In this document: one piece after another, positions 1-34,858 of the stretch
Position numbering within the stretch: position 1 is the stretch's first letter
Layout of the letters: each line of letters begins with the position of its first letter
Assembly (NCBI GenBank): GCA_021809895.1
Contig: JAJZJU010000015.1
Location: forward strand, 1-34,858
From: a bacterium
Lineage (GTDB): Bacteria; Chloroflexota; Dormibacteria; Aeolococcales; Bog-877
Direction: 5' to 3'
DNA: 34,858 nucleotides
Notes under the pieces: generated by a model
What the model was told of the DNA's origin: nothing
What the model saw: the letters and a program-made list of their open reading frames with translations, nothing else
The model's database searches: none
Made by a program: the position numbers and the translations under genes

Positions 1-635
1 CGGGCGACATCGCCGCCCACGGGCCCTCTCCGGCGGAGTCGGTGGACCTGATTCGTGGCCTGGGGGCTATCGTGGTGCGAGGCAACACCGACCGTTATCT
101 GGCCGAGGGCTCGGCACCGGCACCCGGGACCAGAGACCCGGAGCAGTCCCTCTCACTGGACTGGAGCCGAGAGCAGTTGGGAGCCGAGCGCCTCAACTTC
201 CTGGGCGGGCTGCCACCGTCGCTCACCGTGGCCGGCTGCCTGGTGGTGCACGGGTCACCGGGGGATGACGAGCTGGGGATCTGGCCCGACACCACTGACG
301 CCGAGATCGACGCCCACGGCTGGGCCGGAACCCTCATTTGTGGCCACACCCATCGCCCTTTCCAGCGAATGGTGGCCGGCGGGGAGGTGGTCAACGTGGG
401 CAGCGCCGGCTGGACCCTGGATGGAGATCCCCGGCCCAGCTATGCCGTGCTGGAGCGGGATCGCGGTGGTGGGCCGTTGCGGTGGCGAGCCACCCTGCGC
501 CGGGTTGATTACGACCGCACCCACCCGCTGGCGGAACTGGAGCGGCGCCAGGTGCCGTGGAGGTCCGCGGTCAGCCACTACATTGAAACCGCCACCTGGC
601 GGACGCCCGCCAGCCCAGGCCGGACGCTCAGATGA
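1..635 (+). CDS. Metallophosphoesterase, 5'-truncated by window edge
   Basis: The open frame runs in from the left edge: reading from base 3 gives [10 protein letters not shown], so an apparent GTG start at 42 is internal. The protein is a calcineurin-like phosphoesterase of the YfcE/MJ0936 kind. Visible metal-site motifs are the GD...HG block at the very start, RGNTD (bases about 78-92), VVHGSPG in the middle and GHTHRPF followed by NVGSAG near the end. The first metal-binding motif (D-x-H) lies outside the window. Substrate cannot be read from the sequence; relatives act on phosphodiesters or nucleotides. The TGA at 633-635 overlaps the ATG of sat by four bases (ATGA), so the two are probably translationally coupled. 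A role in handling a nucleotide by-product of the APS pathway is only speculation. Confidence 0.85.
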
Positions 636-1876
636 GCCTGGTTCAACCCCACGGCGTCAGCCGCGCCCTCCAGCCATTGCTCGTGCCGGAGCCGGATCGC
701 GCGGAGCGGTTGGCCCGGGCGGCGGCGCTGCCCAGGGTCCCGATGACCTCGCGCGAGACGTCGGACCTGATCATGCTGGGGATCGGGGCCTTCACCCCCC
801 TCTCCGGTTTCATGGGAGAGGATGACTGGCGCGGCAGCTGCGGCCAGATGCAACTGGCTGACGGGACGTTCTGGCCCCTGCCCATAACCCTGTCCGCCGG
901 CGCGGAGGTGGCCGGCGGCCTCAAAGAGGGCACCGAGGTGGCGCTGGCGGACGGTGAGACCGGCGAGCTCATGGCCACTCTCCTGGTGCAGGAACGCTAC
1001 CGCATCGACCGCCAGTACGAGTGCAGCGAGGTCTACCGCACCGTCGACCCGGCACACCCCGGGGTGGCCAAGGTGCTGGAGCAGGGCGAGTACAACCTGG
1101 CCGGGCCGGTCGAGGTGCTTTCCGAGGGGACCTTCCCCCAGCAGTACCCGGGACTGTACCTCAGCCCCGCGCAGACTCGCGAGCTGTTTCAGCGTCTGGG
1201 CTGGAGCACGGTGGCGGCGTTCCAGACCCGCAATCCCATGCATCGCGCCCACGAATACCTGGCCAAGGTCGCCGTCGAAGTCTGCGACGGGGTCCTGATC
1301 CACCAGCTCCTGGGACGGCTCAAGGCCGGCGACATCCCTGCCGAGGTCAGGGTGCGCGCCATCGATAGTCTGGTGGCTGGGTACTTCGTTCCCGGCACCT
1401 GCGTCCAGGCGGGCTATCCGATGGAGATGCGCTACGCGGGACCGCGGGAGGCGCTGCTGCACGCGGTCTTTCGCCAGAACTACGGTTGCAGCCACCTGAT
1501 CGTGGGCCGCGACCATGCCGGCGTGGGCAGCTATTACGGGCCGTTCGACGCCCAGGCCATCTTCAAGGAGATACCCGAGCAGGCTCTGCAGCTGCGACCG
1601 ATGTTTTTCGACCTGACCTTCTACTGCCGAGGATGCGATGGCATGGCCTCCTCCAGGACCTGCCCCCACGATCCCAGCCAGCGCCTCCTCATCAGTGGCA
1701 CCGACCTGCGCCAGATGCTGTCCCGAGGAGACCTGGTTCCAGAGCATTTCAGCCGGCCGGAGGTGCTGGAGATATTGAAGGAGTATTACCTCGGCCTGTC
1801 CCAGGACAGTGGTATGGCCGGCTCCGCCCGCTCACCTGTCCAATCCACGCAGACACTCGATCAGAGGAGGACGTAG
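632..1876 (+). CDS. sat: Sulfate adenylyltransferase (ATP sulfurylase)
   Basis: Sat interconverts ATP + sulfate and APS + pyrophosphate in the cytoplasm. In a sulfur oxidiser it runs backwards and yields ATP. The 414-residue length fits the homo-oligomeric dissimilatory/prokaryotic form without an APS-kinase domain. The nucleotide-binding [10 protein letters not shown] motif is at residues 198-207 and GRDHAGVG is at 292-299. A cysteine cluster (YCRGCDG...TCPHDP, about residues 331-347) resembles the zinc site known in several bacterial Sat proteins. It begins with an ATG overlapping the preceding gene's stop and ends two bases before the aprB GTG. Adjacency to aprBA and qmoAB makes the dissimilatory role very likely rather than assimilation. 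The last 20 or so residues are weakly conserved-looking. Confidence 0.97.
1864..1870 (+). promoter_or_regulatory. Ribosome binding site fixing the aprB start
   Basis: A GAGGAGG stretch lies eight bases upstream of the GTG at 1879 and overlaps the end of sat. It decides the start of aprB: the same frame is open for almost 400 bases further upstream inside sat, but only the GTG at 1879 has this signal and gives the normal AprB N-terminus. Confidence 0.75.
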
Positions 1877-1878
1877 CC

Positions 1879-2331
1879 GTGCCGACCTATGTCAATCCAG
1901 ACAAGTGCGATGGTTGCAAGGCCCTGGACAAGCCCGCCTGTGCCTACATCTGCCCCAACGACCTGATGGCGCTGGACCTGGCGATGGGCAAGGCCTTCAA
2001 CCAGGAGCCGGACCAGTGCTGGGAGTGCTATGCCTGTGTCAAGACCTGTCCCCAGTCGGCGATAGCGATGCGCGGCTACGCGGACGTGGTGCCTTTGGGG
2101 GCCAGCCTGACGCCGCTCCGGGGCACCGAGTCGATCATGTGGACGGTCCAGTTCAGGGACCAGCGCGTGAAGCGGTTCAAATATCCGATTCGCAGCACCC
2201 AATGGGGATCCATCGATCCCTACCAGGGTGCTCCCGAGCCTGACAAAGCCGCCCTGAAGGATCCCCATCTTTGCGGCGAGGGGGCCTGGCTGGGCGTGGA
2301 CCAGCTACCGGTGCCGAGTGGGAGGGCGTGA
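1879..2331 (+). CDS. aprB: Adenylylsulfate reductase, beta subunit (ferredoxin-like)
   Basis: AprB is the iron-sulfur subunit that passes electrons between the AprA flavin and the Qmo-type partner. The 150-residue product starts MPTYVNPDKCDGCKALD, the classic AprB opening. Two [4Fe-4S] cysteine sets are visible: CDGC...C...CPND early, and CWECYACVKTCPQ. They are followed by the family segment with VPLGASLTPLRG and the tail that wraps AprA (KRFKYPIRST). The GTG start is chosen because of the strong GAGGAGG site and the match to the family N-terminus. Its TGA shares one base with the aprA ATG. Length is at the short end of normal for AprB. Identification is firm; direction of catalysis is inferred from the neighbouring sHdr genes. 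Confidence 0.96.
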   Translation: MPTYVNPDKCDGCKALDKPACAYICPNDLMALDLAMGKAFNQEPDQCWECYACVKTCPQSAIAMRGYADVVPLGASLTPLRGTESIMWTVQFRDQRVKRFKYPIRSTQWGSIDPYQGAPEPDKAALKDPHLCGEGAWLGVDQLPVPSGRA

Positions 2332-4196
2332 TGAACCAGCCAGAAGTCGAGGTGGTGGAGACTGATCTTCTGATCCTGGGTGGCGGCATGGCCGGCTGCG
2401 GCGCCGCCTTCGAGGCGGGCTATTGGGGAAAGGCGCATGGACTGCGCACCACGATCGTGGAGAAGGCCGCGGTGGAACGCAGCGGAGCGGTGGCCATGGG
2501 GCTGTCGGCGATCAATTGCTACATGGGAATGCGCTGGGGGGAAAACCAACCCGAGGACTTCGTGCGCTACGTCCGCCAGGACCTGATGGGGTTGTGTCGA
2601 GAGGACCTGGTCTACGACATCGCCCGCCACGTCGACTCCTCGGTGCACATGTTCGAGGAGTGGGGGTTGCCGATCTTCAAGAATGAGGATGGGCGCTACA
2701 AGCGCGAGGGCCGCTGGCAGATCATGATCCACGGCGAATCCTTCAAGCCCATCGTGGCGGAGGCGGCCAAGAAGGCGGTGGGCCCGGAGAACGTGTACGA
2801 GCGGATCTTTGTCTCCGACCTGCTGAGAGATCCCGCCACCGGTCACGTCTCGGGCGCGGTCGGGTTTTCGGTGCGCGACCACAAGGTCTACGTGTTCAAG
2901 GCCAGGGCGGTGATCTCCTCGGCGGGAGGTGCCACCGGGGTATTCCGCCCCCACGCGGTGGGTGAGGGACTGGGACGGATCTGGTACGCGCCCTGGAACA
3001 CCGGCTCCGCCTACTCGCTCATGATCAAGGCCGGAGCCACCATGACCCAGATGGAGCACCGCCTGGTGGTCACCCGATTCAAGGACGGCTACGGGCCGGT
3101 CGGGATGTGGTTCCTGCTCTTCAAGGGCAAGGTGCGCAACGCCTACGGAGAGCTGTACGAGGACACTCAGGTCAAGGCTCTGGACGAGTTCCCCCCCTAC
3201 GGCCAGACCCGTCCGATCCCGACGCCGCTTCGCAACCACCAGATGCTGCTGGACCGCGCTCAGGGCAAGGGTCCGCACTACATGCGCACGGACGACGCGC
3301 TGCAGGCGCTGACCCAGGGCCTGGATCCCAAGGCGATCCGCGCCATCGAGAGCGACGCCTGGGAGGACTTCCTGGACATGACGATGTCGCAGGCACTGCT
3401 CTGGGCATCCAACAACATCGACCCGGCGGTGCAGCCCTCGGAGTTGACCCTGACCGAGCCCTACCTGATGGGTTCCCACTCCGCCGCCACGGGCGCCTGG
3501 GTGAGCGGGCCCGAGGACCTCGCTCCCGAGGGTTACTTCTGGGGCTACAACCGGATGACGACAGTCCCCGGCCTCTTCGCGGCCGGAGATGGGGTGGGGG
3601 GATCCGCCCACAAGTTCTCCTCGGGGTCGTACACCGAGGGGCGGCTGGCGGCGAAGGCCGCGATGGCTTTCATAACCGACAATCCCGACCGACCCGCCGT
3701 TGACGGGGATCACATAACCTCGATCGTGGAGACGCTGTTCCAGCCCTACCGGGTGTTCGAGGACAACCAGGGAAGCTCGACCAAGCCGGACATCAATCCC
3801 AACTACTTCTACCCCAAGCAGGGCCTGCTGCGGCTGCAGAAGCTGATGGACGAGTACGTCGCGGGGCTGGGCGCCAACTACATCACCAACGAGCCCACCC
3901 TGCTGCGTGGCTTGGAGCTTCTGGAGAGCCTCAAGGAGGACATGAGCAAGGTGGCCGCTCGTGACCGCCACGAGCTGTTGCGGTGCTGGGAGCTGTGGGA
4001 TCGGATCCGCTGCGCGGAGGCACACGCGCGCCACATGCTCTACCGCAAGGAGACCCGCTGGCCCGGCTACTACTACCGTGGCGACTACCCCAAGATCGAT
4101 GACCAGAACTGGAAGGTCTTCGTTAACTCCCGCTACCAGGCCGAGACCGGGGAGTGGGAGCTGGAGACTCAACCCCACCACTCCATCGTCTCCTGA
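2331..4196 (+). CDS. aprA: Adenylylsulfate reductase, alpha subunit
   Basis: AprA is the FAD subunit that interconverts APS and sulfite + AMP. The 621-residue length is normal. The FAD-binding GGGMAGCGAA loop is at residues 17-26, followed by the VEKAAVERSGAVAMGLSAIN block that belongs to the flavin/substrate pocket. The segment MEHRLVVTRFKDGYGPVG holds the substrate-binding arginine region. SHSAATGAWVSGPED carries the active-site histidine (H383 here), and a second flavin motif, FAAGDGVGGSAHKF, follows. These match the fumarate-reductase-like AprA family throughout, with no gaps or frameshifts seen. The start is the ATG overlapping the aprB stop by one base; further upstream in-frame codons lie inside aprB. 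Together with aprB it forms the heterodimer that needs QmoAB-type partners for electron exchange. Confidence 0.97.
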   Translation: MNQPEVEVVETDLLILGGGMAGCGAAFEAGYWGKAHGLRTTIVEKAAVERSGAVAMGLSAINCYMGMRWGENQPEDFVRYVRQDLMGLCREDLVYDIARHVDSSVHMFEEWGLPIFKNEDGRYKREGRWQIMIHGESFKPIVAEAAKKAVGPENVYERIFVSDLLRDPATGHVSGAVGFSVRDHKVYVFKARAVISSAGGATGVFRPHAVGEGLGRIWYAPWNTGSAYSLMIKAGATMTQMEHRLVVTRFKDGYGPVGMWFLLFKGKVRNAYGELYEDTQVKALDEFPPYGQTRPIPTPLRNHQMLLDRAQGKGPHYMRTDDALQALTQGLDPKAIRAIESDAWEDFLDMTMSQALLWASNNIDPAVQPSELTLTEPYLMGSHSAATGAWVSGPEDLAPEGYFWGYNRMTTVPGLFAAGDGVGGSAHKFSSGSYTEGRLAAKAAMAFITDNPDRPAVDGDHITSIVETLFQPYRVFEDNQGSSTKPDINPNYFYPKQGLLRLQKLMDEYVAGLGANYITNEPTLLRGLELLESLKEDMSKVAARDRHELLRCWELWDRIRCAEAHARHMLYRKETRWPGYYYRGDYPKIDDQNWKVFVNSRYQAETGEWELETQPHHSIVS

Positions 4197-4197
4197 G

Positions 4198-5484
4198 ATG
4201 GGGCATGGCGCAGACACAGGTGCGTCGGAGGCAATCCTGGTGGTGGGGGGCGGGATCGCGGGGATGACGGCCGCCCTGGAGGCCGCTGAGGCGGGGGCTC
4301 AGGTCTACCTGGTGGAGAAGAATCCCCATCTGGGCGGACGGGTGGCCCAACTGTCCCGCTACTTTCCCAAGCTCTGTCCCCCCGCCTGCGGCCTGGAGAT
4401 CAACTTTCAGCGCCTCCGCGACAATCAGAACATCCGCCTCTTCACCACCGCCGAGGTGGAGGAGCTGCGGGGCGGTCCGGGCCACTACCAGGTCAGGATC
4501 CGCCGCGATCCTCGCTACGTGAATGACCGTTGCACCGCCTGCGGCGCCTGCGCGCAGGTGTGCCCGGTGGATCGGCCCAATCCCTTCGACTATGGGATGA
4601 GCACCACCAAGACCATCTACCTGAGCCACGAGATGGCCTACCCGATGCGCTATGCCATCGACGGCTCGACCTGCCTCTTCGAGGAGTGCGGCAAGTGCGT
4701 CGCGGCCTGTCCCTACCAGGCCATCGACCTGCAAATGGAGGCGGCCACAGTCGAACTGGAGGTGGGGGCGGTCATAGTCGCGACCGGCTGGCAGCCCTAC
4801 GATGCCCGCGCCATCACCAACCTGGCGTTCGAACATCATCCCGACGTCATCACCAACGTGATGTTCGAACGGATGCTGGCCGAGAACGGGCCCACCGAGG
4901 GGCGCGTGCTGCGCCCCTCGGATGGCTCGGCCGTGCGCAGCGCGGCGTTCGTGCAATGCGCCGGCTCTCGGGACCGCCTCCATCTCGCCTACTGCTCAGG
5001 CATCTGCTGTCTGGCGTCGTTGAAGGAGGCCAGCCTGCTGGTGGAGCGAAACCCTGAGGCGCAGGCCCATGTCTTCTACATCGACCTGCGCACCCCCGGG
5101 ACCTACCAGGCCTTCGCCTCCAAGGTGATCGATCATCCCCGGGTGCGGGCTGTCAAGGGCAAGGTGGCGGACATCCTGACCGATCCCCAGAGTGGTCAGC
5201 TGGTGGTGGTCGCTGACGACATGGTCCACGGCGGGATGGAGCGGACTCCGGTGGACCTGGTGGTGCTGGCCACCGGCATGGTGCCCAATCCTGGGCCAGA
5301 GGGCCCACTCGGCCCCGATGCGCGCGACGCCTTCGGCTTCTTCGAGGAGTCGATCGGCGGGGAGGGCCTCTTCGCCGCCGGCTGCGCCCGGGCCCCGGTG
5401 GATGTGGCCACCTCGACCCTGGACGCCACCGCCGCCGCGATGCGCGCCCTGGGCGTGGTCCGGGGCGTGAGGGTGGAAGCGTGA
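4198..5484 (+). CDS. qmoA: QmoA-like / HdrA-family FAD iron-sulfur protein
   Basis: This is a 428-residue HdrA-type flavoprotein. The N-terminal Rossmann FAD loop VGGGIAGMTAA starts at residue 16. The QmoA-typical FPKLCPPACGLEIN follows (C60, C64). Cysteine sets C112-C115-C118-C122 and C159-C164-C167-C171 can carry [4Fe-4S] clusters. A second flavin-domain block contains VQCAGSRD and YCSGICCLASLKEA, the HdrA cysteine site. In known systems QmoA and QmoB exchange electrons between AprBA and a quinone-linked or Hdr-like partner. The ATG at 4198, one base after the aprA stop, is preferred because it gives the family N-terminus; the frame is open further upstream inside aprA. Its stop overlaps the qmoB GTG (GTGA). 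Assignment as QmoA rather than another HdrA paralog rests on the CPPACGLEIN motif and on gene order. Confidence 0.9.
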   Translation: MGHGADTGASEAILVVGGGIAGMTAALEAAEAGAQVYLVEKNPHLGGRVAQLSRYFPKLCPPACGLEINFQRLRDNQNIRLFTTAEVEELRGGPGHYQVRIRRDPRYVNDRCTACGACAQVCPVDRPNPFDYGMSTTKTIYLSHEMAYPMRYAIDGSTCLFEECGKCVAACPYQAIDLQMEAATVELEVGAVIVATGWQPYDARAITNLAFEHHPDVITNVMFERMLAENGPTEGRVLRPSDGSAVRSAAFVQCAGSRDRLHLAYCSGICCLASLKEASLLVERNPEAQAHVFYIDLRTPGTYQAFASKVIDHPRVRAVKGKVADILTDPQSGQLVVVADDMVHGGMERTPVDLVVLATGMVPNPGPEGPLGPDARDAFGFFEESIGGEGLFAAGCARAPVDVATSTLDATAAAMRALGVVRGVRVEA

Positions 5485-7619
5485 GCCCGCGGACCGGCGT
5501 CTACATCTGCTCGGGCTGCAGCATCGGAGAGAGCGTCGACGTCGACGCCCTGAGCTCGGTGGCGGCGGCCGAGGATGGGGTCACGGTGACCCGGACCTCG
5601 GCGGCCTTCTGCCTTGAGGATGCTCAGCTGATCGCCAAGGATGCTGCCGACGGGGTGGACACGGTGGTGGTCGCGGCCTGCTCGCAGAGAGTGAATCGCC
5701 AGGTGTTCAGGTTGGGCACAACCCCGGTGCGCAGGGTCAACCTGCGCGAGCAGGTGGCCTGGAGCCAGCCTGCCCGGGCGGAGGCCACCCAGGCGCTGGC
5801 GGAGGATCTGCTGCGCATGGGGATCGCCGCCGCCACGCGCACCGCCCCGGCCACGCCCTACCAGGACGACCACCTTCATTCAATTCTGGTGGTGGGCGCG
5901 GGCCCAGCCGGGCTGAGCGCCGCCGCCGCCGCCGCCGATGCCGGGTACGAGGTCACCCTGGTGGACCGCGCTCCCGCCCCAGGAGGGTTTCTGGGCCGCC
6001 TCTTCCGCGGCTACCCAAGCGGTGCCGACTCTCATTTGCAGGATCTCCAACTCGAATCGTTGCTGGAGCGCGTGACCACTCATGCCAAGGTGACCCTGCA
6101 GACGTCCACCGCCGTCCGCCGCGTGTCCGGCCAGCCCGGGCGCTTCCGGGTTGATCTCGACCATGACGGGCAGACGAGTGAGGCGGAGGTGGGGGCGGTG
6201 GTCTTCGCCACCGGCTTCGAGCCGGCCCCGGACCAGTTCTTCGGGCGTTACGGTCTGGGCGAGCTCGGCGACGTCATCACCTCGGTGGGGATGGAGGAGA
6301 TGGCCAGCCGCGGCGACATCGTCCGGCCCTCGACGGGCCAGCCGGCGCAGCGGGTGGTCATCCTGGCCTGTGATGGGCCAGAGGATTCAGCCAACCTGCC
6401 CTACGTCGGCAGTGTGACCAGCATGGTGGCGCTGAAACAGGCGATGTACGTGCACCAGCTCCGACCCGATGCCACCGTACACATCGTCTACCAGGACATG
6501 CAGACACCGGGTCTCGACGAGCTCTACTACCGTCATGTGCAGGGCCAGCGGGGGATCTTCCTGGTGCGTGGCCAGGCCGGGCCGGTCCGCCTCCAGGAGG
6601 ATGGGACCCTGACCGTGCCTGTGGCCGGATCGGTGCTCGGGCGCGAGCTCGAGTTGGCGGCCGATCTGGTGGTCCTGCAGGTGGGAATGGTCCCCACCTC
6701 AGATCCTCGCTCGGGCGCCCAGTCCAGCCTCCATCTGGACTACCTTCAGGGAGAGTCGCTGCCCACCCATCGGGCGGGATTCCTCGACTCCAACTTCCTT
6801 TGCTTTCCCTTCGAGACCCGCCGCACCGGCATCTACACCGCCGGCAGCGTGCATCGGGCCCAGGACCTCGCGGCCTGCGTCCGCGACGGGGCGGCGGCGG
6901 CTTTGAAGGCGGTGCAGGCGGTGGAGAAGTCGGCTCAGGGAGCGGCGGTGCATCCTCGGGTTGGCGACCTCGGCTATCCCCAGTTCTTCATGCAGAAGTG
7001 CACCGCCTGCGGCCGTTGCACTCAGGAGTGCCCCTTCGGCGCCCTGGAGCTGGACGCCCAGCGTCATCCGGTGATAGAGCCCAACCGCTGCCGCCGTTGC
7101 GGCATCTGTATGGGCGCCTGTCCGGTGCAGGTGATCTCCTTTCCGGATTACTCGGTGGAGATGCTGAACGCGATGCAGAAGTCGGTGGAGCTGCCCGAGG
7201 ACGACGACAAGCCCCGGGTGCTGGTGCTGGCCTGCGAGAACGACGCATATCCCGCCCTCGACATGGTCGGCATCAATCGGCTGCAGTACCCTGCCCACTT
7301 CCGGACCATTCCGGTGCGCTGCCTGGGTTCGGTCAACCAGGTGGTGGTGGCCGATGCGATCCAGCGCGGCTACGACGGGGTGGTCCTGCTCGGCTGCCGT
7401 TCCGGGGACAACTACCAGTGCCATTTCATCCAGGGCAGCGAGCTGTTGGGGGTGCGCATGGACAACGTCCGCGAAACCCTGGGCCGGCTGGCCCTGGAGA
7501 CAGACCGGGTGCAGGTGATCGAGACCTCGATCGCGGACGCCCGAGCGCTGCCCGGGAAGCTGACGGCATTCGCCAGCGAAATCGCGCTCATGGGCCCCAA
7601 CCCCATGAAGGGCTTCTGA
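5481..7619 (+). CDS. qmoB: QmoB-like HdrA-MvhD fusion
   Basis: The 712-residue product has the composite layout of QmoB. An N-terminal domain with ICSGCSIGE comes first, then a Rossmann FAD loop VVGAGPAGLSAA at about residue 137. Two ferredoxin-type clusters follow (C507-C510-C513-C517 and C537-C540-C543-C547). The C-terminal domain resembles MvhD, the hydrogenase delta subunit (LACENDAYPALD, then LGCRSGDNYQCHF). It would relay electrons between AprBA/QmoA and a downstream acceptor. In many sulfate reducers the third partner is the membrane protein QmoC; in others HdrBC proteins replace it, and here the next gene is an HdrC-HdrB fusion. The GTG start overlaps the qmoA stop by four bases. The HdrA cysteine site seen in QmoA is not obvious in this protein, as expected for QmoB. 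Confidence 0.9.
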   Translation: MSPRTGVYICSGCSIGESVDVDALSSVAAAEDGVTVTRTSAAFCLEDAQLIAKDAADGVDTVVVAACSQRVNRQVFRLGTTPVRRVNLREQVAWSQPARAEATQALAEDLLRMGIAAATRTAPATPYQDDHLHSILVVGAGPAGLSAAAAAADAGYEVTLVDRAPAPGGFLGRLFRGYPSGADSHLQDLQLESLLERVTTHAKVTLQTSTAVRRVSGQPGRFRVDLDHDGQTSEAEVGAVVFATGFEPAPDQFFGRYGLGELGDVITSVGMEEMASRGDIVRPSTGQPAQRVVILACDGPEDSANLPYVGSVTSMVALKQAMYVHQLRPDATVHIVYQDMQTPGLDELYYRHVQGQRGIFLVRGQAGPVRLQEDGTLTVPVAGSVLGRELELAADLVVLQVGMVPTSDPRSGAQSSLHLDYLQGESLPTHRAGFLDSNFLCFPFETRRTGIYTAGSVHRAQDLAACVRDGAAAALKAVQAVEKSAQGAAVHPRVGDLGYPQFFMQKCTACGRCTQECPFGALELDAQRHPVIEPNRCRRCGICMGACPVQVISFPDYSVEMLNAMQKSVELPEDDDKPRVLVLACENDAYPALDMVGINRLQYPAHFRTIPVRCLGSVNQVVVADAIQRGYDGVVLLGCRSGDNYQCHFIQGSELLGVRMDNVRETLGRLALETDRVQVIETSIADARALPGKLTAFASEIALMGPNPMKGF

Positions 7620-7632
7620 GGAGGATTAAGAG

Positions 7633-8838
<1,206 letters not shown>

Positions 8839-9033
8839 GAGACGCCGGCGCGCCACCGCCCCGCTCGGCGATGGAGCTGGAGAGCCGGCTCTGGTGGGCG
8901 CTGGTTGGCGCCAAGCACTGGCGGCCGATTTCCCCCTTTAGGGGGATGGGAATCACCCCGCTCGGGGGAGTGCCAGACGCTTCCCACGCCGACATACTGA
9001 GTCGCGGCCATTGACACAGGAGGCAGGGAGCCC
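8839..9033 (+). other. 195-base non-coding gap with several short inverted repeats
   Basis: This is the only sizeable break inside the 19.7 kb sulfur array and separates the apr/qmo module from the sHdr module. It holds a perfect 12-base palindrome AGAGCCGGCTCT (8881-8892), a GGCGC...GCGCC stem with a six-base loop (8897-8912), TCCCCC-TTTA-GGGGGA (8931-8946) and CCCC-GCTC-GGGG (8956-8967). No run of T follows any of these stems, so a classical intrinsic terminator is not shown. A TTGACA at 9011-9016 lies too close to the next ATG to be its -35 box. An AGGAGG ribosome site (9019-9024 region) precedes the ATG at 9034. An operon-internal processing site, an attenuator or a second promoter are all possible. 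Confidence 0.5.
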
Positions 9034-10248
9034 ATGAGCGATCAGCTGTCGACGCGCCCTCCGGGAGCGCTCGCGCAACCGCCTTTGGCGAGGAAGTTCC
9101 AACGTGATCCCGCCAAGGCGCCGACCGAGGATCTCCGAGAGGCGGTATTCGAGCTGGAACGGCAGGGGGAGTGGGTGGTCCAGCGGGTCCCCGAGCCCTA
9201 CATCGAGGTCGAGACCAAGTACGGGCGCACCAAGAAGATCCCCACGCAGCACACCTGGCACCACAAGAGCTGCGGTCAATGCGGGCACATCCCCGGTTAC
9301 TCGACCTCGATTTTCTGGCTGCACCGGGCCCTGGAACTGGACTACAACGATCCCCGGGACCAGACCTCCTGCACGGCCTGGAACTACTACGCCTCGGCGA
9401 CCTCCAACGCGGCCGCCCAGGCGGCCGTCGCCCAACGCAACTTCGCGGCCGCCTACGAGACCGGCTACTACCCCATGATCCATTGCGGCACCAGCTACGG
9501 CCACTACAAGGAGGTCCGGGAGCAGCTGGTGCACAACCCCGAGCTGCGCCACCAGGTGCGCGACATCATGGCCCGGCTGGGCAAGCCGCTGGTGATCCCG
9601 GAGGAGATAGTGCACTACAGCGAGTGGGTGCACGCCATGCGTGAGGAGTTCGCCAAGCGGCGGGTGCTCGACCTCTCCAACATCACGGTCACGGTGCATC
9701 CCGCCTGCCACTACTACAAGCTGGTCGCCGAGGACGCCATCTACGACGAGGACATCTACAGCGGCCAGCGCACCGCGGTGGTGTCGGCGGTGGTCCAGGC
9801 CATGGGAGCCACCGTGGCCGACTACTCGACGTGGTTCGATTGCTGCGGTTTCGGCTTCCGGCACATCCTGGTGCAGCGCGACTTCACCCGCTCCTTCGCG
9901 ACCTTGCGCAAGATCCAGGTGATGAAGGAGGAGGCCAACCCAGACGTGGTCCTGACCCACGACACCGGCTGCGTCACCACCCTCGACAAGAGCCAATTCG
10001 TGGGCCAGGCCAAGGGCTACAACGTCGGCATCCCGGTGATGTCGGAGGCCCAGTTCGTGGCCCTGGCCATGGGCGCCCATCCCTATCGGGTGTGTCAGCT
10101 GCACTGGCACTCGGTCGACTACCGGCCGCTCCTGGAGAAGATGGGCATCGACTGGGAGGCGCGCTGGGCCGAGTTCGAGCAGGACCTGAAGCGGATACAG
10201 AGCGGAGAGATGCAGTACCTCACCTGGGAGCAGACCGGTGTCAGATGA
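9034..10248 (+). CDS. shdrB1: sHdr HdrB-like subunit (B1-type)
   Basis: HdrB proteins bind the unusual non-cubane iron-sulfur clusters that act on disulfides. This 404-residue product has two cysteine-rich CCG-type modules. The first contains SCGQCGHIPGYSTS and DQTSCTAWNYYA. The second contains VHPACHYYKL, then WFDCCGFGFRH and HDTGC. The C-terminal QLHWHSVDYRPLLEKMGI is typical of HdrB proteins from sulfur-oxidiser gene clusters. A leader of about 85 residues before the first cysteine is longer than in methanogen HdrB. It is followed immediately by the HdrA-like gene, which is the position of HdrB1 in sHdr clusters. The start is the ATG preceded by an AGGAGG site. The naming B1 rather than B2 rests on gene order and general resemblance, so it is less sure than the family. 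Confidence 0.85.
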   Translation: MSDQLSTRPPGALAQPPLARKFQRDPAKAPTEDLREAVFELERQGEWVVQRVPEPYIEVETKYGRTKKIPTQHTWHHKSCGQCGHIPGYSTSIFWLHRALELDYNDPRDQTSCTAWNYYASATSNAAAQAAVAQRNFAAAYETGYYPMIHCGTSYGHYKEVREQLVHNPELRHQVRDIMARLGKPLVIPEEIVHYSEWVHAMREEFAKRRVLDLSNITVTVHPACHYYKLVAEDAIYDEDIYSGQRTAVVSAVVQAMGATVADYSTWFDCCGFGFRHILVQRDFTRSFATLRKIQVMKEEANPDVVLTHDTGCVTTLDKSQFVGQAKGYNVGIPVMSEAQFVALAMGAHPYRVCQLHWHSVDYRPLLEKMGIDWEARWAEFEQDLKRIQSGEMQYLTWEQTGVR

Positions 10249-11302
10249 ATCAGTTCTGGTCATAGGCGGCGGCCCGGCCGGCCTGGAGGCCGCGCGGGGG
10301 GCGGCGGACCTGGGCAGTGAGGTGATCCTGGTGGAGCAGCGCGCCCGCCTGGGTGGCACTCCGGATTCGGCGGGCTACTCGGCGTTTGCGCTCGACCATC
10401 GGCCGGCCCAGGAGGTGCTGGAGATAGCCCGCCAGGCGGTGCTCACCCATCCTCTGGTCAGGGTCCACCTGGAGACCGAGGTCAGCTCGTTCGCGGGCGA
10501 GCTGGGGTCCTTCAGGGCGACGCTGAAGGCGGCTGACGGGACTCTCACCGAGGTCAGCTGCGGCGCCGTCATCATCGCCACCGGCTTCGATCACTTCGAC
10601 CCCGGCCGGGAAACCCAGTCCTACGGCTACTACGAGTTCGAGGACGTCATCACCCTGGTCGACGCTGAGCGGATGCTCCAGGCCAAGAACTTCGTGCGCC
10701 CATCCACCGGCGAGCCTCCCAAGCAGGTCTGCTTCATCCAATGCGTCGGGTCCCGCGACCGCCGGATCGGCAACGAGTACTGCTCCAAGGTCTGTTGCGG
10801 GGTCGCCACCAAGGAGGCCTCTGAGATCCGGGAGCTGGTCCCCGACTGCCGCGTATTCATCTTCTACATCGACATGCGCATGTACGGCTTCTGGGAGGAC
10901 CGCATCTACTGGAAGGCCCAGGAGCAGGACCACGTCAACTTCGTGCGCGGGATCGTGACCGAGATCACCCGCAGGGGCGACCGCCTGGTCATCAAGGGGG
11001 AGGACACGACCATGAACCGCCCCATGGAGATCCCCATGGATGTGGTCGTACTCTCGGTGGGGATGGTGCCCTCCGAGGGGACCAAGGCGGTGGGAAAGAT
11101 GCTCGGCGTGGCCCAGGACAAGCATGGCTTCATCGTGCCTTCGGAGAGCGCCCTGGACACGGTCGCCACCTCGGTGCCGGGCATCTACGTGGCCGGGGCT
11201 GCGGCCGGCCCCAAGGATCTCGACGACTGCGTCTCCATGGCCGGGTCCGCCGCCATGAAGGCGGTGGCGGCTCTCCGCCGCCGGTCTCCGGTCTCTGTGT
11301 GA
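10238..11302 (+). CDS. shdrA: sHdr HdrA-like flavoprotein
   Basis: This 354-residue protein is a compact HdrA. It has an N-terminal FAD loop IGGGPAGLEAARG (GGG at residues 10-12), a second flavin half ending in AGAAAGPKDLDDCVSMAG, and the cysteine site CVGSRD (C169) with YCSKVCCG (C182, C186, C187). Unlike QmoA and QmoB it has no inserted ferredoxin clusters, which is the layout of HdrA in sulfur-oxidising Hdr-like complexes. In those complexes it is thought to form the flavin core that links sulfur chemistry at HdrB sites to electron export. The GTG start overlaps the preceding gene by 11 bases, and its stop overlaps the next GTG by four. Direct involvement in oxidising LbpA-bound sulfane sulfur is known only for relatives and is inferred here. 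Confidence 0.9.
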   Translation: MSDESVLVIGGGPAGLEAARGAADLGSEVILVEQRARLGGTPDSAGYSAFALDHRPAQEVLEIARQAVLTHPLVRVHLETEVSSFAGELGSFRATLKAADGTLTEVSCGAVIIATGFDHFDPGRETQSYGYYEFEDVITLVDAERMLQAKNFVRPSTGEPPKQVCFIQCVGSRDRRIGNEYCSKVCCGVATKEASEIRELVPDCRVFIFYIDMRMYGFWEDRIYWKAQEQDHVNFVRGIVTEITRRGDRLVIKGEDTTMNRPMEIPMDVVVLSVGMVPSEGTKAVGKMLGVAQDKHGFIVPSESALDTVATSVPGIYVAGAAAGPKDLDDCVSMAGSAAMKAVAALRRRSPVSV

Positions 11303-12048
11303 TGGCGATGGCCGGCCACGGCCAGGTGGTCGACACCGAGGCTGCCCAGGAGTTCATGCGCGAGGCTCAGCGCCTGATCCAGGTGCCCGAGCTCGACGGC
11401 ATCGCCATGGAGCTCGAGGTCAAGTCCAGGCGGTTCCGGGAGCTGCTGGACCAGAGCTCGCTGTCGCAGCTCTCGCACGACCAGCTGCGCGGCTGTCTGC
11501 GCACGATATTCGCGGCCCGGCGGCACTCCGACGAGCTGCTTGCCCAGGTAGGGGATGAGCGGTGGCGCCAGGTTCTCCAGAGCCTCCTCCACGGCCCGGG
11601 ACCGGTGGGGGCCCGGATCGACTCGTTCGACAAGGAGCTAACCGAGGTGGAGAGGGGCGTCCGCCGCGACGTGGCCGGCGAGGTGCTCCACTTCTTCGAT
11701 CCCGAGCGCTACTGGCTCTGGACCCGCTGGATCTGGGACCCAGATGTTGGGACCGGCGCGCTGCCGCTGGTGACCATGGCAGATCACGACCTCTCCGCTA
11801 TCTCCGCGGGCCAGACCTATCTCAGGGTGGGAGAGGGGATCGCCTTCGTCAATAAGACCGGTCGTTCGGTGGGATTCACTCGCTTCGGCGATGAAGCATT
11901 CGGCGTCGATGTCTACCTCGCCTGCGTATATGGGGTCTATCTCTACACCATCACCAGGATCCGGATGACCCAGGAGTTCAACAAGGTCATCCCACCCTTG
12001 CCGCAGCTGGCCCGCCGGCTGCTCGGCGTCCACCGGATGGAGGTCTGA
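11299..12048 (+). CDS. shdrH: sHdr-associated conserved protein (HdrH-like)
   Basis: This 249-residue protein has no cysteine cluster, signal peptide or clear enzymatic motif. It is rich in charged helices in the first half (about 1-125). The second half is more hydrophobic, with aromatic patches such as FFDPERYWLWTRW and YLACVYGVYLYTI, which look like a globular domain rather than membrane spans. The assignment rests mainly on position: a gene of unknown function called shdrH lies directly after shdrA in characterised sHdr clusters, and this one overlaps shdrA by GTGA and abuts the next gene exactly. The first codon may be the GTG at 11299 or the ATG at 11302. Its role could be assembly or scaffolding of the complex, but nothing in the sequence shows this. 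Confidence 0.7.
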   Translation: MMAMAGHGQVVDTEAAQEFMREAQRLIQVPELDGIAMELEVKSRRFRELLDQSSLSQLSHDQLRGCLRTIFAARRHSDELLAQVGDERWRQVLQSLLHGPGPVGARIDSFDKELTEVERGVRRDVAGEVLHFFDPERYWLWTRWIWDPDVGTGALPLVTMADHDLSAISAGQTYLRVGEGIAFVNKTGRSVGFTRFGDEAFGVDVYLACVYGVYLYTITRIRMTQEFNKVIPPLPQLARRLLGVHRMEV

Positions 12049-13314
12049 ATGACTGAGATCGAGAAGGAGCGAATCCACGAGGAGGAACACCTGGTCTTCG
12101 AGGGGATGGACATCTCGGGCCATTGGAACCGGATGTTCGAGCAGCGAGTCGTCTGGGAGCATGACGTCTCGGCGCTGGACCGGGTCACCGAGATCCCGGG
12201 CGCGGAGTCACTCGCCTACTGCTACCAGTGTGGCAAGTGCACCCCCGCCTGCCCGGTCGACCATGTGGGGGACTACAGCCCCCGCAAGATCTACCGCCGC
12301 ACCCAGCTCGGCGCCGACCTGGTCAGCAGCCCCGACCTCTGGCTCTGCACCACCTGCGGCAACTGTCTTCGAGTGTGCCCCAAGGAGGTCAACCTCCTCA
12401 AGATCATGCCCGCGGTCCGAGAGCAGGCGGTGGCCGCCGGCAACGTCCCGCCCGAGCTGCAGAAGGCCTTTGAGAACACCTTTCAGTACGGGAACCCGAT
12501 GGGCGAGCCAGCCCGCAAACGGGCGGACTGGGTAGCCGACGCGGGGGCGCCGGTGACCGTGCTGAGCCGTGACCCTCGTCCGGTGGACGTCCTCTTCTTC
12601 GTCGAGTGTTACTGGGCGTACCACCCCCGGGGCCGGGATGCGGCGCGTGCCTTCGCCCGCACCATGGAGATCCTCGGCATCGACTGGGGGATCCTCGGCT
12701 CCGAGGAGAAGTGCTCCTGCGACAGCCAGCGTGCGGCCGGTGAGCGGGGGCTGTTCGAGATGGTGGCGGAGCAGAACATCGCCACCCTGAAGCGCTACCA
12801 GTTCACCCGCCTGGTGACCCCCGATCCCCACGCCTACAACTCCTTCCGCAACCAGTACCCGAAGCTGGGCGGTGTCTACGACGTCACCCACTACACCCAA
12901 TTCCTGGCGCCCCTCATGGCCAAGCTGCCCTGGGTCCGCGAGCTGCCCTACCGGGTGACCTTCCACGACCCCTGCTATCTGGGCCGGCACAACGGCGAGT
13001 ACGACGCGCCCCGGGAGATGATCCGGCAGATCCCCGGGCTGGAGTTCGTGGAGATGTTCCGCTGCAAGGAGAACGGGTACTGCTGCGGTGGTGGCGGCGG
13101 TGGCATGTGGTTGGACAGCTTTTCCGGCAACCACACCAAGGAGCGGCTCAGCGAAAGACGGGTGCGGGAGGCGGTTGAGACCGGGGCGGAGATGCTGGTG
13201 GTCTGCTGCCCCTACGAGGTGTCCCGCTTCGAGGATGCGGTGAAGTCAACCGGAAACGAGGGCAAATTGCTCGTCCGCGATGTCATCGAACTCGTGGATG
13301 AGGCCCTCCACTAG
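12049..13314 (+). CDS. shdrB3: sHdr HdrC-HdrB fusion (B3-like)
   Basis: This 421-residue paralog of the 7633-8838 product has a longer charged leader (residues 1-50). Two [4Fe-4S] sets follow: C58-C61-C64-C68 and C100-C103-C106-C110. The HdrB-like part has HDPCYLGRHNGEYDAPR and YCCGGGG (C345, C346), then CCPYEV. The two paralogs share long identical stretches such as RFTRLVTPDPHAYN-like text and HYTQFLA, pointing to duplication. It abuts the HdrH-like gene with no gap and precedes etfB by ten bases. In the sHdr variant that carries etfAB, separate HdrC2 and HdrB2 are, as I recall, replaced by a fused subunit called B3; position and architecture fit that. It probably hands electrons from the sHdr core to ETF. 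No membrane helices are visible. Confidence 0.85.
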   Translation: MTEIEKERIHEEEHLVFEGMDISGHWNRMFEQRVVWEHDVSALDRVTEIPGAESLAYCYQCGKCTPACPVDHVGDYSPRKIYRRTQLGADLVSSPDLWLCTTCGNCLRVCPKEVNLLKIMPAVREQAVAAGNVPPELQKAFENTFQYGNPMGEPARKRADWVADAGAPVTVLSRDPRPVDVLFFVECYWAYHPRGRDAARAFARTMEILGIDWGILGSEEKCSCDSQRAAGERGLFEMVAEQNIATLKRYQFTRLVTPDPHAYNSFRNQYPKLGGVYDVTHYTQFLAPLMAKLPWVRELPYRVTFHDPCYLGRHNGEYDAPREMIRQIPGLEFVEMFRCKENGYCCGGGGGGMWLDSFSGNHTKERLSERRVREAVETGAEMLVVCCPYEVSRFEDAVKSTGNEGKLLVRDVIELVDEALH

Positions 13315-13324
13315 GAGACCGTGA

Positions 13325-14092
13325 GTGCATATAGCAGTGATCTTGAAGCAGGTGCCCGATCTGGTCGAAGAGGTTGAGGTCGATGCCAGCGGTGCCGGCA
13401 TCGACCGCGACAGTGTCAAGTGGAAGTTGAACGAGTTCGACGACCACGCTCTGGAACAGGCGGTCCTGATCAAGGAGAGTACCGGCGGGGAGGTGACCGC
13501 GCTGGCTCTCGATGGGGACGGGGTGGACCAGCTGCTGTACGCGGCGCTGGCCAGGGGTGCAGACCGGGCGCTCAAGGTCCCCACCTCAGATGAGCGCACC
13601 GATGCGCCCAGAATCGCGGCGGCGCTGGCTCCGGTGCTGCGGGAGATGGCCCCCGACCTGGTCCTGACCGGGGTCCAGGCCGCCGACGACCTGCACGGCC
13701 AGCTGGGGCCCATCCTGGCGACCAGTCTCGATTGGCCCCATGTCAGCGTGGTGAGCGGGGTCGAGGTGTCGGGGGCCGCGGTCCAGGTACAGCAGGAGTA
13801 CTCGGGGGGCCGCATGGCCACCCTCGAGGTCCAGTTGCCGGCGGTCCTGGGGGTGCAGGCGGCAACCCGCCCACCCCGCTACGTGCCGATCAGCAGGCTT
13901 CGCCAGATCATGGCGTCGGCCCAGATCGGCGAGGCCGCAGCCGCCGGGGAGGCGGCTGCGCTGGGCTCCACCGTGACCAGGCTGGCGCCGCCGGCCCAGG
14001 GCGCCGGGGCCCAGATGTGGGAGGGCAAGCCGGAGGAGATAGCGCAGCAGCTTTTGGACGTGCTCCGCGAGCGCGGCCTGTTGGGAGCATGA
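13325..14092 (+). CDS. etfB: Electron transfer flavoprotein beta subunit
   Basis: EtfB pairs with EtfA to carry two electrons on FAD, with a second nucleotide (AMP, or FAD in bifurcating types) in the beta subunit. The 255-residue product begins MHIAVILKQVPD and continues with KWKLNEFDDHALEQAV, both diagnostic. LTGVQAADDLHGQLGPILA and the RYVPISRLRQIMA segment near the end complete the family pattern. The GTG start at 13325 gives the exact family N-terminus and lies ten bases after the previous stop. Its TGA overlaps the etfA ATG. In this setting it probably accepts electrons from the HdrC-HdrB fusion. Whether it is a one-FAD or bifurcating type cannot be settled by eye. Confidence 0.93.
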   Translation: MHIAVILKQVPDLVEEVEVDASGAGIDRDSVKWKLNEFDDHALEQAVLIKESTGGEVTALALDGDGVDQLLYAALARGADRALKVPTSDERTDAPRIAAALAPVLREMAPDLVLTGVQAADDLHGQLGPILATSLDWPHVSVVSGVEVSGAAVQVQQEYSGGRMATLEVQLPAVLGVQAATRPPRYVPISRLRQIMASAQIGEAAAAGEAAALGSTVTRLAPPAQGAGAQMWEGKPEEIAQQLLDVLRERGLLGA

Positions 14093-15063
14093 GCATGGCT
14101 GGGGTTCTGGTCTACATCGAAACCGACAAGGATCGGGTGGCACCCATCAGCTTCGAGCTGCTGGGCCTGGCCAGGCAGTTGACGGAGCAACTGGGGGGCT
14201 CGGTGGAGGCGCTGGTGGCGGCCGCGGATCCGGAGCCACTGGTGGCGGAGCTCGCCGGAGCCGACGTCGTCGTCAGCGTCCAGAGCCCCGCCCTTGCCGC
14301 CTACACCCCCGAAGCTCACCAGGCGGTGCTGGTGGAGGCCATCCGGAGCCGGGAGCCGCAGGCGGTGCTGGTGGGATACACCTCGGCCGGCCTGGACCTG
14401 GCCGCCGGGAGCGCCACCGCCACCGACAGGCCGGTGGTCGGCTACTGTGTGGGGCTGGCCGTCGACCAAGGTGAGCTGGTGGCGGACAGCCAGCTCTACG
14501 GCGGCAAGCTGGTGGCGACCACCAGGACTCGGCCACCGGCCGTCTTCTCGGTGGTGTCGGGCAGCTTCCCCGAGGCGGCCGGCCGCTCCGGCGGCCGGGG
14601 GGAGAGGGTCGTCATGGACCCCCCCGACGCGCTCAACCACCTGAGGACCCGCCTGGTGGGGACCAGCAGTGGCGGCGACGGCGCCATCGACATCACCAAG
14701 GCGGAGCGGATCGTCAGCGTCGGGCGCGGCATCGGAGGTCCCGACAACATCGAGGTCGCCGAGGAGTTCGCGGCGGCATTGGGAGCGGAGCTGGGCGCCT
14801 CCCGACCGGTGGTGGACAGTGGCTGGCTGCCCAAGGAGCGCCAGGTCGGCAAGTCGGGCATGACCGTCAAACCCAAGCTGTACGTGGCGGTGGGCATCTC
14901 CGGGGCGCCGGAGCACCTGGAGGGGATGCAGGGGGCGGGGCTCATCATCGCCATCAACACCGACCCCAACGCGCCCATCTTCCAGGTCGCCGGCTACGGG
15001 ACCACCTGCGATCTCTTCGACCTCCTACCGGCGCTCAGCGAGCAGCTCAAGGCGGCCGGCTGA
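14089..15063 (+). CDS. etfA: Electron transfer flavoprotein alpha subunit
   Basis: The 324-residue EtfA has the N-terminal domain opening (VLVYIETDKDRVAP). The conserved C-terminal FAD domain contains GRGIGGPDNIEVAEEFA, SRPVVDSGWLPKERQVGKSG, KPKLYVAVGISG and NTDPNAPIF, then a tail with GYGTTCDLFDLLP. These residues hold the FAD. The frame is open well upstream within etfB, but the ATG at 14089 overlapping the etfB stop (ATGA) gives the family start; the ATG at 14095 is an alternative. Four bases separate its stop from the EtfD-like gene. The usual aspartate-glycine step in the tail (ADYG in many family members) reads AGYG here, a small departure. Together with EtfB it likely bridges soluble sHdr subunits and the membrane quinone reductase. 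Confidence 0.94.
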   Translation: MSMAGVLVYIETDKDRVAPISFELLGLARQLTEQLGGSVEALVAAADPEPLVAELAGADVVVSVQSPALAAYTPEAHQAVLVEAIRSREPQAVLVGYTSAGLDLAAGSATATDRPVVGYCVGLAVDQGELVADSQLYGGKLVATTRTRPPAVFSVVSGSFPEAAGRSGGRGERVVMDPPDALNHLRTRLVGTSSGGDGAIDITKAERIVSVGRGIGGPDNIEVAEEFAAALGAELGASRPVVDSGWLPKERQVGKSGMTVKPKLYVAVGISGAPEHLEGMQGAGLIIAINTDPNAPIFQVAGYGTTCDLFDLLPALSEQLKAAG

Positions 15064-15067
15064 TCCC

Positions 15068-17062
15068 ATGGCACCGACTGGGATCGCCCTGCTGGCCCTC
15101 ATGGTGGCGACCTTCGCCTGGTCCGGCTACCGCTTTTCACGGCTATTGCGGCCGCTGACCAAAGGGGCGGCCGAGAACCGTTTCGATCAGCCCCTGCGCC
15201 GGGCCTGGGGGGTGGTGACCAACGTCGGGGGACACACGCGCCTGCTTCAGATCCGCTACTCCGGGATCCTGCACCTGATGATCTTCAGCGGCTTCGTGGT
15301 GCTGCTGACGGCGGTGGTCCAGGAGTTCGGCAAGGGGCTGGTGCCCGGCTTCAGCCTGGCGCTGATCGGGGGCAACAACTGGATCGCCCTGCTGCAGGAC
15401 ATCTTCGACGTCCTGGTCCTGGTGGGACTGGCGATGGCTGCCTACAACCGCTACGTGCGTCGGCCCGCCCGCTTCCAGGGCTCCAACGAGCGCGACGCCA
15501 CCATCATCCTGGCCCTGATCTTCCTGGTGGTGGCCAGCATGCTGCTGCACAACAGCTTCAGGGTGGCCGAGGGTCACGACCCCTCGGCGGCCTGGCGCCC
15601 GGTCAGCTCAGCCCTGGCGGGCCTGGTCGGGTTGGTGGGGGTTCACGGCGCCAAGGCCGCCCCCTACTCGCACGTCTTCTACTGGACCCACGTCCTGGCC
15701 ATCCTCGCCTTCCTGGCCTACATCCCGACCTCCAAGCACCTGCATGTCTTCGTGGGCATCCCCAACATCTACTTCCGGGACCTGGCTCCCAGGGGGACCC
15801 TGCCGGCGGCCGACCTCAGCCAGCCCTCGGTCGGCCTGAAGCAGATCTATCAGATGGGTTGGAAGCAGATGCTGGACCTCTACGCCTGCACCGAGTGCGG
15901 CCGCTGCCAGGCGGTCTGCCCAGCCTTCGCCGCCGGCCAGCCGCTCAGTCCCAAGCTGCTGATCATGGACCTGCGGGATCACCTGCTGGAGCAGGAGGGG
16001 ATCGGCTCCCACCGCAAGGGGGTGGGCGGCGTCCAGCTGCTGGGCGACGCGATCAAGGACGACACCCTGTGGGCCTGCACCACCTGCCGGGCCTGCATGC
16101 AGGTGTGCCCGCTCCACATCGAGCACGTGCCCAAGATCGTCGACATGCGCCGCCAGCTGGTTGAGCAGGGCCGGATGGAGCCGCGCCTGCAGGACACCCT
16201 GGCCAGCCTGGCCCAGTACGGGAACTCCTTCAACCAGTCGGAGCGGATGCGCTCGAAGTGGACCAAGGAGCTCGGCTTCACCATCAAGGATGCCCGCAAG
16301 GAGCCGGTCGACGTGCTCTGGTTCGTGGGCGACTTCGCCTCCTACGACCCCCGGGTGCAGCGGCTCACCCAAACCGTGGCCCGGGTCATGAACCGGGCCG
16401 GGGTGGACTTCGGCATCCTCTACGAGGGGGAGCGCAACAGTGGCAACGACGTGCGCCGGGTCGGCGAGGAGGGCCTGTTCGAGATGCTGGCCCAGCACAA
16501 CATCGAGACGCTCGCCAAGTGCGACTTCCGCAGGATCATGACCACTGACCCCCACAGCCTCAACGCCATCGGCCAGGAGTACCCGAGGCTGGGCGGCAAC
16601 TATCCGGTGCTCCACTACACCCAGCTGCTCCTCGAGCTCTTGGAGAAGGGCGCGCTCAAGCCCACCCGGGGCCAGGAGATGGTGGCCACCTATCACGACC
16701 CCTGCTACCTGGGGAGGTACAACAACGGCTTTGAGGCCCCCCGCCGGATCATGGAGCTGCTGGGCGTCAGGGTGCACGAGATGCCCCGTTGCCGGGAGAA
16801 CAGCTTCTGCTGCGGTGCCGGCGGGGGGAGGATCTGGATGGACGACCGAGGGGTCAAGGAGCGGCCCAGTGAGAACAGGATCCGCGAGGCGGTCTCCCTG
16901 GGCGACGCCGGCTACTTCGTGGTCGCCTGCCCCAAGGACGTGGTGATGTACACGGCCGCGGTGCAGTCGACCGGCATGGAGGGCCGCATCCAGGTCATGG
17001 ATGTCATAGAGCTGGTGGAGGCGGCGCTGGAACCGGAGGTGGCAGCGGTTGCCGTCGCCTGA
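15068..17062 (+). CDS. etfD: EtfD-type membrane iron-sulfur quinone reductase
   Basis: The 664-residue protein has an N-terminal membrane half with about five or six helices (near residues 4-22, 66-85, 104-126, 143-162, 180-194 and 205-221). Histidines such as H69 and H209 resemble the NarI-like cytochrome b fold. A ferredoxin module follows (C274-C277-C280-C284 and C337-C340-C343-C347). The HdrB-like module carries HDPCYLGRYNNGFEAPR and FCCGAGGG (C581, C582). This is the EtfD family, proposed to move electrons between ETF and the quinone pool. It is the only membrane-bound redox protein in the sulfur array. The C-terminal half is clearly related to the two soluble HdrC-HdrB fusions. The ATG lies four bases after the etfA stop, supporting a functional EtfABD unit. 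Confidence 0.92.
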   Translation: MAPTGIALLALMVATFAWSGYRFSRLLRPLTKGAAENRFDQPLRRAWGVVTNVGGHTRLLQIRYSGILHLMIFSGFVVLLTAVVQEFGKGLVPGFSLALIGGNNWIALLQDIFDVLVLVGLAMAAYNRYVRRPARFQGSNERDATIILALIFLVVASMLLHNSFRVAEGHDPSAAWRPVSSALAGLVGLVGVHGAKAAPYSHVFYWTHVLAILAFLAYIPTSKHLHVFVGIPNIYFRDLAPRGTLPAADLSQPSVGLKQIYQMGWKQMLDLYACTECGRCQAVCPAFAAGQPLSPKLLIMDLRDHLLEQEGIGSHRKGVGGVQLLGDAIKDDTLWACTTCRACMQVCPLHIEHVPKIVDMRRQLVEQGRMEPRLQDTLASLAQYGNSFNQSERMRSKWTKELGFTIKDARKEPVDVLWFVGDFASYDPRVQRLTQTVARVMNRAGVDFGILYEGERNSGNDVRRVGEEGLFEMLAQHNIETLAKCDFRRIMTTDPHSLNAIGQEYPRLGGNYPVLHYTQLLLELLEKGALKPTRGQEMVATYHDPCYLGRYNNGFEAPRRIMELLGVRVHEMPRCRENSFCCGAGGGRIWMDDRGVKERPSENRIREAVSLGDAGYFVVACPKDVVMYTAAVQSTGMEGRIQVMDVIELVEAALEPEVAAVAVA

Positions 17063-17459
17063 ACAAGGCTCCAACGCGGAGGCCCTGGCCGCCGCAATCG
17101 GCGACCGCCAGGCCGGCCTCCTGCGTGCCCAGGAGCGCTGGAGGGCGCTGGAGACCCGCCCTGCGGGCACGCAGGTTGCGCCGGGCGGAGGGCGCGAGCT
17201 CTCGGAGGCGCTGTTGCGCCGGGCCCTGCAGTGCCTGGCGGGTTCGTCCGAGTACGCCCTGGCGCGGCAGCTGATGGGGAGCCGCCAGCTGATAACCGCC
17301 GATCCGCTCACTGAGCTATCCCTCCAGGCGCTGGCGCAGGCGGGGCTGGCGAGCTGGGATCCCAGCACCGGCGAGCTGGCCGCGACCGCTCTGCTGGAAG
17401 CGCTGATGGGCTTCTTCGACTCCGCGGTCGAGGGAGCTGTCGGGGATGGCAGGCTGTGA
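17049..17459 (+). CDS. Hypothetical protein in the sHdr operon (136 residues)
   Basis: The family is not recognised. The product has one cysteine, no membrane span and no signal peptide, and is alanine/leucine-rich and probably mostly helical. Reading begins at a TTG overlapping the EtfD-type gene by 14 bases; no better start is evident nearby. The stop overlaps the GTG of the next small gene (GTGA). Third-position GC is high along the frame, as in its neighbours, which supports real coding. Location between an electron-transfer module and the lipoate-binding proteins suggests an accessory role in sulfur oxidation, but this is guilt by association only. Confidence 0.65.
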   Translation: MPSPEQGSNAEALAAAIGDRQAGLLRAQERWRALETRPAGTQVAPGGGRELSEALLRRALQCLAGSSEYALARQLMGSRQLITADPLTELSLQALAQAGLASWDPSTGELAATALLEALMGFFDSAVEGAVGDGRL

Positions 17460-17746
17460 CCTGTCCCTTCTGCGACCGCCCCGGGGAGCGTCGGGAGCTG
17501 CATGCGCACATGCTGAGCGACCATCCCGACCGGCTCATCACCAGAGAGGAGGCGGGGCGCATCTTCATGGAGGTCAACTGCCCCGCCTGTTCCGAGGGCA
17601 TCAGCAAGGAGGTGAACCCCAGAGGTCGCGACCCCCTGTTCCTGGACAAATTCGCAGACGAGATTAGGATGGTGGGCTTCGACCTCCTGCTCTACCACTG
17701 GGAGACGCATGCAGGGGCCGCTGCAGAACAACCGACGGAGGGATAG
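17456..17746 (+). CDS. Small zinc-finger-like protein before lbpA (96 residues)
   Basis: The product begins MTCPFCDRPGERRELHAHML, with a CxxC pair followed by a cluster of histidines (HAHMLSDH) that could form a C2H2-type zinc site. A second CPAC pair lies at about residues 42-45, and DLLLYHWETH is near the C-terminus. No known family is recognised. The GTG start overlaps the preceding stop, and its TAG is two bases before the lbpA start. Tight packing and a cysteine/histidine pattern make a real metal-binding protein likely. It could assist cluster or lipoyl-protein handling, or be regulatory; the sequence does not decide. Confidence 0.7.
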   Translation: MTCPFCDRPGERRELHAHMLSDHPDRLITREEAGRIFMEVNCPACSEGISKEVNPRGRDPLFLDKFADEIRMVGFDLLLYHWETHAGAAAEQPTEG

Positions 17747-17748
17747 CC

Positions 17749-18186
17749 TTGGCGACAGTCAACAACTGCAACATCCCCGACGACCTCCACTACCTGATCG
17801 ACAAGCATGTATGGGTCCAGCGGGAGAGCGACGGCGCCGCCCTGATCGGGATCACCGATGTGGCCCAGAAGCTGGCCGGCAAGATCATCGTCGTCACCAC
17901 CAAGAAGGTGGGCCGCTCGCTGACCCGGGGCCAGAGCACCGGCACCATCGAGAGCTCCAAGTGGGTGGGGCCGATCCCGAGCCCCCTGACCGGTGAGATC
18001 CTGGCCGTGAACCAGGCCCCCCAGGACGACCCCACAGTCCTCAACCGGGACCCCTACGCCAACTGGATAGTGCGCCTCCAACCCGCGGACTGGGATGGGG
18101 AGAGCGGCGACCTGGTGACCGGGTCCGATGGCGTGGAGGCCTACCGCCGCCTGCTCGAGGCGGAGGGGATCGACTGCGGCAGCTGA
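17749..18186 (+). CDS. lbpA: Lipoate-binding protein LbpA, first copy
   Basis: LbpA is a GcvH-like protein whose lipoyl arm carries sulfur intermediates to the sHdr complex. The 145-residue product has the biotinyl/lipoyl fold. The modified lysine is expected at K71 in TIESSKWVGP, where true GcvH has ESVKA. DDLHYLIDKHVWV near the N-terminus and NRDPYANWIVRLQP after the lipoyl hairpin are family features. The TTG start is supported by a GGAGGG site at 17737-17742 and lies two bases after the preceding stop. It overlaps the next lbpA by three bases. No gcvP or gcvT genes are nearby, which argues against a glycine-cleavage role. Confidence 0.92.
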   Translation: MATVNNCNIPDDLHYLIDKHVWVQRESDGAALIGITDVAQKLAGKIIVVTTKKVGRSLTRGQSTGTIESSKWVGPIPSPLTGEILAVNQAPQDDPTVLNRDPYANWIVRLQPADWDGESGDLVTGSDGVEAYRRLLEAEGIDCGS

Positions 18187-18653
18187 TGATGGAAGCTCTC
18201 CCTCGCGTCCACCAGGGCTGTGCCATTCCCGAGGAGTTGGAGTACGACCTCGAGAAGGACGTGTGGGTGCGCTTCGACCCCGACGGCACGACCACCATCG
18301 GCATGACCGACCCCGCCCAGACCAGGGCCGGCAAGCTGGTCAGCATCCTCTTCAAGCGCCCGGGCAAGATGTTCGAGGCCGGCCAGAGCGTGGCCACGAT
18401 AGAGAGCGCCAAGTGGGTTGGGCCGTTTCCCACCCCTCTGTCCGGTGAGCTCCTGGAGGTCAACCAGGCCCGCTTCGAGAAGGACATCCTGATCGCCAAC
18501 CGTGACCCCTACGGCGAGGGCTGGCTGGCCCGGCTGAGGCCCACCGACCTTGCCCAGGAACGGCAGCGGCTGACCGCCGGCGCCCGGGCCTTCGAGTTCT
18601 ACAAGGAGCGCATCGACCGTGACGGAATCCGATGCTTCCGCTGCGCAGACTGA
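18186..18653 (+). CDS. lbpA: Lipoate-binding protein LbpA, second copy
   Basis: This second GcvH-like protein (155 residues) lies directly after the first, with its ATG overlapping the first copy's TGA. The lipoyl lysine is expected at K76 in TIESAKWVGP. The N-terminal IPEELEYDLEKDVWVRF and the RDPYGEGWLARLRP segment are shared in pattern with copy one, but the rest has diverged considerably. The two are therefore old paralogs rather than a recent duplication. The C-terminus adds a short extension ending CFRCAD, giving a CxxC pair not present in copy one. An adjacent ATG at 18189 is an alternative start. The second copy may serve a different partner, for example a different Hdr subunit. Confidence 0.91.
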   Translation: MMEALPRVHQGCAIPEELEYDLEKDVWVRFDPDGTTTIGMTDPAQTRAGKLVSILFKRPGKMFEAGQSVATIESAKWVGPFPTPLSGELLEVNQARFEKDILIANRDPYGEGWLARLRPTDLAQERQRLTAGARAFEFYKERIDRDGIRCFRCAD

Positions 18654-18840
18654 GCGGCTGTGCCCGCTGTGCCAGATGATGCCGGTGGAGGCAGGGCGGC
18701 CGATGTGCCTCACCTGCTGGCGCCTGGCACCCACCTGGGTGCGCCGCACATTCAAGGAAAAAGAGCAGGTGGACTGGGCGCACCTGCTCGAGGAGGACTC
18801 CATCCGCAGCCCAAAACCGGAGGGAAACGATGGCCATTGA
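18619..18840 (+). CDS. Tiny zinc-ribbon-like protein (73 residues)
   Basis: The frame carries two CxxC pairs, LCPLCQ and MCLTCW, spaced about 15 residues apart. This is a compact zinc-ribbon pattern, followed by a basic and then an acidic helix. It starts at a GTG inside the end of the second lbpA (35 bases overlap) and ends inside the first codons of tusA (11 bases overlap). It fills what would otherwise be a 176-base gap in a tightly packed operon, which supports its reality. No family is recognised. The start is uncertain, because an internal start nearer the cysteines would avoid the long overlap. Confidence 0.6.
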   Translation: MTESDASAAQTERLCPLCQMMPVEAGRPMCLTCWRLAPTWVRRTFKEKEQVDWAHLLEEDSIRSPKPEGNDGH

Positions 18841-19069
18841 AGGCGCCGACAAAACGCTCGACTGTCTCCACATGATGTGCCCCATGCCGATCGTGAAGGT
18901 CTCCAAGGCGATCAAGGAGGTGGAGGTGGGGCAGACCCTGCTCCTGATCGCGGACGACCCCGGGGCCACCCCCGACATCCAGACCTGGTCCCGGCGGATG
19001 GGTCACGAGCTGGTGGCCACCGAGCAGGAGGGCAAGGTGCTCCGGTTCCTGATCCGGAGGACCAGCTGA
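18830..19069 (+). CDS. tusA: TusA-family sulfur carrier
   Basis: TusA carries sulfane sulfur as a persulfide on a conserved cysteine and, in sulfur oxidisers, delivers it to the sHdr/LbpA system. The 79-residue product has LDCLHMMCPMPIVKV, with the catalytic cysteine at C17 in the CPMP motif and an extra cysteine at C12. The DDPGATPDIQTWSRRMGHEL segment is also typical. A GGAGGG ribosome site precedes the ATG. Its stop overlaps the ATG of shdrC1, tying sulfur delivery to the complex. Confidence 0.93.
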   Translation: MAIEGADKTLDCLHMMCPMPIVKVSKAIKEVEVGQTLLLIADDPGATPDIQTWSRRMGHELVATEQEGKVLRFLIRRTS

Positions 19070-19752
19070 TGCGTCCCACCTCGATCCCGGAGGCGACCGC
19101 GGAGGAGAAGCAGCGCATCTTCAGCCAGGTGCAGGCGGACATCCGCTTCCCGGAGTACCTGAAGGGCTGTTACGAATGCGGGATCTGCGTGGCCGCCTGT
19201 CCCTCCGCCCGTTTCTACAACTTCAGCCCCCGCCGCATCACCCAGGCGGTCGCCCGCCAGGACATCGACCTGGTCTGGGAGCAGATGAACGGCGAGGTCT
19301 GGGACTGCTCCCAGTGCTTCTCCTGTCTGCGCTGCCCCCGCGGCAACAACCCGGGTGGGGTGATAACCATCCTGCGCGAGGTGGCGGTCAACAACGGCCT
19401 CGGCACCGCCAAGGAGGCCCTGGAGGGATACGGCCGGATCATCTACAAGATCATGGGGACCGGGACCCAGGTCTCCCCGGACATGATCCAGCCTGAGGCG
19501 TTTCCGGATTGGGGGCCCGAGACCAAGGCGACCTCCGAGAATCTGCAGCTGTGGCGCAAGGCCCTGCCGCCGGAGACCCTGCACACCACCAGCACCTCGT
19601 GGGACGTGGCCCCCAAGACCCTCACCGAGCTCTACCTGATCTGGCACCTGACCGGGGTCCTGGACATGATCAAGGGTGTCGACCCCAACCTGCACGCCAT
19701 CCTCGGCGACGTCATGGAGGAGATGCTGGAGGAGGAGGGCTACCAGGTCTGA
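19069..19752 (+). CDS. shdrC1: sHdr HdrC1-like ferredoxin subunit
   Basis: This 227-residue protein holds two [4Fe-4S] sites, CYECGICVAACP (C34, C37, C40, C44) and CSQCFSCLRCP (C80, C83, C86, C89). SARFYNFSPRRI lies between them, characteristic of HdrC in sulfur-oxidising clusters. The C-terminal part is helical and acidic (DVMEEMLEEEG). In standard sHdr clusters shdrC1 is the first gene, before shdrB1; here it is about 9 kb away at the end of the array, after tusA. The ATG overlapping the tusA stop is chosen because it matches the family start. The last 41 bases overlap the 3' end of the convergent minus-strand gene. Confidence 0.9.
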   Translation: MRPTSIPEATAEEKQRIFSQVQADIRFPEYLKGCYECGICVAACPSARFYNFSPRRITQAVARQDIDLVWEQMNGEVWDCSQCFSCLRCPRGNNPGGVITILREVAVNNGLGTAKEALEGYGRIIYKIMGTGTQVSPDMIQPEAFPDWGPETKATSENLQLWRKALPPETLHTTSTSWDVAPKTLTELYLIWHLTGVLDMIKGVDPNLHAILGDVMEEMLEEEGYQV

Positions 19753-21058
19753 GCCGCCAGAAGTCGCCCTCCGCGCAGAAGAGGTACAGGTCATCTCCCA
19801 CCCACTCACCCCTGGCCGGGCGCTGGAGGTTGGCCTGCCCGACCGTCCCCCCCTCGCCCACCACAAGGACACCCTCCCGGCAGTGGGCGACGACGCCGTG
19901 CCCCGTGGCTCGCAGCGAGCAGTGCCACCCGGCCGGCACCGGGACCACTCGACCGTCGGCCAGCTCCAGCTCGTCCGCCCCTCCAGCCGCGACCAGCTCC
20001 CCGCTGGAGTTGACGGCCAGGGTGACCGGCGAGCGGTGCCTGAGCCTCCCATCCTCCAGCTCCCGGCCCTCCCCATCGATGAGGTGCCAGCTGCCGGACC
20101 TGGTGGCGACCCAGACCCGCTCCGGCCCGGCCGGCCACACCCCGCCGACCTCCAGCAGATCGCTGACGACCAGGTGGTCCGGCGCTCCCCGCTCCTGGTG
20201 GATCAGGACCGCGTAGGCTTGGGCCACCACCCGGAAGCGGTGGGCCGCATCCGGCTCGTCGGGATGGTGATCGGGGTGGGTCTCCTTGGCCCGGCGCCGG
20301 AAGGCCCGCCGGACCTGGGTCGGGCTGGCGTCGGCGGGGATCCCGAGCACCTGGGCGGCCTGGCTCCGGCGCCGCTCCGAGACTTGGTCGGATGCTGCCA
20401 CCGCCGGCGCCTCCCAGCTCCAGCGCACGGCTCCCTCGCCGTCGAGCTCGGTGACGCCACCTCGCTCGGAGACCCACACCCGCCCGCCCTCCGGGTCCGC
20501 CCACACCCGCTGCTCTGGGGTGGCCGGCCACCCGGCCACCGGATGGCTCCAGCGCCTCCTGCCGTCGGGAAAGAAGGCGTGGAGCGCCCCTCCGGAGGTG
20601 GCGACCAGCACCAGCTCCGCGGCCGCCACGGTCTGCACCAGGACGCCCTCCATGGTCAGGAGTCGGCCCACCTCTCCCGCCGGAGAGAGCACCAGGAGCT
20701 CTCTGGCGAAGGGCCGCTTGCTGGCCCGCTCGGCGAGCTGGCTAGGCCAGCACCGCAACCAGATCCAGCCCTGGGGCGCCGCCACGATCCGCTGCGCCGG
20801 CAGCGGGAGCTGGGCCAGCGGCAGGTACTCCCGGTTCGGAGCCGGCAGTCGGGCGAGCTCAGAGCCTCCCATGTCGCGGGCCACCAGCACGGTATGATCC
20901 GAAGTCACGGCCCAGGCCCGCACGATGGGGCGCAGCGTGAGGGACTCGACCGTCATCAGCCCCGCTGGGAGGGGCCGCAATGGACTCGGAAGCTCTAGTC
21001 CGGGGGTGACCCGAACCGCTGGTGGGGGCGCGCTGGAAGCCAGGTCGGAGTGATTCAT
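19712..21058 (-). CDS. J-domain protein embedded in a probable beta-propeller
   Basis: The 448-residue product has a J domain at about residues 232-288, with AAQVLGIPADASPTQVRRAF and the HPD tripeptide at 261-263. It is flanked on both sides by repeating beta-strand segments of PQQ/WD-like character (for example VWVSERGGVTELDGEG and VWVATRSGSWHLIDGEG). The J domain would stimulate an Hsp70 partner. The propeller may be a docking surface. No signal peptide is visible. The annotated ATG gives a proline-rich leader and overlaps the divergent lipoate-ligase ATG by two bases (CATG). A downstream ATG (residue 35, starting at 20956) would leave about 100 bases for promoters and may be the true start. 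The 3' end overlaps shdrC1 by 41 bases tail to tail. It may be a client-specific chaperone for the sulfur proteins, but only position suggests this. Confidence 0.85.
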   Translation of the reverse strand: MNHSDLASSAPPPAVRVTPGLELPSPLRPLPAGLMTVESLTLRPIVRAWAVTSDHTVLVARDMGGSELARLPAPNREYLPLAQLPLPAQRIVAAPQGWIWLRCWPSQLAERASKRPFARELLVLSPAGEVGRLLTMEGVLVQTVAAAELVLVATSGGALHAFFPDGRRRWSHPVAGWPATPEQRVWADPEGGRVWVSERGGVTELDGEGAVRWSWEAPAVAASDQVSERRRSQAAQVLGIPADASPTQVRRAFRRRAKETHPDHHPDEPDAAHRFRVVAQAYAVLIHQERGAPDHLVVSDLLEVGGVWPAGPERVWVATRSGSWHLIDGEGRELEDGRLRHRSPVTLAVNSSGELVAAGGADELELADGRVVPVPAGWHCSLRATGHGVVAHCREGVLVVGEGGTVGQANLQRPARGEWVGDDLYLFCAEGDFWRLRPGSPPPPASPP

Positions 21059-22145
21059 GAAAGCTGTCAGGCTGCTGGATCTAAGGCTCTGCTCTTACAC
21101 CGAGAGTCAGACGCTCTATCACGCCGTCGCCGACAGCCTGCGTCCCGGTGACCCCAACACCATCATCCTGTGCCGGCCGCGGCGCCCGTATGTCTGCATC
21201 GGCCGCCATCAGGAGCTGAACCGTGAGGTCGATCGGGAGGCCTGTCGGCGGCTGGGGTTGCCGATCATGCGCCGTCAGGTCGGCGGCGGAGCCGTCTACC
21301 TGGATCGCGATCAGCTGTTCTTCCAGATAGTGTGCCATCCCCGGGACGTGCCCTCCAGCATTGCGGGCGCCTTCGAACACTTCGCCCAGGCACCCGTCGA
21401 ATGCTACCGGGCGCTGGGGGTGACCGGGGCGCACTTCGCCCCGGTCAACGACCTTCAGGTGGAGGGGCGCAAGATCGGGGGGCTGGGGGCCGCCACCATC
21501 GGGCGGGCTTTCGTCTTCGTGGGCTCGATCATCAGCGCCTTCGACGCCCGCGCCGCCGCCAGCGTTCTGCTGATTCCCGACGAGAAGATGCGCGACAAGG
21601 TGGCGGAGACCATGGAGGCATACGTTTCCAGCCTGGAGCGGGAGTTGGGCCGGCGCCCGTCGCCGCAGCTGGTCCGTCGCGAACTGGTGCATGCCTTCGA
21701 GGGGGTGTTGGGCTCCAGGCTGGAGCCGGGGAGGCTGCGGGAAGATGAGCGCGAGACGTACCACCGCTGGGTCCAGCGCATGCGCAGCGCCGCCTGGCTG
21801 GACGACGTGCGCTTCTCGGACGACCGGCTGAGGCCCGTGAAGATCACCGGCCACGTGCGGGTCGGGCGGGCCACCCACAAGGCGCCCGGTGGCCTGTTGC
21901 GGGCGACCGTGATGGTGGCCGAGGGACGCATCACCCAGGCTCTGGTCAGCGGCGACTTCTACGCGGTCGGACACGCGGTGGATGACCTGGAGGAGGCCAT
22001 CGTGGGGACAGCCGACCTGGCCCAGGTGCGGGAGCGCATCCGCTCGGCGTGGGTTGAGGACGCGCTCCCGGGGGTGGGGCTGAGCGACCTGGTCGAGGTG
22101 GTGCGCCTGGCCCTGGAGCCCGGTGCAGCGGCAGCGTCGGGGTGA
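21057..22145 (+). CDS. Lipoate-protein ligase, LplA+LplB type (sLpl-like)
   Basis: The enzyme activates lipoate (or octanoate) with ATP and attaches it to a lysine of a carrier protein. The 362-residue product has a catalytic LplA part with RRQVGGGAVYLD (residues 72-83) and NDLQVEGRKIGGLGAA (131-146, catalytic lysine K139). A C-terminal accessory LplB-like domain begins near residue 260 (VKITGHVRVGRATHKAPGG). This fused form is what I recall for the ligase dedicated to LbpA in sHdr organisms, and two lbpA genes lie 3-4 kb upstream. The start fits the family opening (AVRLLDLRL) and has GGAG six bases before the ATG. No LipS1/LipS2-type lipoyl synthase genes are in the window. A GCCCG/CGGGC hairpin follows the stop at 22146-22158. 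Confidence 0.92.
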   Translation: MKAVRLLDLRLCSYTESQTLYHAVADSLRPGDPNTIILCRPRRPYVCIGRHQELNREVDREACRRLGLPIMRRQVGGGAVYLDRDQLFFQIVCHPRDVPSSIAGAFEHFAQAPVECYRALGVTGAHFAPVNDLQVEGRKIGGLGAATIGRAFVFVGSIISAFDARAAASVLLIPDEKMRDKVAETMEAYVSSLERELGRRPSPQLVRRELVHAFEGVLGSRLEPGRLREDERETYHRWVQRMRSAAWLDDVRFSDDRLRPVKITGHVRVGRATHKAPGGLLRATVMVAEGRITQALVSGDFYAVGHAVDDLEEAIVGTADLAQVRERIRSAWVEDALPGVGLSDLVEVVRLALEPGAAAASG

Positions 22146-22272
22146 GCCCGAGCCGGGCCGCGCACACCGCCGGGCTTGGGCAGCGGCGTCTGAAGCCATC
22201 CCACGCCGCTTCGCACTGACCGCCGCCACCGCGCACAGCGGCAGCCGGCCGGGGCTGGAGCGGCGACCGCTG

Positions 22273-22470
22273 TCAGTGGCGGGCCGGCGCCTCCTGGTGC
22301 CGGTGGTGCCGGTAGACCTTGAAGAGCGAGAAGAGGACCCAGATGATGGCCAGGCCGATGACCAGGTGGAAGATCAGGGCGAGCGCGGGCAGGACCAAGA
22401 AGAAGGCCACGAACAGGACGACCAGGGCCAGCAGGACCGCAGCCAGGGGGTGTCGCAACAGGTGCTTCAT
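22273..22470 (-). CDS. Small two-helix membrane protein (65 residues)
   Basis: The short frame encodes MKHLLRHPLA, two hydrophobic spans (about 9-28 and 31-50) and a histidine-rich basic tail (KVYRHHRHQEAPARH). No family is recognised. Reality is supported by the membrane-protein pattern, by its exact fit between a ligase and a tusA gene, and by a promoter-like TACGAT placed so that transcription would start at the ATG itself. It may be a small stress or envelope protein; nothing links it firmly to sulfur metabolism. Confidence 0.6.
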   Translation of the reverse strand: MKHLLRHPLAAVLLALVVLFVAFFLVLPALALIFHLVIGLAIIWVLFSLFKVYRHHRHQEAPARH

Positions 22471-22476
22471 GCTTAG

Positions 22477-22482
22477 ATCGTA
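22477..22482 (-). promoter_or_regulatory. Candidate -10 box for a leaderless transcript
   Basis: On the minus strand TACGAT (TAnnAT type) is followed by six bases, CTAAGC, and then the ATG at 22470. A start site at the usual distance from the -10 box would fall on the A of the ATG, so the mRNA of the small membrane protein would have no leader. There is no Shine-Dalgarno sequence, and no good -35 box was seen. Confidence 0.45.
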
Positions 22483-22560
22483 CGCCCCGGCGGCGACGAT
22501 GCTCAGCAGAGTTGATGGCGGGGAGCGTCCCGGGTCTCGGGCCGCTTCCAGGAGTGAGTG

Positions 22561-22803
22561 ATGGGCGACCTTACCCCGGCGGCGAGTCTGGACCTGCGGG
22601 GGATCTCGTGCCCGCTCACCTTCGTCAAGACCAAAATCGCCCTTGACCGGCTGCCGAGAGGCACCACGCTGGAGGTGCTGCTCGACTCGGGCGAGCCCAG
22701 CGAGTCGGTGCCGAGAACGTGCCGCGAGTCGGGAGACGAGGTCCTGGAGCTTGGACCCTGGGAGGCTGGGGTGGTCAGGATGGTGGTGGTCCGGCCTGTC
22801 TGA
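22561..22803 (+). CDS. tusA: TusA-family protein, second copy
   Basis: The product is 80 residues from the ATG at 22561 (a GTG at 22558 would add one). It has the TusA/YedF pattern LDLRGISCPLTFVKTKIAL, with the persulfide cysteine at C17 in a CPLT rather than CPxP motif. The C-terminal GDEVLELGPWEAGVVRMVVV strands complete the fold. It lies outside the sulfur array, after the lipoate ligase, and is preceded by a CCAGGAG ribosome site. It differs strongly from the operon TusA. It may serve general sulfur transfer or be an alternative donor to the sHdr system. It ends 13 bases before the convergent histidine kinase stop. Confidence 0.88.
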   Translation: MGDLTPAASLDLRGISCPLTFVKTKIALDRLPRGTTLEVLLDSGEPSESVPRTCRESGDEVLELGPWEAGVVRMVVVRPV

Positions 22804-22816
22804 GCCGGAGCTCCAC

Positions 22817-24340
22817 TCACCCGGTGTGAGGAGACCAGGCGGTCGCCCGGGCGCGTCGCAGCCACACCGTGAACTGGGCGCCCTGGCCCACCTGCGAGTC
22901 CACCGTGACCCGCCCTCCCATGCGGTCGGCCAGCGCCTTGACGATGGCGAGCCCCAACCCGCTCCCCCCCTCCTGGCGTGAGCGCGAGCCGCCGGAGCGG
23001 TAGAAGCGCTCGAAGACGTGAGGCAGGTCGTCGGGGGCGATCCCGGGCCCGCGGTCCAAGCAGCGGATCCCAGCCTCATCCGGGGCGGAGACCGTGCTCC
23101 ATTCGATCGCGGCACCTCCGCCGTGGCGCTCCGCATTGGTCTGCAGGTTCAAGCAGATGGTGAAGAGGGCATCGGGGTCGGCCAGCACCGCCAGGCCCGG
23201 CTGGAGCGCACGGCTCAGCTCGACGTCGCGGCCGTCCAGGAACTCCTCCAGAAAGTCCGCCAGGTCCACCGAGCGAAGCTCCAGCTCCCGGGATGCGTCC
23301 GCGCGCGCCAGGGTGAGCAGGTCGGCGACCAACCGGCGCATCCGCTCCGCCTCCTGGGACATCGTGGCGAGTGCTTTGGCGGCCGTCTCGGGGTCCGCGA
23401 CGGCACCCCTTTGGAGAACCTCCAGATACCCCTTTATCGAGGTCAGTGGGGTGCGCAGCTCATGGGAGGCGTCGGCAATGAATTGGCGCATCTGGCGCTC
23501 CGCCTCCTCCCGCAGCCTCACCGTGCGCTCGACGCTCTCCGCCATCTCGTCGAACACCTGCGCCAGCACTCCCACCTCGTCGCCCTTGGGGGTCAGCCCG
23601 GATCGTCGGGCCAGGTCGCCCCGCCCCAGAGCGGCGGCTGCCTCGGTCAGCCGGCCCAGCGGTCGAAGGGAGCGGCTGGTGATCCAGAGCCCGGTGCCCA
23701 GGGCGATCAGGAGCACCGCCAGGCTTCCCAGTTCGATCACCAGGGATGCGGTGGAGAGCTCTCCGAGCAAGGGCGTGGCGGACTCCGCAACCTCCACCGC
23801 TCCCAGGTCACGGCCGCTCCTGGTGGTCACCGGAAAGACCATCACCAGGTAGGTCTTGCCGCCCGAGGAGATCAGGGAGGGGGCGATCCTGGTGGAGAAG
23901 TCGGCCGCCGCCTGGAGGTCGGACCTGCTGGCCAGGGGGGTGCTCCTGCCCGCCACCACCGCGGGGCTGGGGGCGGTCCCAGGGGCGGCGGAGGCGAGAA
24001 CCTGCAGGTCGGGCCCCACCACCAGCGCGCCCAACCTGGCGAGCGCGATCTGGTCCGCCAGCGCCTTGGCGAGCGCCGCCGCCGTCAGCCGGGGGCGGTG
24101 GTCGGCCGCTCGCAGACGCTCCAGACGCACCAGCGCCGCCCGAGCATCCTGGTAGGTCGAGGTCATGGCCTGGCCTCGGCTCGAGATCACAGCGCCCCTC
24201 AAGAGGGAGTATTCGACCGTCCCCGCGGCCGCCAGCAGGACGGCCAGCAGCACCAGAAAGCTGAGGGTCAGCCGCCAGCGCAGGGTATGGTGCCAGGCGA
24301 TTCTCGGCTCAGTCGACGACAAGGCGGTAGCCGACCCCAC
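22817..24340 (-). CDS. Membrane sensor histidine kinase
   Basis: The 507-residue kinase has a membrane helix at about 23-44, an extracytoplasmic sensing segment to about 198, a second helix at 199-221 and a HAMP linker. The HisKA domain follows with the phosphoacceptor H293 in ASHELRTPLTS. The ATPase domain has the N box NLQTNAERHGG, G1 DRGPGIAP, F box FERFYR and G2 GGSGLGLAIVK. The signal sensed is unknown. Its 5' end overlaps the response-regulator gene by 32 bases at the GTG start; a later in-frame TTG would reduce this overlap. The pair forms an OmpR-type two-component system. No link to sulfur regulation is shown beyond proximity. Confidence 0.93.
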   Translation of the reverse strand: MGSATALSSTEPRIAWHHTLRWRLTLSFLVLLAVLLAAAGTVEYSLLRGAVISSRGQAMTSTYQDARAALVRLERLRAADHRPRLTAAALAKALADQIALARLGALVVGPDLQVLASAAPGTAPSPAVVAGRSTPLASRSDLQAAADFSTRIAPSLISSGGKTYLVMVFPVTTRSGRDLGAVEVAESATPLLGELSTASLVIELGSLAVLLIALGTGLWITSRSLRPLGRLTEAAAALGRGDLARRSGLTPKGDEVGVLAQVFDEMAESVERTVRLREEAERQMRQFIADASHELRTPLTSIKGYLEVLQRGAVADPETAAKALATMSQEAERMRRLVADLLTLARADASRELELRSVDLADFLEEFLDGRDVELSRALQPGLAVLADPDALFTICLNLQTNAERHGGGAAIEWSTVSAPDEAGIRCLDRGPGIAPDDLPHVFERFYRSGGSRSRQEGGSGLGLAIVKALADRMGGRVTVDSQVGQGAQFTVWLRRARATAWSPHTG

Positions 24341-25004
24341 GGACGGTCTGGATCAGTTGGCGGTCGGAGTCCCCCAACTTGCGGCGGAGGTAGCGCACGT
24401 AGACCTCGAGGTTGTTGTCGTCGCCGTAGAAGGAGACACCCCACACCGCGTTCAGGATGCGGTCGCGCTCCAGGACCTGGCCGCGATGCTCGGCCAGGTA
24501 GCAGAGCAGGTCGAACTCCCGGGGAGACAGCTCGACCGGTTCCCCGCGGTAGCTAGTGCGGCGCTCGGCCCGATCGAGCTCCAAGGGGCCAGCCCTGAGC
24601 AGCACCGCCTGCTCCGGCTGCCGCCGGCGCAGCACCGATCGGACTCGGGCCAGCAGCTCGCCGAAGTCGAATGGCTTGACCAGGTAGTCGTCGGCTCCCA
24701 GCTCCAGACCAGCGATCCTGTCCTGGGTCTCATCCCGGGCGGAGAGGATGATCAGGCTGCGAGCGCGCTCGCCGGCCAGCTCCTTGGTGAGCTGGAAGCC
24801 GTCGAGGCGGGGCATCATGATGTCAAGGATCACCACGTCGGGACGGAACCTGTCGACCAGGGTGAGGGCCGCCCTCCCGTCTCCCGCGGTGCGCACCTCG
24901 AAGCCCTCTCGACTCAGGCCGAGTTCGATGAACTCCGTGATGGCCGGCTCGTCATCGACCACCAGCACGCGGGTGGAGCGGCCCGCAATCCTATCCTCGG
25001 GCAA
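24309..25004 (-). CDS. OmpR/PhoB-family response regulator
   Basis: The 231-residue regulator has a receiver domain with the acidic pair D17/D18, phosphoacceptor D61 (VVILDIMMP) and K110 (VKPFDF). A winged-helix DNA-binding domain with ELSPREFDLLCYLAEH and the end VRGVGYRLV follows. It is partnered with the kinase immediately downstream. The frame begins at TTG 25004. A consensus TATAAT is found 10 bases upstream, leaving almost no leader. A GTG a few codons later is another possible start. Confidence 0.93.
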   Translation of the reverse strand: MPEDRIAGRSTRVLVVDDEPAITEFIELGLSREGFEVRTAGDGRAALTLVDRFRPDVVILDIMMPRLDGFQLTKELAGERARSLIILSARDETQDRIAGLELGADDYLVKPFDFGELLARVRSVLRRRQPEQAVLLRAGPLELDRAERRTSYRGEPVELSPREFDLLCYLAEHRGQVLERDRILNAVWGVSFYGDDNNLEVYVRYLRRKLGDSDRQLIQTVRGVGYRLVVD

Positions 25005-25014
25005 AGCTGACGGA

Positions 25015-25020
25015 ATTATA
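25015..25020 (-). promoter_or_regulatory. Candidate -10 box (TATAAT) for the two-component operon
   Basis: On the minus strand a perfect TATAAT lies in the 90-base gap between the divergent regulator and hydrolase genes. The start site would fall at about 25008, only four bases before the TTG. No TTGACA-like box is seen at the right spacing; GAGATC sits there. The exact match in a GC-rich setting makes it notable. Confidence 0.5.
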
Positions 25021-25094
25021 GGGGCGGGCCATCAACTGATCTCACCACATCCGAGGCAGACCGCGGCTGAGACAGCCCTTAGACTCAACCACCG

Positions 25095-25898
25095 ATGCTG
25101 ACTGAGGGCCCCGCCGGGTCGCTGGCCCGGACCAGTGGTCGAGTCGACGGTCAGACCCTCTCCTGGCTGGAGCGCGCGGGCCAGGAGCCGGCTGTGCTCC
25201 TCCTCCACGGCTGGGGGTCGAGTGCCGCGTCCTTCACCGGGCTGCTCCGCTCGAGTCGCAGCCCCAGGCGGCTGGTGGCGCTCGATTTGCCGGGCTTCGG
25301 AGAGTCACCCCTGGGAAGGGGGGACTGGGACACTTTCTCCTACTCGGAGCTGGTGGCACTTTGGGCGGCGGAGCATCTGGGGCCTCCCCACAGCTTGCTG
25401 GGGCACTCCTACGGCGGAGCGATCTCGATGAGGTTGGCGGCCCGCCCGAGCCCGCCCGACCGTCTCCTGCTCTGCTCTGCCTCCGGCATCCGCCCCCAGG
25501 CCCGGGGCGCTCCCACAGCTCGAGTCCGTGCCTATCGCGGTCTGCGCTCGCTGAGCCATATGCTGCCGGGGCAGCTCGGAAGCCAGGCTCGCGAATGGTT
25601 GGTCCAGCGCTTCGGGTCGGCCGACTACCGGGCCGCCGGCCCGCTGCTGAGGCCGACCTTGGTGGCGGCGGTGACGGAGGACCTGAGCGAGCTGGCCCAG
25701 CGGATAGAGATTCCCACCCTGGTCATCTGGGGAGCCCTGGACGCCGAGCTGCCGCTGGAGCCCCACGCCCAGCGGCTGCGGGCCCTGATCTCATCCTCCG
25801 AGCTGGTGGTGCTGGAGCACAGCGGCCACTTCCCCTTCGTCGATGAGGCGGGCCGGTTCGCTCGGATCTTCGATTCGTTCATGGATGCCACTCTGTGA
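25095..25898 (+). CDS. Alpha/beta hydrolase
   Basis: The 267-residue protein has the alpha/beta-hydrolase fold. The oxyanion-hole motif LLLHGWGSS comes early, the nucleophile serine is in LLGHSYGGAIS, an aspartate is in VIWGALDAELP and the catalytic histidine is in EHSGHFPFVDEA. The substrate cannot be read. The ATG at 25095 opens a plus-strand run into the Mur-ligase and ddl genes, with its TGA overlapping the next GTG (GTGA), so the three are likely co-transcribed. A weak TAGACT at 25080-25085 could be a -10 box giving a very short leader. The context suggests a possible envelope-related esterase, which is inference. Confidence 0.88.
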   Translation: MLTEGPAGSLARTSGRVDGQTLSWLERAGQEPAVLLLHGWGSSAASFTGLLRSSRSPRRLVALDLPGFGESPLGRGDWDTFSYSELVALWAAEHLGPPHSLLGHSYGGAISMRLAARPSPPDRLLLCSASGIRPQARGAPTARVRAYRGLRSLSHMLPGQLGSQAREWLVQRFGSADYRAAGPLLRPTLVAAVTEDLSELAQRIEIPTLVIWGALDAELPLEPHAQRLRALISSSELVVLEHSGHFPFVDEAGRFARIFDSFMDATL

Positions 25899-27475
25899 GC
25901 CTGCCCTCCTGGCAGGCTGCCCTGCTGGCCCTGGTCGCCCTGGCGGCCTCCGGTCGGCAGCTGGCGGGGTGGCTTTACCTGTTCCAGTTGGATGAGTACC
26001 TGCCCTCGCGGCTCTGGCCCACCGCCAGACGCCGGCTGTCCACCAGGTGGAGGTGGCAGCTAGGCCTGGTGGCCGGTGGCACCGCCCTTTTGATCGCCAG
26101 CCTACTGGTGCCGTCGCTCTGGAGGCCACTTCCACTGCTGATGGCGGCGCTCCTGCCCCTGGTCCTCTACCGGCCCTTCGCGGTCCGGGGAGCTCTGCAC
26201 TGGACGCGGCGGGCCAAACGGCTGGCAGCAGGGGCCGCCGTCGTCAGCTACATCCTGCTCTTCTTGGGCTTCAGCCTGGGAGGACTGGGAGCTCTCGCCG
26301 CCGGCCTGGTGGATCTGCTGGTGGTGCTGGGCCTCAGCCTTTCGGTCGCAGCCCTTGCCCCCTACGAGACCGCCCAGCGCCGCCACTACATGGCGGCGGC
26401 GCTGGCCAGGTTGAGCAAGGGCGGCCCGCTGGTGGTCGGGATCACCGGAAGCTACGGCAAGACCACCACCAAGGTGCTCCTGGCCCAGCTCCTGGATGAG
26501 CCTGGTCGGCCCTGCTTCGCCACTCCTGAGAGCTTCAACACGACCCTCGGGGTCTGCCGCGCCATCAACGAGGGCTTGCAGGACGAGCATCGGGCTGCCG
26601 TGATCGAGATGGGAGCCTACCGAGCCGGGGAGATCGCCGAGATCTGCTCCTTCACCCATCCCACAGCCGCGATCCTGACCGCCATCGGCCTGATGCACCT
26701 GGAGCGGTTCGGCAGCCGCCGCCGGATAGCGGAGGCGAAGTCGGAACTCCTGGACGCCATCCCCGAGGACGGGCTCGCGGTGATGCCCTCGGACATCGCG
26801 GAAAAGGAGGTGCTGCTGAGCCACCTGCGCGGACGGCTGGTGGAGGTGGGCCACCCGGGGGACCGCTGGTGGCTGGAGGGCGAGGAGATCAACTCGGAAG
26901 GAACCGGATTCCGGTTTCGCGGCAGCCAGGGCGAGGATGTCGCGATGGTGGTGCCGCTCTACGGGCACCACCTGCTCCGCGACCTGCTCTGCGCGCTGGC
27001 GGCGGCAGTCGAGCTGGGCCGGGATCCCGACTCCCTGGCCGCCAAGGTCGCCGGCCTGCGGGGCGCCCCTCACCGGCTGGAGGTGACGAGAAGCCACGGG
27101 GTCACCATCATCGACGACTCCTACAATTCCAACCCGGAGGGTGCCGCCGAGGCGCTCCGACTTCTGGGGGCCCTGCCCGGCCAGCGGCGGGTCCTGGTCA
27201 CCCCCGGCTTCGTCGAGCTGGGTTCCGAGCAGGAGCAGAACATGGTCGACTTGGGTAGGCGGGCGGCGCAGGTGTGCTCCCACGTGATCCTGGTGGGGCC
27301 ACGCCACTCCGCGGGGGTGGGCCGGGGGCTGGCGGAGGCGGGCTACCCGGCGGGGCAGATAAGCGTGGTCGAGGATCTCTCAGGAGCCCAGGCGTTGCTG
27401 CCGGAATTAGCCGGAGCCGGCAGTGTCGTCCTCTTTGAGAACGACCTTCCCGACCAGTACCTGGAGAGCCAGTGA
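25895..27475 (+). CDS. murF: Membrane-anchored MurF-like Mur ligase
   Basis: Mur ligases join amino acids or peptides to UDP-muramyl precursors using ATP. In this 526-residue product the first 155 residues form about five hydrophobic helices (near 7-26, 53-72, 75-92, 108-129 and 131-155). A Mur-ligase catalytic domain follows, with P-loop GSYGKTTTK (185-193), a central block with SFNTTLGVCRAIN and AVIEMGAYRAGEI, and the C-terminal ligand region IIDDSYNSNPEGA. That last motif is the MurF signature for D-Ala-D-Ala addition. The usual soluble MurF N-terminal UDP-binding domain appears to be replaced by the membrane part. The following ddl gene makes D-Ala-D-Ala and overlaps it by four bases, supporting a MurF role. 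A different amide ligase of the same superfamily remains possible. Confidence 0.85.
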   Translation: MSLPSWQAALLALVALAASGRQLAGWLYLFQLDEYLPSRLWPTARRRLSTRWRWQLGLVAGGTALLIASLLVPSLWRPLPLLMAALLPLVLYRPFAVRGALHWTRRAKRLAAGAAVVSYILLFLGFSLGGLGALAAGLVDLLVVLGLSLSVAALAPYETAQRRHYMAAALARLSKGGPLVVGITGSYGKTTTKVLLAQLLDEPGRPCFATPESFNTTLGVCRAINEGLQDEHRAAVIEMGAYRAGEIAEICSFTHPTAAILTAIGLMHLERFGSRRRIAEAKSELLDAIPEDGLAVMPSDIAEKEVLLSHLRGRLVEVGHPGDRWWLEGEEINSEGTGFRFRGSQGEDVAMVVPLYGHHLLRDLLCALAAAVELGRDPDSLAAKVAGLRGAPHRLEVTRSHGVTIIDDSYNSNPEGAAEALRLLGALPGQRRVLVTPGFVELGSEQEQNMVDLGRRAAQVCSHVILVGPRHSAGVGRGLAEAGYPAGQISVVEDLSGAQALLPELAGAGSVVLFENDLPDQYLESQ

Positions 27476-28617
27476 GTCTGCAGGGAGTCCGGATCGCCGC
27501 CATCTTCGGGGGCGTCTCGCCCGAGCACGAGATCAGCGTGATCACCGCCTGCCAGGCCATGCCGGTGCTGGCCGAGCTGGGGGCCCAGGTGATCCCTGTC
27601 TACGTCACAAAGCAGGGGCGGTGGCTGACCGGCCCCTCCTTCCTTGATCTCGCCACCTTCCGCCGGGGGCTGCCCGAGTCGGGTGATCCCCTGAGCCTCG
27701 ACCTGGACGGCGGCGTCCTCCGCCAGGGCGCCCCGTCCAGGCTGCGGCCAGCTCACGAGCTGGCGGTGGACCTCCTCTTTCCGCTGACCCACGGTGGTCG
27801 AGGTGAGGACGGGGTGCTGGCGGCGCTGGCCGAGGTGGCGCGCATTCCAACCGTCGGGGCCGGAGTCCTGGCGGGGGCTCTCGCGATGGACAAGTTCCGC
27901 TCCAAGCAGGTCCTGCACGCCCAGGGGCTACCGGTGGTGGAGGCCAGGCTGGCCTCGTCTCCACAGGAGGCAGGTGCCGCGGCGGCCGACCTTCCCCTTC
28001 CCCTGGTGGTCAAGCCCAACCGCAGCGGCTCCAGCATCGGGGTGAGCCTGGTCGTTGAGCAGGCAGGACTGGGGGATGCGATCGCTCTCGCCTTTCAGTA
28101 CGACTCCGAGGTGATCCTGGAGCCCGCGGTCGAGGGTGCTCAGGACCTCAACTGCGCGGTCAGGTCCTGGGGGACCCCTGGGGTCTCGGAGGTGGAGCGG
28201 CCGCTCAAGGGCGAGGGGGTGCTCTCCTACTCCGACAAATACGCCCCTCAGGGCCAGCTGCTACCCAAGGCGAAGGCCGCGGATGGCAAGGGCGACTCCC
28301 GGCGGGAGCTGCCGGCCGCCATCTCGTCCGACCTGCGCCAGGAGATCCAGCGGCTCGCGGTCGCGGCCTTCGAGCTCATGGGCTGCCGGGGCACGGCCAG
28401 AGTCGACTTTTTGCTCGCCGGTGACGGCTCCCTCTTCGTCAACGAGGTGAACACCATCCCGGGCTCACTCGCCTTTTACCTATGGGAGGCGAGCGGGGTC
28501 TCCTTCCCGAGCCTGCTGGAGGATCTGGTCAGGGAGGCGCTGGCTCCGCCCCCGGCACTGCAGCTGGTGCTTCCGGGTAACCTCCTGGGCGAGGACGCGC
28601 TGCTCGGCAAGCGTTAG
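27472..28617 (+). CDS. ddl: D-alanine-D-alanine ligase
   Basis: Ddl joins two D-alanines with ATP for peptidoglycan. The 381-residue ATP-grasp protein begins IAAIFGGVSPEHEISVI. It has HGGRGEDGVLAAL for the first D-Ala site, VVKPNRSGSSIGVS for the ATP loop, ARVDFLLAGDGSLFVNEVNTIPG for magnesium binding, and a Y-x-DKY segment (SYSDKYAP). It is slightly longer than usual, including a C-terminal tail after the last helix. The GTG start overlaps the Mur-ligase stop (GTGA). The stop lies one base from the stop of the convergent yvcK-like gene. Identification is firm. Confidence 0.95.
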   Translation: MSLQGVRIAAIFGGVSPEHEISVITACQAMPVLAELGAQVIPVYVTKQGRWLTGPSFLDLATFRRGLPESGDPLSLDLDGGVLRQGAPSRLRPAHELAVDLLFPLTHGGRGEDGVLAALAEVARIPTVGAGVLAGALAMDKFRSKQVLHAQGLPVVEARLASSPQEAGAAAADLPLPLVVKPNRSGSSIGVSLVVEQAGLGDAIALAFQYDSEVILEPAVEGAQDLNCAVRSWGTPGVSEVERPLKGEGVLSYSDKYAPQGQLLPKAKAADGKGDSRRELPAAISSDLRQEIQRLAVAAFELMGCRGTARVDFLLAGDGSLFVNEVNTIPGSLAFYLWEASGVSFPSLLEDLVREALAPPPALQLVLPGNLLGEDALLGKR

Positions 28618-28618
28618 C

Positions 28619-29905
28619 TCAGGCGCGGGTCCAGACCCTCTTCATAAGGATCTGGGCGAGTTTGTCGGGGTCGTGGTGGGTCGTCAGCCGGGAGCTGGCG
28701 AGGTCGGCGAGCACGTAGCGGGGTCGGCCCCCACCCCCCACCAGCTGTTTGCGGTCGAAGGTGACGCGCCGGATCCCCGCCTCCACCGCCGCCGGGGAGA
28801 GGGGCAGGCTCAGGTTGCTGTTGGCCACCACCACATCGAAGAGGTCGGGCCCCACGTAGCGCTCCAGCGTCTCCACGTGGTCGTGGATCGAGTAGCCGCC
28901 GGTCTCTCCAGCCTGGGTGGCGACGTTGCAGACGTAGACCTTCAGAGCCGGGGAGCTGCGCAGGCAGTCGACCATGCCGTCCACCAGGAGGTTGGGTAGA
29001 AGGCTGGTGTAGAGGCTGCCCGGCCCGACCACGATCATCTCCGCGTTCATGATCGCCAGCTGGGCCTCGGGGTTGAGCTGGGGATGCTCGGGCACCAAGA
29101 AGACGTGGCCGATGGGCTCCTTGCCGGTCGGGACCTTGGACTCGCCGACCAGGACCTCCTCGCCGGAGACAGCGCACAGGGTCACGCTCTCCAGGGTGGA
29201 GGGGACGATCTGGCCCCTGACCGCCAGCACCCGCCCCGACTCTCGCAGCGCGTGCTCGAAGTCGCCAGTCACCGCGGTCATGGCCATGATGAAGAGGTTG
29301 CCGAAGGAGTGTCCGCTGAGCGAGCCCTCATCGAAGCGGTACTGGAAGAGCTCGGTCATGAGCGGCTCCACATCGGCAAGGGCGGTCAGGCATTGCCGGA
29401 AATCGCCGGGGGGCAGGACCCGGTACTCCTGACGCAGCCGTCCGGAGCTGCCCCCGTCGTCGGCGACCGTGACCAGGGCGGTGATGTTGCCGCTGTGGCG
29501 TTTGATCCCCCGGAGCAGGGTGGAGAGGCCCGTGCCCCCGCCGATCGCCACGATCCGGGGGCCCTTGCGCAGCCGCCGGAAGTCGTAGAGGCGCTCCACC
29601 AGCGCCTTGTTGCCCCCGGGGAAGGGGCTGAGCAGCGAGGCCGTCAGCTTGTAGAGGCCAAGGCCCAGAAGTACCAGACCCACCCCGGCGAAGATCGCGG
29701 CCCTGACCCAGCGGGGCCAGAACTGGAGGGTCAGTGAGTAGGTGAAGGCCGGCAGCCTCGCGTGTAGGTAGAACTCGCGCAAGGCGTAGCTGATGCCCAG
29801 GCTGATCGCCACGATCGCGAAGATGGTGACCCCCAACCATCGCTTCACGTGGAGGCCTGGGACCAGCCAACGCGTCACGCCCGAACTAAGACGTGGCGTT
29901 CGCAT
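28619..29905 (-). CDS. yvcK: YvcK/CofD-like protein with N-terminal membrane helices
   Basis: The 428-residue product has two hydrophobic helices (about 22-44 and 66-89). The YvcK/CofD-like domain begins at residue 117 with RIVAIGGGTGLSTLLRGIK. It continues through TVADDGGSSGRLR, GDFRQCLTALAD and GPGSLYTSLLPNLLV. YvcK proteins bind UDP-sugars and link carbon metabolism with cell-wall synthesis. Most are cytosolic, so the membrane anchor here is notable; its presence between ddl and ilvE fits the envelope theme. The ATG at 29905 is chosen; a GTG seven codons upstream (29926) is possible. The common neighbours rapZ and whiA are not seen. Confidence 0.9.
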   Translation of the reverse strand: MRTPRLSSGVTRWLVPGLHVKRWLGVTIFAIVAISLGISYALREFYLHARLPAFTYSLTLQFWPRWVRAAIFAGVGLVLLGLGLYKLTASLLSPFPGGNKALVERLYDFRRLRKGPRIVAIGGGTGLSTLLRGIKRHSGNITALVTVADDGGSSGRLRQEYRVLPPGDFRQCLTALADVEPLMTELFQYRFDEGSLSGHSFGNLFIMAMTAVTGDFEHALRESGRVLAVRGQIVPSTLESVTLCAVSGEEVLVGESKVPTGKEPIGHVFLVPEHPQLNPEAQLAIMNAEMIVVGPGSLYTSLLPNLLVDGMVDCLRSSPALKVYVCNVATQAGETGGYSIHDHVETLERYVGPDLFDVVVANSNLSLPLSPAAVEAGIRRVTFDRKQLVGGGGRPRYVLADLASSRLTTHHDPDKLAQILMKRVWTRA

Positions 29906-29983
29906 GATTCCGCGGGATCGTACCACCGCCCGGGTGGCACGCCCCCCTGGCAGAGGCCGGCAGCCCGCTCCCGGACCCGGCCG

Positions 29984-29989
29984 TATAGT
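29984..29989 (+). promoter_or_regulatory. Weak candidate -10 box for ilvE
   Basis: TATAGT lies 48 bases upstream of the ilvE ATG in the gap between divergent yvcK and ilvE. There is no recognisable -35 box at normal spacing. It is the only A/T-rich hexamer in this part of the gap. Confidence 0.3.
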
Positions 29990-30037
29990 GGATGGGGCCG
30001 CACGGCCGAGCGATCAGAGCTCTTACAGGAGGGTGTC

Positions 30038-31048
30038 ATGGACCCCCACGGGTCGAGCGACCTGTCCCCCCAGATGGTGCTGGAGCCGAGGGAGGCCGAG
30101 GCTCCCGAGGAGGCTGCCGCCCCCTTCGATCGCGGCCTCGCCTGGGTCTACTTCCAGGGAGAGATGCGTCGCTACCGGGACTGCCACCTGGGCCCGATGA
30201 CCCATGCCCTCCACTACGGGACCGGCTGCTTCGAGGGGATCCGCGCCTATTGGAACCGGGAGCAGCAGCAGCTGTTCTTGTTCCGGGCCGAGGAGCACTA
30301 CCAGCGCCTCACCCAGTCGACCGGCATCCTGAAGATGAAGCTGCCCATGGCAGTCGACGAGCTCTGCTCCACCACGGTGGACCTGCTTCGGCGCAACCAC
30401 TTCAGAAGCGATGTCTACATCCGCCCCCTGGCGTACAAGTCGTCGGAGGAGATAGGGGTCAGGCTGCACAACCTGGAGGACGCGTTCCTCATCTACGCCC
30501 AGCCCTTCGGCAACTACATCGAGGCCAGCCACGGCACCCGCTGCATGGTCTCCTCCTGGCGCCGGGTGGACGACAACACGGCGCCGGCCAGGGCCAAGAT
30601 CACGGGCACCTACATAAACTCGGCGCTGGCCAAGTCGGAGGCGTTCGACAACGGCTACGACGAGGCGATAGTGCTGGGCCAGGACGGCCATGTGAGCGAG
30701 GGCTCGGCGGAGAACATCTTCATCATCCGCAAGGGAACCCTGATCACCCCCTCGGTCTCGGACAACGTCCTGGAGGGGATCACCAGGGCCACCCTGATGC
30801 AGCTGTGGACAGAGGAGCTGGGGCTGCCGGTGGTGGAGCGCTCCATCGACCGCACCGAGCTGTACATTGCCGACGAGGTGGTGCTTTGCGGCACCGGGGC
30901 TCAGCTCTCGCCGGTGGTGGAGATCGACACCAGGCCTGTCGGCCGCGGGGTGCCCGGGCCCTATGCGCGCCAGCTGGAGAGCCTCTACTTCCAGGTGGTC
31001 AGAGGGGAGTTGGAGAAGTACCGGGAGTGGTGCCTACCCGTCTATTGA
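30038..31048 (+). CDS. ilvE: Branched-chain amino acid aminotransferase
   Basis: IlvE is the PLP enzyme that transfers amino groups to and from leucine, isoleucine and valine. The 336-residue product is a fold-type IV aminotransferase. It has HYGTGCFEGIRAY near the N-terminus, the PLP lysine K187 in PARAKITGTYINS, GHVSEGSAENIFI for phosphate binding, and ELYIADEVVLCGTGAQ towards the end. Its length is near normal for bacterial BCAT, with an acidic leader of about 30 residues. The frame is open upstream, but the ATG at 30038 is preferred because AGGAGGG (30027-30033) lies just before it. It appears monocistronic: divergent from yvcK and separated from the next kinase by 91 bases with hairpins. 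Confidence 0.93.
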   Translation: MDPHGSSDLSPQMVLEPREAEAPEEAAAPFDRGLAWVYFQGEMRRYRDCHLGPMTHALHYGTGCFEGIRAYWNREQQQLFLFRAEEHYQRLTQSTGILKMKLPMAVDELCSTTVDLLRRNHFRSDVYIRPLAYKSSEEIGVRLHNLEDAFLIYAQPFGNYIEASHGTRCMVSSWRRVDDNTAPARAKITGTYINSALAKSEAFDNGYDEAIVLGQDGHVSEGSAENIFIIRKGTLITPSVSDNVLEGITRATLMQLWTEELGLPVVERSIDRTELYIADEVVLCGTGAQLSPVVEIDTRPVGRGVPGPYARQLESLYFQVVRGELEKYREWCLPVY

Positions 31049-31139
31049 GCCGGGGCGTCCCCGCTGCGCCGCAGCCTGCTCGCCGCCGGCCAAGCGCGCG
31101 CTTGGCGATGGCTCCTGTCCGTCAGGCTGAGAACAGCTG
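31049..31139 (+). repeat. Short gap with hairpins and an 18-base perfect palindrome
   Basis: Just after the ilvE stop, CGGGG-CGT-CCCCG (31051-31063) and GCTGC-GCC-GCAGC (31063-31075) can form short stems. They are followed by the perfect palindrome GCCAAGCGCGCGCTTGGC at 31089-31106. None is followed by a T tract. The palindrome could be an operator for a dimeric regulator of the downstream two-component genes, or part of a transcription-ending structure. Confidence 0.5.
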
Positions 31140-33707
31140 ATGAGGGACACCGGCGGCCGCGGCTCCGCGCCATCGTCCCCGGGGGGGATCCGCCCCGTCC
31201 ACCTGGCTCTGTCCGCGCGCTGGAACGGGCTCAGCATCCGTCGGCGGCTTTTGGTGTCGATGCTGGCGGTGGCTCTCATCCCGCTCACCCTGTTCAGTCT
31301 GGCGGGGCTGGTGGCTCTCTCCAATGTCAACACCGGGGCGTTGAGCCGGGCCAACCAGGAGCTGGTACAGAACCAGAGCCTCCATCTTGAAGATCTGGTC
31401 CAGAGCAAGGCGGCCGTAGTCAACGATGAGCTGATCTCGATCCAGGACCAGATCGGCTTTCTGGCCCTGGACGCCACCGACACCCTCAACAATCCGGCGC
31501 AGGCGACCACCACTCCGGTGGGCGCCGCCGCGGACGCGGTGATCCTGGGGCGGGGCGCCGCGTCGCCGAGCCCCCAGGTCCTGGCCCTGCGGAGCCTGGA
31601 AGTGGAGGCGAGTTCGGTCGCCCAGCTCCACCCGGAGATCGCCGAGGTCTGGCTCCAGCTGCCAGGTTCCGGGCTTCTGGAGGTTTCCCCGCGCACAGCT
31701 GTCACCAGCTCTGATCGCTCACGCTTCGAACAGCTGCTGCCACCCCAGGCGGAGTACCTGCTCGGGGTGCAGCAGGAACAGGCGGCCAGCGCGATTGGGC
31801 AGTGGCGCCAGCTGATCGCTCCCTCTCCGCAGTCGGCCTACTGGACCCCGGTGTACTCCAACCCCCTGACCGGCGGGCAGACCGTCACGGTGGCTGCCGA
31901 GGGGACCACCGCCTCCGGGGTCGTCTATCGAGTGGGCGCCAACATCACCGTGCACAGCCTGGTCGCCAATTTCCTGGCCGGCCCTCCCGGCAGTTCCCAC
32001 GGAAGTTACGCCTTCCTGATCAGCAGCACCGGGACGGTGATCAGCGTGGGCCGGGGCGGCCCGGCGGCTCTGGGCCTGGGGTCGAAGCGGCGTCCGGCAG
32101 CGCCTGTCACCGTGACAGCCAAGCACAACCCCTGGTTCCCGGTGGGTGCGGCCATGGTGCTGGGTCAGCAGGGCCAGCGCCGCATCTCCCTGGACGGCTC
32201 CCCCGTGGAGGTCTACTACAGCCCGCTGCCGGCCAGCCGCTGGAGCCTGGGGGTGGCGATCCCGGTCTCGGGGCTGGACGGCAGCGTGGTCGGTCTGGCG
32301 CAGGAGATAGACCACGGGTTGACCGGACTCACAGCCCTGCTTCTGCCCATCGTCCTGGTGCTGGGGCTGCTGGCGGTCGCCTTCACCAACATCCTCTCGA
32401 GGCGGCTGATCGAGCCGCTCCGGCGGCTGACGGTGGCATCCGAGAGGATCGCGGCCGGGGACCTGGAGACCGGAGTCCCGATCTCGGCGGGACCGCTGGA
32501 CGAGGTGGGGACCCTGGAGCGGACGCTGGAGGAGATGCGCTCGCGCCTGGTGCAGCAGCATCGCCAGATACAGGAGGCCCACCACCAGCTGGAGCACAAG
32601 GTGGAGGAGCGCACCGAGGAGCTCACCCTGCGCAACCAGGAGCTCTCCACCCTCAACTCGGTGACCGGAGAGATGGGTCGGTCCCTGGTGGTCGCCGACG
32701 TTGCTTACACCGCCGTCTTGGAGCTGAGCCGCGTATGGCAGTTGGATGAGGTCGCTGTGTACCTCGCGGACGGGCTGGCCGGGGCCCGCCTGGTGGGGCG
32801 CTCCGGCGGCCCTCCCGACCCCCAGGCGGACGGGGACCTTGCCAGAGAGCTGGCCGAGCTGGGCGGTGAGCCGCTGGCCACTCCGCGACAGCGGCCGGGG
32901 CTGCTCATCGTTCCTCTGATCACGGCCGCCTCATTGGTGGGCTTCTTGGCCCTGCGCCGCCAGCAGCCGTTCACACCCCGCCAGCTCGAGCTGCTGGCGG
33001 TCATGGGCGGGCAGCTCGCGCTCTCCCTGCGCAACGCCCAGCTGTTCGCCGACACCCAGGAGCTGGCCACCATCAACGAGCGCAACCGGATCGCCCGGGA
33101 GATCCACGACACCCTCGCCCAGGGCCTGGCCGGGATCATCGTCCAGCTGCAGGCGGCCGAGGCCTGGCTGGGCAGGGACCCGGCCCGGGCTCGGGACGCC
33201 GTCGACCACGCGACCGAGCTGGCCAGATCCAGCCTTCAGGAGGCGAGGAGGTCGGTCTGGGACCTGCGCCCCGAGGGGTTGGAGAGAGCCGGTCTGGCAG
33301 GGGCGGTGAGGGACGAGATGAACCGGGTCAGCGAGCGCACCGGGACCAAGACCTCGGTCAGGATCCGCGGCCTGCGGGGCCTGACCATTCCCGCCGGGGT
33401 GGAGGTGGCAGTCTTCCGCGTGGTCCAGGAGGCGGTCGCGAACTCTCTTCACCACGCCTCTCCCACCATTGTCAAAGTCGAGATGGTGCGCAGCGATGGT
33501 CAGCTCAGAGTTGCGGTCACCGACGATGGCCGGGGCTTCGAGCCCGAGCTGTCGATGCGGTCGGGGAGCTTCGGGATAACCTCCATGCGGGAGCGGGCGG
33601 CCGCCTGCGGGGGCACCCTGGAACTCAGGAGCCGCCTCGGGGGCGGGACCAGGGTGGTGCTGCGGGTGCCGTGCCCCGACCCTCAGGTTCCGGCGAGCCC
33701 AGCTTGA
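31140..33707 (+). CDS. NarL-type sensor histidine kinase with HAMP and GAF domains
   Basis: The 855-residue kinase has a membrane helix at about residues 39-62 and a large extracytoplasmic sensing region to about 390, probably of Cache type. A second helix (about 396-418) is followed by a HAMP linker (RRLIEPLRRLTVASERI). A coiled-coil stretch (about 460-500) and a GAF-like domain (about 510-635) come next. The HisKA_3 phosphoacceptor is H656 in AREIHDTLAQGLAG. The ATPase domain has VVQEAVANSLHHA, DDGRGFEPE and GSFGITSMRERA. The ligand is unknown. The stop overlaps the response-regulator start. The preceding palindrome might be its control site. The 30-residue leader before the first helix is basic and proline/glycine-rich. 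Confidence 0.93.
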   Translation: MRDTGGRGSAPSSPGGIRPVHLALSARWNGLSIRRRLLVSMLAVALIPLTLFSLAGLVALSNVNTGALSRANQELVQNQSLHLEDLVQSKAAVVNDELISIQDQIGFLALDATDTLNNPAQATTTPVGAAADAVILGRGAASPSPQVLALRSLEVEASSVAQLHPEIAEVWLQLPGSGLLEVSPRTAVTSSDRSRFEQLLPPQAEYLLGVQQEQAASAIGQWRQLIAPSPQSAYWTPVYSNPLTGGQTVTVAAEGTTASGVVYRVGANITVHSLVANFLAGPPGSSHGSYAFLISSTGTVISVGRGGPAALGLGSKRRPAAPVTVTAKHNPWFPVGAAMVLGQQGQRRISLDGSPVEVYYSPLPASRWSLGVAIPVSGLDGSVVGLAQEIDHGLTGLTALLLPIVLVLGLLAVAFTNILSRRLIEPLRRLTVASERIAAGDLETGVPISAGPLDEVGTLERTLEEMRSRLVQQHRQIQEAHHQLEHKVEERTEELTLRNQELSTLNSVTGEMGRSLVVADVAYTAVLELSRVWQLDEVAVYLADGLAGARLVGRSGGPPDPQADGDLARELAELGGEPLATPRQRPGLLIVPLITAASLVGFLALRRQQPFTPRQLELLAVMGGQLALSLRNAQLFADTQELATINERNRIAREIHDTLAQGLAGIIVQLQAAEAWLGRDPARARDAVDHATELARSSLQEARRSVWDLRPEGLERAGLAGAVRDEMNRVSERTGTKTSVRIRGLRGLTIPAGVEVAVFRVVQEAVANSLHHASPTIVKVEMVRSDGQLRVAVTDDGRGFEPELSMRSGSFGITSMRERAAACGGTLELRSRLGGGTRVVLRVPCPDPQVPASPA

Positions 33708-34342
33708 TCAGGGTTTTGGTGGCGGATGACCACCCGGTGGTCCGGCAGGGGATCTGCGCCATGCTCGAGGTCGAGCCGGATCTGGACGTGGTTGCCGACG
33801 TCGGCGACGGCGCCCAGGCCGTCACCCTGACTCTGGCACGGTCCCCCGATGTGGTGTTGATGGACGTTCAGATGCCGGGGCTGGACGGGATAGAGGCGCT
33901 GCGGGAGATCCTCCGCCTTCGTCCCCAAACCAGGGTCGTCATGCTCACCACCTTCGGACACGAGAACTACGTCGTCCCCAGCTTCAAGGCCGGCGCCTCG
34001 GGCTACCTCCTCAAGGATGTCGGCCGCGCCGAACTGGTGGACGCGATCCGGCGGGTGGCAGCCGGCGAGTCCCTGCTGAACCGTCCGGTCGCCGAGGGGG
34101 CGCTGCTGCTGAGCCGGCGCGAGCTGGAGGTGCTCTCCTGCATGGCCCGGGAGATGACCAACCGCGAGATCGCCACCACCCTGTTCCTCAGCGAGAACAC
34201 GGTCAAGACCCACGTCAGCCACATCCTTGCCAAGCTCGGAGCCCTGGACCGGGCGGGAGCCGTCCTCAGGGCCTGGCGCCAGGGCCTCATCCCCCAGACG
34301 GTGGAGGGCGCCCCGTCCCTAAATCACACTGATGGGGGATGA
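33704..34342 (+). CDS. NarL/FixJ-family response regulator
   Basis: The product has a receiver domain (MIRVLVADDHPVVRQG; D8/D9, phosphoacceptor D54 in VLMDVQMPG, K104 in YLLKDVG). A LuxR-type helix-turn-helix follows (LSRRELEVLSCMAREMTN and ENTVKTHVSHILAKLG). The TTG at 33704, overlapping the kinase TGA (TTGA), gives the standard family N-terminus and 212 residues. A GTG at 33671 would add an 11-residue proline/glycine leader and a 37-base overlap with the kinase gene. It is the obvious partner of the upstream kinase and may control the transporter that follows, which is inference from position. Confidence 0.93.
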   Translation: MIRVLVADDHPVVRQGICAMLEVEPDLDVVADVGDGAQAVTLTLARSPDVVLMDVQMPGLDGIEALREILRLRPQTRVVMLTTFGHENYVVPSFKAGASGYLLKDVGRAELVDAIRRVAAGESLLNRPVAEGALLLSRRELEVLSCMAREMTNREIATTLFLSENTVKTHVSHILAKLGALDRAGAVLRAWRQGLIPQTVEGAPSLNHTDGG

Positions 34343-34454
34343 CGGGCGGCGAAAGCTCGGTCTAAGATCTCGATACTGCGTGGATCAGACCCCGCAGTGC
34401 GTCGTATTGGCGGCGGAAGTGAAAGTATCAGGGCACAGGAGGGAAACGAAACAG

Positions 34455-34858
34455 GTGATTAGCATGCCGAAGCTCTCGTTCTGGCGCATGGCGGGGGTTG
34501 CCACCGTGGCAGCGCTCTTCGTGGCCGCCTGCGGGGGGACGACGACGACTCCCAAGACCGTCTCGGGAGGCACGGTGACCTTCGCGGAAGGCCCCAACGC
34601 CCCCCCCAACTACATCCTGCCACTGGCCAGCGGCAGCTATTTCAGCGTGACCAACCTCTCCGACTTCTCCCAGAACATGTACCTGCCGCTGTTCTGGTTC
34701 GGCAACACCAGCAGCGAGCCGGTCTTCAACCCCGGCCTGAGTGTGGCCAACGCTCCCAAGTTCTCCAACAACAACACCAAGGTCACCATCACCCTGAAGC
34801 ACTGGCAGTGGTCCAACGGCAAGCCGATCACAGCCCGTGACGTGATCTTCTGGATGAA
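34455..34858 (+). CDS. Peptide-type ABC transporter binding lipoprotein, 3'-truncated
   Basis: Only the N-terminus (about 134 residues) is in the window. It has a short basic start, a hydrophobic signal segment and a lipobox FVAACGG with the lipid cysteine about residue 26. A Thr/Pro linker follows, then the mature domain with TVTFAEGPNAPPNYILPLAS and the SBP_bac_5 core HWQWSNGKPITARDVIFWM. This family (OppA/DppA-like) captures peptides, nickel or similar ligands for an ABC importer. AGGAGGG at 34437-34443 is 11 bases before the GTG at 34455 and 20 before the ATG at 34464, so GTG is slightly preferred. The 112 bases upstream contain no other gene and no clear promoter. Confidence 0.88.
   Translation, partial: MISMPKLSFWRMAGVATVAALFVAACGGTTTTPKTVSGGTVTFAEGPNAPPNYILPLASGSYFSVTNLSDFSQNMYLPLFWFGNTSSEPVFNPGLSVANAPKFSNNNTKVTITLKHWQWSNGKPITARDVIFWM

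Follow-up and report, generated by a model that had tools for sequence, protein, structure and literature searches.

A putative HdrB3-EtfBA-EtfD electron exit in a type II sHdr sulfur-oxidation locus of a Chloroflexota bacterium

How do the electrons released by a type II sHdr system reach the respiratory chain? The locus discussed here lies on a contig of 34,858 nucleotides (34.9 kb; called the window in the following) of a metagenome-assembled Chloroflexota genome that is 86% complete and 2.5 Mb in size. Four of its genes probably encode a dedicated route by which a type II sHdr system, oxidising sulfane sulfur, would pass its electrons via EtfAB and EtfD to quinone. The genes of the run are as follows.

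632..1876, + strand: sat, ATP sulfurylase
1882..2331, + strand: aprB
2331..4196, + strand: aprA
4198..5484, + strand: qmoA
5481..7619, + strand: qmoB, with FlpD domain
7633..8838, + strand: HdrD-like partner in the qmoC place after qmoAB, 59% identical to sHdrB3 and sharing its degenerate CCG signature
9034..10248, + strand: sHdrB1
10238..11302, + strand: sHdrA, HdrA-like flavoprotein
11299..12048, + strand: sHdrH, conserved hypothetical protein of the sHdr cluster
12049..13314, + strand: sHdrB3, soluble HdrC-HdrB fusion (Fer4 and CCG in Pfam/NCBIfam), proposed electron donor of the ETF
13325..14092, + strand: EtfB, predicted canonical type (ETF domain in Pfam/NCBIfam; Asp for Gly123)
14089..15063, + strand: EtfA with FAD domain (ETF and ETF_alpha in Pfam/NCBIfam)
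15068..17062, + strand: EtfD-like membrane ETF:quinone oxidoreductase of the D1-less type (two Fer4 and CCG on a membrane domain)
17049..17459, + strand: hypothetical gene u1, found in close relatives only
17456..17746, + strand: conserved small Cys/His protein (CPFC..H.H, CPxC) between etfD and lbpA
17749..18186, + strand: LbpA 1, lipoate-binding, GcvH-like
18186..18653, + strand: LbpA 2
18830..19069, + strand: TusA sulfurtransferase
19069..19752, + strand: sHdrC1, true start within the mechanical ORF 18877-19752
21057..22145, + strand: lipoate-protein ligase

The order is thus sat-aprB-aprA-qmoA-qmoB-hdrD-like followed by sHdrB1-sHdrA-sHdrH-sHdrB3-etfB-etfA-etfD, and downstream of etfD come two small genes, two LbpA genes, a Cys-rich ORF, TusA, sHdrC1, a minus-strand gene and the lipoate-protein ligase. 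Type II sHdr clusters are defined by shdrC1B1AHB3 together with etfAB in one syntenic cluster (PMC11582611). In the window B1, A, H and B3 are contiguous (9034-13314), C1 follows in the same gene run (19069-19752), etfAB lies within the cluster (13325-15063), and two LbpA genes and a lipoate ligase are linked to it. The ORFs of shdrB3, etfB, etfA and etfD are all intact at the coordinates listed. The earlier note on this DNA gave their spacing as ten bases, an overlap and four bases, which is exact on recount: 10 nt lie between the sHdrB3 stop (13314) and the GTG of etfB (13325), etfB (3′ end 14092) and etfA (ATG 14089) overlap by 4 nt, and 4 nt separate the end of etfA (15063) from the ATG of etfD (15068).

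In which direction would electrons run through such a set? Every carrier is chemically reversible and AprBA and QmoAB occur in sulfate reducers too, so that menaquinol could in principle drive EtfD, ETF and HdrB3 in a sulfate- or disulfide-reducing process. We consider this unlikely, as LbpA, TusA and sHdr are markers of sulfur oxidation (PMC6067878), COX1 is present, and no dsrA was found at the cut-off in five genomes searched (G000, G135, G391, G348, G339), which suggests that Sat, Apr and Qmo probably also work oxidatively.

Does the ETF belong to the sHdr system, or is it a general exit that came to lie here by chance and is fed by acyl-CoA or amino-acid dehydrogenases encoded elsewhere in the genome? 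Canonical ETFs usually serve several dehydrogenases. The premise of the earlier note that ETFs are normally fed by acyl-CoA dehydrogenases was too narrow, since ETFs also accept electrons from the dehydrogenases of sarcosine, dimethylglycine and trimethylamine (PMC12630350). Its statement that acyl-CoA dehydrogenases are missing from the locus stands, as none was detected among the window proteins scanned. Family searches at the genome level gave six Acyl-CoA_dh_1 matches, none of them on the contig of the window, and two EtfA proteins besides that of the window. A second EtfD lies in a β-oxidation locus with acyl-CoA dehydrogenases and with enoyl-CoA hydratase-like and thiolase-like proteins, both assigned by sequence inspection. 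Given this separate β-oxidation EtfD and the two other ETFs, the ETF/EtfD set of the window looks dedicated.

The linkage is also conserved. Among 400 Chloroflexota genomes 25 contain sHdrB1, and all 25 carry etfBA-etfD with the sHdr cluster. In 21 of these, among them the genome of the window, B3-etfB-etfA-etfD and the LbpA genes follow each other in the same order on a single contig; in the remaining four (G179, G220, G224, G339) the cluster is broken by contig ends, with etfBA-etfD-LbpA turning up on a different contig. Beyond the phylum, etfBA-etfD occurs with sHdr in named genomes of Actinomycetota (Solirubrobacterales, Mycobacteriaceae, Amycolatopsis), Gemmatimonadota, Calditrichota, KSB1 and Neomarinimicrobiota, and in Sulfobacillus harzensis (Bacillota), which was examined via its locus, and the sHdr-linked ETF and EtfD module thus extends over at least seven phyla. 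At some loci (L128, L133, L167, L071, L165) lpl genes or 2–7 kb separate B3 from etfB. Recurrence of the same order in every sHdrB1-bearing Chloroflexota genome and in other phyla indicates that the adjacency of sHdrB3 and etfBA-etfD is more than chance. A lack of conserved linkage to shdr in relatives, named in the earlier note as a finding that would count against its proposal, was looked for and not encountered, linkage being seen in the 25 Chloroflexota genomes and six other phyla.

The phylogeny of EtfA points in the same direction. In trees from quick searches one clade (SH-aLRT 99) unites 38 EtfA sequences of sHdr loci with 13 of HdrABC loci and two of Pseudomonadota; the other two ETFs of the genome, the ETFs encoded beside EtfDs with complete ligands and the bifurcating references all fall outside it. 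This Hdr-linked clade also excludes the acyl-CoA-dehydrogenase-linked ETFs, and the grouping with ETFs of fatty-acid or amino-acid oxidation that would have spoken against a role with sHdr is not what the tree gives. Monophyly of all EtfA linked to D1-less EtfD, the long branch L112 included, was not rejected (AU p = 0.10). Considering this clade, the linkage across phyla, the location of the Acyl-CoA_dh_1 genes on other contigs and the presence of a β-oxidation EtfD and two further ETFs, a general exit placed here by chance is quite improbable. Linkage and the EtfA clade support the earlier assignment of the sHdr complex as donor of the ETF; that HdrB3 makes the contact and that electrons flow from it to the ETF we infer.

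What kind of ETF is it? Gly123 of EtfB is invariant in bifurcating ETFs, and a bulky residue at this position marks the canonical AMP type (PMC12630350). The check for AMP versus a second FAD proposed in the earlier note gave the canonical signature: the EtfB of the window has Asp at this position, as do 37 of the 39 scorable sHdr-linked sequences (one has Glu, one Gly) and all 12 HdrABC-linked ones, while the C58 EtfB of the same genome has Gly. The Arg, Ser and His of the α-FAD site of EtfA are present (GASR, KSG, APEH). An ETF with AMP and one FAD, canonical and non-bifurcating, is therefore predicted from the sequence. The closest solved EtfB is that of the canonical AMP-type ETF of Methylophilus methylotrophus (W3A1, 1o94; 126 bits over 249 residues), which is distant in sequence and serves trimethylamine dehydrogenase. 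It is very improbable that the ETF bifurcates or confurcates and connects sHdr with NAD(H) or ferredoxin in addition to quinone. Bifurcation is known from Hdr systems and EtfABCX-type enzymes, and the EtfB has QLGP near the site where bifurcating EtfB have QVGP; but the diagnostic Gly is replaced by Asp in the window and in nearly every orthologue, the closest solved relative is of the AMP type, and the cluster is without EtfC/EtfX or an NADH module.

The acceptor of a canonical ETF in this locus would be EtfD. Its AF2 model (pLDDT 88.8) has the EtfD of M. smegmatis as top PDB match (9ojn, TMq 0.91; PMC13083937). The two proteins share the fold, the haem ligands, the aromatic residues of the quinone site and two cubane clusters: as in the mycobacterial type the window protein has the membrane domain, the haem b histidines (His78 and His241 there, H69 and H226 here) and two [4Fe-4S] motifs with all eight cubane Cys, and it retains C546, C581, C582, C621 and H496 as well as the aromatic residues of the menaquinone site. 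Unlike the mycobacterial protein, which serves β-oxidation, it lacks the four Cys of the linear [3Fe-4S] cluster D1, replaced by D422, N457, D494 and S497; of the six noncubane ligands of D2 (five Cys and His583) the equivalent of Cys712 is D624 and the other five are present. Loss of the D1 ligands and replacement of Cys712 by Asp are found in all 38 full-length sHdr-linked EtfD sequences and in S. harzensis, whereas all D1 and D2 ligands are present in the β-oxidation EtfD of the same genome. The exchange of Cys712 for Asp or Glu leaves in doubt whether a normal noncubane cluster would form at D2.

The window protein, without D1 Cys and with His583 and the D2 Cys kept, matches the D1-less type of DgcB, which acts in dimethylglycine catabolism, and FadF. 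These EtfD homologues have also lost the D1 ligands, and for D1-less homologues it was argued that the ETF reduces D2 directly (PMC13083937); in contrast to the window protein, they are supplied by an FAD-dependent oxidoreductase or by acyl-CoA dehydrogenases and not by Hdr-type complexes. D1 loss as a unique trait of sHdr-linked EtfD was consequently dropped, since HdrABC-, GMC- and DgcA-linked EtfDs have it too. The type accompanies HdrA/HdrBC/FlpD operons, GMC oxidoreductases (Agrobacterium, Mesorhizobium) and DgcA-like enzymes (Azoarcus, Paracoccus), the DgcB-like proteins of the latter two genera showing the same D/N-T/D/S-T pattern at the D1 positions, and 12 genomes contain it without sHdrB1. 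As D1-less etfBA-etfD is found without sHdr as well, adjacency marks the exit module and not which protein touches the ETF. The D1-less EtfDs form one clade when the soluble domain is analysed with the trait columns removed (SH-aLRT 99). A single origin fails on full-length proteins, and the conflict between the two trees suggests that a subgroup of Anaerolineales has exchanged its membrane domain.

A parallel change is seen in HdrB3, whose AF2 model (pLDDT 85.9) also has EtfD as top PDB match (9ojn, TMq 0.80). The protein retains eight cubane Cys (C58/61/64/68, C100/103/106/110) and C309, C345, C346, C387 and H261, and has E390 in place of the fifth Cys of the second CCG cluster. In the tree of HdrD-like proteins the ETF-linked ones group together (support 100), and 32 from HdrA-type operons stand outside this group. 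The full CCG Cys set is found in 33 of 35 members of the HdrA-operon group, and nearly all ETF-linked sequences have Glu for Cys712 and have lost the D1 Cys pair 581/584, in tallies that include two EtfD fragments caught by the search. A different ETF is encoded close to three of the HdrA-type operons (L180, L182, L195). A sister relationship of B3 and D1-less EtfD was not recovered, as the tree of the soluble parts puts them into different clades, and the matching ligand losses therefore look convergent. HdrB3 and EtfD, both expected partners of the ETF, apparently changed alike and independently.

How could the components work together? Sulfane-sulfur oxidation on sHdrA, sHdrB1 and sHdrC1 with LbpA would deliver electrons to the soluble HdrB3. 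From the remaining CCG-type cluster of HdrB3 they would probably pass to the single FAD of the canonical, non-bifurcating EtfAB, from there to the matching cluster in the D2 position of the D1-less EtfD, and onward over both cubane clusters and the haem b, with menaquinone as the presumed acceptor.

The same exit might be used by the other half of the locus. The HdrD-like protein encoded behind qmoAB groups with the sHdr-type B3 (support 82), and three genomes (G000, G135, G391) have its gene after sat-aprBA-qmoAB. QmoC consists of a Nitrate_red_gam-type membrane domain fused to HdrC; the HdrD-like protein is soluble. Searched genome-wide, a QmoC-type membrane domain gave no match above the cut-off and one sub-threshold match, which is the EtfD itself; in G135 two full-length QmoC-domain matches look like NarI. 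A B3 paralogue behind QmoAB and no QmoC domain above the cut-off would allow QmoAB to feed the ETF. We tentatively suggest, as a possibility that may well not hold, that EtfAB and EtfD serve both halves, sHdr via HdrB3 and Apr/QmoAB via the B3-derived HdrD in the place of QmoC.

The ETF route as such is not new; it was suggested earlier for relatives and not tested so broadly. In cluster II of the hdr genes of Sulfobacillus, ETF genes were found syntenous with a long CCG protein with six transmembrane segments in 2014 (PMC4378227). This cluster resembles the window in its combination of ETF and CCG membrane protein, and S. harzensis has the same ligand signature, but the long gene was called hdrC and the cluster ligands were not examined. 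In 2018 hdr, lbpA and etfBA were reported to be linked in Actinobacteria and Firmicutes (PMC6067878). For Thermomicrobium roseum, of the same phylum, a paper of 2019 suggested that the electrons might reach the respiratory chain by way of ETF; its 19-gene hdr-etf-lbpA cluster was induced by starvation, on average 45-fold (PMC6776052). That cluster likewise contains sHdr genes, a fused B3, etfBA, several lbpA and tusA, to which the window adds EtfD as named membrane acceptor, sat-aprBA-qmoAB in the same gene run and the B3 paralogue behind qmoAB. The direct genetic hint for the type II exit seen in the earlier note is hence supported, while the route had already been published as a proposal (PMC6776052, PMC4378227). 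Our search covered the open literature and found no paper naming EtfD in sHdr clusters beyond those cited; nor did we find described there the ligand signature shared by the two proteins, the wide distribution of the module and its reuse with other donors, or the B3-derived partner behind QmoAB.

If the shared exit is true, one ETF would gather the electrons of the whole cytoplasmic sulfur oxidation. QmoAB would then be linked to an ETF, an arrangement that we did not find described in the open literature searched; for some Chloroflexota an exit shared between sHdr and Apr/Qmo is thereby suggested. The ligand signature of D1 loss and replacement of Cys712 by Asp or Glu would mark ETF-coupled CCG proteins and make ETF coupling predictable from sequence. 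For type II sHdr systems the HdrB3-EtfBA-EtfD module offers a concrete and testable route to the respiratory chain.

The same B3-etfBA-etfD module, in which B3 is the soluble HdrC-HdrB fusion proposed as ETF donor, is also attached to HdrA/QmoA-like operons (loci L106, L107, L110, L111, L114, L122, L135, L138, L139, L140 and L176), of which that of L110 additionally contains HdrBC and FlpD. In every genome tested for sHdrB1, this protein was absent at the locus carrying such an operon. A B3-derived HdrD also occupies the position after qmoAB expected for QmoC, and three of the family's genomes (G000, G135, G391) carry sat-aprBA-qmoAB-hdrD as one unit. The hdrD genes 3' of qmoAB and further genes of the window are:

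7633-8838, B3-derived HdrD (window)
11178-11999 of L228 and 5178-6380 of L051, B3-derived HdrD (G135)
10367-11560 of L227, B3-derived HdrD (G391)
17456-17746, small conserved protein (CPFC...H.H and CPxC) between etfD and lbpA
19712-21058, minus strand, protein with a DnaJ domain, flanked by shdrC1 and the lipoate ligase gene
22558-22803, second TusA-like sulfurtransferase, opposite strand from the adjoining pair
22817-25004, histidine kinase/response regulator pair

The small protein matches no Pfam family above the family's own cut-off. Chloroflexota, Actinomycetota and Gemmatimonadota share it, in each case between etfD and lbpA of a type II sHdr cluster. A gap equivalent to the DnaJ-protein interval is also found in L051 and L052.

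For EtfD of L058-L072 and L129-L134, the full-length tree conflicts with the soluble-domain tree, suggesting that the membrane domain was exchanged in an Anaerolineales-containing subgroup. The EtfD of L203 is mycobacterium-like; the record bears the title Bifidobacterium breve, and the MAG contig has probably been mislabelled or misbinned.

In Mesorhizobium and Agrobacterium (L166, L206 and also L181), etfBA and an etfD lacking the ligands of the linear [3Fe-4S] cluster D1 adjoin genes for a GMC oxidoreductase and a small partner, suggesting that this oxidoreductase is an ETF-using dehydrogenase of the sugar or polyol type.

Follow-up and report, generated by a model that had tools for sequence, protein, structure and literature searches.

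The window (the whole stretch of 34,858 nucleotides that was analysed) carries a cluster of sHdr, LbpA and Lpl genes; these names come from the present work and from the first-pass annotation, the relatedness to HdrA, HdrB and HdrC being supported by NCBIfam models at scores under their curated cut-offs. Within this cluster lies a gene whose product combines a J domain with flanks predicted to be of the propeller type (hereafter referred to as the J-propeller protein). The genes and features relevant to the present analysis are as follows.

9034-10248: ORF of sHdrB1
17749-18186, plus strand: GcvH-like lipoate-binding protein LbpA1 (Pfam GCV_H, E 7.5e-32)
18186-18653, plus strand: GcvH-like lipoate-binding protein LbpA2 (Pfam GCV_H, E 1e-30)
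19069-19752, plus strand: sHdrC1, HdrC-like ferredoxin subunit (NCBIfam HdrC, E 1.5e-22, under the curated cut-off; start taken from frame comparison)
19712-19752, no strand assigned: antisense 3'-end overlap of the J-propeller gene and sHdrC1, 41 bp (of equal length in 4/4 genomes)
19712-21058, minus strand: J-propeller protein, 448 aa (ORF, Pfam, homologs and frame test)
19739-20158, minus strand: predicted C-side propeller flank, residues 301-440 (strands in the model, fold matches reaching the model end; best sequence match E 0.04)
20192-20353, minus strand: J domain, residues 236-289 (Pfam PF00226, E 8.1e-14)
20270-20278, minus strand: HPD motif, residues 261-263 (from the sequence; invariant in 4/4 homologs)
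20405-20953, minus strand: predicted N-side propeller flank, residues 36-218 (PDB profile match to PQQ propellers and model; residues 36-139 with pLDDT <50)
21057-22145, plus strand: LplA-type lipoate-protein ligase, sLpl candidate (Pfam LplA-B_cat, E 4.8e-33)

The J-propeller gene was found in four genomes, namely G000 (the window's own, approximately 86% complete), G002, G010 and G004, and in all four it lies on the opposite strand between sHdrC1 and LplA, antisense to the sHdr cluster and outside its operon. The first-pass annotation had placed it between shdrC1 and the lipoate ligase, and the HdrC-like neighbour on one side and LplA on the other confirm this. The Sat/AprA block is located downstream of the ligase in G004 and upstream of the Hdr genes in the window, the sHdrC1-J-LplA triplet being unchanged; the triplet and the 41-bp overlap are thus retained in homologs with 51-55% protein identity, although other genes around them have moved. 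lplA and the J-propeller gene diverge from one CATG that both start codons share (window 21055-21060), likewise in G002 and G010 and not in G004, an arrangement that leaves no room for a noncoding leader or promoter.

The ORF on the minus strand (19712-21058) is open across 448 aa, and in a six-frame comparison of the four homologs this frame alone is free of internal stops in all of them, with substitutions most frequent at its third codon positions; the reading frame is therefore real. By a simple counting method, dN/dS of the whole gene is 0.36-0.58, compared with 0.21-0.47 for LplA and 0.10-0.24 for sHdrC1, indicating weaker constraint on the J-propeller gene than on its neighbours; a crude estimate restricted to the J domain gives 0.41 against G002, 0.32 against G010 and 1.22 against G004. 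The conserved C-terminal tail (about residues 436-448) was considered as a functional element and rejected, because this stretch is antisense to the end of sHdrC1, with which it overlaps. Simple hydropathy, which is not a signal-peptide predictor, shows no prominent hydrophobic signal or membrane segment: the maximum Kyte-Doolittle mean over 19 residues is 1.64, and it falls inside the N flank. A search for defence-family matches to the protein and an Rfam scan of the window yielded none.

The J domain is assigned with a Pfam DnaJ score of 51.9 bits against a cut-off of 27.8, is matched in all four members and is the sole Pfam match to the window protein up to E 1. Helix II is still basic and resembles that of the DnaJ proteins of the same genome; DnaJ's helix IV is not conserved, nor is the R-N that usually follows the HPD. 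The complete mid-protein J domain with HPD that had been read from the sequence thus stands, occupying residues 236-289 of 448. The accompanying remark that J domains are usually terminal is valid for classes A and B and fails for class C, whose members may carry the J domain anywhere (PMC13254874), so that the internal position is not new in itself. The same source describes class C proteins as specialists that bring Hsp70 to one or few clients (PMC13254874).

The regions flanking the J domain were analysed by profile comparison, repeat searches and structure prediction. Profile comparison of the N flank (residues 36-225) with the PDB identifies PQQ-type propellers (the designed Cake10 at E 1.1e-19, 3hxj at E 8.3e-10 and, weakly, BamB). 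The C flank gave no significant match, the best being a teneurin-like protein (E 0.04) followed by IFT80 (E 0.13), and comparison of the two flank profiles with each other gave E 0.005 at a probability of 7% over 25 columns. An HMM built from the two best-defined blades on the N side, run against the C flanks of the four sequences, gave full scores of 3.3, -2.1, -5.6 and 3.0, where the 95th percentiles of shuffled sequences are 3.4, 3.3, 3.8 and 2.7; only one of the four exceeds its shuffles, marginally (3.0 versus 2.7), so the C-flank scores of these sequences are not convincingly above background. The same HMM reports one single blade in the window protein (domain E 0.0005), and Pfam PQQ_2 is matched in one of the four members at E 0.029 only.

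The first AlphaFold run, with two full-length sequences, reached pTM 0.30 and was left out of the fold search; the model of residues 36-440 has pTM 0.50 and a mean pLDDT of 57.8, which corresponds to moderate confidence. This model places four-stranded units on either side of three J helices (residues 223-238, 246-260 and 271-286 of the window protein, i.e. model number plus 35). Foldseek with this model returns BamB structures first (best E 9.3e-10, TM-scores about 0.3-0.45). The top chain in VIA-align has Z 16.3 and rmsd 4.7 over 262 aligned residues, with model range 16-405 covering both flanks on one target; the top chains listed are all structures which we take to be propellers. In the fold alignments of this pTM 0.50 model, both flanks match single propellers and the J helices are the unaligned remainder. 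Most likely, then, the two flanks would form one propeller, with the J domain placed at the connection of two successive blades. The C-side propeller depends on the model, as the repeat and profile tests of that flank are weak; closure of the ring is predicted on the same basis, and, with residues 36-139 poorly modelled, the prediction leaves the number of blades at 7 or 8. The earlier reading of propeller-like repeats on both sides is thus supported on the N side by profile and on both sides by the model, and on the C side not by sequence; the structure prediction proposed as its check models the flanks as a propeller, that is, as a repeat domain.

Full-length homologs were identified in four of 41 genomes among the relatives (another nine match over the J region only), in four of 50 genomes of the order, in four of 110 of the class and in three of 400 in a phylum sample in which scoring was limited to the top four candidates of each genome. 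All belong to one family (f1), with protein identities of 77, 55 and 51% to the window protein. An apparent fifth homolog (L016), the only locus from the genome_contigs scan and 77% identical, was discarded, being evidently from the same genome as G002. Eight further genomes of the class match the J region only, as classed from the match range alone. Eleven J-region-only matches (two in the window's own genome, nine in relatives; L008 was left out) were read as ORFs, and most are ordinary DnaJ/CbpA-type proteins, L011 being a J protein with a hydrophobic tail. No J-less paralogs of the N flank were found in the 50 genomes of the order besides the same four proteins; viral contigs gave no relative, and plasmids none to the N flank. 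Scattered homologs in unrelated contexts, which would have spoken against a link to the sulfur genes, were not encountered, all four occupying the same slot.

The distribution of the J-propeller protein was compared with that of sHdrB1. In family f1, sHdrB1 is present in four of 18 genomes, exactly those with the J-propeller protein. In the class, sHdrB1 occurs in seven of 110 genomes, among them all four with the J-propeller protein, the other three being G025, G043 and G379; the J-propeller protein is absent from all 103 class genomes that lack sHdrB1. In the phylum sample, sHdrB1 is present in 25 of 400 genomes, of which three have the J-propeller protein and 22 do not. These counts come from incomplete genomes, whose gaps could hide some genes. 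As the genes are adjacent, the co-occurrence speaks for joint inheritance of one block no less than for a functional link. With the protein in only four of the seven sHdrB1 genomes of the class, it is a lineage-specific accessory and not a core sHdr part, and its absence from most sHdr clusters implies that assembly of sHdr evidently does not require it.

The organisation of other clusters was examined in regions from 12 of the 22 sHdrB1 genomes of the phylum sample outside f1 and from G025, likewise one of the 22, together with G043; none of these regions, several of which end early, contains a J-propeller match. As far as the contigs extend, the usual order outside f1 is sHdrA, an unnamed ORF, a fused HdrC/B protein, EtfB, a membrane Fe-S subunit, a zinc-finger-like ORF, LbpA1, LbpA2 and a ligase. 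sHdrC1 precedes sHdrB1 in 11 of the 12 regions; among the clusters compared it follows LbpA2 only in f1 (window 19069-19752) and in the exception, G379 (family f4). In G379 (L077:5098-7193), a Mrp/ApbC-type ATPase (PF10609, E 1.8e-90; PF01883, FeS_assembly_P, E 4.4e-22) occupies the position between sHdrC1 and ligase that is held by the J protein in f1; after it come a third GcvH-like protein, two radical SAM proteins and a second ligase. G025 and G043 have three GcvH-like proteins in their sHdr clusters, the third (L041:8552-8884 and L042:545-934) being more distant. Two other small proteins recur in these clusters. One, of 249 aa (window 11299-12048), is encoded between sHdrA and the fused HdrC/B protein; it is kept across sHdr clusters of the phylum and has no Pfam or NCBIfam match at the limits used. 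A 96-aa zinc-finger-like ORF just upstream of LbpA1 (window 17456-17746), with no Pfam family above cut-off, is in the same place in seven of the 12 regions (several others end earlier) and has no match in G025 and G043.

A search for Hsp70 (PF00012, E 1e-30) identified one protein each in G000, G002 and G010 and no match in G004 (86% complete). All three are DnaK, scoring above the NCBIfam DnaK cut-off and below those of HscA, and an HscA-type partner was not found in these three genomes. G000 holds two further, ordinary DnaJ-type proteins. With a single DnaK per genome, the J-propeller protein, if active, would share it. The HscB C-terminal domain (HSCB_C, PF07743) was found in none of eight genomes, the E. 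coli control being positive, so that no Isc-type J protein would compete.

Taken together, these data lead us to favour, tentatively, a soluble class C J-domain protein that acts through the housekeeping DnaK in a role tied to the sHdr/lipoyl system. A single PQQ/BamB-like propeller, split by a J domain of working type that is inserted where two blades connect, would bind one neighbouring sHdr/lipoyl component, for which the ligase, LbpA and an apo Hdr subunit are the candidates; through its HPD the J domain would recruit DnaK and trigger its ATPase at the client, helping with folding, cofactor loading or remodelling. The contact with DnaK, the client and the outcome are all conditional here, and a service to Hdr or lipoyl proteins is what we infer from gene position.

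A stricter form of this proposal, in which the protein is a dedicated co-chaperone of the sulfur-oxidizing Hdr/lipoyl machinery, whose propeller grips an apo component and whose J domain, set in the ring, hands it over to DnaK, in a slot that a Mrp-type Fe-S carrier holds in a sister cluster, appears rather unlikely. The first-pass annotation had raised such a dedicated Hsp70 co-chaperone; the constant slot in 4/4 genomes agrees with it, but G000, G002 and G010 have no dedicated Hsp70, their only one being DnaK, and most sHdr clusters do without the J protein, which speaks against a general role.

Alternatively, a general or unrelated J protein may have been inserted in the ancestor of one family and carried along, so that its position would say nothing about its client, a passenger explanation that is possible and, in our judgement, on the unlikely side. 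It would account for the restriction to one family, for the many sHdr clusters without the protein, for the antisense orientation to the operon and for the faster evolution relative to the neighbours, and linkage within one family may reflect shared descent. It fits less well with the lack of the protein in all class genomes without sHdrB1 and with the preservation of the triplet and overlap where other flanking genes were rearranged.

The divergent starts of the J-propeller gene and lplA could also suggest a scaffold or regulator, in which a pathway component is sensed or bound by the propeller and the J domain serves for docking only, or tunes a repressor via DnaK, controlling the divergent ligase gene rather than enzyme building; we consider this improbable, as Pfam revealed no DNA-binding domain in any of the four members, the start arrangement differs in G004 and the HPD is retained in all four homologs. 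An Fe-S delivery factor specifically for Hdr subunits, similar to HscB or to the G379 carrier, whose FeS_assembly_P domain and position in the same slot, with the lack of HscB in the eight genomes, prompt the idea, is less probable still, given that G379 is a single genome, that HSCB_C is not matched by the J-propeller protein at any E up to 1 and that none of its four cysteines falls within invariant columns of the four-homolog alignment.

The reading we favour, of a class C protein working through DnaK, is of interest for two reasons. A J protein genetically tied to the sHdr cluster offers one candidate, open to testing, for a step that involves a chaperone, and an interrupted propeller would mount the J domain unusually, in a rigid and fixed place on a client-binding ring. 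We know of no earlier chaperone of sHdr maturation, and the J-propeller protein, if the stricter proposal is true, would be the first. In the literature searched, lipoate attachment is the only aspect covered of how sHdr, a complex with several Fe-S clusters, and its lipoyl carrier mature (PMC10332631).

The closest known systems share individual features with the protein. Its N-flank blades resemble BamB and PQQ-type propellers by profile, and BamB is the top Foldseek match; unlike BamB, it carries a J domain and is cytosolic by simple hydropathy, with no hydrophobic N-terminal stretch. With HscB/Jac1 it would share the proposed service of a J protein to Fe-S or sulfur enzymes, and HscB homologs can operate with a generalist Hsp70 (PMC13254874); in contrast to HscB, it has no HSCB_C domain and no HscA-type partner is seen in G000, G002 and G010. 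Its gene is located inside a cluster like the sHdr-LbpA sulfur-oxidation system with sLpl/LipS lipoylation (PMC10332631), but unlike regular members of that system it is missing from most sHdr genomes examined. Among titles and abstract starts of open-licence papers, searched for DnaJ with sHdr or for a J domain with a propeller, PQQ or WD40, such a protein was not reported. The protein falls with the class C (type III) J-domain proteins, with an HPD-bearing J domain away from the N-terminus (PMC13254874) and without the class A/B zinc finger and DnaJ C-terminal domains (Pfam up to E 1). Relative to the class C cases in the literature searched, what appears to be new is the combination on one such protein of a J domain lying within a predicted propeller and a linkage to the sHdr cluster.
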